Assembly (NCBI GenBank): GCA_964019415.1
Contig: OZ025876.1
Location: forward strand, 8,122,745-8,186,744
Direction: 5' to 3'
Origin: Ianthella basta
Taxonomy: Eukaryota; Porifera; Demospongiae; Verongiida; Ianthellidae
DNA length: 64,000 nucleotides
The notes beneath the pieces are model-generated. The model was not told where the DNA came from. It did not search any database and saw nothing but the letters and a program-made list of their open reading frames with translations. Positions 1 through 64,000 of the stretch are shown here, in pieces; the stretch's first letter is position 1; each line of letters starts with the position of its first letter. The position numbers and the translations under genes were made by a program.

Positions 1-161
1 GGATGTAGGTGCAGTTGTAGCTTCTTGGGCAAGTGAGTGTGTGTATGCGTGCGTGTAAAGGTCCTATTCACCCACATCCACCTGCACATGCCTGCAGGTG
101 TCTCCAACACGTCTGCTTGCTCCGTGTCCACCACTCACTTACAATGTGGCTCTGCCAACAG

Positions 162-319
162 GTCATCTACATTGGTGAGTGTGGTGCTCCACACAGATAC
201 CTTCCTCTACCCCGAAGAGGAAGACATTGGCCAGCTCTGTGAGTCCCTGGACATTGAGAGATGGTATACTGCAGTTAGGGCCGGAGAGTGTGGGCCAGAG
301 AGTGGAAACCATCAAGTGA
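162..319 (+). CDS. candidate internal exon of an unidentified host gene (partial)
   Basis: A possible single exon. It is preceded by an acceptor-like CTGCCAACAG ending at 161 and followed by a donor-like CAA|GTGAGA at 319/320. The open frame contains SVVLHTDTFLYPEEEDIG and then QLCESLDIERWYTAVRAGE, with a codon choice and composition unlike the low-complexity DNA around it. The stretch LV.V.LH....L.PE......CES faintly recalls the inositol trisphosphate receptor segment whose remembered pattern is VLHxPELLFPE followed by CES. The remainder does not obviously match, so no product is assigned. A second strong donor-like GTGAGT lies at 175-180, inside the proposed exon, which weakens the model. 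No neighbouring exon could be found before the satellites begin; the gene, if real, extends left of the window. Alternative: fortuitous open frame. Confidence 0.25.
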
Positions 320-602
320 GACCTCTTTCTGTTCTGCATAGTCTTTAATTTGTTTCATTTAGCTAATTGGCTTCAAACCAGCAAAAGTGCTTCTCTCCAA
401 GTGTGAGCCCATAGACTAGTAGCCATGGTAGACATGCAGCTGCACATACACACATATCATGTAGGAGTCAGCGTTATACACACACAAGCATAATGTTCTT
501 CTGTACAGTTGAAGTAGAGACACACATCTGTTTGTTCTCACACCTACCAACTGATATGATTATATTAACGAGTGCTGAACGTTGAACACACAACTACACA
601 TG

Positions 603-608
603 CACACA

Positions 609-655
<47 letters not shown>
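603..655. repeat. (CA)n microsatellite
   Basis: Nearly pure CA dinucleotide repeat of about 26 units with a single AA interruption near 611. Confidence 0.97.
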
Positions 656-657
<2 letters not shown>

Positions 658-1035
658 CCCCCCTCAGGCAAGACAATCAGACGGCCTAAGGTGGGCATGC
701 TATGGCTGGGTGCAAGAAGTGTGTGCTTGCGACATTGTGTTGTGAAAGGGTTAAAAGCATGAGGTCCCGTTTGGACAGACCTACATTGACTGAAGGATCA
801 CCACTTAGCTCCTTTAGTGCCTTCACTCCCTTGCTGTTTTGCCATACTCCTGACGACGAAACACAGTGATCCCTGTCACATGTTGTTGTTCTCACGTTTG
901 CATGCTGTTGGCTGTTGGTGGGCGATGAAGGCTGTTTGTGTGCCCCAGCTCAAATACCACAATCCACATGTCAGAGTGGTGGCGAACACACACATTGCAG
1001 AGGACACAGCACCTACCATCAGATTCAAGACAGGT

Positions 1036-1066
1036 ACACACACACACACACACACACACACGCACG

Positions 1067-1100
<34 letters not shown>
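1036..1100. repeat. (CA)n microsatellite with CGCA interruptions
   Basis: About 32 CA units interrupted near 1061-1070 by three CG steps (CGCACGCACG), a typical sign of older point changes in a dinucleotide tract. Confidence 0.97.
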
Positions 1101-1102
<2 letters not shown>

Positions 1103-1197
1103 CATGATATTGTAGAGGCTCACAGTTGCGTTGATAATACAATGATACGAGATTCTTGAGCAAGACACAACTGATGATGATAAATCAATCAAATGCA

Positions 1198-1227
1198 GGA
1201 CGTTTCGACCCGAAGGTCTTTGTCAAC
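1198..1227 (-). other. degenerate hammerhead-like motif at the satellite border
   Basis: Read on the minus strand it gives a stem GACC-TTCG-GGTC followed directly by GAAAC and GTC. That is the arrangement of stem II, the GAAA core and the GUC cleavage triplet of a hammerhead ribozyme. The expected CUGANGA box is degraded (TTGACAA). The first bases of the 21-bp satellite follow at 1229. The same GACGTTTCGACC...GGTCTT core is present in the foldback at 6.1 kb. Activity is not expected; the motif is best read as a remnant. Confidence 0.4.
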
Positions 1228-1228
1228 T

Positions 1229-4200
1229 CATCCTGTAGGGGATCCAGTGCATCCTGTAGTGGGTCCAGGCCATCCCAAAAGGGGTCCAGTGCAACCTATA
1301 GGGGGTCCACTGCATCCTATTGGGGGTCCAGTACATGTCGTAGGGGGTCCAGTGCAACCTGTAGTGGGTCCAGTGCATCCTTTAGGGGGTCCAGTGCATC
1401 TTGTAGGGGGTACAGTGCAATCCTGTAGGGGGTTCAGTGCAATCCTGTAGGGTGTCCAGTGCATCTTGGTGGGGTTTAGTGCAATCCTCTAGGGGATCCA
1501 GTGCATCTTGTAGGGGATCCAGTGTATCCTGTAGGGGGTCCAGTGCATCTTGTAGGGGGTCCAGTGCAACCCTGTAGTGGGTCCAGTGCATCTTGTAGGG
1601 GGTCCAGTGCATCTTGTAGGGGGTCCAGTGCATCTTGTAGGGGGTCCAGTGCAATCCTGTAGGGGATCCAGTGCATTTTGTAGGGGATCCAGTGTATCCT
1701 GTAGGGGGTCCAGTGCATCTTTTAGGGGGTCCGGTGCATTTTGTTGGAGGTCCAGTGCATCTTGTAGGAGGTCCAGTGCATCCTATAAGGGGTCCTGTTC
1801 AACCTATATGTGGTCCTGTGCGTTCTATAGGGGATACAGTGAATCCTGTAGGGAGTCCAGTGCATCTTGTAGGGGGTCCAGTGCATCTTGTAGGGAGTCC
1901 AGTGTATCCCATAAGGGGTCCAGTGCATTCCATAAGGGGTTTAGTGCAACCTATAGGGGGTCCAGTGCGTTTTATAGGGGGTCCAGTGCATCTCGTAGGG
2001 AGTCCAGTGCATCTTGTAGTGGGTCCAGAGCATCCTGTAGTGGGTCCAGTGCATCCTATAGGGAGTGCAGTGCATCCTGTAGGGGGTCCAGTGCATCCTG
2101 TAGGGGGTCCAGTGCATCCTGTAGGGGTCCAGTGCATCCTGTAGAGGTCCAGTGCATCGTGTAGGGGTTTCAGTGCATCCTGTAGGGGATACAATGAATC
2201 CTGTAGGGAGTCCAGTGCATCTTGTAGGGGGTCCAGTGCATCTTGTAGGGAGTCCAGTGTATCCCATAAGGGGTCCAGTGCGTTTTATAGGGGGTCCAGT
2301 GCATCTCGTAGGGAGTCCAGTGCATCTTGTAGGGGGTCCAGTGCATCTTGCTAGGGGTCCAGTGCATCCCATTAGAGGTCCAGTGCAACCTATAGGTGGT
2401 CCAGTGCGTCCTATAGGAGGTACAGTGCATCCTGTAGGGGGTCCAGTGCATTCTGTAGGCGGTCCAGTGCATCCCATAAGGGGTCCAGTGCAACCTATAG
2501 GTGGTCCAGTGCGTCCTATAGGAGGTGCAGTTCATTTTGCAGGGGGTCCAATGCATCTTGTAGGGAGTCCAGTGCATCTCGTAGGGGGTCCAGTGCATCC
2601 TGTAGAGGGTCCAGTGCATCCTGTAGTGGGTCCAGTGCATCCTGTAGTGGGTCCAGTGCATCCCATAAGGGGTCCAGTGCATGTTGTAGGGGGTCCAGTT
2701 TATCTTGCCGGCGGTCCAGTGAATCCTGTAGTAGGTCCAGTGCATCTTGTAGGGTGTCCACTGCATCCATTAGGGGGTCCAGTGCATGTCGTAGGGGGTC
2801 CATTGCATCTTTCCGGAGGTCCAGTGCATCCTGTAGTGGGTCCAGTCCATCCCATAAAGGGTATATTGGAACCTATAGGGGGTCCACTGTGTTGTATGGG
2901 GGGTCAAGTGCATGTCGTAGGGGTCCAGTGCATCCTGTAGTGGGTCCAGTCCATCCCATAAAGGGTATATTGGAACCTATAGGGGGTCCACTGTGTCATA
3001 TAGGGGGTCAAGTGCATGTCGTAGGGGGTTCAGTGCAACTTGTAGGGGGTCCAGTGCATCCTGTAGGGGGTCCAGAGCAACCTGTAGGGGGTCCAGTGCA
3101 TCTTGTAGGGGGTCCAGTGCTATCCTGTAGGGGGTCCAGTGCATCTTGTAGGGGGTCCAGTGCAATCCTGTAGGGGGTCCAGTGCATCTGGTAAGGGGTC
3201 TAGTGAATCCCATAAGGTGTCCAGTGCATCCAATAAGGGGTCCAGTGCAACCTATAGGGGGTCTAGTGCGTCTTAAAAAAGGTCAAATGCATCTCGTAGG
3301 GGGTCCAGTGCAACCTGTGGGGATCCAGTGTATCCTTTAGGGTGTCCAGTGCATCCTGTAGGTGGTCCAGTGCATCTCGTAGGGGGTCCAGTGCAATCCT
3401 GTACGGATCCAGTGCATCTTGTAGGGGATCCATTGCATCCTTTTGGGGGTTCAGTGCATCTCGTAGGGGGTCCAGTGCATCTTGTAGGGGGTCCAGTGCA
3501 ATCCTGTAGGGGGTCCAGTGCATCTTTTAGGGGGTCCAATGCATCTTGTAGGAGGTCAAGTGCATCCTATAAGGGGTCCCGTTCTATCTATAGGTGGTTC
3601 AGTGCGTTCTATAGGGGATCCAGTGCATCTTGTAGGGGGCCAGTGCATCCCATAAGGGGTCCAGTTCAACCTATAGGTGGCCCAGTGCGTTCTATAGGGG
3701 GTCCAGTGCATCTTGTAGGAGTCCAGTGCATCTTGTAAGGGGTTCATTGCATCTCGTAGGGGGTCCAGTGCATCCTGTAGTGAGTCCAGTGCATCTGGTA
3801 GGGGGTCTAGTGAATCCCATAAGGTGTCCAGTGCATCCAATAAGGGGTCCAGTGCAACCTATAGGGGGTCTAGTGCGTCTTAAAGGGGGTCAAATGCATC
3901 TCGTAGGGGGTCCAGTGCAACCTGTGGGGATCCAGTGCTATCCTTTAAGGTGTCCAGTGCATCTTGTAGGTGGTCCAGTGCATCTAGTAGGGGGTCCAGT
4001 GCAATTCTGTAGGGAGTACAGTGCATTCTGTAGGGGTCCAGTGCATCTTGTAGTGGTCCAGTGCAATCCCGTACGGATCCAGTGCATCTTGTAGGGGATC
4101 CATTGCATCCTGTTGGGGGTTCAGTGCATCTCGTAGGGGGTCCAGTGCAACCTGTAGGGGGTCCAGTGCAATAATGTAGGTGGTCCTGTGCATCCTGTAG

Positions 4201-4497
4201 GGGTCTAGTGCATGTTGTAGGGGTCCAGTGCATCTTGTAGGGGGTCCAGTGCATCCTATAATGGGTCCAGTGCATCCTGTAAGGGGTCCAGTGCATCATG
4301 CAGGGGGTCCCGTGCATCCAGTAGGGTGTCCAGTGCATCTTGTAGCGGGTCCAGTGCATCCGATAAGGGGTCCAGTGCAATCTATTGGTGGTCCAGTGCG
4401 TCCTATGGATGATCCAGTGCATCTTGTAGGGGGTCCAGTGCATCTTGCCGGGTGTTTAGTGCATCCTGTAGTGGGTCCAGTGCATTTTGTAGGATGT
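1229..4497 (+). repeat. 21-bp satellite, block A (about 155 units)
   Basis: Tandem 21-bp unit reading GGGGGTCCAGTG then CATCCTGTA, with point variants (CATCTT, CAATCC, CATGTC) and occasional 1-bp indels. Because 21 is divisible by 3, five of six frames stay open for long stretches (heptapeptides PVHPVGG and SSASCRG on plus; [14 protein letters not shown] and CTGPPTG on minus). These are periodicity artefacts. A three-unit (63-bp) variant cassette, CATCCCATAAGG / CAACCTATAGG / CGTCCTATAGG, recurs through the block and forms a higher-order pattern. All copies have one orientation. The right edge passes directly into the 10-bp satellite. Confidence 0.97.
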
Positions 4498-6032
4498 TTT
4501 TGTCTCGTCTTATCTCATCTTGCCTCATCTTGTCTCGTCTTGTTTCATCTTGTCTCATGTTGTCCAATCTTGTCTCATCTTGCCAAATCTTTCATCATCT
4601 TGCCTCATCTTGCCAAATCTTTCCTCATCTTGCCTCATCATGTCTCGTCTTGCTTAATCTTGTCTCATCTTGCCTCATATTGCCTCATATTGTCTCGTCA
4701 TGCCTCATCTTGTCTTGTCATGCTTCATCTTGTCTCATCTTGCCTCATCTTGCCTCATCTTACCTCATCTTGTCTCGTCTTGTCTCATCGTTCCTCATCT
4801 TGCCTAATCTTGCCTCATCTTGTCTCGTCTTGTCTGATTGTGCCTCATCTTGTCTCATCTTGTCTCATCTTGCCTCATCTTGCCTCATCCTACCTCATCT
4901 TGTCTCGTCTTGTCTCTTCATGCATCATCTTGTCTCATCTTGCCTCATCCTGCCTCATCTTGTCTCGTCTTCCTTCATTTTGCCTCATCACTCCTCATCT
5001 TGTCTCATCTTGCCTAATTTTGTCTCATCTTGCTTCATCTTGCCTCGTCTCTCCTCATATTGTCTCATCTTGCCCCAATCTAGCCTCATCTTACCTCATC
5101 TTGCCTCATCTTGTCTCATCTGGCCTCATCTTGTCTCATCTTGCCTCATCTTGCCTCATCTTGTCTCATCTTGCTTCATCTTGTCTCATCTTGCCTCATC
5201 TTGCCTCATATTGTCTCGTCATGCTTCATCTTGTCTCATCTTGCCTCATCTTGCCTCGTCTTGTCTCATCTTGCCTCATCTTGCCTCATCCTACCTCATC
5301 TTGTCTCGTCTTGTCTCATCGTGCATCATCTTGTCTCATCTTGTCTCATCTTGTCTCATCTTGTCTTGTCTTCCTTCATCTTTCCTCATCTCTCCTCATC
5401 TTGTCTCATCTTGCCTCATCTTGTCTCATCTTGCTTCATCTTGCCTCGTCTCTCCTCATATTGTCTCATCTTGCCTCATCTATCCTCATCTTACCTTATC
5501 TTGCCTCATCTTGTCTCATCTGGCCTCATCTTGTCTCATCTGTCCTCATCTTGCCTCATCTTGTCTCGTCTTGCCTCATCTAGCCTCATCTTGTCTCGTC
5601 CTGCTTCGTTCTGCCTCATCTTGGATCATCTTGCCTCATCTTGCCTCATCTTGCCTCATCTTGCTTCATCTTGCCTCATCTTGCCTCATCTTGCCTCATC
5701 TTGCCTCATCTTGTCTCGTCTTTCTTCATCTTGCCTCATCTTGTCTCATCTTGCTTCATCTTGCCTCATCTTGTCTCGTCTTGTCTCATCTATTCTCGTC
5801 TTGTCTCATCTTGCCTCATCTTGCCTCATCTTTTCTCATCTGTTCTCGTCTTGCCTCATCTTGCCTCATCTTGTCTTGTCTAGTCTCATCTTGCCTCATC
5901 TTATCTCATCTTGTCTCATCTTGCCTCATCTTGTATCATCTTGCCTCATCTTGTCTCGCCTTCGTCATCTTACCTCATCTTGTCTCGTCTTATCTCATCT
6001 TGCCTCGTCTAGTTTCATCTTGCTTCATCTTG
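4498..6032 (+). repeat. 10-bp satellite, block 1 (about 153 units)
   Basis: Tandem decamer alternating TCTTGCCTCA and TCTTGTCTCA, with TCTTGTCTCG, TCTTGCTTCA and TCTTGCCAAA variants. The plus strand is pyrimidine-rich and G occurs almost only in TTG. Thirty bases (three units) encode a repeating decapeptide such as LPHLASSCLI, giving open frames of several hundred codons that carry no evidence of selection. The TCTTGCCAAA variant is also a component of the 35-bp satellite farther right. Confidence 0.97.
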
Positions 6033-6214
6033 AAGTGAGGGGTTCTCAGCTGGCTCAGGCATCAGAAAGGGTTGGTTCTCTAATACCAGCTTCACAACAA
6101 GGTTGAAAACCTTGCCGACGTTTCGCCCTGAAGAAGACCAGAGCATCTGGTCGAAACGTCGGCAAGGTTTTCAACCCTGTTGTGAAGCTGGTATTAGAGA
6201 ACCAACCCTTTCTG
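6033..6214 (+). mobile_element. foldback element with 63-bp inverted arms inside the 10-bp satellite
   Basis: An insertion of about 182 bp in the decamer array. After a 30-bp lead (6033-6062) it forms a near-perfect inverted repeat: arms 6063-6125 and 6152-6214 are 63 bp each with one mismatch, around a 26-bp loop. The inner arm ends are CCGACGTTTCG and CGAAACGTCGG. No coding capacity is seen. A 3-bp TTG at both edges is the only possible target duplication and is not diagnostic inside this repeat. It could be a MITE-like element, an inverted pair of Penelope-like retroelement ends, or the result of palindromic repair. Confidence 0.8.
6128..6160 (+). other. hammerhead-ribozyme-like core in the foldback loop
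   Basis: In order: CTGAAGA (6128-6134, fits CUGANGA), one extra A, stem GACCAG-AGCAT-CTGGTC (6136-6152), GAAAC (6153-6157), GTC (6158-6160). Flanking CCTTGCC and GGCAAGG could form stem I. Oddities are the additional A before stem II, absence of a stem III loop, and arms that would pair across GACGTTTCG/CGAAACGTC and so compete with the ribozyme fold. Hammerhead motifs of this kind are known from Penelope-like elements and from some animal satellites; activity here is unproven. Confidence 0.4.
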
Positions 6215-7865
6215 TTGCCTCATCTTGTCTTGTCTTACTTCATCTGGTCTCATCTTGCCTCATCTTGTCTCGTCTTGTCTCATCTTGCCTCATCTTGTCT
6301 CGTCTTGCTTCATCTTGTCTCATTTAGCCAAATCTTGTATCATCTTGCCAAATCTTTCCTCATCTTACCTCATCTTGCCAAATCTCGTCTCATCTTGTCT
6401 CACCTTGCCTCATCTTGTCTCATCTTGCCTCAACTTGTCTCGTCTTGCCTCATCTTACCTCATCTTGTCTCGTCTTGTCTCATCTTGCCTCATCTTGTCT
6501 CATCTTGCCTCATCTTGCTTCATCTTGTCTCATCTTACCTCATCTTGCCTCATCTTGTCTCGTCTTGCTTCATCTTGCCTCATTGGGCCTCACCTTGGCT
6601 CGTATTGCGTCATCTTGTCTCATCTTACCTCAACTTGCCTCATCTTGCCTCATTTTGCCTCATCTTGTCTCACCTTTCCTCATCTTGTCTCATCTTTTCT
6701 CATCTTGCCTCATCTTGTCTCGTCTTGCCTCATCTTGTCTCGTCTTGTCTCATCTTAAAATTGCCACATCTTGTCTCGTCTTGTCTCATCTTGTCTCATC
6801 TTGTCTCATCTTGTCTCATCTTGCCTCATCTTGCCTCATCTTGTCTTGTCTTCCTCATCTTGCCTCATCTTGTCTCGTCTTATCTCATCTTGCCTCGTCT
6901 TGTCTCATCTTGCCTCATCTTGTCTTGTCTTACTTCATCTGGTCTCATCTTGCCTCATCTTGTCTCGTCTTGTCTCATCTTGCCTCATCTTGTCTCGTCT
7001 TGCTTCATCTTGTCTCATGTTGCCAAATCTTGTATCACCTGCCAAATCTTTCCTCAACTTACCTCATCTTGCCAAATCTCGTCTCATCTTGTCTCATCTT
7101 GCCTCATCTTGTCTCATCTTGCCTCATCTTGTCTTATCTAGCCTCATCTTACCTCATCTTGTCTCGTCTTGTCTCATCTTGCCTCGTCTTGTCTCATCTT
7201 GCCTCATCTTGTCTCGTCTTGCTTCATCTAGTCTCATCTTGCCTCAGTTTGTCTCGTCTTGTCTCATCTTGCCTCATCTTGTCTCGTCTTGCTTCATCTT
7301 GTCTCATCTTGCCAAATCTCGTCTCATCTTGTCTCACCTTGCCTCATCTTGTCTCATCTTGCCTCATCTTGTCTCGTCTGGCATCATCTTGTCTCAACTT
7401 GCCTCATCTTGTCTCGTCTTGTCTCATCTTGCCTCATCATGCATCATCTTGTCTCATCTTGCCAAATCTTGTCTCATCTTCAAAATCTTTCCTTATCTTT
7501 TCTCATCTTGCCTCATTTTGTCTCATCTTCCCTAATCTTGCCTCATCTTGTCTCATCTTCCCTCATCTTGCCTCATCTTGCCTCATATCTTCTCATCTTG
7601 CCACATCTTGCCTCATCTTGCCTCATCTTTTCACATCTTTCCTGATCTTGTCTCATCTTGTCTCATCATGCCAAATCTTTCCTCGTCTTTCCTCATCTAT
7701 TCTCAACTTGCCAAATCTTGTCTCATCTTGCCAAGTCTTGTCTCGTCTCACTTCATCTTGTCTCATCTTGCCTCATCTTGCCTCATCTTGCTTCATCTTG
7801 CCTCATCTCTCCTCATATTGTCTTGTCTTGCTTCATCTTGTCTCATCTTGCCTCATCTTGCCATT
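6215..7865 (+). repeat. 10-bp satellite, block 2 (about 165 units)
   Basis: Continuation of the TCTTGCCTCA/TCTTGTCTCA array, same orientation as block 1. TCTTGCCAAA variants are frequent, notably at 6333-6390, 7018-7080, 7310, 7460-7480 and 7665-7735. Its right edge (CTTGCCATT) abuts the 21-bp satellite directly. Long open frames run across this junction, including one of 569 codons from 6415; they join two unrelated repeats and are not genes. Confidence 0.97.
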
Positions 7866-10800
7866 AGTGCATCCCGTAAGGGGTCCAGTGCATCCTGTAG
7901 GTGGTCCAGTGCATCCGATAAGGGGTCCAGTGCAACCTATAGGTGGTCCAGTACGTCCTATAGCGGGTCCAGTGCATGTTGTAGGGGGTCCAGTGCATCT
8001 TGTAGGGTGTCCAGTGCATCCTGTAGGGGGTCCAGTGCATCCCATAAGGGGTCCAGTGCAATCTATAGGGGGTCCAGTGCGCCCTATAAGAGGTGCAGTG
8101 CATCCTGTAGGCGGTCCAGTGTAACCTTTAGGTGTTACAGTGCGTCATATAGGGGGTCCAGTGCATCTTGTAGGGGGTCCATTGCATCTTGTCAAGGGTC
8201 CAGTGCATCCTGTGTGGGTCCAGTGCATCCTGTACTGGGTCCAGTGCATCCTGTAGGGGGTCCAGTCCATCCCATAAGGGGTATAGTGGAACCTATAGGG
8301 GGTCCACTGCGTCATATACGGGGTCAAGTGCATGTTGTAGGGGGTCCAGTGCAACCTGTAAGGGGTCCAGTGCATCCTATAGGGGGTCCAGTGCATCCTG
8401 TAGGGGGTCCAGTGCATCCTGTAGGGGGTCCAGTGCATCCTGTAGGGGGTCCAGTGCATCCTGTAGGGGGTCCAGAGCATCCTGTAGTGGGTCCAGTGCA
8501 TCCTGTAGTGGGTCCGGTGTATCCTGTAGGGGGTCTAGTGCATCCTGTAGGGGGTCCAGTGCATCCGATAAGGGGTCCAGTGTAGGTGGTCCAGTGCGTC
8601 CTATAAGGGGTCCAGTGTATCTTGCCGGGGGTTCAGTGCATCTTGTAGTGGGTCCAGTGCATCTTGTAGGGGGTCCAGTGAATTCCATAAGGTGTCCAGT
8701 GCATCCAATAAGGGGTCCAGTGCAACCTATAGGAGGTCTAGTGCGTCCTATAGGGGGTCAAATGCATCTCCTACGAGGTCCAGTGCAACCTGTAGGGGGT
8801 CCAGTGCATCCTGTAGTGGGTCCAGTGCATCTTGTAGGGGGTCCAATGCATCTGTAGCGGGTCCAGTCCATCCCATAAGGGGTCCAGTGCAACCAATATG
8901 GGGTCCACTGCATCCTATAGGGGGTCCAGTGCATCCTGTAGGGGGTCCAGTGAATCCTGTAGGGGGTCCAGTGCATCCTGTAGGGGGTCCAGTGCAATCC
9001 TGTAGGGGGTTCAGTGCAATCCTGTAGGGTGTCCAGTGCATCCTGTAGGGGGTCCAGTGCATCTTGTAGGGGGTTTAGTGCAATCCTGTATGGGGTCCAG
9101 TGCATCCTGTAGTGGGTCCAGTGCATCTTGTAGGGGGTCCAGTGCAATCCTGTAGGGGATCCAGTGCATCTTGTAGGGGATCCAGTGTATCATGTAGGGG
9201 GTCCAGTGCATCTTTTAGGGGGTCTAGTGCATCTTGTAGGAGGTCCAGTGCATCTTGTAGGAGGTCCAGTGCATCCCATAAGGGGTCCAGTTCAACCTAT
9301 ATGTGGTCCAGTGCGTCCTATAGGGGGTCCAGTGCATCTTGTAGGGAATCCAGTGCATCTTGTAGTGGGTCCAGGGCATCCCATAAGGGTCCTGTTCAAC
9401 CTATATGTGGTCCAGTGCGTTCTATAGGGGGTCTAGTGCATCTTGTAGGGGTCCCGTGCATCTTGTAAGGGGTCCAGTGCATCTCGTAGGGGGTCCAGTG
9501 CATCCTGTAGAGGGTCCAGTGCATCCTGTAGGGGGTCCAGTGCATCCGATAAATGGTCCAGTGCAACCTATAGGTGGTCCAGTGCGTCCTATAGGGGGTT
9601 TAGTGCATCTTGTAGGGGGTCCAGTGCATCCTGTAGTGGGTCCAGTGCATCCTGTAGGGGGTCCAGTGCGTCCGATAAGTGGTCCAGTGCAACCTATAGG
9701 TGGTCCAGTGCGTCCTATAGGGGGTTTAGTGCATCCTGTAGGGGGTCCAGTGCATCCGATAAGGGGTCCAGTGTAACCCATAGGGGGTCCAGTGCATCTT
9801 GCCAGTGGTCCCGTGCATCTTGTAGGGGATCCAGTGCATCTCGTAGGGGGTACAGTGCATCCTGTAGAGGGTCCAGTGAATCCGATAAGGGGTCCAGTGT
9901 AACCTTTAGGTGGTACTGTGCATCCTATGGGAGTCTAGTGCATCTTGTAGGGGGTCCATTGCATCTTGCCGGGGGTCAAGTGCATCCTGTAGTGGGTCCA
10001 GTGCATCTTGTAGGGGGTCCAGTGCATCCCGTAAGGGGTCCAGTTCAACCTATAGGTGGTCCAGTGTGTTCTATAGGTGGTCCAATGCATCTTGTAGGGG
10101 TCCAGTGCATCTTGTAGGGGGTCCAGTGCATCTCGTAGGGGGTCCAGTGCATCCTGTAGAGGGTCCAGTGCATCCTGTAGGGGGTCCAGTGCAACCTATA
10201 GGTTGTCCAGTGCGTCCTATAGGTGTTCTAGTGCATCTTGCCGGGGGTCCAGTGCATCTGGTAGGGGGTCCGGTGAATCCCATAAAGTTTCTAGTGCATC
10301 CAATTAGGGGTCCAGTGCAACCTATAGGGGGTCTAGTGCGTCTTAAAGGGGGTCAAATGCATGTCGTAGGGGGTTAGTGCAACCTGTAGGGGATCCAGTG
10401 CATCCTTTAGGGTGTTCAGTGCATCCTGTAGGGGGTCCAGTGCATCTTGTAGTGGTCCAGTGCAATCCTGTAGGGATCCAGTGCATCTTGTTGGGGATCT
10501 ATTGCATCCTGTTGGGGTCCAGTGCATCTTGTAGGGGGTCTAGTGCATCTTGTACGCGGTCCAGTGCAACGTGTAGAGGGTCCAGTACATGCTGTAGGGG
10601 GTCCAGTGCAATAATGTAGGTGGTCTAGTGCATCCTGTAGGGGTCTAGTGCATGTTGTAGGGGTCCAGTGCATCTTGTAGGGGGTCCAGTGCATCCTATA
10701 AGGGGTCCAGTGCAATCTATAGGGGGTCCATTGTGCTCTATAGGAGGTCAAGTGCATCCTGTAGGGGGTCCAGTGCATCATGCAGGTGGTCCAGTGCATC

Positions 10801-11042
10801 CTGTATGGGGTCCAGTGCATCCTGTAGGGGGTCCAGTTCATCCCATAAGGGGTCCAGTGCAATCTATTGGTGGTCCAGTGCGTCCTATAGGGTCCAGTAC
10901 ATCTTGTAGGGGGTCCAGTGCATCTTGCCGGGTGTCCAGTACATCCTGTAGTGAGTCCAGTGCATCTTGTAGGGGGTCCAGTGCATCTTGTAGGGGGTCC
11001 AGTGCATCCCATAAGGGGTCCAGTGCAATTTATAGGGGGTCC
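7866..11042 (+). repeat. 21-bp satellite, block B1 (about 151 units)
   Basis: Same 21-bp family, orientation and three-unit CCCATAAGG/CCTATAGG/CGTCCTATAGG cassette as block A. The stretch 8355-8530 is especially homogeneous (about eight nearly identical CATCCTGTAGGGGG units), suggesting recent local homogenisation. It ends at an A-rich insertion. Confidence 0.97.
10996..11042 (+). repeat. left copy of a 47-bp direct repeat flanking an insertion
   Basis: This 47-bp stretch of 21-bp satellite is identical to 11293-11339 on the other side of the A-rich segment. It carries the uncommon CAATTTATAGG variant, so the identity is not simply the satellite consensus. It reads as a target duplication or a product of templated repair. 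Confidence 0.85.
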
Positions 11043-11292
11043 TACAAATTTGGGAATACAAAAAGTATTTGAAGACGCACAAAATTAAAAGATAGAAGAA
11101 CATGTTTTAAGATATAAAATAATAAAAAATAGATAATATAAAATTAAAAATTTTGTGGGCATTTAAAATTATTGGTCAGAAAATGTAAAAGTTAACTAGG
11201 AAAGAAGAAATTGAAAAATACCAAAATAGATACGCAAACAATATGGAAATACAAAAATAAGACCTACATATAAATTGGACACGCAAAAATAA
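11043..11292 (+). repeat. 250-bp A-rich segment inserted in the 21-bp satellite
   Basis: AT-rich sequence beginning TACAAATTTGGGAATACA and ending GCAAAAATAA. It is almost identical to 14888-15122 in the AT-rich region to the right, apart from a ~15-bp length difference and a few substitutions, and matches an older inverted copy at 17270-17595. It has no open frame of note and no terminal inverted repeats. It looks like a copied segment rather than an autonomous element. Confidence 0.85.
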
Positions 11293-12032
11293 GGTCCAGT
11301 GCATCCCATAAGGGGTCCAGTGCAATTTATAGGGGGTCCAGTGCGCCCTATAGGAGGTCCAGTGCATCCTGTAGGGGGTCCAGTGCATCCCATAAGGGGT
11401 CCAGTGCCATCTATAGGGGGTCTAGTGCACCCATAGGAGGTCCAGTGCATCCTGTAGGGGGTCCAGTGCATCCTGTAGGGGGTCCAGTGCATCCCATTAG
11501 GGGTCCAGTGCTACCTATATGTGGTCCAGTGCGCCCTATAGGGCGTCTAGTGCATTTTGTAGGGGGTCCAGTGCATCTTGTAGGGGGTCCAGTGTCTCTT
11601 GTAGGGTCCAGTGCATCCTGTAGAGGGTCCAGTGCATCCTGTAAAGGGCCCAGTGCATTCCATAAGGGGTCCAGTGCAACCTATAGGTGTTCTAGTGCAT
11701 TCTATAGGGGGTCTGGTGCATCTTGTAGCGGGTCCAGTGCATTTTGCCGGGGGTCCAGTGCATCCTGTAGAGGGTCCAGTGCATCTTGTAGGGGGGTCCA
11801 GTCCATACCATAAGGGGTCTAGTGCAACATACAGGGGGTCTAGTGCGTCTTTTAAGGGGTCCAGTGCATCCTGTAGGGGGTCCAGTGCATCCTGTAGGGG
11901 GTCCAGTGCATCCTTTAGGGGGTCCAGTGCAACTTGTTAGTGGTCCAGTGCATTCTGTAGGTGATCCAGTGCATCCTGTAAGAGTCCAGAGCATCTTGTA
12001 GGGGATCCAGTGCATCCTGTAGGGATCTAGTG
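11293..12032 (+). repeat. 21-bp satellite, block B2 (about 35 units)
   Basis: Resumption of the 21-bp satellite after the insertion, starting with the second copy of the 47-bp repeat (11293-11339). It includes a unit with a six-G run near 11790 and decays at the right edge into CAGTGCATCCTGTAGGGATC, followed by non-repetitive sequence. Confidence 0.95.
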
Positions 12033-13299
12033 ATACTTAACCCACATGCGAGTCCTGGAACCCTCTAGGAACCCATGGACTTGGGAGATGAGTCTTGACT
12101 TACATATTGATTTTGCACATTGTTTGATTGTTTGGTATTATTTGTGTATATTTTAAATAAATGTTAATTATTTAACCAAATTTTTGTATTTTATTTCTTT
12201 ACTAACTTCTTCCGTTAAGGTGTCATTATTTTAATCCAATGATAATTATATTTAATTTTTATTATTATATTGTAAATTTAGTTTTGCATAATATTCTGAT
12301 TAAAAATGTTTTTCCTGAGTAAAATAATTTTGATGCATTAGAAAAATTTTTTGTGTCTTGATTTTTAAGTGTATAAATTTGTATTTAGAAAAGTTGAAAT
12401 GTAAAAGTATTCTAGTGTAGCATAAGATGGTTTGGTGTATTGATACATTTTTGTAAATAGAACAGTTTTGAATTTTGTCCGTCATTAATTTCATATAAAT
12501 CTCTGATAAAATAGTGGATAAAATAAGAAATATTATAGAGAATGAAAAAAACTATTGTTATATTTAAACTAATTACAATATTGAATTGAAATAGAAATAG
12601 TTAATGAAGACGTATTTGGTGTAAACCACGTCTTGGTGTGAAAATCTAGTAGTGTAAATTCAAAAGTTTTAGGTCTTTCAAAAGTATATAGTGCATAATA
12701 AATTTTGGTGTGTAAACTTTTGGATTAAAAATATTATTTTTATAAAAAGCTTTAGATGTGACATAACGTTTTTAGTGATTTTGAAAAGGTTTGGTATCTG
12801 AAAAATGTTAAGGGCAAAAATTGATGTATGAAATAATGATTTCACTGTATGAAAAGGCTTGATGCAACAGAATATTTCGATGAACTAAAAACTTATTTAG
12901 TGTAAAAATTGTTTGAAGAAATTAATGCAAATATTTTTGAAACATCAAATGATTTCTGTCGTGTAAGAAGCAGTTATGGTGTATTAAGAGCATTCTAGAG
13001 CAAAAATATACATTTTTGTGTACAATTTTATGTGTAAAAATTGTGTGTATAAACGATTTTAGGGTATGAAAAGTTAGGTTTAGAAAAGGGGAAAAGGATG
13101 GGATCACATCCTGCTTGCATGTGCTTGTAGGTTATGGCAGTTATTGTTTACATAAGGCAAATCATAACATAAAGGTGTAAATTCCTCTGTTACCATGGCT
13201 ACTTGCGCAATGTCATGTGATATGTGCATGATCTGCGATTATTTTAGAAAAGAAATGTTATGCTGAATCCAAGTCATTCATACTTTCCCATGATGCTCA
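12033..13299. other. AT-rich non-coding region with decayed short repeats
   Basis: No gene is supported. From about 12300 to 13080 the plus strand shows imperfect recurrence of TTTTGGTGTA-like and GTGTAAAAATT-like words at irregular 20-40 bp spacing, suggesting a heavily decayed tandem repeat. 13100-13299 is more complex in composition but holds no recognisable motif. Confidence 0.5.
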
Positions 13300-13320
13300 G
13301 TGTGTGTGTGTGTGTGTGTG
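13300..13320. repeat. (TG)n microsatellite
   Basis: About ten uninterrupted GT steps followed by GGCTGCTGAACACACC. Confidence 0.95.
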
Positions 13321-13857
13321 GCTGCTGAACACACCTCAAAGCCTAAGTGTATGTACATGTATACAATACTTTTAAAAGATTAAAACTTTGAAAATAGGAA
13401 AACATGTTTATAGATACAAAATCATAAAGAAGTAAAAAATTTGAAAAACATTTTTGAGCATACAAAAAATTTTGAACATAAAACTATTGGACATGTAAAA
13501 ATTTTCAGATATATTTAGAGGTAGAACATGTTTGTATATGCACATGCACAAATTAAAAATTTGGATGAAAAAATTTGGCAAGACAAAATATTCTTAAAGA
13601 TGCAAAAATTAGAGATAGAAGAACATGTTTGAAGATATAAAAATTGAAAACTAAAAATTTTTATAAATACAAAAAATTGAAGATAAAACATTTCTAGCAT
13701 AACAAAAAATGTACAAGTTAAGCAATTTAGAGAAAAAAAATTGTAAATACACAATAGAAATGCTCAAACATTTTGGGAATACAAAAAATTGGACCTACAA
13801 AGAATTAGGCATGTTAAAAGTTTTTAGAGACAAAATTAAAAGTAGAAGAACATGTTT
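13321..13857 (+). repeat. A-rich degenerate repeat family
   Basis: Sequence rich in the recurring word GAAGAACATGTTTGAAGATA and near variants (about 13398, 13525, 13619, 13846), embedded in ACAAAAAATTGGACATGC-like stretches. This is an old tandem or dispersed family, the same family as the copies at 11.0, 14.9 and 17.3 kb. No coding content. Confidence 0.55.
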
Positions 13858-14840
13858 GAAAATGCAAAAAATGCAAAAATCTAAAAGTAAAATGTTTTGT
13901 AAATGCAAAAAGAACACATTAAAGAAGCAAAATTTAGAGACAGTAAAACATATTTAAAGATATAATAAATTTGGAAAAGTTAAACATTTAACAAAAATGT
14001 TTTTGAGAATATAATGAATTTAGAAGACAAAAACATATTTGAAAAATGTAGGCGTAGGAAATATTTTAAATACAAATAAGAGATACACATATTTTAGAAA
14101 TACCAAAAATTTTGGACGTACAAAAAATAGACATGCTAGAAGTTTTCAAAGATACAAAATTATGGTAGAAGAATATGTTTGGAGATATAAAATATTTTAG
14201 AAATATTCCTTCAAATACTCGTTTATTAATTAATATTTTCTGCCATCAATCTAATTATGAACATTGGATCAATTATGTATTCCAACAATGTATCATTATT
14301 TCACACATTATGGCAAAATTAATAATTTGATTCATACATAAGAAACTAAATAATAAAATTACAACTTTTTGGGCATACAAAAAATTTACCTTAAAATAAT
14401 TCTGGCACATCAGAAAATTTAAAAATTGACTGAGTTTGCATTGCATTCTAAATAAGTTGATGGTGAGAGTACATACCTTAAATTAATGTTTACAAGTGTG
14501 TTGTATAGAATCTTTTACAATAACACAAGTGAATATTACATCATGTTGATCAATATAGGTATATACTGGCACACGCATGTGCGTGTGCATCGTGCGAGGT
14601 AAACAGTCAATAATATGAGAAGTCATAGACATTGTCATTGTCAGTTCTCATGCACGTCCCCATCACGGCAGCTGTATTCTCCCTTTGCACAACTACAGCA
14701 ACTCTCTGTTGCAGGTAGAAATGTGACTGGGGCAGAACATATTGACTAGGAAGAAAAAATTCATATTCGACTTACTTAACCATACTCGAACATGGAAATA
14801 CAAAAAATGGACCTAAAAATTGACATGCTAAAATTAGACA
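13858..14840 (+). repeat. ~1 kb direct duplication, copy 1
   Basis: Aligns with 15451-16460 over its length with moderate divergence. Shared landmarks in the same order are AAAATGTTTTGT, the TTAATTAATATTTTCTGCC block, GCACACGCATGTGCGTGTGC-like palindromic sequence (14571-14590), GCACGTCCCCATCACGGCAG, and CTCGAACATGGAAATAC near the end. Neither copy has a sustained shared open frame, so it is not a coding duplication. Confidence 0.85.
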
Positions 14841-14887
14841 TTAACTTAAATAACATTAACCCTAACATTAAAAATTAAGTTAAATGA

Positions 14888-15190
14888 CAAAAATTTGGGA
14901 ATACAAAAAGTATCTGAAGACGCACAAAATTAAAAGATAGAAGAACATGTTTTAAGATATAAAATAATAAAAAATTAAAAATTTTGTGGGCATTTAAAAT
15001 AATTGGTCAGAAAATGTAAAAGTTAATTAGGAAAGAAGAAATTGAAAATACCAAAATAGATACGCAAACAATATGGAAATACAAAAATAAGACCTACATA
15101 TAAATTGGACACGCAAAAATAAGACAAAATATTATTTACCGATACAAAAATGTAGAGGCAGAAGAACATGTTTGTAAATACAAAACTTTG
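14888..15190 (+). repeat. A-rich family copy closest to the 11.0-kb insertion
   Basis: Starts ACAAAAATTTGGGAATAC; the first ~235 bp are nearly identical to 11043-11292, then it continues with ATGTAGAGGCAGAAGAACAT, which the inserted copy lacks. It lies between the two arms of the ~1 kb direct duplication, so it is the likelier source of the copy inside the satellite. Confidence 0.8.
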
Positions 15191-15450
15191 TAAACTAAAC
15201 TTGAAAAACAAAAATTAAAAGATACAAAAATATTAAATATGCAAAAAATAAATATAGAAAAACATATTTGAAGGTATAAAATATTAAAAAATTCAATAGT
15301 TTTTGGGCATTCAATGAAATGGGGTCAAAAATGGGGTCAAAAATGTAAAAGGGTTAGGGTAACCCTTAACTAGAAAAAATAGTAAGTACCAGAAAATACT
15401 TAAAACATTTGAAAAATTCAAAAAATATGGACATACTAAAAATTTGTTCG
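15191..15450. other. AT-rich spacer with a palindromic TTAGGG-like motif
   Basis: AT-rich sequence between repeats. It includes GGGTTAGGGTAACCCTTAAC near 15352, a small inverted repeat with telomere-like letters, and two tandem ATGGGGTCAAAA words at 15318-15341. No gene. Confidence 0.5.
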
Positions 15451-16460
15451 AAAATGCAAAAAATGAAAAATCTAAACAATAAAATGTTTTGTGAATACAA
15501 AAAGAACGCATTAAAGATGCAAAATTTAGAGACAGTAAAACATATTTAAAGATATAATAAATTTGAAAAGTAAAAATTTAACAAAAATGTTTTTGAGAAT
15601 ATAATGAAATTAGAAGACAAAAACATATTTAGAATATCAAGAAGTTCTAAAGATACAAAAAAATTAGGCGTAGGAAATGTTTTAAGTACAAATAAGAGAT
15701 ACACATATATTTTAGAAATACAAAAAAATTTAGACATACAAAAAATGGACATGCTAGAAGTTTTCAAAGATACAAAATTAAGGTAGAAGAATATGTTTGG
15801 AGATTTAAAATATATAAGAAACATTCATTCAAACACTAGTTCATTAATTAATATTTTCTGCCATCATTCTAAGTATGATCATTGGATCAATTATTTATCC
15901 CAATAATATATCATTATTTAACACATTATGGCAAAATTAATAATTTGATTCATACATAAGAAGCTAAAAAATAAAAATTAAACTTTTTGGGCATACAAAA
16001 AATTTTACCTTAAAATAATTTTGGCATATTGAAAAATTTAAAAGCTGACTGAGTTTGCATTGCATTCTATATAAGTTGATGGTGAGAGTACATACCTTAA
16101 ATAAATGTTTACAAGTGTGTTGTTGAGAATTTTTTACAATAACAGAAGTGAATATTACATCATGTTGATCAATATAAATATATACTGGCACACGCATGTG
16201 CGTGTGCATCATGCAAGGAAAATAGTCAGTAATATGAGAAGTCATAGACATTGTCATTGTCGGTTCTCATGCACGTCCCCATCACGGCAGCTGTGCTCCC
16301 CCTTTGCATGGCTACAGCAACTCTTTGTTGCAGGTAGAAATGTGACTGGGGCAGAACATGTTGACTAAAGAGGAAAAATTGAAAATGCCAAAAAGCTTAC
16401 TCGAACATGGAAATACATAAAAATTAGACCTAAAAAATTGAGATGCAAAAATTAGAGACA
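15451..16460 (+). repeat. ~1 kb direct duplication, copy 2
   Basis: Second copy of 13858-14840, offset about 1.6 kb. It retains the same order of landmarks, including the GTGCGTGTGC palindromic region (16191-16210) and the GCACGTCCCCATCACGGCAG block. Indels and substitutions between the copies suggest an old duplication. Confidence 0.85.
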
Positions 16461-16494
16461 TTTTCTTACAGATACAAAATTTTGAAGTAGAATA

Positions 16495-17060
16495 AATTGT
16501 GACCTTATTTTAACTTAATCTATGTGAAGAACTAAACCTCATTTTAGGCCACTTCCTGTATTTTTGGGCCATTTTTTAATTTGAGGCCATCTGACAAAAT
16601 GTGGTCTTATTTAACCTCATCCATGTGAAGAACTAGACCTTATTTTGGGCCACCATTTTTATTTTTGGGTCACTTAACAATATGTAATCACATTTTAACT
16701 TCATCCATGTGATGAACTAGACCTCATTATTGGCCACCATCTTTATTTTTGGGCCACTTGGCAAAATTTAATCGCATTTTATCCTCATCAATGTGAAGAA
16801 CCAAATCTCATTTTAGCCCACTGTCTGCATTTTTAGGCCATCTTTCAATAATTTGCCTCATTTTGCTACTTATTATGAGCCCCTGACAAAATTTTACTTT
16901 ATTTAAACTTAATCTTTGTGAAAAAACAAACCTCATTTTAGGCCACTTCCTGCATTTTTTGGCCACCTGGCAAAAATGCCTCATTTTTAGCCATTTTTTT
17001 AGGCTACCTGACAAAATGTATTCTTATCTTTAAGTTTCACACGTTTTTAGTTAGTTTTTG
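16495..17060 (+). repeat. degenerate ~80-125-bp tandem repeat, left arm of an inverted structure
   Basis: Recurring module CCTCATTTTAGGCCACTTCC, then TGCATTTTTGGGCCACCTGG, then CAAAATTTAATC, then CATCCATGTGAAGAAC. About five decayed copies start near 16533, 16635, 16724, 16805 and 16930. The reverse complement of the same module fills 17596-18262. Confidence 0.7.
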
Positions 17061-17269
17061 CATGTTCTTAGGGTTAAAAAAGGGTTAACCACAATTTTTT
17101 TGTATGTCCAAATGTTTGAGTACTTTCTGGTACTTACAATTTTTTCTATCTAAGGGTTGCCCTAACTCTTACATTTTTGTCCTTTAAACATGATTTTCTA
17201 TATCTAATTTTTTGCATATTTAATTATTTTCTATTTTCTAATTTTCTTCTTTAAGTTCATTCATTCCAA

Positions 17270-17595
17270 AATTTTGTATTTACAAACATGTTCTTCTGCC
17301 TCTACATTTTTGTATCAATAAAAAATTTTATTTAATTTTTGCATGTCCAATTTGCTTTGTAGGTCCAATTTTTTTGTTTTTCCATATTGTTTGCTTATCT
17401 CTTCTGGTATTTTTCAATTTTCTATTTCCTAGTTAACTTATACATTTTCTGACCAAATTTTTTGAATGCCCACAAAATTTTTAATTTTATATTTTTTGTT
17501 TTTTAATATTTAATATCTTCAAACATGTTCTTTTATTTTTAAATTTTGTGTGTCTTTAAATACTTTTTGTATTTCTAAATTTTTGTTATTTTTTG
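17270..17595 (-). repeat. A-rich family, inverted copy
   Basis: Read on the minus strand it follows the 14888-15190 copy: TTTAGAAATACAAAAAGTAT, AAAGAACATGTTTGAAGATA, TTTTGTGGGCATTC, AAGCAAACAATATGGAAA and GAGGCAGAAGAACATG occur in the same order with scattered differences. It is the oldest-looking of the three copies and sits at the centre of the inverted structure. Confidence 0.75.
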
Positions 17596-18262
17596 AACAA
17601 TTTTGTTAGGGGCCCAAAATAAGTTGTAAAATGTGGTAAATGTTTAAAATATGGCCTAAAAATGCAGAAAGTGGCCTAAAATGAGATCTAGATTTTCTCA
17701 TAGATGAGGTTAAAATGAGAGTACATTTTGCCAGGTGCCCCAAAAATGTAGGAACTGGCCTAAAATAAGGTTTGGTTCTTCACATAGATTAGGTTAAAAT
17801 GAAATCAAATTTTGTAAGGGGCCAAAAATAAGTAATTAAAAATAAAGAGAATGTTTGCACATTGGCCCAAAAATGCAGGATGTCGCTCAAAATATAGTTC
17901 GGTTATTTACATGGAGAGGTTAAAATGAGATTAAATTGTGTGAAGTGGCCAAAAAATGAAAAAGGCTAAAAAATGAGGCAACATTTTGCCAGGTGGCCCC
18001 AAAATGCAGAAAGTGGCCTAAAACAAATTTGGTTTTAAACATTGATGAGGTTAAAATGTGGTCAAATTTTGTCAAGTGGCCCAAAAATGCAGGAGGTGGC
18101 CCAAAATGAAGTTTAGGTCTTCATATGAATGAAGTAAAATGAGGTTAAATTTTGCCAGGTTGCTTAAAAATAAAAAATGGCTCTGCCAGGTGGCACAATA
18201 AAGCGGGAATTGGCCTAAAATGAGGTTTAGTTCTTCACATTGATGAGGTAAAAACCACAAAA
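17596..18262 (-). repeat. degenerate ~80-125-bp tandem repeat, right arm of an inverted structure
   Basis: Reverse-orientation modules of the family at 16495-17060: GTGGCCTAAAATGAG, GGTTCTTCACATAGAT, GAGGTTAAAATGAG, TTTTGCCAGGTGGCC and so on, about six decayed copies. Together with the left arm and the inverted A-rich copy it forms a palindrome-like unit of about 1.8 kb. Confidence 0.7.
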
Positions 18263-19391
18263 ATTATTTTGCAGCATTAAAGACCACTATTGCCAAAAAT
18301 GCTAACCCCAAAGAAGAATCTATTGTTGTGGCTAAAGCAAAATCTTTGGGTCACCATTGAAAACATTGCGTCCAGACACTGCAGTAATGGGCCAATGAGC
18401 AAACTTGTTGCACCCATGTGCAGCACTGATTTCAAGGATCCCATACATTGGCAGTGTGTGGTCATGTGCATTTCAAAATTAAAGTCTAGGGAATATACAT
18501 TTCTAAGGTACAACAATGAAAAAGAATTAATGTGGCAGGTGCTAAAGATCTGGTTGTGTTCCTATATGTACATGCTTGTGTACGTACATATGTATAATAA
18601 TTCTTAAACATAAGTAGAAGAAAAAATACAAAGTTATAAGAACAAAACTTGATTGAAAAAAATTAGATATACTAATAACATTTTAAGAAAAAATGTAGAG
18701 ACAAAGCATGTTTGGAGATATAAAAAATTTGACCAACTAAATAATTAATTTTTTGGGAATGCAAAAAATTTGGTAACATAACCATTTCTGGTATATTAAA
18801 AATGTAAAAGAAAAGTAATTCAGATGAAGAAAAATTTAAAAATACAAAAATGATACTCATACATTTTGGGAATACAAAAAATTGAACATAAAAAAATTGG
18901 CCATGCAAAAATCATTAAAAATGCAAAATTTTAGAGGTAGAAATACATTAAAGATACATAAATTATTAAAAAAATTGAAAATGCAGAAAGAATACATTAA
19001 AGATGCAAACATTTAGAGACAAAAAGCGTATAAAAATTTGGGAAACTAAAAATTTAACAAATGTTATTGAGAATACAATAAATTTTGGTGATGAGAAGAA
19101 ATATTTTTGCAGCATCAAAAAATTTTAAAGATACAAAAGAATTTAGATGTATGAAATGTTTTAAATACAAAAAAGAGAAACAAAAACTTTGCAAATATAA
19201 AAAAATTAAACATACAAAAATTGGGCATGTTAAAAGATTTTAAAAATACAATACTTTAATTTCTCTAGCTAAATCCACTGCAAACACTAAATGTAACTTC
19301 TCTCCCTACCCCAAATAGTTGTGCACCTTATAACTCTTCCCAGGAGCATCTGATCGTAAGCACTCACATGGAAAAGTTAGATCATTTTCTT
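18263..19391. other. AT-rich region, no supported gene
   Basis: 18290-18607 has a 105-codon open frame with no recognisable domain and ordinary-looking, moderately complex sequence; it could be a decayed fragment or chance. From 18640 to 19250 the A-rich family words (AAGCATGTTTGGAGATATAA, GGGAATACAAAAAATT) return. 19260-19390 is short unique sequence leading to the telomere-like tract. Confidence 0.5.
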
Positions 19392-19412
19392 GGGTTAGGG
19401 TTAGGGTTAGGG
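19392..19412 (+). repeat. short interstitial telomere-like tract, (TTAGGG)3
   Basis: GGG followed by three exact TTAGGG units. TTAGGG is the ancestral metazoan telomere repeat. It lies at the border between the AT-rich DNA and the large 35-bp satellite. Confidence 0.8.
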
Positions 19413-19681
19413 CCATCGTTAGTGGCCCATTTCGGGCCACCGGAGGCCGTTTTGGGCCACCGTTTTGTCAAAATGGGCCACCCCGCCGCAATTTTGGGCC
19501 ACTGGGCGGATTTCCGGGCCACCCTAGCCAATTTTGGGCCACTTTGGCCCATTTCAAAATGTGCCACTTTTGAGATTTCGGGCCACCAAAATGTGCCACT
19601 TTCTATTTTGTGGGCCATCTTTCATTCCACTTTTTGGCCACTCTTCCCGGCAAAATGGGAAATCACTGGGGATAATCAGGG
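19413..19681 (+). repeat. degenerate GGGCCAC-rich repeat
   Basis: About nine decayed copies of a 25-30-bp module around TTTTGGGCCACTNTGG with AAAATGGGCCAC or AAAATGTGCCAC variants, GC-richer than its neighbours. The GGCCAC/CAAAAT vocabulary resembles the module at 16.5-18.3 kb, so the two may be related. A 110-codon open frame across it is repeat-derived. Confidence 0.55.
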
Positions 19682-22680
19682 CCTGTCATATCTTGCCTAA
19701 TCTTGCTTAATCTTACATTGTCATATCTTGCCAAATCTTGCCTAATTTTACCTTGTCATATCTTGCCAAATCTTACCTTGTCATATCTTGCCAGATCTTG
19801 CCTAATCTTACCTTGTCATATCTTGCCTAATCTTGCTTAATCCTACCTTGTCATATCTTGCCTAATCTTGCTTAATCTTACCTGTCATATCTTGCCAAAT
19901 CTTACCTTGTCATATCTTGCCAAATCTTGCTTAATCTTACCTTGTCATATCTTGCCAAATCTTCTTTAATCTTACCTCGTCAAATCTTGCCGAATCTTGC
20001 TTAATCTTACCTTCTCATATCTTGCCAAATCTGGCCAAATCTTACCTTGTCATATCTTGCCTAATCTTGCCTAATCTTACATTGTCATATTTTGCCTAAT
20101 CTTGCCTAATTTTACCTTGTCATATGTTGCCAAATCTTGCCATATCTTACCATGTTATATCTTGCCTAATCTTGCCATATCTTACCTTGTCATATCTTGC
20201 CTAATCTTGCTTAATCCTACTTTGTCATACCTTGCCAAATCTTGCTTAATCTTACCTCGTCATATCTTGCCAAATCTTGCTTAATCTTACCTTGTCATAT
20301 CTTGCCAAATCTTGCCTAATTTTACCTTGTCATATCTTGCCAAATCTTGCCTAATCTTACCTTGTCATATCTTGCCAAATCTTGCCTAATTTCACCTTGT
20401 CATATCTTGCCAAATCTTGCCTAATCTTACCTTCATATTTAGCATAATCTTGCCTAATCTTAGATTGTCATATCTTGCCTAATCTTGCCTAATTTCACCT
20501 TGTCATATCTTGCCAAATCTTGCCAAATCTTACTTTGTCATATCTTGCCAGATCTTGCCTAATCTTACCTTGTCATATCTTGCCTAATCTTGCTTAATCC
20601 TGCCTTGTCATATCATGCCTAATCTTGCTTAATCTTACCTGTCATATCTTGCCAAATCTTACCTTGTCATATCTTGCCTAATCTTGCTTAATCTTACCTT
20701 GTCATATCTTGCCACATCTTCTTTAATCTTACCTCGTAATATCTTGCCAAATCTTGCTTAATCTTACCTCGTCATATCTTGCCAAATCTTGCTTAATTTT
20801 ACCTTGTCATATCTTGCCAAATCTTACCTTGTCTTATCTTGCCTAATCTTGCCTAATCATACATTGTCATATCTTGCCTAATCTTGCCTAATTTTATCTT
20901 GTCATATCTTGCCAAATCTTGCCAAATCCTACCATGTTATATCTTGCCAGATCTTGCCCAATCTTACCTTGTCATATCTTGCCTAATCTTTCTCAAACTT
21001 ACCTTGTCATATCTTGCCAAATCTTGCTTATTCTTACCTCGTCATATCTTGCCAAATCTTGCCAAATCTTACCTTGTCTTATCTTGCCTAATCTTGCTTA
21101 ATCTTACATTGTCATATCTTGCCTAATCTTGCCTAATTTTACCGTCATATCTTACCAAATCTTGCCAAATCTTACCTTGTTATATCTTGTCAGATCTTGC
21201 CTAATCTTACCTTGTCATATCTTGCCTAATCTTGCTTAATCTTACCTTGTCATATCATGCCAGATCTTGCCTAATCTTGCCTTGTCATATCTTGCCTAAT
21301 CTTGCTTAATCCTACCTTGTCATATCTTGCCTAATCTTGCTTAATCTTACCTGTCATATCTTGCCAAATCTTACCTTGTCATATCTTGCCAAATCTTGCC
21401 TAATTTTACCTTGTCATATCTTGCCAAATCTTGCCAAATCTTACCTTGTCTTATCTTGATAATCTTGCTTAATCTTACATTGTCATATCTTGCCTAATCT
21501 TGCCTAATTTTACCGTCATACCTTACAAAATCTTGCCAAATCTTACCTTGTTATATCTTGCCAGATCTTGCCTAATCTTACCTTGTCATATCTTGCCTAA
21601 TCTTGCTTAATCTTACCTTGTCATATCATGCCAGATCTTGCCTAATCTTGCCTTGTCACATCTTGCCTAATCTTGCTTAATTCTACCTTGTCATATCTTG
21701 CCTAATCTTGCTTAATCTTACCTGTCATATCTTGCCAAATCTTACCTTGTCATATCTTGCCTAATCTTGCTTAATCTTACCTTGTCATATCTTGCCAAAT
21801 CTTCTTTAATCTTACCTCGTCATATATTACCAAATCTTGCTTAATCTTACCTTGTCATATATTGTCAAATCTTGCCTAATTTTACCTTGTCATATCTTGC
21901 CAAATCTTGCCAAATCGTACCTTGTCATATCTTGCCTAATCTTGCCTAATCTTACATTGTCATATCTTGCCTAATCTTGCCTAATATTATCTTGTCATAT
22001 CTTCCCAAATCTTGCCTAATCTTACCTTGTCACATTTTGCCTAATCTTGCCTAATCTTACATTGTCATATCTTGCCTAGTCTTGCCTAATTTTACCTTTT
22101 CATATCTTGTAAAATCTTGCTTAATCTTACTTTGTCATATCTTGCCAGATCTTGCCTAATCTTACCTTGTAATATTTTGCCTAATCTTGCTTAATCCTAC
22201 CTTGTCATATCTTGCCTAATCTTGCTTAATCTTACCTGTCATATCTTGCCAAATCTTACATTGTCATATCTTGCCTAATCTTGCTTAATCTTACCTTGTC
22301 ATATCTTGCCAAATCTTCTTTAATCTTACTTCGTCATATCTTGCCAAATCTTGCTTAATCTTAACTTGTCATATCTTGCCAAATCTTGCCTAATTTTACA
22401 TTTTCATATCTTGCCAAATTTTGCCAAATCTTACCTTGTCATATCTTGCCTTATCTTGCCTAATCATACATTGTCATATCTTGCCCAATATTGCTTAATT
22501 TAACCTTGTCATATCTTGCCAAATCTTGCCAAATCTTACCATGTTATATCTTGCCAGATCTAGCCTAATCTTACCTCGTCATATCTTGCCTAATCTTGCT
22601 TATTCTTACCTCGTCATATCTTGCCAAATCTTGCTTAATCTTACCTTGTCATGTCTTGCCAAATCTTGCCTAATCTTACC

Positions 22681-23087
22681 TTGTCATATCTTGCCAAATC
22701 TTGCCTAATTTTACCTTGTCATATCTAGCCAAATCTTACCTTGTCTTATCTTGCCTAATCTTGCTTAATCTTACATTGTCATATCTTGCCTAATCTTGCC
22801 TAATATTACCGTCATATCTTACCAAATCTTGCCAAATCTTACCTTGTCATATCTTGCCACATCTTGCCTAATCTTACCTTGTCATATCTTGCCTAATCTT
22901 GCTTAATCCTACCTTGTAATATCTTGCCTAATCTTTTTTAATCCTACCATGTCATATCTTGCCTAATCTTGCTTAATCTTACCTGTCCTATCTTGTCAAA
23001 TCTTCTTTAATCTTACCTCGTCATATCTTGCCAAATCTTGCTTAATCTTACCTTGTCATATCTTGCCTAATCTTGCCTAATTATACC
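22681..23087 (+). repeat. 407-bp tandem duplication in the satellite, copy 1
   Basis: Carries unusual private variants (ATATCTAGCC, TATTACCGTCATATC, CTTGCCACATC, ATCTTTTTTAATCC, CTGTCCTATC), all repeated at the same spacing in 23088-23494. By eye the two copies are identical. Confidence 0.85.
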
Positions 23088-23494
23088 TTGTCATATCTTG
23101 CCAAATCTTGCCTAATTTTACCTTGTCATATCTAGCCAAATCTTACCTTGTCTTATCTTGCCTAATCTTGCTTAATCTTACATTGTCATATCTTGCCTAA
23201 TCTTGCCTAATATTACCGTCATATCTTACCAAATCTTGCCAAATCTTACCTTGTCATATCTTGCCACATCTTGCCTAATCTTACCTTGTCATATCTTGCC
23301 TAATCTTGCTTAATCCTACCTTGTAATATCTTGCCTAATCTTTTTTAATCCTACCATGTCATATCTTGCCTAATCTTGCTTAATCTTACCTGTCCTATCT
23401 TGTCAAATCTTCTTTAATCTTACCTCGTCATATCTTGCCAAATCTTGCTTAATCTTACCTTGTCATATCTTGCCTAATCTTGCCTAATTATACC
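23088..23494 (+). repeat. 407-bp tandem duplication in the satellite, copy 2
   Basis: Direct neighbour of copy 1, offset exactly 407 bp with every private variant retained. A more diverged relative lies at about 25.25-25.51 kb. Apparent identity indicates very recent unequal exchange, or an assembly duplication. Confidence 0.85.
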
Positions 23495-26400
23495 TTGTCA
23501 TATCTTGCCAAATCTTGCCAAATCTTACCTTGTCATATCTTGCCAGATCTTGCCTAATCTTGCCTTGTCATATCTTGCCAAATCTTGCTTAATCCTACCT
23601 TGTCATATCTTGCCTAATCTTGCTTAATCTTACCTTCTCATATCTTGCCTAATCTTGCTTAATCTTACCTTGTCATATCTTGCCAAATCTTCTTTAATCT
23701 TACCTCGTCATATCTTGCCAAATCTTGCTTAATCTTACCTTGTTATATCTTGCCAAATTTTGCCTAATTTTACCTTGTCATATCTTGCCAGATCTTGCCA
23801 AATCTTCTCTTCTCATATCTTGCCTAATCTTGCCTAATTTTACCTTGTCATATCTTGCCAAATCTTGCTAAATCTTACCTTGTCATATCTTGCCTAATCT
23901 TGCTTAATCCTACCTTGTCATATCTTGCCTAATCTTGCTTAATCTTACCTTGTCATATCTTACTTAATCTTGCCTAATCTTACATTGTCATATTTTGCCT
24001 AATTTTGCCTAATATTACCTTGTCATATCTTGCTAAATCTTGCCAAATCTTACCTTGTCATATCTTGCCAGATCTTGCCTAATCTTACCTCTTCATATCT
24101 TTCCAAATCTTGCTTAATCCTACCTTGCCATTTATTGCCTAATCTTGCTTAATCTTGCCTTGTCGTATCTTGCCAAATCTTGCTTAATCTTACCTTGTCA
24201 TATCTTGCCAAATCTTGCCTAATCTTATCTTGTCATATCTTGCCAAATCTTGCCTAATTGTACCTTGTCATATCTTGCCAAATCTTGCCAAATCTTACCT
24301 TGTCATATTTTGCCAGATCTTGCCTAATCTTGCTTAATCTTAACTTGTCATATCTTACAAAATCTTGCTTAATCTTACCTCGTCATATCTTGCCAAATCT
24401 TGCCAAATCTTATCTTGTCATATCTTGCCAGATCTTGCCTAATCTTGCTTAATCTTAACTTGTCATATCTTACCAAATCTTGCTTAATCTTACCTTGTCA
24501 TATCTTGCCAAATCTTGCCAAATCTTACCTTGTCATATCTTGCCAAATCTTGTTTAATTTTACCTTGTCATATCTTGCCAAATCTTGCTTAATGTTACCT
24601 TGTCATATCTTGCCAAATCTTGCCAAATCTTACCTTGTCATATCTTGCCAAATCTTGCTTAATCATACCTTGTCATATCTTGCCAAATCTTGCTTAATCT
24701 TATCTTATCATATTTTGCCAAATTTGCCTAATCTTACCTTGTCATATCTTGCCAAACCTTGCCTAATCTTACCATGTCATATCTTGCCTAATCTTGCTTA
24801 ATCTTACCTTGTCATATCTTGCCAAATCTTCTTTAATCTTACTTCGTCATATCTTGCCAAATCTTGCTTAATCTTACCTTGTCATATCTTGCCAAATCTT
24901 GCCTAATTTTACATTTTCATATCTAGCCAAATCTTGCCAAATCTTACCTTGTCATATCTTGCCTTATCTTGCCTAATCATACATTGTCATATCTTGCCCA
25001 ATATTGCCTAATTTAACCTTGTCATATCTTGCCAAATCTTGCCAAATCTTACCATGTTATATCTTGCCAGATCTAGCCTAATCTTACCTCGTCATATCTT
25101 GCCTAATCTTGCTTAATCTTACCTTGTCATTTCTTGCCAAATCTTGCTTATTCTTACCTCGTCATATCTTGCCAAATCTTGCTTAATCTTACCTTGTCAT
25201 GTCTTGCCAAATCTTGCCTAATCTTACCTTGTCATATCTTGCCAAATCTTGCCTAATTTTACCTTGTCATATTTTGCCAAATCTTACCTTGTCTTATCTT
25301 GCCTAATCTTGCTTAATCTTACATTGTCATATCTTGCCTGATCTTGCCTAATATTACCGTCATATCTTACCAAATCTTGCCAAATCTTACCTTGTCATAT
25401 CTTGCCACATCTTGCCTAATCTTTTCTTGTCATATCTTGCCTAATCTTGCTTAATCCTACCTTGTAATATCTTGCCTAATCTTTTTTAATCCTACCATGT
25501 CATATCTTGCCTAATCTTGCTTAATCTTACCTGTCATATCTTGCAAAATCTTAATTTGTCATATCTTGCCTAATCTTGCTTAATCTTACCTTGTCATATC
25601 TTGCCAAATCTTCTTTAATCTTACCTCGTCATATCTTGCCAAATCTTGCTTAATCTTACCTTGTCATCTCTTGCCTAATCTTGCCTAATTATATCTTGTC
25701 ATATCTTGCCAAATCTTGCCAAATCTTACTTTGTCATATCTTGCCAGATCTTGCCTAATCTTGCCTTGTCATATCTTGCCAAATCTTGCTTAATCTTACC
25801 TTGTCATATCTTGCCTAATCTTGCTTAATCTTACCTTCTCATATCTTGCCTAATCTTGCTTGTCATATCTTGCCAAATCTTCTTTAATCTTACCTTGTCA
25901 TATCTTGCCAAATCTTGCTTAATCTTACCTTGTTATATCTTGCCAAATCTTGCCTAATTTTACCTTGTCATATCTTGCCAGATCTTGCCAAATCTTATCT
26001 TGTCATATCTTGCCTAATCTTGCCTAATTTTACCTTGTCATATCTTGCCAAATCTTGCCAAATCTTACCTTGTCATATCTTGCCTAATCTTGCTTAATCC
26101 TACCTTGTCATATCTTGCCTAATGTTGCCTAATCTTACCTTGTCATATCTTACTTAATCTTGCCTAATCTTATATTGTCATATATTGACTAATTTTGCCT
26201 AATATTACCTTTTCATATCTTGCTAAATCTTGCCAAATCTTACCTTGTTATATCTTGCCAGATCTTGCCTAATCTTAACTTTTCATATCTTTCCAAATCT
26301 TGCTTAATCCTACCTTGCCATTTATTGCCTAATCTTGCTTAATCTTGCCTTGTCGTATCTTGCCAAATCTTGCTTAATCTTACCTTGTCATATCTTGCCA

Positions 26401-27265
26401 AATCTTGCATAATCTTACCTTGTCATATCTTGCCAAATCTTGCCTAATTTTACCTTGTCATATCTTGCCAAATCTTGCCCAATCTTACCTTGTCATATTT
26501 TGCCAGATCTTGCCAAATCTTGCCTTGTCATATCTTGCCAGATCTTGCCTAATGTTGCTTAATCTTAACTTGTCATATCTTACCAAATCTTGCTTAATCT
26601 TACCTCGTCATATCTTGCCAAAATCTTGCTTAAACTTACCTTGTCATATCTTGCTAAATCTTGCCTAATCGTACCTTGTCATATCTTGCCTAATCTTGCC
26701 TAATATTTCCTTGTCATATGTTGCCAACTCTTGCCAAATCTTACCTTTTCATATCTTACCTAATCTTGCTTAATCTTACTTTGTCATATCTTGCCTAATC
26801 TTGCCTAATTTTACCTTGTCATATCTTGCCAAACCTTGCATAATCTTACATTGTCATATATTGGCTAATCTTGCATAATTTTACCTTGTCATATCTTGCC
26901 AAATCTTACTTTGCTATTTATTGCCAGATCCTACTTAGTCGTATCTTGCCAGATCTTACCTGTCATATCTTGCCAAATCTTACCAAATCTTTCTTTGTAA
27001 TATCTTGCCTAATCTTACCTAATCTTACCTCGTCATATTTTGCCAGATCTTACCTTGTCATATCTTGCCAAATCTTGCTTAATCATACCTTGTCATATCT
27101 TGCCAAATCTTGCTTAATCTTATCTTATCATATTTTGCCAAATTTGCCTAATCTTACCTTGTCATATCTTGCCAAACCTTGCCTAATCTTACCATGTCAT
27201 ATCTTGCCTAATCTTGCTTAATCTTACCTTGTCAAAACTTGCCAAATCTTGCTTAATCTTACTAT

Positions 27266-28085
27266 AGGCGTATCCACACGAGTGCACTTATCCGGATCGA
27301 ATGCGCATTCAATCCGGATCGAATCGAATCGGTTGCGTCCACATGGAATGCGCATTCGAACGATACAAATTTCGATTCGCATAAGTCAATCCACCTACGT
27401 AGGTAGATTCGAATCCGGTCAATTCGGTTCGGTTTAAGAGCGCGCGAAAAGTAACAAGATTGCTGGCTCGTTTTGGTTGTTCGCGGAGACTACAGCACTG
27501 CTGAATCTGTGGGGGGACATCACCGTACAGCGCCAATTGGTCGCGCACACTCCAAAACCAGTGCATTGCAAATCCTGCAAGTACAACTATACCCTATATA
27601 TATAATATATGCATGCTTACTAGCTCAGGTGAGCTACGACAATAAATGGCATGCATTGAGGCAGTCTACGGCCTAGGCCTGTAGGACAGATGTTTGCGTG
27701 CAGTCTCTTACGCATATTCCGTAGCTAGCTACGTACCTTCGTCGCTGCATCCGCCTCCTGAGAAAAATTCGATGTCGTAGAACACGCGCACGTTTGCTGA
27801 AGATACGTCTACGCTGCCTCTCCCTCCGAAAATGCTGCCGCTGCATATCGAGGATAAACTTCCAAAGCAAGCACGCCAACAACAACAACTCCGAGTCGCT
27901 AACGCCATTTTGACGCGTCACACAATGTAGAAACACGTGACAATACGCGCGCAATTTTGCTGTCCCATGCGCATTCGGGTTTGGGAGTGTGGACGCGATT
28001 TTCTACTCGATTCGCATTGGCAGAACCGACTTAACCGGAAAGAATTCCAATGCGCATTCGAAGCGAATTCCGTGTGGACACGCCT
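27266..28085. mobile_element. 820-bp inverted-repeat DNA element in the satellite, possibly Harbinger-like
   Basis: A GC-richer island bounded by terminal inverted repeats: AGGCGTATCCACACG on the left and the complement of AGGCGTGTCCACACG on the right (14 of 15 match). The palindromic subterminal word ATGCGCAT recurs at both ends (near 27301, 27340, 27969 and 28051), as expected of transposase-binding repeats. Flanking satellite bases are CTTACTAT and TTTGTCAT; no clear target duplication was found. A minus-strand open frame inside is basic and arginine-rich. It looks non-autonomous. The superfamily is uncertain; PIF/Harbinger is the best guess. Confidence 0.65.
27673..27954 (-). CDS. small arginine-rich ORF inside the DNA element (doubtful)
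   Basis: Ninety-three codons. After a short N-terminal part it reads SDSELLLLACLL, followed by a long Arg-rich stretch (FRRERQRRRIFSKRARVLRH and RRRMQRRRYV). An acidic/leucine start followed by runs of Arg is reminiscent of the N-terminus of PIF/Harbinger transposases, but the catalytic DDE domain is absent and the element is too short to hold one. If real, it is a relic of the N-terminal portion of a parent transposase; chance is quite possible. Confidence 0.2.
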   Translation of the reverse strand: MRAYCHVFLHCVTRQNGVSDSELLLLACLLWKFILDMQRQHFRRERQRRRIFSKRARVLRHRIFLRRRMQRRRYVASYGICVRDCTQTSVLQA

Positions 28086-31000
28086 TTTGTCATATCATGC
28101 CAAATCTTACCTTGTCATATCTTGCCAGATCTTACCTTGTCATATCTTGCCGAATCTTGCCTAATCTTACCTTGTAATATCTTGCCTTATCTTGTCCAAT
28201 CTTACCTTGTCATATTTTGCCACATCTTACGTTGTCATATCTTACCAAATCTTGCCAAATCTTACCTCGTCATATCTTGCCACATTATACCTCGTCATAT
28301 CTTGCCAAATCTTGCTTATACCTTGTCATATCTTGTCAAATCTTGCCAAATTTTACCTTGTCATATCTTGCCTAATCTTGCCTAATTTTACCTTGTCATA
28401 TCTTGCCAAATTTTGCCGAATCTTACCTTGTCATATCTTGCCCAATCTTACATTGTCATATCTTGCCTAATCTTACATTGTCATATCTTGCCTAATCTTG
28501 CTTAATTTTACCTTGTCATATCTTGCCAAATCTTGCCTAATCTTGCCTTGTCATATCTTGCCAAATCTTGCCTTATTTTACCTTGTCATATCTTGCCAAA
28601 TCTTGCCAAATCTTGCCTAACCTTACATTGTCATAACTTGCCTAATCTTGCCTAATCTTACCTTGTCATAGCTTGCCAAATCTTGCCAAATCTTACCTTC
28701 TCATATCTTGCCTGATCTAGCCTAATCTTGTCTTGTCATATCTTGCTTAATCTTGCATAATTTTTACCTTGTCATATCTTGCTAAATCTTCCTTTGTCAT
28801 TTCTTGCCAGATCCGACTTTGTCGTATCTTACCAGATCTTACCTGTCATATCTTGCCAGATCTTACCTTGTCAAATCTTTCCAAATCTTACCAAATCATT
28901 CCTTGTAATATCTTGCCTAATCTTCCTAATCTTGCCTCGTCATATCTTGCCAGATCTTACCTTATCATATCTTGCCAAATCTTGCCAAATCTTACCTTGT
29001 CATATCTTGTCAAATCTTGCTTAATTTTACCTCGTTGAATCTTGCCAAATGTTGCTTAATCTTACCTTGTCATATCTTGCCACATCTTGCCAAATCTTAC
29101 CTTGTCATATCTTGCCAAATCTTGCTTAATTCAACCTTGTCATATCTTGCCTAATCTTGCTTAATCTTACCTTGTCATATCTTGCCACATCTTGCCAAAT
29201 CTTACCTTGTCATATCTTGCCAAATCTTGCCTAATCCAACCTTGTCATATCTTGCCTAATTTCGCTTCATCTTACCTTGTCATATTTTGCCAAATCTTGC
29301 CAAATCTTACCATGTCATATCTTGCCAAATCTTGCCAAATCTTACCTTGTCATAGCTTGCTAATCTCGTTTAATCTTACCGTGTCATATCTTGCTAAATC
29401 TTGCTTAATCTTACCTCGTTATATCTTGCTAAATCTTGCTTAATCTTACCTTGTCATATCTTGCCAAATCTTGCCTAATCTTACCTTGTCATATCTTGCC
29501 ATTTCTTGCCGAATTTTACCTTATAATATCTTGCCAAATCTTGCAAAATCTTACCTTGTCATATCTTGCCTAATCTTGCCAAATTTTACCTAGTCATATC
29601 TTGCCAAATCTTACCTTATCATATTTTGCCAGATCTTGCCTAATCTTACCTTGTCATATCTTGCCTAATCTTGCTTAATCCTACCTTGCTATATCTTGCC
29701 TAATCTTGCTTAATCTTACCTTGTCATATCTTGCCTAATCTTGCTTAATCTTACCTCGTCATATCTTGCCAAATCTTGCTTAATCTTACCTTGTCATATC
29801 TTGCCAAATGTTGCCTAATCTTACATTGTCATATCTTGCCAAATCTTGCCAAATCTTACCTTGTCATATCTTGCCAGATCTTGCCTAATCTTACCTTGTC
29901 ATATCTTGCCTAATCTTGCTTAATCCTACCTTGTTATATCTTACCTAATCTTCTTAATCTTAACTTGCCATAACTTACCAAATCTTGCTTAGTCTTACCT
30001 CGTCATATCTTGCCAAATCTTGCTTAGTCTTACCTTGTCATATCTTGTCAAATCTTGCCTAATCTTACCTTGTCATATCTTGCCAAATCTTGCCTGATTT
30101 TTCCTTGTCATATGTTGCCAACTCTTGCCAAATCTTACCTTGTCATATCTTACTTAATCTTGCCTAATCTTACATTGTCATATCTTGCCTAATTTTGCCT
30201 AATATTACCTTGTCATATCTTGCTAAATCTTGCAAAATCTTACCTTGTCATATCTTGCCTAATCTTGCATAATTTTACCTTGCCATATCTTGCCAAATCT
30301 TACTTTGTCATTTCTTGCCAGATCCTACTTTGTCGTATCTTGCCAGATCTTACCTGTCATATCTTGCCAAGTCTTACCAAATCTTTCCTTGTAATATCTT
30401 GCTTAATCTTCCTAACCTTACCTCATCATATCTTGACAGATCTTACCTTATCTTATCTTGCCAAATCTTGCCAAATCTTACCTTGTCATATCTTGCCAAA
30501 TCTTGTTTAATTTTACCTCGTCATATCTTGCCAAATCTTGCTTAATCTTACCTTGTCATATTTTGCCACATCTTGCCAAATCTTGCCTTGTCATATCTTG
30601 TCAAATCTTGCCTAATCTTACCTTGTCATATCTTGCTAAATCTTGCTTAATCTTACCTTGTCATATTTTGTCAAATCTTGCCAAATCTTACCTTGTCATA
30701 TCTTGCCAAAACTTGCTTATTCTTACTTTGTCATATTTTGCCAAATCTTACCTTGTCATATATTGCCAAATCTTGCCAAATCTTACCTCGTCATATCTTG
30801 CCAAATCTTGCTTAATCTTACCTTGTCATATCTTGCCAGATCTTGCCTAATCTTACCTAGTCATATCTTGCCTAATCTTGCTTAATCCTACCTTGTTATA
30901 TCTTGCCTAATCTTGCTTAATCTTAACTTATCATATCTTACCAAATCTTCCGTAATGTTACCTCATCATATCTTGCCAAATCTTGCTTAATCTTACCTTG

Positions 31001-34000
31001 TCATATCTTGTCGAATCTTGCCTAATCTTACCTTGTCATATCTTGCTAAATCTTGCCTAATTTTTCCTTGTCATATGTTGCCAACTCTTGCCAAATCTTA
31101 CCTTGTCATATCTTACTTAATCTTGCCTAATCTTACATTGTCATATCTTGCCTAATTTTGCCTAATTTTACCTTGTCATATCTTGCTAAATCTGGCAAAA
31201 TCTTACCTTGTCATATATTGCCCAATCTTGCCTAATTTTACCTTACCATATCTTGCCAAATCTTACTTTGTCATTAATTGCCAGATCCTACTTTGTCGTA
31301 TCTTGCCAGATCTTACCTGTCATATCTTGCCAAATCTTACCAAATCTTTCCTTGTAATATCTTGCCTAATCTTCCTAATCTTACCTCGTCATATCCTGAC
31401 AGATCTTACCTTATCTTATCTTGCCAAATCTTGCCAAATCTTATCTTGTCATATCTTGCCAAATCTTGCCAAATCTTACCTTGTCATATCTTGCCTAATC
31501 TTGCTTAATCTTACCTTGTCATATCTTGCCAAATCTTGCCAAATCTTACTTTGTCATATCTTGCCAAATCTTGCCTAATCTTTCCTTGTCATATTTTGCC
31601 AAATCTTGCCAAATCTTATCTTGTCATATCTGGCCAAATCTTTCCAAATCTTACGTTGTCATATCTTGCCAAATCTTGCATAATCTTACCTTGTCATATC
31701 TTGACAAATCTTGCTTAATCTTACCTTGTCATATCTTGACAAATCTTGCCTAATTTTACCTTGTTATATCTTGCCAAATCTTGCCTAATCTTACCTTGTC
31801 ATATCTTGCCTAATCTTGCCTAATCTTACACTGTCATATCTTGCCTAATCATGCCTAATCTTACATTGTCATATTTTGCCAAATCTTGTCAAATCTTACC
31901 TTGTCATATCTAGCTAGATATTGCCTAATCTTACCTTGTCATATCTTGCCTAATCTTGCTTAATCCTACCTTGTCATATCTTGCCTAATCTTGCTTAATC
32001 TTACCTCGTCATATCTTGCCAATTCTTGCCGAATCTTACCTTGTCATATCCTGCCTAATCTTTCATTGTCATATCTTGCCCAATCTTGCCTAATTTTACC
32101 TTATCATATCTTACCAAATCTTGCCAAATCTTACCTTGTCATATCTTGTCACATGCTGCTAAATCTAGCCTAATCTTACCTTGTCATATCTTGCGAAATC
32201 TTGCTTAATCTTACCTTGTCATAATTTTCCAGATCTTGCCAAATCTTACCTTATCATACCTTGCCAAATCTTGCCAAATCTTACCTTGTCATAGCTTGCC
32301 TAATCTTGCTTAATTTCACCATGTCATATCTTGCCAAATCTTGCTTAATCTTACCTCGTCATATCTTGCCAAATCTTGTTTAATCTTACCTTGTCATATT
32401 TTGCCTAATCTTGCCTAATCTTACATTGTCATATCTTGCCTAATCTTGCCTAATTTTAAATTGTCATATCTTGCCAAATTTTGCCAAATCTTACCATGTT
32501 ATATCTTGCCAGATCTTACCTTGTCATATCTTGCCAAATCTTGCTTATGTTACCTTGTCATATCTTGCCAAATCTTGCCAAATCTTACCTTGTCATATCT
32601 TGCCAAATCTTTCTTAATCTTAACTTGTCATATCTTGCCAAATCTTGCTTAATCTTACCTTGTCATTTTTGCCAAATCTTGTCAAATCTTACCTTCTCAT
32701 ATCTTGCCAAATCTTCCTTAATCTAACCTCATCATATCTTGCCAAATCTTGCTTAATCTTACCTTGTCATATCTTGCCAAATCTTGCCTAATTTTACCTT
32801 GTCATATCTTGCCAGATCTTGCCTAATCTTACCTTGTCATATTTTGCCTAATCTTGCCTAATCTTACATTGTCATATCTTGCCTAATCTTGCCTAATTGT
32901 ACCTTGTCATATCTTGCCAAATCTTGCCAAATCTTACCTTGTCATATCTTGCCAAATCTTGCCTAATCTAACCTTGGCATATTTTGCCTAATCTTGCTTA
33001 ATCCTACCTTGTCATTCTTGCCTAATCTTGCTTAATCTTACTTGTCATATCTTGCCAAATCTTACCTTGTCATATCTTGCCTAATCTTGCTTAATCTTAC
33101 CTTGTCATTTCTTGCCAAATCTTCTTTAATCTTACCTCGTCATATCTTGCCAAATCTTGCTTAATCTTACCTTGTCATATCTTGCCTAATCTTGCCTAAT
33201 TTTACCTTGTCATATCTTGCCAAAGCTTGCCAAATCTTACCTTGTCATATCTTGCCTAATCTTGCCTAATCTTACATTGTCATATCTTGCCTAATCTTGC
33301 CTAATTTTACCTTGTCATATCTTGCCAAATCTTGCCAAATCTTACCATGTTATATCTTGCCAGATCTTGCCTAATCTTACCTTGTCATACCTTGCTTAAT
33401 CTTGCTTAATCCTACCTTGTCATATCCTGCCAAATCTTGCTTATTCTTACCTTGTCATATCTTGCCAAATCTTCCTTAATCTTACCTCGTCATATCTTGC
33501 CAAATCTTGCTTAATCTTACCTTGTCATAGCTTGCCAAATCTTGCCTATTTTTACCTTGTCATATCTTGCAAATCTTGCCAAATCTTACTTTGTCATATC
33601 TTGCCAGATCTTGCCTAATCTTACCTTGTCATATCTTTCCTAATCTATTTTAATCCTACCTTGTCATATCTTGCCTAATCTTGCTTAATCTTACCTGTCA
33701 TATCTTGCCAAATCTTACCTCGTCATATCTTGCCTAATCTTGCTTAATTTTACCTTGTCATATCTGGCCAAATCTTCTTTAATCATACTTCGTCATATCT
33801 TGCCAAAACTTGCTTAATCTTACCTTGTCATATCTTGCCAAATCTTGCCTAATTTTACATTGTCATATCTTGCCAAATCTTGCCAAATCTTACCTTGTCC
33901 TATCTTGCCTTATCTAGCCTAATCATACATTGTCATATCTTGCCTAATATTGCCTAATTTAACCTAGTCATATCTTGCCAAATCTTGCCAAATCTTACCT

Positions 34001-37000
34001 AGTCATATCTTGCCAAATCTTGCCAAATCTTACCATGTTATATCTTGCCAGATCTTGCCTAATCTTACCTTGTCATATCTTGCCAAATCATGCTTATTCT
34101 TATCTCGTCATATCTTGCCAAATCTTGCCTAATCTTACCATGTCATGTCTTGCCAAATCTTGCCTAATCTTACCTTGTCATATCTTGCCAAATCTTGCCT
34201 AATTTTACCTTGTCATATCTAGCCAAATCTTACCTTGTCTTATCTTGCCTAATCTTGCTTAATCTCACATTGTCATACCTTGCCTAATGTTGCCTAATTT
34301 TACCGTCATATCTTACCAAATCTTGCCAAATCTTACATCGTCATATCTGGCCAAATCTTGCCTAATCTTACCTTGTCATATCTTGCCTAATCTTGCTTAA
34401 TCCTACCTTGTAATATCTTTCCTAATCTTTCTTAATCCTACCATTTCATATCTTGCCTAATCTTGCTTAATCTTACCTTTTCATATCCTGCCAAATCTTA
34501 CCTTGTCATATCTTGCTAAATCTTGTTTAATCCTACCTTGTCATAATTTTCTAGATCTTGCCAAATCTTACCTTATCATACCTTGCCAAATCTTGCCAAA
34601 TCCCACCTTGTCAAAGCTTGCTTAATCTTGCTTAATTTTACCGTGTCATATCTTGCCAAATCTTGCTTAATCTTACCTTGTCATATCTCTCCAAATCTTT
34701 CTTAATCTTAACTTGTCATATCTTGCCAAATCTTGCTTAATCTTACCTTGTCATTTTTGCCAAATCTTGTCAAATCTTACCTTCTCATATCTTGCCAAAT
34801 CTTCCTTACTCTTACCTGATCATATCTTGCCAAATCTTGCTTAATCTTACCTTGTCCTATCTTGCCAAATCTTGCCTAGTTGTACCTTGTCATATCTTGC
34901 CAAATCTTGCCAAATCTTACCTTGTCATATCTTGCCTAATCTTGCCTAATTGTACCTTGTCAGATCTTGCCAAATCTTGCCAAATCTTACCTTGCCAAAT
35001 CTTGCCTAATCTTACTTTGTCATATTTCGCCTAATCTTGCCTAATCTTACATTGTCATATCTTGCCTAATCTTGCCTAGTTGTACCTTGTCATATCTTGC
35101 CAAATCTTGCCAAATCTTACCTTGTCATATCTTGCCAGATCTTGCCTAATCTAACCTTGGCATATTTTGCCTAATCTTGCTTAATCCTACCTTGTCATAT
35201 CTTGCCAAATCTTGCCTAATTTTACCTTGTCATATCTTGCCAAATCTTGCCTAATCTTACTTTGTCATATTTGGCCTAATCTTGCCAAATCTTACCTTGT
35301 CATATCTTGCCTAATCTTGCTTAATCTTACCTTGCCATATCTTGCCAAATCTTCTTTAATCTTACCTCGTCATATCTTGCCAAATCTTGCTTAATCTTAC
35401 CTTGTCATATCTTGCCTAATCTTGCCTAATTTACCTTGTCATATCTTGCCAAATCTTGCCAAATCTTACCTTGTCATATCTTGCCTAATCTAGCCTAATC
35501 TTACATTGTCATATCTTGCCTAATCTTGCCTAATTTTACCTTGTCATATCTTGCCAAATCTTGCCAAATCTTACCATGTTATATCTTGCCAGATCTTGCC
35601 TAATCTTACCTTGTCATACCTTGCCTAATCTTACTTAATCCTACCTTGTCATATCTGGCCAAATCTTGCTTATTCTTACCTTGTTATATCTTGCCAAATC
35701 TTTCTTAATCTTACCTCGTCATATCTTGCCAAATCTTGCTTAATCTTACCTTGTCATAGCTTGCCAAATCTTGCCTATTTTTACCTTGTCATATCTTGCC
35801 AAATCTTGCCTAATCTTACCTTGTCACATTATGCCTAATTTTGCCTAATCTTACAGTGTCATATCTTGCCTAACCTTTCCTAATTTTACCTTGTCATATC
35901 TTGCAAATCTTGCCAAATCGAACTTTGTCATATCTTGCTAGATCTTGCCTAATCTTACCTTGTCATATCTTTCCTAATCTTGCTTAATCCTACCTTGTCA
36001 TATCTTGCCTAATCTTACTTAATCTTACCTGTCATATCTTGCCAAATCTTACCTCGTCATATCTTGCCAAATCTTACCTCGTCATATCTGGCCAAATCTT
36101 CTTTAATCTTACTTCGTCATATCTTGCCAAATCTTGCTTAATCTTACCTTGTCATATCTTGCCAAATCTTGCCTAATTTTACATTGTCATATCTTGCTAA
36201 ATCTTGCCAAATCTTACCTTGTCCTATCTTGCCTTATCTTGCCTAATCATACATTGTCATATCTTGCCTAATATTGCCTATTTTAACCTACTCATATCTT
36301 GCCAAATCTTGCTTAATTTTACCTTGTCATATCTTGCGAAATCTTACCTTGTCATATCTTGCCAAATCTTGCCTAATCTTACCTTGTCATATCTTGCCTA
36401 ATCTTGCTTAATCCTACCTTGTAATATCTTGCCTAATCTTTCTTAATCCTACCATGTAATATCTTGCCCAATCTTGCTTAATCTTACCTTGTCATATCTT
36501 GCCAAATCTTACCTTGTCATATCTTGCCTAATCTTGCTTAATCTTACCTTGTCATATCTTGTCAAATCTTCTTTAATCTTACCTCGTCATATCTTGCCAA
36601 ATCTTGCTTAATCTTACCTTGTCATATCTTGCCAAATCTTGCCTATTTTTACCTTGTCATATCTTGCCAAATCTTGCTTAATCTTACCTTGTCATATCTT
36701 GCCAGATCTTGACTAATCTTGCCTTGTCATATCATGCCTAATCTTGCTTAATCCTACCTTGTCATATCTTGCCTAATCTTGCTTAATCTTACCTTGTCAT
36801 ATCTTGCCAAATCTTCTTTAATCTTACCTCGTCTTATCTTGCCAAATCTTGCTTAATCTTACCTTGTCATATCTTGCCGAATCTTGCCTAATTTTACCTT
36901 GTCATATCTTGCCAGAGCTTGCCAAATCTTACCTTGTCATATCTTGCCTAATCTTGTCTAATCTTGCAATGTCATATCTTGCCTAATCTTGCCTAATTCT

Positions 37001-40000
37001 ACCTTGTCATATCTTGCCAAATCTTGCCAAATCTTACCTTGTTATATCTTGCCAGATCTTGTCTAATCTTAACTTGTCATATCTGGCCTAATCTTGCTTA
37101 ATCCTACCTTGTTATATCTTGCCTATTCTTGTTTAATCTTACCTTGTCATAATTTGCCAAATCTTGCTTAATCTTACCTCGTCATATATTGCCTAATCTT
37201 GCCTAATCTTACCTTGTCATGTCTTACCAAACCTTGCCTAATCTTACCTTGTCATATCTTGCCAAATCTTGCCTAATTTTACCTTGTCATATCTTGCCAA
37301 ATCTTGCCAAATCTTACTTTGTCTTATCTTGCCTAATCTTGCTTAATCTTACATTGTCATATCTTGCCTAATCTTGCCTAATTTTACCGTCATATCTTAC
37401 CAAATCTTACTTAATCTTACCTTGTCATATCTTGTCATATCTTGCCAAATCTTGCTAAATCTTACATTGTCATATCTTGCCAAATCTTCTTTAATCTTAC
37501 CTCGTTATATCTTGCCGAATCTTGCCTAATCTTACCTTGTCATATCTGGCGAAATCTTGCATAATCTTACCTTGTCTTATCTTGCCAAATCTTGCTTAAT
37601 ATTACCTTGTCATACCTTGCCAAATCTTGCTTAATCCTGCCTTGTCATATCTTGCTTAATCTTACCTTGTCATAACTTGCCAAATCTTGTTTAATCTAAC
37701 TTTGTCATATCTTGCCAAATCTTGCCGAATCTTACCTTGTCATATCTTGCCTAATCTTACCTTGTCATATTCTACCTAATCTTGCCTTATTTTACCTTGT
37801 CATATCTTACCAAATCTTGCCTAATCTTACCTTGTCATATCTTGCCAAATCTTACCTAATTTTACCTTGTCATATCTTGACAAAACTTGCCAAATCTTAC
37901 CTTGTCATATCTTGCCAAATCTTGCTTAATCTAACTTTGTTATATCTTGCCTAATCTTGCTTCATCTTTCCTTGTCATATCTTGCCAAATCTTCCTTAAT
38001 CTTTCCTCGTTATATCTTGCCTAATCTTGCTTAATCTTACCTTGTCATATCTTGCCAAATCTTGCCTAATTTTACCTTATCATATCTTGCCGAATCTTGC
38101 CTAATCTTACCTTGTCATATCTTGCCTAATCTTGCCTAATCTTACCTTGTCATATTTTGCCAAATCTTGCATAATCTCACCTTGTCATATCTTGCCAAAT
38201 CTTACCTTGTCTTATCTTGCCAAATCTTGCTTAAATTTACCTTATCATATCTTGCAAAATCTTGCTTAATCTTACCATATCATATTCTGTAATATTTTCC
38301 ACATCTTACCTTGTCATATCTTGCAAAATCTTATCTTGTCATATCTTGCCAAATTTTTCTTAATCTGTCCTCGTCATATCTTGCCAAATCTTGCTTAATC
38401 TTACCTTGTCATATCTTGCCAAATCTTGCTTAATCTTACCTTGTCTTATCTTGCCAAATCTTGCTTAATCTTACCTTGTCATAGCTTGCCAAATCTTGCT
38501 TAATCTTACCTTATCATATTTTGTCAAATTTGCCAAATCTTACCTTGTCATATCTTGCCAAATCTTGCTTAATCTTACCTTGTCATATCTTGCCAAATCT
38601 TGCTTAATCTTACCTTGTCATACCTTGCCAAATCTTGCCTAATCTTACCTTGTCATATGTTGCCATATCTTGCCTAATTTTACATTGTCATATCCAGCCA
38701 AATCTTGCCAAGTCTTACCTTGTCATATCTTGCCTAAACTTGCCTAATCTTACATTGTCATATCGTGCCTAATCTTGCCTAATTTTACATTGTCATATCT
38801 TGCCAAATCTTGCCAAATCTTACCTTGTCATATCTTGCCAGATCTTGCTTAATCTTGCCTTGTCATATCTTGCCTAATCTTGCTTAATCCTGCCTTGTCA
38901 TATCTTGCTTAATCTTGCTTACTCTTACCTTGTCATATCTTGCCAAATCTTGCTTAATCTTACCTCGTCATATCTTGCCAAATCTTGCTTAATCTTACCT
39001 TGTCATATCTTGCCAAATCTAGCCTAATCTTACCTTGTCATATCTTGCTAAATCTTGCCTAATTTTATCTTGTCATATCTTGCCTAATCTTGCCTAATCT
39101 TACCTTGTCATATCTTGCCTAATCTTGCCTAATTTTACCTCGTCATATCATGCCAAATCTTGCCAAATCTTACCTTGTCATATCTTGCCTAATCTTGCTT
39201 AATCTTGCTTAATCTTACCTCGTCATATCTTGCCAAATCTTGCTTAATCTTACCTCGTCATATCTTGCCAAATCTTGCCTAATTTTATTTTGTCATATCT
39301 TGCCTAATCTTGCCTAATCTTACATTGTCATATCTTGCCTAATCTTGCTTAATCTTACCTTGTCATATCATGCCAAATCTTCCTGAATCTTACCTCGTCA
39401 TTTCTTGCCAAATCTTGCTTAATCTTACCTTGTCGTATCTTGCCAAATCTTGCCTAATTTTACCTTGTCATATCTAGCCAAATCTTGCCTAATCTTACAT
39501 TGTCATATCTTCCCTAATCTTTCTTAATCTTACATTGTCATATCTTGCTTAATCTTGCCAAATTTTACCTTGTCATATCTTGCCAAATCTTGCCAAATCT
39601 TACCTTGTCATATCTTGCCAAATCTTACCTTGTCATATCTTGCCAAATCTTGCTTAATCTTACCTTGTCATATCTTGCCAAATCTTCCTTAATTTTTCCT
39701 CGTCATATCTTGCCAAATCTTGCTTAATCTTACATTGTCATCTGTTGCCGAATCTTGCCTAATTTTACCTTGATATATCTTGCCTAATCTTGCCTAATCT
39801 TACATTGTCGTATCTTGCTTAATCTTGCCAAATTTTACCTTGTCATATCTTGCCAAATCTTGCTTAATCTTACCTTGTCATATTTTGCCAGATCTTGCCT
39901 AATCTTACCTTGTCATATCTTGCCTAATCTTACTTAATCCTGCCTTGTCATATTTTGCTTATTCTTGCTTAATCTTACCTTGTCATATCTTGCCAAATCT

Positions 40001-42884
40001 TGCTTAATCTTACCTCGTCATACCTTGCCAAATCTTGTTTAATCTTACCTCGTCATATCTTGCCAAATCTTGCCTAGATTTATCTTGTCGTATCTTACCT
40101 AATCTTGCCTAATCTTACATTGTCATATCCTGCCTAATCTTGCCTAATTTCACCTTGTCATATCTTGCCTAATCTTGCTTAATCTTACCTTGTCATACCC
40201 TGCCAAATCTTCCTTAATTTTACCTCGTCATTTCTTGCCAAATCTTGCTTAATCTTACCTTGTCATATCTTGCCAAATCTTGCCTAATTTTACCTTGTCA
40301 TATCTTGCCAAATCTTGCCTAATCTTAAATTGTCATATCTTGCCTAATCTTGCTTAATCTTACATTGTCATATCTTGCTTAATCTTGCCTAATCTTACCT
40401 TGTCATATCTTGCCAAATCTTGCCAAATCTTACCTTGTCATATCTTGCCAAATCTTACCTTGTCATATCTTGCCAAATCTTACCTTGTCATATCTTGCCA
40501 AATCTTGCTTAATCTTACTTTGTCATATCTTGCCAAATCATCCTTAATTTTTCCTCGTCATATCTTGCCAAATCTTGCTTAATCTTACATTGTCATATGT
40601 TGCCTAATCTTGCCTAATTTTACCTTGATATATCTTGCCTAATCTTGCCTAATCTTACATTGTCATATCTTGCTTAATCTTGCCTAATTTTACCTTGTCA
40701 TATCTTGCCAAATCTTGCCAAAGCTTACCTTGTCATATATTGCCAGATCTTGCCTAATCTTACCTCGTCATATCTTGCCAAATCTTGCTTAATCTTACCT
40801 CGTCATATCTTGCCAAATGTTGCCTAATTTTATCTTGTCATATCTTGCCTAATCTTGCCTAATCTTACCTTGTCATATCTTGCCTAATCTTGTCTAATTT
40901 TACCTTGTCATATCATGCCAAATCTTGCCAAATCTTACCTTGTCATAACTTGCCTAATCTTGCTTAATCTTACATTGTCATATCTTGCCAAATCTTCCTT
41001 AATCTTACCTCGTCATTTCTTGCCAAATCTTGCTTAATCTTACCTTGTCATATCTTGCCAAATCTTGCCTAATTTCACCTTGTCATATCTTGCCAAATCT
41101 TGCCTAATCTTACATTGTCATATCTTGCCTAATCTTGCTTAATCTTACATTGTCATATCTTGCTTAATCTTGCCTAATTTTACTTTGTCATATCTTGCCA
41201 AATCTTGCCAAATCTTACCTTGTCATATCTAGCCAAATCTTACCTTGTCATATCTGGCCTAATCTTGCTTAATCTTACCTTGTCATATCTTGCCAAATCT
41301 TCCTTAATCTTTCCTCGTCATATCTTGCCAAATCTTGCTTAATCTTACATTGTCATATCTTGCCTAATCTTGCCTAATTTTACCTTGATATTTCTTGCCA
41401 AATCTTGCCGAATCTTACCTTGTCATATCTTGCCTAATCTTGCCCAATCTTACATTGTCATATCTTGCCTAATCTTGCCTAATTTTACCTTGTCATATCT
41501 TGCCAAATCTTGCCAAATCTTACCTTGTTATATCTTGCCAGATCTTGACTAATCTTACCTTGTCATATCTATCCTAATCTTGCTTAATCCTACCTTGTCA
41601 TATCTTGTCTAAACTTGCTTAATCTTACCTTGTCATATCTTGCCAAATCTTACCAAATCTTACCTTGTCATATCTTGCCAAATCTTACTTAAACTTACCT
41701 TGTCATATCCTGCCAAATCTTGCTAAATCTTACCTTGTCATATTTTGCCAAATCTTTCCAAATCTTACCTTGTCATATCTTGCCAAATCTTGCCTAATCT
41801 TACATTGTCATATCTTGCCTAATCTAGCCTAACTTTACCTTGTCATATCTTCCCATATCTTGCCTAATTTTACCTTGTCATATCTTACCAAATCTTGCCA
41901 AATCTTACCTTCTCATATCTTGCCTGATCTAGCCTAATCTTAACTTGTCATATCTTGCCTAATCTTGCATAATTTTACTTTGTCATATCCTGCGAAATTT
42001 TACCTTGTCATTTCTGTCCAGATCCTACTTTGTCGTATCTTGCCAGAAAGTACCTGTCATATCTTGTCAGATCTTACCTTTTCAAATCTCGCCAAATCTT
42101 GCCAAATCTTTCCTTGTCATATCTTGCCTAATCTTGCTTAATTTTACCTCGTCAAATCTTGCCAAATCTTGCTTAATCTCACCTTGTCATATCTTGCCAC
42201 ATCTTGCCAAATCTTACATTGTCATATCTTTCTAAATCTTGCCTAATCTTACCTTGTCATATCTTGCCAAATCTTGCCAAATCTTACCTTGTCATATCTT
42301 GCCAAATCTTGCCAAATCTTACTTCATCATATCTTGCCAAATCTTGTTTAATGCTACCTTGTCATATCTTACTAAATCCTGCGTAATCTTACCTTGTCAT
42401 ATCTTGCCAAATCTTGCCAAATCTTACCTTGTCATATCTTGCCTAATCTTGCCCAATCTTACATTGTCATATCTTGCCTAAACTATCTTAATCCTGCCTT
42501 ATCATATCTTGCTTAATCTTGCTTAATCTTACCTTGTCATATCTTGCCAAATCTTACTGAATCTTACCATGTCATATCTTGCCAAATCTTGCTATATCTT
42601 AGTTTGTCATATATTGCCAGATCTTGCCTTATCTTACCTTGTCATATCTTGCCTAATCTTGCTTAATCCTGCCTTATCATATCTTGCTTAATCTTGCTTA
42701 ATCTTACCTTGTCATATCTTGCCAAATCTTGCCTAATCTTACCTTGTCATATCTTGCCAAATCATGCCTAATTTTATCTTGTCATAATTTGCCAAATCTT
42801 GCCAAATCTTACCATGTCATAGCTTGCCTAATCTTGCTTAATTTTACCGTGTCATATCTTGCCAAATCTTGCTTAATCTTACCT
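28086..42884 (+). repeat. 35-bp satellite, block 2 (about 420 units)
   Basis: Same 10+10+15 unit and orientation as block 1. Higher-order repetition is strong: 30.22-31.1 kb and 31.18-32.0 kb are related at an offset of about 963 bp; 33.9 and 36.2 kb share a GCCTTATCT...CATACATTG cassette about 2.3 kb apart; 39.5, 40.4 and 41.2 kb share a block repeating every ~0.85 kb. A distinctive variant cassette (TTTCTTGCCAGATCCTACTT, then TGTCGTATC) occurs at about 28788, 30301, 31264 and 42001. No gene, promoter or RNA is visible. Confidence 0.98.
42877..42884 (+). repeat. target-site duplication, left (TCTTACCT)
   Basis: Eight bases of satellite identical to 45967-45974. Removing the element and one copy restores a satellite unit in perfect register (GCTTAATCTTACCT joined to TGTCATATC). 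Confidence 0.75.
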
Positions 42885-42888
42885 AAAA

Positions 42889-45858
42889 ATGGCGGACGCG
42901 GAGCTGTCGCGAGATGAAGAGGAAGATGAAGATGAAGAGGAAGCTGAAGCGCAACCGTCTAGAGGAGGAAGCCAAAGTGCCATCTGTGCAGTTTGTGGCA
43001 GGGTCCTTACGTTGACGAAGGCTGGATTAGTCCGAACCCATGGCCCTCTTGGCAACCGCTGCCCCGGTTCGCGCGCGCCACCTGATGCGAGCGGCGCCCC
43101 CCTTACTGCTCTCACTGAAGATGTACGAGCACCTCAGCTGCCAGCACATGGGGATGATGACTACCCTCAGCACACACTGCCCAAGCCCCGGGTTAAGCCT
43201 ATACGGAGGATCCCGCGCGCATCCCGAGAACTTGCCGCCAAGAAATTCACCTCCATAATCGAGGCTGTAGTAGCCAACCCCGCCAACGTACCTGCTTGGG
43301 ATCGTCTTTTTCGTTTCAGCTCTCGCTGCCTACGAGCCCCAAGCCGGGGTGGCCGTCGGCAGAACCTAGTCAGGGTCTTCAACGAACAAATCAGGGTAGA
43401 ATCGGATCCTTCAGCCCTTCCATCACCCAGTAATCCGCAGAGCCGCCGGAAGCACCAGAAAGTGCGAGACTCAATGGAATCACTCGCCGGACTTGTTGCC
43501 TCCAAACTGGAGGAAGGCGACTTCAAGGGTGCAGTCCGCCTAGCCTGCTCAGAAGACTCCATTGCTAGTCAGAATGACAGTACCCTAGAGGCTCTTAGAC
43601 GGAAGCACCCCGCACCACACCCCGACTCCCAAATGCCACCTCCTTCTGAGGAATTCAGCCGCTGCCCCACTGTGTCAGAGGAGGAAGTTGCCCAAGCGAT
43701 TCGTTCTTTCCCGAATGGCTCTGCAGGGGGGCCAGATGGCTTAATGCCACAGCACCTCAAGGACATGACCGGAGCCTCTGCAGAGAGCGGGGGTCCAGTG
43801 TTACTGTCAGCACTCACTGCCCTGGTCAACATCATTCTCCAAGGCAAAGTTCCAAGGACAGTCCGGCCACTTTTCTTCGGCGCCAACCTTACAGCCCTCA
43901 CAAAGAAGGATGGAGGGGTGAGACCTATCGCAGTTGGTTGCACCCTCCGCCGGCTTGCAGCAAAGTTAGCAGGGAGGTGCGTCATGGATGCCATGGGAGA
44001 GCTCTTGGCCCCGCGCCAGTTGGGGTATGGCACCAAACTAGGCTGCGAGGCTGCAGTTCATGCAACCCGCCTCTACTTGAGTAACCTTCAGCCTGGCCAA
44101 GTCATCCTCAAGCTGGACTTTCAGAATGCCTTTAACTGCATCCGCCGTGACAAGATGATACAGGCTGTGAGCATTCTGGCTCCAGAGCTTACCCCTTTTG
44201 TTCATGCCTCTTACAGTGAACCTTCCTCACTTTTCTGGGGAGAGACCTCCCTCATGTCATCGGAAGGCGTACAGCAAGGTGACCCCCTTGGTCCCTTGCT
44301 CTTCTGCCTCACCATCCACAAGCTCACCTCCCAGCTGGGGTCTGAATTTTGCCTTTTCTACCTTGACGATGGGACCCTAGGTGGAGATGCTGAACAGGCC
44401 CTTCAGGACCTGCGTTTGGTGGAGCAAGGTGCAGGAGAGCTAGGTCTCTCCTTGAACCATGCGAAGTCTGAGGTCATCAGTAAAGACCCTGCTGCCACAG
44501 GTACCTTACTTGCTGCAGCTCCCAACCTCCAGGTGACTGACCCAGACTCTGCCACCCTCCTGGGTTCCCCCCTTGGCGGCATTGACAGCATCAATGAGTC
44601 CATCCGTGACAAGGTGGAATGCCTGAGAATCTTGGGTAACAGACTCGAGCACCTTCACACTCAAGACTCCCTCCTCCTCCTCCGCCACTCCCTAGCAATC
44701 CCGAGACTGTCATACATCCTCCGAACCTCTCCTTGTTTCCTTTCTGCAGAGCTCCGAGTTTATGATGATCTGCTGAAGTCCATCACTAGTAGCATCACCA
44801 ACAACTCTCTCCAGAGCTCAGTCACAGCGTGGTCCCAGGCCTCCCTCCCAGTCAAGAATGGTGGACTGGGCATCAGGAGTGCAGTCCAGCTTGCGCCCTC
44901 TGCCTTTCTGGCATCTGCTGCTGGCTCCTCCACCCTAGTTGCCCAGATTATCCCCAGGCACTTGCGGAAGTTCCCAATCGTTGCCAGGGAGGAGGCATTC
45001 AGTTGCTGGTCACAAGGACACCACAACCCTCCCCCACCCGACTCAGTATCCCACCGCCAGAGAGAATGGGACTCCCCAAGAGTTAAAGCCTCAGCCCAAG
45101 CCCTACTTGAGGATGCCCCAGATGCAAGATCCCGTGCCCGCCTCCTAGCTGCCAGCAGAAAGGAGTCTGGTGCCTGGCTGAATGCCCTCCCAGTATCAAC
45201 CCTGGGGCTACGCTTGGATGACGAGACAACGCGTGTGGCTGTGGGCCTCAGACTCGGCACACCTCTCTGCCGTCCACATGAATGCAGTAATTGTGGAACC
45301 ATGGTGGATGACCTGGCCACCCACGGCCTCAGCTGCCGTTTCAGTGAAGGCCGACATCCCCGCCATGCAGCTGTCAACTGCATTATTCAGAAGGCTTTGA
45401 CTTCAGCCAGGGTACCTTCCAGGTTGGAACCATCGGGACTGTACAGGTCTGATGGGAAGCGCCCTGATGGTTGCACCATCCTGCCATGGAAGGCAGGGAA
45501 GGTATTAGTATGGGATGCCACATGTCCGGACACTTACGCGCCCTCCCACATCTCCGCTGCAGCCAAAGGAGCAGGTGCAGTGGCTGCACAAGCCGAGCAC
45601 TTGAAGATTTCAAAGTATGCTCACCTTGAATCGAGCCACCTTTTCGTGCCAATTGCAGTGGAGACATCAGGTGTGCTGGGCCAAGCAGCACTAGACTTTG
45701 TGAGCGACCTAGGACAACGTCTCCATCAGGTGACTGGAGAAGCTAGAAGCAAGGAATACCTCCTGCAGAAGCTGTCAATAGCTATCCAGCGGGGGAATGC
45801 GGCAGCAGTGCTCGGTACTGCTGAGAAAGACAGGTATCAGGATCCCTTCTGGGATTAA
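42889..45858 (+). CDS. retrotransposon polyprotein: zinc finger, reverse transcriptase, restriction-like endonuclease
   Basis: A 989-residue protein expected to nick target DNA and copy its own RNA onto the nicked end (target-primed reverse transcription). Residues 8-20 are very acidic. C33, C36, H51 and C58 form a putative nucleic-acid-binding zinc finger. Reverse transcriptase spans roughly 265-600: SFPNGSAGGPDGLMPQH, GGVRPIAVG, motif A LKLDFQNAFN with D410, motif B GVQQGDPLGP (460-468 region) and motif C YLDD with D493/D494, so the catalytic aspartates are present. A thumb-like and linker region follows. C799, C802, H812 and C816 form a CCHC knuckle, then GRHPRH, KRPDG (D860) and VWDATCPD (D876), matching the knuckle-plus-PD-X(n)-D signature of R2-type endonucleases (n is 15 here; usually 12-14). 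The first ATG sits in a good context (AAAAATGG) four bases from the element end. No stop or frameshift. Function is inferred from motifs. Confidence 0.88.
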   Translation: MADAELSRDEEEDEDEEEAEAQPSRGGSQSAICAVCGRVLTLTKAGLVRTHGPLGNRCPGSRAPPDASGAPLTALTEDVRAPQLPAHGDDDYPQHTLPKPRVKPIRRIPRASRELAAKKFTSIIEAVVANPANVPAWDRLFRFSSRCLRAPSRGGRRQNLVRVFNEQIRVESDPSALPSPSNPQSRRKHQKVRDSMESLAGLVASKLEEGDFKGAVRLACSEDSIASQNDSTLEALRRKHPAPHPDSQMPPPSEEFSRCPTVSEEEVAQAIRSFPNGSAGGPDGLMPQHLKDMTGASAESGGPVLLSALTALVNIILQGKVPRTVRPLFFGANLTALTKKDGGVRPIAVGCTLRRLAAKLAGRCVMDAMGELLAPRQLGYGTKLGCEAAVHATRLYLSNLQPGQVILKLDFQNAFNCIRRDKMIQAVSILAPELTPFVHASYSEPSSLFWGETSLMSSEGVQQGDPLGPLLFCLTIHKLTSQLGSEFCLFYLDDGTLGGDAEQALQDLRLVEQGAGELGLSLNHAKSEVISKDPAATGTLLAAAPNLQVTDPDSATLLGSPLGGIDSINESIRDKVECLRILGNRLEHLHTQDSLLLLRHSLAIPRLSYILRTSPCFLSAELRVYDDLLKSITSSITNNSLQSSVTAWSQASLPVKNGGLGIRSAVQLAPSAFLASAAGSSTLVAQIIPRHLRKFPIVAREEAFSCWSQGHHNPPPPDSVSHRQREWDSPRVKASAQALLEDAPDARSRARLLAASRKESGAWLNALPVSTLGLRLDDETTRVAVGLRLGTPLCRPHECSNCGTMVDDLATHGLSCRFSEGRHPRHAAVNCIIQKALTSARVPSRLEPSGLYRSDGKRPDGCTILPWKAGKVLVWDATCPDTYAPSHISAAAKGAGAVAAQAEHLKISKYAHLESSHLFVPIAVETSGVLGQAALDFVSDLGQRLHQVTGEARSKEYLLQKLSIAIQRGNAAAVLGTAEKDRYQDPFWD

Positions 45859-45966
45859 CTGATTGCATGTGCATGCTCAATGACTTGTCATTCTTGTAAT
45901 TTAACTTGAGTATATTGTTAAGTAATCTTTTCCTGCATGCTATTTTGATATATTTATTTTTATCTA
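45859..45966 (+). other. 3' untranslated region of the retrotransposon
   Basis: 108 bp after the TAA stop, AT-rich, containing GCATGTGCATGC (a near-palindrome at 45864-45875) and a second CTGCATGC at 45933. It ends in TATTTATTTTTATCTA without poly(A) or simple repeat. In R2-type elements the 3' UTR is the structure recognised by the reverse transcriptase; here that is inference. Confidence 0.6.
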
Positions 45967-48900
45967 TCTTACCTTGTCATATCTTGCCAAATCTTGCCTA
46001 ATCTTACCTTGTCATATCTTGCCATATCTTGCCTAATTTACCTTGTCATAACTTGCCAAATCTTGCCAAATCTTACCTTGTCATAGTTTGCCTAATCTTG
46101 CCTAATCTTACATTGTCATATCTTGCCTACTCTTGCCCAATTTTACCTTGTCATATCTTGCCAAAGCTTGCCAAATCTTACCTTGTCATAGCTTGCCTAA
46201 TCTTGCTTAATTTTACCGTGTCATATCTTGCCAAATCTTTCTTAATCCTACCTTGTCATATCTTGCCAAATCTTGCTTAATCTTAACTTGCCATATCTTG
46301 CCAAATCTTGCTTAATCTTACCTCGTCATATCATGCCAAATCTCGCTTAATCTTACCTTGTCATATCTTGCCAAATCTTACCTAATTTTACCTTGTCATA
46401 TCTTGCAAAACCTTGCCAAATCTTTCCTTGTCATATCTTGCCAGATCTTGCCAAATCTTGCCTTGTCATAATTTGCCTCATCTTGCTTAATCCTACCTTG
46501 TCACATCTTGCCTAATCTTGCTTAATCTTACCTTGTAATATCTTACCAAATCTTGCTTAATCTTACCTCGTCATATCTTGCCAAATCTAGCTTAATCTTA
46601 CCTTGTCATATCTTGCCAAATCTTGCCTAATCTTACCTTGTCATATCTTGCCAAATCTTGCCTAATTCTCCTTGTCATATGTTGCCAACTATTGCCAAAT
46701 CTTACCTTGTCATATCTTACCTAATCTTGCCGAATCTTGCCTAATTTTACCTCGTCATATATTGCCTAATCTTGCATAATTTTACCTTGTCATATCTTGC
46801 CAAATCATACTTTGTCATTTCTTGCCAGATCCTACTTTGTCGTATCTTTCCAGATCTTACCTGTGATATCTTGCCATATCTTACCAAATCTTTCCTTGTA
46901 ATATCTTGCCTAATCATGCCTAAACGTACCTCATCATATCTTGCCAGATCTTACCTTGTCATATCGTGCCAAATCTTGCCAAATCTTAACTTGTAATATC
47001 TTGCCAAATCTTGCCTTGTCATAGCTTGCCTAATCTATCTTAATTTCACCGTCTCATATCTTGCCAAATCTTGCTTAATCTTACCTTGTTATATCTTGCC
47101 AAATCTTGCTTGATCTTACCTTGTCATATCTTGCCATATCTTGCCTAATTTTACCTTGTCATAACTTGCCAAATCTTGCCAAATCTTACCTTGTCATATC
47201 TTGCCTAATCTTGCCTAATCTAACATTGTCATATCCTGCCTAATCTTGCCTAATTTAACCTTGTCATATCTTGCCAAATCTTGCCAAATCTTACTTTGTC
47301 ATAGCTTGCCTAATCTTGCTTAATTTTGCCATATCTTGCCAAATCTTGCCAAATCTTAACTTGTCATATCTTGCCTAATCTTGCTAAATCTTACCTTGTC
47401 ATATCTTTCCAGATCTTGCCTAATCTTACCTTGTCATATCTTGCCTAATCTTGCTTAATCCTACCTTGTCACATCTTGCCTAATATTGCTTAATCTTACC
47501 TTTTAATATCTTACCAAATCTTGCTTAATCTTACCTCGTCATATCTTGCCAAATCTAGCTTAATCTTACCTTGTCATATCTTGCCAAATCTTGCCTAATT
47601 TTTCCTTGTCATATGTTGCCAACTCTTGCCAAATCTTACCTTGTCATATCTCACTTAATCTTGCCATATCTTGCCAAATTTTACCTCGTCATATCTTGCA
47701 AAATCTTGCAAAATATTAACTTGTCATATATTGCCTAATCTTGCATAATTTTACCTTGTCATATCTTGCCAAATCTTACTTTGTCATTTCTTGCCAGATC
47801 CTGCTTTGTCGTATCTTGCCAGATCTTACCTGTGATATCTTGCCATATCTTACCAAATCTTTCCTTGTAATATCTTGCCTAATCATGCCTAAACGTACCT
47901 CATCATATCTTGCCAGATCTTACTTTGTCATATCTTGCAAAATCTTGCCAAATCTTACCTTGTCATATCTTGCCAGATCTTGCCTAATCTTACCTTGGCA
48001 TATCTTGCCTAATCTTGCTTAATCCTACCTTGTCATATCTTGCCTAATCTTGCTTAATCTTACCTTGTCATATCTTGCCAAATCTTACCTTGTCATATCT
48101 TGCCTAATCTTGCTTAATCTTACCTTGTCATATCTTGCCAAATCTTCTTTAATCTTACCTCGTCATATCTTGCCAAATCTTGCTTAATCTTACCTTGTCA
48201 TATCTTGCCAAATCTTGCCTAATTATACCTTGTCTTATCTTGCCAAATCTTGTCAAATCTTACCTTGTCATATCTTGCCTAATCTTTCCTAATCTTACAT
48301 TGTCATATCTTGCCTAATCTTGCCTAATTTTACCTTGTCATATCTTGCCAAATCTTGCCAAATCTTACCATGTTATATCTTGCCAGATCTTGCCTAATCT
48401 TACCTTGTCATATCTTGCCTAATCTTGCTTAACCCTACCTTGTCATATCTTGCCAAATCTTGCTTACTCTTACCTCGTTATATCTTGCCAAATCTTGCTT
48501 AATCTTACATTGTCATACCTTGCCAAATCTTGCCTCATTTTCCTTGTCATATCTTGCCAAATCTTGCCTAATCTTACCTTGTCATATCTTGCCAAATCTT
48601 CCTTAATCTTACTTCGTCATACCTTGCCAAATCTTGCTTAATCTTACCTTGTCATATCTTGCCAAATGTTGCCTAATTTTACCTTGTCATATTTTGCCAA
48701 ATCTTGCCTAATCTTACCTTGTCACATTTTGCCTAATCTTGCCTAATCTTACATTGTCATATTTTGCCTAATCTTGCCTAATTTTACCTTATCATATCTT
48801 GCCTAATCTTCTTTAATCTTACCTCGTCATATCTTGCCAAATCTTGCTTAATCTTACCTTGTCATATGTTGCCAAATCTTGCCTAATTTTACCTTGTCAT

Positions 48901-51900
48901 ATCTTGCCAAATCTTGCCAAATCTTCCCTTGTCATATCTTGCCAGATCTTGCCTAATCTTGCTTAATCCTACCTTGTCATATCTTGCCTAATCTTGCTTA
49001 ATCTTACCTGTCATATCTTGCCAAATCTTACCTTGTCATATCTTGCCTAATCTTGCTTAATCTTACCTTGTCATATCTTGCCAAATCTTCTTTAATCTTA
49101 ACTCGTCATATCTTGCCAAATCTTGCTTAATCTTAACTTGTCATATCTTGCCAAATCTTGCCTAATTATACCTTGTCATATCTTGCCAGATCTTGCCAAA
49201 TCTTACCTTGTCATATCTTGCCAAATCTTGCCTAATCTTACATTGTCATATCTTGCCTAATCTTGCCTAATTTTACCTTGTCATATCTTGCCAAATCTTG
49301 CCAAATCTTACCTTGTTATATCTTGCCAGATCTTGCCTAATCTTACCTTGTCATATCTTGCCTAATCTTACTTAATCCTACCTTGTCATATCTTGCCTAA
49401 TCTTGCTTAATCTTACTTTGTCATAACTTGCCAAATCTTGCTTAATCTTACCTCGTCATATATTGCCAAATCTTACTTAAACTTAGCTTGTCATGTCTTG
49501 CCTAATCTTGCCTAATCTTACCTTGTCTTATCTTGCCAAATCTTGCCTAATTTTACCTTGTCATATCTTGCCAAATCTTGCTTAATCTTACATTGTCATA
49601 TCTTGCCTAATCTTGCCTAATTTCACTGTCATATCTTACCAAATCTTGCTTAATCTTACCTTCTCATATCTTGCCAAATCTTGCCTATTCTTACCTTGTC
49701 ATATCTTTCCAAATATTGCCTAATCTTACCTTGTCAAATCTTGCCAGATCTTTCCTAATCTTACCTTGTCATATCTTGCCAAATCTTGCCTATTCTTACC
49801 TTGTCATATCTTTCCAAATATTGCCAAATCTTACCTTGTCATATCTTTCCCAATATTGCCAAATCTTACCTTGTCATATCTTGCCAGATCTTGCCTAATT
49901 TTACCTTGTCATATCTTGCCTAATCTTGCTTAATCCTACCTTGTCATATCTTGCCTAATCTTGCTCAATTCTACATTGTCATATCTTGCCTAATCTTGCC
50001 TATTCTTACCTTGAAATAACTTACCAAACTTGCCTATTCTTACCTTGTCATATCTTTCCAAATATTGCCAAATCTTACCTTGTCATATCTTTCCAAATAT
50101 TGCCAAATCTTACATTGTCATATCTTGCCAAATCTTGCCTAATTTTACCTTGTCATATCTTGCCTAATCTTGCTTAATCCTACCTTGTCATATCTTGCCT
50201 AATCTTGCTTTGTCTTACCTTGTCATATCTTACCAAATCTTGCATAATCTTACCACGTCATATCTTGCTAAATCTTGCTTAATCGTACTTTGCCATATCT
50301 TGCCAAATCTTGCCTAATTTTACCTTGTCATATCTTGCCAAATCTTGCCTAATCTTACCTTGTCATATCTTGCCAAATCTTGCCTTATTTCACCTTGTTA
50401 TATCTTGCCAAATCTTGCAAAATCTTACCTTGTCATATATTGCCTAATCTTGCATAATTTTACTTTGTCATATCTTTCCAAATCTTACTAGTCATTTCTT
50501 TCCAGATCCTACTTAGTCGTATCTTGCCAGATCTTACCTGTCATATCTTGCCAAATCTTACCAAATTTTTCCTTGTAGTATCTTGCCTAATCTTGCCTAA
50601 TCTTACCTCGTCGTATCTTGCCAGATAACACCTTGTCATATCTTGCCAAATCATGCTTAATCTTACCTTGTCATATCTTGCCAAAACTTGCTTAATTTTA
50701 CCTAGTCATATCTTGCCAAATCTTGCTTAATCTTACCTTGTCATATCTTGCCACATCTTGCCAAATCTTACCTTTTCATATCTTGCCAAATCTTGCCAAA
50801 TCTTACCTTGCCATATCTTGCCAAATCTTACTTTGTCTTATCTTGCCTAATCTTGCTTAATCTTACATTGTCATATCTTGCCTAATCTTGCCTAATTTTA
50901 CCGTCATATCTTACCAAATCTTGCCAAATCTTACCTTGTCATATCTTGCCAGATCTTGCCTAATCTTACCTTGTCATATCTTGCCTAATCTTGCTTAATC
51001 CTACCTTGTCATATCTTGCCTAATCTTGCTCAATCCTACATTGTCATATCTTGCCTAAACTTGCCTATTCTTACCTTGAAATATCTTACCAAATCTTGCG
51101 TATTCTTACCTTGTCATATCTTTCAAAATATTGCCAAATCTTACCTTGTCATATCTTTCCAAATATTGCCAAATCTTACCTTGTCATATCTTGCCAAATC
51201 TTGCCTAATTTTACCTTGTCATATCTTGCCTAATCTTGCTTAATCCTACCTTGTCATATCTTGCCTAATCTTGCTTAATCTTACCTTGTCATATCTTACC
51301 AAATCTTGCATAATCTTACCACGTCATGTCTTGCCAAATCTTGCCTAATCTTACCTTGTCATATCTTGCCAGATCTTGCCTAATTTCACCTTGTTATATC
51401 TTGCCAAATCTTGCAAAATCTTACCTTGTCATATATTGCCTAATCTTGCATAATTCTACTTTGTCATATCTTCCAAAATCTTACTTTGTCATTTCTTGCC
51501 AGATCCTACTTAGTCGTATCTTGCCAGATCTTACCTGTCATATCTTGCCAAATCTTACCAAATCTTTCCTTGTAGTATCTTGCCTAATCTTGCCTAATCT
51601 TACCTCGTCATATCTTGCCAGATATTACCTTGTCTTATCTTGCCAAATCTTGCTTAATCTTACCTTGTCATATCATGCCAAATCTTGCTTAATTTTACCT
51701 CGTCATATCTTGCCAAATCTTGCTTAATCTTACCTTGTCATATCTTGCCACATCTTGCCAAATCTTACCTTGTCATATCTTGCCAAATCTTGCCAAATCT
51801 TACCTTGCCATATGATGCCAGATCTTCCTTAATCTTACCTTGTCATATTTTGCCTAATCTTTATTAATCTTACCCTGTCATATCTTGCCAAATCTTGCCT

Positions 51901-54900
51901 AATCTTACCTTGTCATATCTTGCCTAATATTGCTTAATTTTACCTTGTCATATCTAGCCAAATCTTGCCAAATCTTACCTTGTCATATCTTGCCTAATCT
52001 TGCCTAATCTTACATTGTCATATCTTGCCTACTCTTGCCTAATTTTACCTTGTCATATCTTGCCAAAGCTTGCAAAATCTTACCTTGTCATAGCTTGCCT
52101 AATCTTGCTTAATTTTACCGTGTCATATCTTGCCAAATCTTGCTTAATCCTACCTTGTCATATCTTGCCTAATCTCGCTTAATCTTACCTTGTCATGTCT
52201 TGCCTAATCTTGCTTAATCTTACCTTGTCATATCTTGCCAAATCTTGCCTAATGTTACCTTGTCATATCTTGCCAAATCTTGCCAAATCTTTCCTTGTCA
52301 TATCTTGCCAGATCTTGCCTAATCTTATCTTGTCATAATTTGCCTAATCTTGCTTAATCCTACATTGTGACATCTTGCCTAATCTTGCTCAATCTTACCT
52401 TGTAATATCTTACCAAATCTTGCTTAATCTTACCTCGTCATATCTTGCCAAATCTAGCTTAATCTTACCTTGTCATATGTTGCCAACTCTTGCCAAATCT
52501 TACCTTGTCATATCTTACCTAATCTTGCCTAATCTTGCCTAATTTTACCTCGTCATATCTTGCCTAATCTTCCTTAATCATACCTCGTACTATCTTGCCA
52601 AATCTTGCTTAATTTTACCTTTTCATATCTTGCCAAATCTTACCTTGTCATATCTTGCCAGATCTTGCCTAATCTTACCTTGTCATATCTTGCCTAATCT
52701 TGCTTAATCTTACCTTGTCATATCATACCTAATCTTGCCTTATCTTGCCTAATTTTACCTCGTCATATCTTGCCAAATCTTGCAAAATATTAACTTGTCA
52801 TATATTGCCTAATCTTGCATAATTTTACCTTGTCATATCTTGCCAAATCTAACTTTGTCATTTCTTGCCAGATTCTACTTTGTCGTATCTTGCCAGATCT
52901 TACCTGTGATATCTTGCCATATCGTACCAAATCTTTCCTTGTAATATCTTGCCTAATCTTGCCTAAACATACCTCATCATATCTTGCCAAATCTTACCTT
53001 GTAATATTGTGCCAAATCTTGTTTAATTTTACCTCGTCATATCTTGCCAAATCTTGCTTAATGTTACCTTGTCATATCTTGCCACATCTTGCCAAATCGT
53101 ACCTTGGCATATCTTGCCAAATCTTGCTTAATCTTACCTTGTCATATCTTGCCAAATCTTGCTTAATCTTACCTTGTCATAATTTGCCAAATCTTGCCAA
53201 ATCTTACCTTGTCATATCTTGCCAAATCTTGCTTAATCTTACCTTGTCATATCTTGCCAAATCTTGCCTAATTTTACCTTGTCATATCTTGCCAACTCTT
53301 GCCAAATCTTACCTTGTCATATTTTGCCTAATCTTGCCTAATCTTACATTGTCATATCTTGCCAAATCTTGCCTAATTTTACCTTGTCATATCTTGCCAA
53401 ATCTTACCTTGTCATATCTTGCCTAATCTTGCTTAATCCTACCTTGTCATATCTTGCCTAATCTTGCTTAATCTTACCTGTCATATCTTGCCAAATCCTA
53501 CCTTGTCATATCTTGCCTAATCTTGCTTAATCTTACCTTGTCGTATCTTGCCAAATCTTCTTTAATCTTACCTTGTCAAATCTTGCCAAATCTTGCTTAA
53601 TCTTACCTTGTCATATCTTGCCAAATCTGGCCAAATTTTACCTTGTCATATCTTGCCAAATCTTGCCTAATCTTACCTTGTCATATCTTGCCTAATCTTG
53701 CCTAATCTTACATTGTCATATCTTGCCTAGTCTTGCATAATTTTACCTTGTCATATCCTGCCAAATCTTACTTTGTCATTTCTTGCCAGATCCTACTTTG
53801 TCGTATCTTGCCAGATTTTACCTGTCATATCTTGCCAGATCTTACCTTGTAAAATCTTGCCAAACCTTACCAAATCTTTCCTTGTCATGTCTTGCCTACT
53901 CTTGCCTAATGTTACCTCGTCATATCTTGCAGAATCTTACCTTGTCATATCTTGCCAAATCTTGCCAAATCTTACCTTGTCATATTTTGCCAAATCTTGC
54001 TTAATCTTACCTTGTCATAACTTGCCAAATCTTGCCAAATCTTACCTTGTCTTATCTTGCCAAATCTTGCTTAATCTTACCTTGTCATAACTTACCAAAT
54101 CTTGCTTAATCTTATCTTATCTAATTTTGCCGAATCTTGCCAAATCTTACCTAGTCATATCTTGCCAAATCTAGCTTAATCTTACCATGTCATATCTTGC
54201 CTAATCTTGCTTTATCTTACCTTTTCATAACTTGCCAAATCTTGCTTAATCTTACTTTGTCATATCTTGCCAAATCTTACCTTGTCATATCTTGCCAGAT
54301 CTTACCTTGTCATATCTTGCCGAATCTTGCCTAATCTTACCTTGTAATATTTTGCAATATCTTGTCAAATCTTACCTTGTCATATCTTGCCACATCTTAC
54401 CTTGTCATATCTTGCCAAATCTTGCCAAATCTTACTTCGTCATATCTTGCCAGATCGATCATACCTCGTCATATCTTGCCAGATCTTACCTTGTCATATC
54501 TTGCCGAATCTTACCTTGTAATATCTTGCCATATCTTGTCAAATCTTACCTTGTCATATCTTGCAAAATCTTACCTTGTCATATCTTGCCAAATCTTGCC
54601 AAATCTTACTTCGTCATATCTTGCCAGATCGATCATACCTCGTCATATCTTGCCAGATCATACCTCGTCATATCTTGCCAAATTTTTCTTATACCTTGTC
54701 ATATCTTGCCGAATCTTGCCAAATTTTACCTTGTCATATCTTGCTAAATCTTGCCTAATTTTACCTTGTCATATCTTGCCAAATCTTGCCGAATCTTACC
54801 TTGTCGTATCTTGCCTAATCTTACATTGCCATATCTTGCCTAATCTTTCCTAATTTTATTTTGTCATATCTTGCCAAATCTTTCCTAATCTTACCTTGTC

Positions 54901-57900
54901 ATATCTTGCCAAATCTTGCCTAATTTTACATTGTCATATCTTGCCTAATCTTGCCTAATCTTAAATTGTCATATCTTGCCTAATCTTGTCTAATTGTACC
55001 TTGTCATATCTTACCAAATCTTGCCAAATCATACCTTATCATATCTTGCCTGATCTAGCCTAATCTTAACTTGTCATATCTTGCCTAATCTTGCATAATT
55101 TTACCTTGTCATATCTTGCCAAATCTTACTTTGTCATTGCTTGTCAGATCCTACTTTGTCGTATTTTACCATATCTTACCAAATCATTCCCTGTAATATC
55201 TTGCCTAATCTGCTAATCTTACCTCGTCATATCTTGCCAGATCTTACCTTGTCATATCTTGCCAAATCTTGCCAAATCTTACCTTGTCATATCATGCCAA
55301 ATCCTACTTACTTTTACCTTGTCAAATCTTGCCAAATCTTTCTTAATCTTACCTTGTCATATCTTGCAACATCTTGCCAAATCATACCTTGTCATATCTT
55401 GCCAAATCTTGACTAATCCTACCTTGTCATATCTTGCCAAATCTTGCTTAATCTTACCTTGTCATATTTTGCCAAATCTTGCCAAATCTTACCTTGTCAT
55501 ATCTTGCCAAATCTTACCTTGTCATAGCTTGCCTAATCTTGCTTAATCTTACCGAGTCATATATAGCCAAATCTTCCTTAATCTTACCTCGTCATATCTT
55601 GCTAAATCTTGCTTAATGTTACCTTGTCATATCTTGCCAAATCTTGCTTAATCTTACCTTGTCATATCTTGCCTAATCTTACCTTCTCATATCTTGCCTA
55701 ATCTTGCCAAATCTTACCTTGTCATATCGTGCCTACTCTTGCCTAATCATACATTGTCATATCTTTCCTAATCTTGCCTAATTTTACCTTGTCATATCTT
55801 GCCAAATCTTACCTTGTCATATCTTGCCAGATCTTGCCTAATCTTACCTTATCATATCTTGCCATATCTTGCCTAATCTTATCTTGTCATATATTGCCAA
55901 ATCTTGCCAAATCTTACCTTGTCATATCTTGCATAATCTTGCCTAATCTTACATTGTCATATCTTGCCTAATCTTGCCTAATTTTACCTTGTCATATCTT
56001 GCCAAATCTTGCCAAATCTTACCTTGTCATATCTTGCCACATCTTGCCTAATCTTACCTTTTAATATCTTGCCAAATCTTGCTTAATCCTACCTTGCCAT
56101 TTATTGCCTAATCTTGCTTAATCTTGCCTTGTCGTATCTTGCCAAATCTTGCTTAATCTTACCTTGTCATATCTTGCCAAATCTTGCATAATCTTACCTT
56201 GTCATATCTTGCCAAATCTTGCCTAATTTTACCTTGTCATATCTTGCCAAATCTTGCCCAATCTTACCTTGTCATATTTTGCCTAATCTTGCCAAATCTT
56301 GCCTTGTCATATCTTGCCAGATCTTGCCTAATCTTGCTTAATCTTAACTTGTCATATCTTACCAAATCTTGCTTAATCTTACCTCGTCATATCTTGCCAA
56401 ATCTTGCTTAATCTTACATTGTCATATCTTGCCAAATCTTGCCTAATCGTACCTTGTCATATCTTGCCTAATCTTGCCTAATTTTTCCTTGTCATATGTT
56501 GCCAACTCTTGCCAAATCTTACCTTGTCATATCTTACCTAATCTTGCCTAATCTTACTTTGTCATATCTTGCCTAATCTTGCCTAATTTTACCTTGTCAT
56601 ATCTTGCCAGATCTTGCATAATCTTACCTTGTCATATATTGGCTAATCTTGCATAATTTTACCTTGTCATATCTTGCCAAATCTTACTTTGCTATTTCTT
56701 GCCAGATCCAACTTTGTCGTATCTTGCCAGATCTTACCTGTCATATCTTGCCAAATCTTACCAAATCTTTCTTTGTAATATCTTGCCTAATCTTGCCTAA
56801 TCTTACCTTGTCATATTTTGCCAGATCTTACCTTGTCATATCTTGCCAAATCTTGCCAAATCTTACCTTGTCATATCTTGCCAAATCTTGTTTAATTTTA
56901 CCTTGTCATATCTTGCCAAATCTTGCTTAATGTTACCTTGTCATATCTTGCCAAATCTTGCAAAATCTTACCTTGTCATATTTTGCCAAATCTTGCTTAA
57001 TCATACCTTGTCATATCTTGCCTAATCTTGCTTAATCTTATCTTATCATATTTTGCCAAATTTGCCTAATCTTACCTTGTCATATCTTGCCAAACCTTGC
57101 CTAATCTTACCTTGTCATATCTTGCCGAATCTTGCCTAATCTTACCTTGTCCTATCTTGCCAAATCTTGCCAAATCTTACATTGTCATATCTTGCCTAAT
57201 CTTGCCTAATATTACCTTGTCATATCTTGCCAAATCTTGCCTAATCTTACCTTGTCACATTTTGCCTAATCTTGCCTAATCTTACATTGTCATATCTTGC
57301 CTAGTCTTGCCTAATTTTACCTTGTCATATCTTGTTAAATCTTGCTTAATCTTACTTTGTCATATCTTGCCAGATCTTGCCTAATCTTACCTTGTGATAT
57401 CTTGCCTAATCTTGCTTAATCCTACCTTGTCATATCTTGCCTAATCTTGCTTAATCTTACCTTGTCATATCTTGCCAAATCTTGCTTAATTTTACCTTGT
57501 CATATCTTGCCAAATCTTGCCAAATCCTACCATGTTATATCTTGCCAGATCTTGCCTAATCTTACCTTGTCATATCTTGCCTAATCTTTCTCAAACTTAC
57601 CTTGTCATATCTTGCAAAATCTTGCTTATTCTTACCTCGTCATATCTTGCCAAATCTTGCCTAATCTTACCTTGTCATGTCTTGCCAAATCTTGCCTAAT
57701 CTTACCTTGTCATATCTTGCCAAATCTTGCCTAATTTTACCTTGTCATATCTTGCCAAATCTTGCCAAATCTTACCTTGTCATATCTTGCCTAATCTTGC
57801 TTAATCTTACATTGTCATATCTTGCCTAATCTTGCCTAATTTTACCGTCATATCTTACCAAATCTTGCCAAATCTTACCTTGTTATATCTTGCTAGATCT

Positions 57901-60340
57901 TGCCTAATCTTACCTTGTCATATCTTGCCTAATCTTGCTTAATCTTACCTTGTCATATCATGCCAGATCTTGCCTAATCTTGCCTTGTCATATCTTGCCT
58001 AATCTTGCTTAATCCTACCTTGTCATATCTTGCCTAATCTTGCTTAATCTTACCTGTCATATCTTGCTTAATCCTACCTTGTCATATCTTGCCTAATCTT
58101 GCTTAATCTTACCTTGTCATATCTTGCCAAATCTTGCTTATTCTTACCTCGTCATATCTTGCCAAATCTTGCTTAATCTTACCTTGTCATGTCTTGCCAA
58201 ATCTTGCCTAATCTTACCTTGTCATATCTTGCCAAATCTTGCCTAATTTTACCTTGTCATATCTTGCCAAATCTTACCTTGTCTTATCTTGCCTAATCTT
58301 GCTTAATCTTACATTGTCATATCTTGCCTAATCTTGCCTAATTTTACCGTCATATCTTACAAAATCTTGCCAAATCTTACCTTGTCATATCTTGCCAGAT
58401 CTTGCCTAATCTTACCTTGTCATATCTTGCCTAATCTTGCTTAATCCTACCTTGTAATATCTTGCCTAATCTTTCTTAATCCTACCATGTCATATCTTGC
58501 CTAATCTTGCTTAATCTTACCTGTCATATCTTGCCAAATCTTACCTTGTCATATCTTGCCTAATCTTGCTTAATCTTACCTTGTCATATCTTGTCACATC
58601 TTCTTTAATCTTACCTCGTCATATCTTGCCAAATCTTGCTTAATCTTACCTTGTCATATCTTGCATAATCTTGCCTAATTATACCTTGTCATATCTTGCC
58701 AAATCTTGCCAAATCTTACCTTGTCATATCTTGCCAGATCTTGCCTAATCTTGCCTTGTCATATCTTGCCAAATCTTGCTTAATCCTACCTTGTCATATC
58801 TTGCCTAATCTTGCTTAATCTTACCTTCTCATATCTTGCCTAATCTTGCTTAATCTTACCTTGTCATATCTTGCCAAATCTTCTTTAATCTTACCTCGTC
58901 ATATCTTGCCAAATCTTGCTTAATCTTACCTTGTTATATCTTGCCAAATCTTGCCTAATTTTACCTTGTCATATCTTGCCATATCTTGCCAAATCTTATC
59001 TTGTCATATCTAGCCTAATCTTGCCTAATTTTACCTTGTCATATCTTGCAAAATCTTGCCAAATCTTACCTTGTCATATCTTGCCTAATCTTGCTTAATC
59101 ATACCTTGTCCTATCTTGCCTAATCTTGCTTAATCTTACCTTGTCATATCTTACTTAATCTTGCCTAATCTTACATTGTCATATCTTGCCTAATTTTGCC
59201 TAATATTACCTTGTCATATCTTGCTAAATCTTGCCAAATCTTACCTTGTCATATCTTGCCAGATCTTGCCTAATCTTACCTTTTCATATCTTGCCAGATC
59301 TTGCTTAATCCTACCTTGCCATTTATTGCCTAATCTTGCTTAATCTTGCCTTGTCGCATATTGCCAAATCTTGCTTAATCTTACCTTGTCATATCTTGCC
59401 AAATCTTGCATAATCTTACCTTGTCATATCTTGCCAAATCTTGCCTAATTTTACCTTGTCATATCTTGCCAAATCTTGCCCAATCTTACCTTGTCATATT
59501 TTGCCAGATCTTGCCAAATCTTGCCTTGTCATATCTTGCCAGATCTTGCCTAATCTTGCTTAATCTTAACTTGTCATATCTTACCAAATCTTGCTTAATC
59601 TTACCTTGTCATATCTTGCCAAATCTTGCTTAATCTTACCTTGTCATATCTTGCCAAATCTTGCCTAATCGTACCTTGTCATATCTTGCCTAATCTTGCC
59701 TAATATTTCCTTGTCATATGTTGCCAACTCTTGCCAAATCTTACCTTGTCATATCTTACCTAATCTTGCCTAATCTTACTTTGTATTATCTTGCCTAATC
59801 TTACCTAATTTTACCTTGTCATATCTTGCCAAATCTTGCATAATCTTACCTTGTCATATATTGGCTAATCTTGCATAATTTCACCTTGTCATATCTTGCC
59901 AAATCTTACTTTGTTATTTCTTGCCAGATCCTACTTTGTCGTATCTTGCCAGATCTTACCTGTCATATCTTGCCAAATCTTACTAAATCTTTCTTTGTAA
60001 TATCTTGCCTAATCTTGCCTAATCTTACCTCGTCATATTTTGCCAGATCTTACCTTGTCATATCTTGCCAAATCTTGCCAAATCTTACCTTGTCATATCT
60101 TGCCAAATCTTGTTTATTTTACCTTGTCATAACTTGCCAAATCTTGCTTAATCTTACCTTGTCATATTTTGCCAAATCTTGCCAAATCTTACCTTGTCAT
60201 ATCTTGCCTAATCTTGCCAAATCTTACCTTGTCATATCCTGACAAATCTTCCTTAATCTTACCTTGTCATATCTTGCCATATCTTGCTTAATCTTACCTT
60301 GTCATATCTTGCCAAATCTTGCCAAATCTTACCTTGTCAT

Positions 60341-60830
60341 ATGTTGCCAAATCTTGCTTAATCTTACCTTGTCATATTTTGCCAAATTTTGCAAAATCTT
60401 GCCTTGTCATATCTTGCCAAATCTTGCTTATTCTTACCTCGTCATATCTTGCCAAATCTTGTTTAATTTTACCTCGTCATATCTTGCCAAATCTTGCTTA
60501 ATCTTACCTTGTCATATCTTGCCACATCTTGCCAAATCTTGCCTTATCATATCTTGTCAAATCTTGCCTAATCTTACCTTGTCATATGTTGCCAAATCTT
60601 GCTTAATCTTACCTTGTCATATTTTGCCAAATTTTGCAAAATCTTACCTTGTCATATCTTGCCAAATCTTGCTTATTCTTACCTCGTCATATCTTGCCAA
60701 ATCTTGTTTAATTTTACCTCGTCATATCTTGCCAAATCTTGCTTAATCTTAACTTGTCATATCTTGCCACATCTTGCCAAATCTTGCCTTGTCATATCTT
60801 GTCAAATCTTGCCTAATCTTACCTAGTCAT
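60341..60830 (+). repeat. tandem pair of 245-bp higher-order units
   Basis: 60341-60585 and 60586-60830 share private variants (ATGTTGCC, CAAATTTTGCAAAATC, TGCTTATTCTTACCTCG, TTGTTTAATTTTACCTCG, CTTGCCACATC) at an offset of exactly 245 bp, which is seven 35-bp units, with only a few differences. Confidence 0.85.
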
Positions 60831-62099
60831 ATCTTGCTAAATCTTGCTTAATCTTACCTTGTCATATTTTGCCAAATCTTGCCAAATCTAACCTTGTCAT
60901 ATCTTGCCAAATCTTGCTTAATCTTACTTTATCATATTTTGCCAAATCTTGCCAAATCTTACCTTGTCATATCTTGCCAAATCTTGCCAAATCTTACCTC
61001 GTCATATCTTGCCAAATCTTGCTTAATCTTATCTTGTCATATCTTGCCATATCTTGCCTAATCTTACCTTGTCATATCTTGCCTAATCTTGCTTAATCCT
61101 ACCTTGTTATATCTTACCTAATCTTCTTAATCTTAACTTGCCATAACTTACCAAATCTTGCTTAATCTTACCTCGTCATATCTTGCCAAATCTTGCTTAG
61201 TCTTACCTTGTCATATCTTGTCAAATCTTGCCTAATCCTACCTTGTCATATCTTGCCAAATCTTGCCTGATTTTTCCTTGTCATATGTTGCCAACTCTTG
61301 CCAAATCTTACCTTGTCATATCTTACCTAATCTTGCCTAATCTTACATTGTCATATCTTGCCTATTTTTGCCTAATTTTACCTTGTCATATCTTGCTATA
61401 TCTTGCAAAATCTTACCTTGTCATAAATTGCCTAATCTTGCATAATTTTACCTTACTATATCTTGCCAAATCTTACTTTGTCATTACTTGCCAGATCCTA
61501 CTTTGTCGTATCTTGCCAGATCTTACCTGTCATATCTTGCCAAATCTTACCAAATCTTTCCTTGTAATATCTTGCCTAATCTTCCTAATCTTACCTAGTC
61601 ATATCCTGACAGATCTTACCTTATCTTATCTTGCCAAATCTTGCCAAATCTTATCTTGTCATATCTTGCCAAATCTTGTTTAATTTTACCTCGTCATATC
61701 TTGCCAAATCTTGCTTAATCTTACCTTGTCATATCTTGCCACATCTTGCCAAATCTTGCCTTGTCATATCTTGTCAAATCTTGCCTAATCTTACCTTGTC
61801 ATACCTTGCTAAATCTTGCTTAATCTTACCTTGTCATATTTTGCCTAATCTTGCCAAATCTTACCTTGTCATATCTTGCCAAATCTTGCTTAATCTTACT
61901 TTGTCATATTTTGCAAATTCTTGCCAAATCTTATTTTGTCATATCTTGCCAAATCTTGCCAAATCTAACCTTGTCATATCTTGCCAAATCTTGCTTAATC
62001 TTACCTTGTCATATTTTGCCAAATCTTGCCAAATCTTACCTTGTCATATCTTGCCTAATCTTGCCAAATCTTACCTTGTCATATCCTGACAAATCTTCC

Positions 62100-64000
62100 T
62101 TAATCTTACCTTGTCATATCTTGCTAAATCTTGCTTAATCTTACCTTGTCATATCTTGCCAAATCTTGCCAAATCTTACCTTGTCATATGTTACCAAATC
62201 TTGCTTAATCTTACCTTGTCATATTTTGCCAAATCTTCCTTAATCTTACCTTGTCATATCTTGCCAAATCTTGCCAAATCTTACCTTGTCATATCTTGAC
62301 AAATCTTCCTTAATCTTACCTCGTCATATCTTGCCAAATCTTGCTTAATCTTACCTTGTCATATCTTGCCAAATCTTGCTTAATCTTAACTTGTCATATC
62401 TTGCAAAATCTTCCTTAATCTTACCTCGTTATATCTTGCCAAATTTTGCTTAATCTTACCTCGTCATATCTTGCCAAATCTTACCTAATTTTACCTTGTC
62501 ATATCTTGCCTAATCTTGCCTAATCTTACATTGTCATATTATGCCAAATCTTGCTTAATCTTACCTTGTCATATCTTGCCAAATCTTACTTTGTCTTAAC
62601 TTGCTAAATCTTGATTAATCTTACCTTGGCATATCTTGCCAATTCTTACTTAATCTTACCTTATCATATTTTGTAAAATTTGCCAAATCTTACCTTTTCA
62701 TATCTTGCCAAATCTTGCCTAATTTTACTATGTAATATCTTGCCTAATCTTGCCAAATCTAACCTTGTCATATCTTGCCAAATTTTGCTTAATCTTACCT
62801 TGTCATATTTTGCCAAATCTTGCCAAATCTTACTTTGTCATATCCTGCCAAATCTTGCTAAATCTAACCTTGTCATATCTTGCCAAATCTTGCTTAATCT
62901 TACCTTGTCATATTTTGCCAAATCTTTCCAAATCTTACCTTGTCATATCTTGCCTAATCTTGCCTAATCTTATGTTGTCATATCCTGACAAATCTTGCTT
63001 AATCTTACCTTGTCATATCTTGCCAAATCTTGCTTAATCTTACCTTGTCATATCTTGCCAAATCTTGCCAAATCTTACCTTGTCATATCTTGCCTAATCT
63101 TGCCTAATCTTACGTTGTCATATCCTGACAAATCTTGCTTAATCTTACCTTGTCATATCTTGCCAAATCTTGCTTAATCTTACCTTGTCATATCTTGCCA
63201 AATCTTGCCAAATCTTACCTTGTCATATGTTGCCAAATCTTGCTTAATCTTACCTTGTCATATTTTGCCAAATCTTCCTTAATCTTACCTTGTCATATCT
63301 TGCCAAATCTTGCCAAATCTTACCTTGTCATATCTTGAAAAATCTTCCTTAATCTTACCTCGTCATATCTTGCCAAATCTTGCTTAATCTTACCTTGTCA
63401 TATCTTGCCAAATCTTGCTTAATCTTAACTTGTCATATCTTGCCAAATCTTTCTTAATCTTACCTCGTTATATCTTGCCAAATTTTGCTTAATCTTACCT
63501 CGTCATATCTTGCCAAATCTTACCTAATTTTACCTTGTCCTATCTTGCCTAATCTTGCCTAATCTTACCTTGTCATATTATGCCAAATCTTGCTTAATCT
63601 TACCTTGTCATATCTTGCCAAATCTTACTTTGTCTTAACTTGCCAAATCTTGATTAATCTTACCTTGGCATATCTTGCCAATTCTTACTTAATCTTACCT
63701 TATCATATTTTGTCAAATTTGCCAAATCTTACCTTTTCATATCTTGCCAAATCTTGCCTAATTTTACCATGTAATATCTATCCTAATCTTGCCAAATCTA
63801 ACCTTGTCATATCTTGCCAAATCTTGCTTAATCTTACCTTGTCATATTTTGCCAAATCTTGCCAAATCTTACTTTGTCATATCTTGCCTAATCTTGCCAA
63901 ATCTGACCTTGTCATATCCTGACAAATCTTCCTTAATCTTACCTTGTCATATCTTGCCAAATCTTGCTTAATCTTACCTTGTCATATCTTGCCAAATCTT
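62100..64000 (+). repeat. tandem pair of 1039-bp higher-order units (second cut by the window end)
   Basis: Landmarks ATATGTTACC/ATATGTTGCC (62188, 63227) and ATTATGCCAAATC (62538, 63577), plus TTGTCTTAACTTGC and TTGATTAATC, recur at an offset of 1039 bp. Within the pair, a 140-bp (four-unit) duplication at about 62982 and 63122, marked by TATCCTGACAAATC, adds a further level. Confidence 0.8.

Follow-up and report, generated by a model that had tools for sequence, protein, structure and literature searches.

R2 elements, which are the basis of gene-insertion tools, carry N-terminal zinc fingers of the CCHH type. They are LINEs (non-LTR retrotransposons) with a restriction-like endonuclease (RLE), a type held in passages of PMC4640811 to be early branching among LINEs. 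The same passages describe oomycete Utopia elements, of the NeSL clade, as having an RNase H domain upstream of the reverse transcriptase (RT), and report for HERO, a named RLE clade, many insertions that are non-specific, some of them in microsatellites; according to parts of PMC10294476, HERO elements are the sole R2-type LINEs reported in bivalves. For LINE endonucleases, parts of PMC5678591 describe an LNALP-type linker motif upstream of a CCHC knuckle, a knuckle spacing of CX2-3CX7-8HX4C, and a KX2KY motif, a displaced catalytic lysine that sets these endonucleases apart from ordinary PD-(D/E)XK enzymes.

We analyzed a 64-kb stretch of DNA (the window) and are confident that it contains one copy of an RLE-type LINE inserted in a host satellite array (Table 1). 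The element is of an ordinary kind and a known type, a real and apparently intact RLE LINE copy. Its ORF, which a preliminary description had reported as uninterrupted over 989 codons, was confirmed and is presumably longer than chance would give; that the element is intact is plausible. The N-terminal zinc finger, D410, D493, D494, the knuckle, PD860, and D876 all lie where that description had placed them. The finger reads C33-x2-C36-x14-H51-x6-C58, and the RT motifs are LDFQNAF (409 to 415, with D410), QQGDPLGP (462 to 469), and YLDDG (491 to 495, with D493 and D494). In the C-terminal part, the knuckle (C799-x2-C802-x9-H812-x3-C816) is, at x9 and x3, slightly off the published spacing, and the endonuclease motifs are RHAAVN (825 to 830), RPD (858 to 860), D876, and KISKY (906 to 910). 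Two additional RLE hallmarks, LNALP (764 to 768) and K906-x2-K-Y910, were found. A Pfam scan of the 989 residues gave RVT_1 as its only match up to an E value of 1, with no APE domain and no match to a Myb motif after the N-terminal finger. There is no long terminal repeat, because the element, when compared with the window by blastn, matches only itself; this search also found no further copy of the element in the 64 kb. The single PHROGs match was weak (E = 0.023); in NCBIfam, a generic group II RT match scored 45.3 bits (cutoff, 300), and a Drt5 match was weak.

Table 1. Positions in the window of the satellite array, the inserted element, and its parts
Feature	Position	Strand	Remarks
Host satellite array, period of 35 bp	19684..64000	.	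Interrupted by the LINE copy and one other insert
Left 9-bp direct repeat, ATCTTACCT	42876..42884	.	Presumed target-site duplication
Element (LINE copy), about 3.08 kb	42885..45966	+	3′ end at 45965 or 45966
Single ORF, 989 aa plus stop	42889..45858	+	No internal stop
N-terminal CCHC zinc finger, residues 33-58	42985..43062	+	Motif spacing only
RT core, Pfam RVT_1, residues 338-531, E 1.9e-19	43900..44481	+	
LNALP motif of linker, residues 764-768	45178..45192	+	Motif described in parts of PMC5678591
C-terminal CCHC knuckle, residues 799-816	45283..45336	+	Motif, profile comparison, and alignment of relatives
Restriction-like endonuclease core: RH 825-826, RPD 858-860, D876, K906-x2-K-Y910	45361..45618	+	
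3′ untranslated region, 108 bp	45859..45966	+	AT-rich, without poly(A)
Right 9-bp direct repeat, ATCTTACCT	45966..45974	.	

The layout is like that of R2 (R2Tg, R2Pm, and R2Bm; PDB 9nl3, 9dou, 9nl2, and 8gh6) in its single ORF, N-terminal zinc finger, RT, and linker motif, followed by a CCHC knuckle and then an RLE with RH, PD, and D in equal order; the K-x2-K-Y and linker motifs are as parts of PMC5678591 describe them for R2. However, the RT is 23 to 26% identical to that of R2 and branches apart from the R2 group in the tree, YLDD stands where R2 has FADD or YADD, QQGDPLGP stands in place of (K/R)QGDP(M/L)SP, the N-terminal finger is CCHC, and the copy lies in a 35-bp satellite rather than in 28S rDNA. 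With oomycete Utopia, as described in passages of PMC4640811, the element shares the order zinc finger, RT, zinc finger, RLE and insertion in repeated DNA, but it lacks an RNase H domain ahead of the RT, and around this one copy Rfam at gathering score found no U2 snRNA or spliced-leader target, such as NeSL/Utopia elements use, in the window. Indeed, Rfam gave 0 matches at gathering score over the whole window, and a lax threshold over positions 42700 to 43300 gave five matches (E values of 0.86 to 7.1), all far below gathering scores. The element is likened to HERO by the description of that clade alone and not by sequence. Dualen/RandI elements have both an APE and an RLE, whereas the 989-aa protein has no APE domain.

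We assign the element to the RLE-type LINEs, in agreement with the preliminary description, because the series CCHC, RH, PD, D, K-x2-K-Y is ordered and its profile matches R2 above shuffled controls, and because R2 is the best PDB relative by profile and by fold and the relatives described below share the C-terminal core. As a single sequence compared with solved structures, the window protein scored best with R2 (25.2 bits), with a Cas-fused RT at 16.4 and L1 at 13.0 or less. With a profile made from the window protein and four relatives (L012, L013, L016, and L018), the best PDB relatives were R2 proteins, at 74.4, 73.8, 64.1, 56.6, and 51.5 bits, and L1 reached at most 48.1; a second, weak stretch of this profile (i-Evalue of 1.3 at best) ran in order over the R2 knuckle, RHN, PD, and D. 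A PDB search with the C-terminal profile alone returned no R2 chain. When the C-terminal profile was compared with three R2 segments by hhalign, the P value was 2e-4; it was 4.6e-4 with the whole-protein alignment and 8.3e-5 with other match columns, at a score of 33.3 compared with 17.7 for the best of 100 column shuffles, and the hhalign probabilities were moderate (33 to 61%). The profile alignment paired knuckle, RH, PD, and D with R2 in order; for K906, the match is to the published motif rather than to the R2 alignment, as the R2 segments stop before it. An AlphaFold2 model of the window protein was poor (mean pLDDT of 45), and one of the C-terminal domain alone, from a single sequence, was unusable (pLDDT of 35). 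The best four Foldseek matches of the full-length model were R2 proteins, in loose superpositions (TM of about 0.3; rmsd of 21 to 32), and among the 50 rows listed, 7 R2 rows span 906 to 1079 columns and 7 L1 rows span 578 to 620. One further chain among these 50 rows, from the yeast spliceosome and presumably Prp8, spans 1169 columns. The layout of Prp8 is R2-like, according to parts of PMC5678591.

An APE-type LINE whose C terminus resembles an RLE by chance would be consistent with the scores of L012 as a single query, in which L1 (25.0) comes close to R2 (29.6 for R2Bm and 23.4 for R2Tg), and with the joining of R2 and L1 in the RT tree. However, the 989 residues hold no APE domain, the ordered core resembles R2 above shuffles and is kept in the relatives, and the RT is sister to L1 in none of three trees, so that we consider an APE-type element extremely improbable.

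Ten relatives, all with a related RT, were found in bacterial metagenome bins. A degenerate pattern for VQQGDPLGP gave 16 loci in a collection of prokaryote contigs, 4 of them relatives (L012, with an E value of 2e-61, L013, L016, and L018) and 12 not; the same bins also yielded L031/L037, L032, and L033. Two phylum searches, with at most two candidates scored per listed genome, matched 2 of 387 genomes (adding L038) and 2 of 396 genomes (adding L039/L040), and in each case one of the two was a known bin. With matches in so few genomes, a bacterial origin is less likely than contamination; because the relatives occur so rarely, we presume that they are eukaryotic contaminants of the bins and that protists or algae are their probable source. 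Unnamed proteins of a similar kind are probably common in invertebrate databases. A first scan of prokaryote contigs, plasmid and phage searches, and IMG/VR scans, in which the protein, alignment A1, and three degenerate patterns served as queries, gave nothing useful; 10 loci from the degenerate-pattern scans of IMG/VR had no tblastn match below an E value of 0.03, and the peptide words of the element had no match in the literature.

In the RT core, L012, L013, and L016 share about 40% identity with the window protein. L012 and L013 are 97% alike in DNA, differing at 71 of 2466 nt and at 8 residues, and their dN of 0.005 against a dS of 0.108 indicates that this lineage is under purifying selection. 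The C-terminal alignment comprised nine rows (the window protein, L012, L016, L018, L037, L032, L033, L040, and L039; L013 and L038 were left out), and the RLE core is common to all eight of these relatives. Eight residues (C802, H812, C816, H826, E847, D876, K906, and G928) are invariant in 9/9 rows; C799 and D860 are each kept in 8/9, the exceptions being L018 and L012, respectively. Less constant are Y910 (6/9), the proline of PD, P859 (3/9), and the second lysine of KX2KY, K909 (3/9). Compared with the window element, L012 and L016 have longer N termini, L018 has a second ORF, L016 and L032 have a 2A-like peptide, and L040 has an RNase H-like region.

Several of these features were seen in their own right. 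The 2A-like peptides, both in frame near the N terminus and on the reverse strand, read GDGDVEANPGP in L016 (residues 34 to 44 of the open frame) and SGIESNPGP in L032 (residues 39 to 47); such peptides are reported for APE-type elements, L1Tc, and sea-urchin genes in parts of PMC4981915 and PMC12846837. In L018, a gag-like ORF1 with a sub-threshold CCHC match precedes the RT-RLE ORF2. The first 141 bp of this 7065-bp contig (1 to 141), the name of which bears k141, are repeated exactly at 6925 to 7065; the contig is either a circle or a head-to-tail tandem of a 6924-bp unit. The RNase H-like region of L040 (residues about 164 to 294) lies upstream of the RT, a likeness to Utopia, and its Pfam match (E = 0.005) is below the curated cutoff. 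L012 has an open frame at positions 1 to 600, upstream of the RT ORF, with a near-threshold RNase H1 N-terminal (Cauli_VI) match (E = 7e-4; 20.2 bits against a cutoff of 21).

Three RT trees, of 10, 13, and 16 rows, were built with one distant Cas-fused RT as the outgroup; they did not include 9dou, 8ibw, further L1 entries, or group II RTs. The window RT grouped with L012/L013 and L016 at SH-aLRT/UFBoot supports of 98.8/92 (13 rows) and 96.9/82 (16 rows), and in the 10-row tree it was sister to L012/L013/L016 plus L018 (UFBoot of 92). The L040 RT was not closely grouped with it in the 16-row tree. The R2 and L1 rows fell outside the set of relatives (93.3/95 with 13 rows and 89.2/82 with 16 rows), and the three R2 rows grouped together at 74.9/80 in the 16-row tree, with the window RT elsewhere; for this reason, we do not file the element as R2. 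No placement in an APE-type clade was obtained with these R2 and L1 references. Because R2 itself joined L1 (80.8/76 with 13 rows and 89.7/88 with 16 rows), RLE-type and APE-type elements cannot be told apart by their RT alone in these trees. Nor does the RT tree, in our view, establish a new clade, given its moderate supports, its distant outgroup, and R2 and L1 as the only named LINEs in it. From these sequence comparisons, the RLE lineage of the element appears poorly placed, with R2 set apart by the tree and HERO and Utopia compared by description only; the earlier statement that the family could not be placed in a named clade still holds, the RT having stayed apart from the R2 rows in a small tree. 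We can suggest only tentatively, and with more doubt than belief, that the window element and L012/L013/L016 (and, more distantly, L018, L031, L032, L033, and others) might form a deep RLE-LINE lineage outside R2, and maybe outside all five named RLE clades, that extends across distant eukaryotes, includes some members in which 2A-like peptides or a distinct gag-like ORF occur, and has in the satellite array a safe target in this host. If true, a lineage separate from the named clades would help to root the LINE tree.

Four nucleotides separate the 5′ junction from the ATG, whose start context was judged by eye to be good. The element could instead be a remnant of a longer RLE LINE, 5′ truncated or old rather than full length and active, in which the ATG at nt 5 is coincidental. 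Such a reading would fit the longer N termini of the relatives (the first residue of RVT_1 is 449 in L016 and 478 in L012, compared with 338 here) and the further upstream ORF of L018. We nevertheless regard truncation as unlikely, since an in-frame ATG within the first nucleotides and in good context is followed by 989 open codons with a complete N-terminal zinc finger, and random truncation would rarely give such a start (about 3% by a rough, uncomputed estimate).

The flanks of the element carry the perfect direct repeat that had been described, but its length is 9 bp (ATCTTACCT); the 8 bp given previously are the same repeat minus one base. With a repeat of this length, the 3′ end of the element is ambiguous by one base. 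Nine bases are an ordinary length for a LINE duplication, and a target-site duplication is the likeliest reading. Alternatively, the repeat could be a product of the 35-bp period, the element having replaced part of the array (with, for example, 26 bp lost). Among 20,000 random breakpoint pairs in the array, 5.6% yielded a perfect repeat of at least 9 bp (6.6% for at least 8 bp), so that such a repeat does arise by chance, but 94% gave a shorter one. The empty site, made from the flanks and one repeat copy, matched satellite elsewhere in the window at 69/70 bases at best, a value reached at 6 of the best 8 places listed, and longer joins matched at 96/100 and 131/140. Sixty native satellite stretches compared in the same way gave means of 67.7 of 70 (range, 51 to 70), 95.2 of 100, and 132.2 of 140. 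Eight other join offsets were tried; seven scored 46 to 59, and one whole unit (35 bp) scored 67. The join with one further 35-bp unit removed thus fits nearly as well (67/70, 92/100, and 129/140), as replacement would allow. Overall, we judge it rather improbable that the period accounts for the repeat. The restored satellite register of the preliminary description stands, in that the empty site is within the native range, but it adds little and is not independent evidence, because the array is periodic. We also considered a kinship between the 3′ untranslated region and the satellite (CTTGTCAT-TCTTG), which was not convincing (20/500 shuffles scored as high). Recent insertion and possible activity of the copy stay conjectural, given the chance level of about 6% for such a repeat in this satellite.

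If the target-site duplication is genuine, insertion may have followed the course known from R2. The element protein would bind its own RNA, and the C-terminal RLE would nick the satellite; the nicked strand could then prime reverse transcription from the 3′ end of the RNA. Cutting of the other strand 9 bp away and completion of the second strand would leave the 9-bp duplication. By analogy with R2, the N-terminal CCHC finger probably aids target choice. Because the element is almost without a 5′ leader, we speculate that read-through from the array may provide its transcription.

A compact (989-aa) RLE LINE that falls outside R2 and lies within an abundant 35-bp satellite would offer a useful comparison for the evolution of target choice; one copy alone is a good lead, short of a discovery. 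Further, truncated families of the element's lineage seem to be present in the host. Fossil C-terminal tails of a diverged relative lie on the minus strand at positions 14655 to 14729 and 16274 to 16348 of the window, at 48 and 52% identity over 25 aa and with a frame that stays open for another 15 codons up to a stop; they belong to a stretch that is duplicated locally (89% over 643 bp). The 35-bp satellite holds one more insert, of about 0.8 kb (positions 27262 to 28088, approximately), which has imperfect terminal inverted repeats recognized by eye (GGCGT-TCCACACG) and looks like a MITE. Elsewhere in the window, long arrays of a 21-bp satellite (CATCCTGTAGGGGGTCCAGTG) at positions 1229 to 12024 flank a 10-bp satellite (CTCATCTTGC), which lies between them at positions 4514 to 7862.
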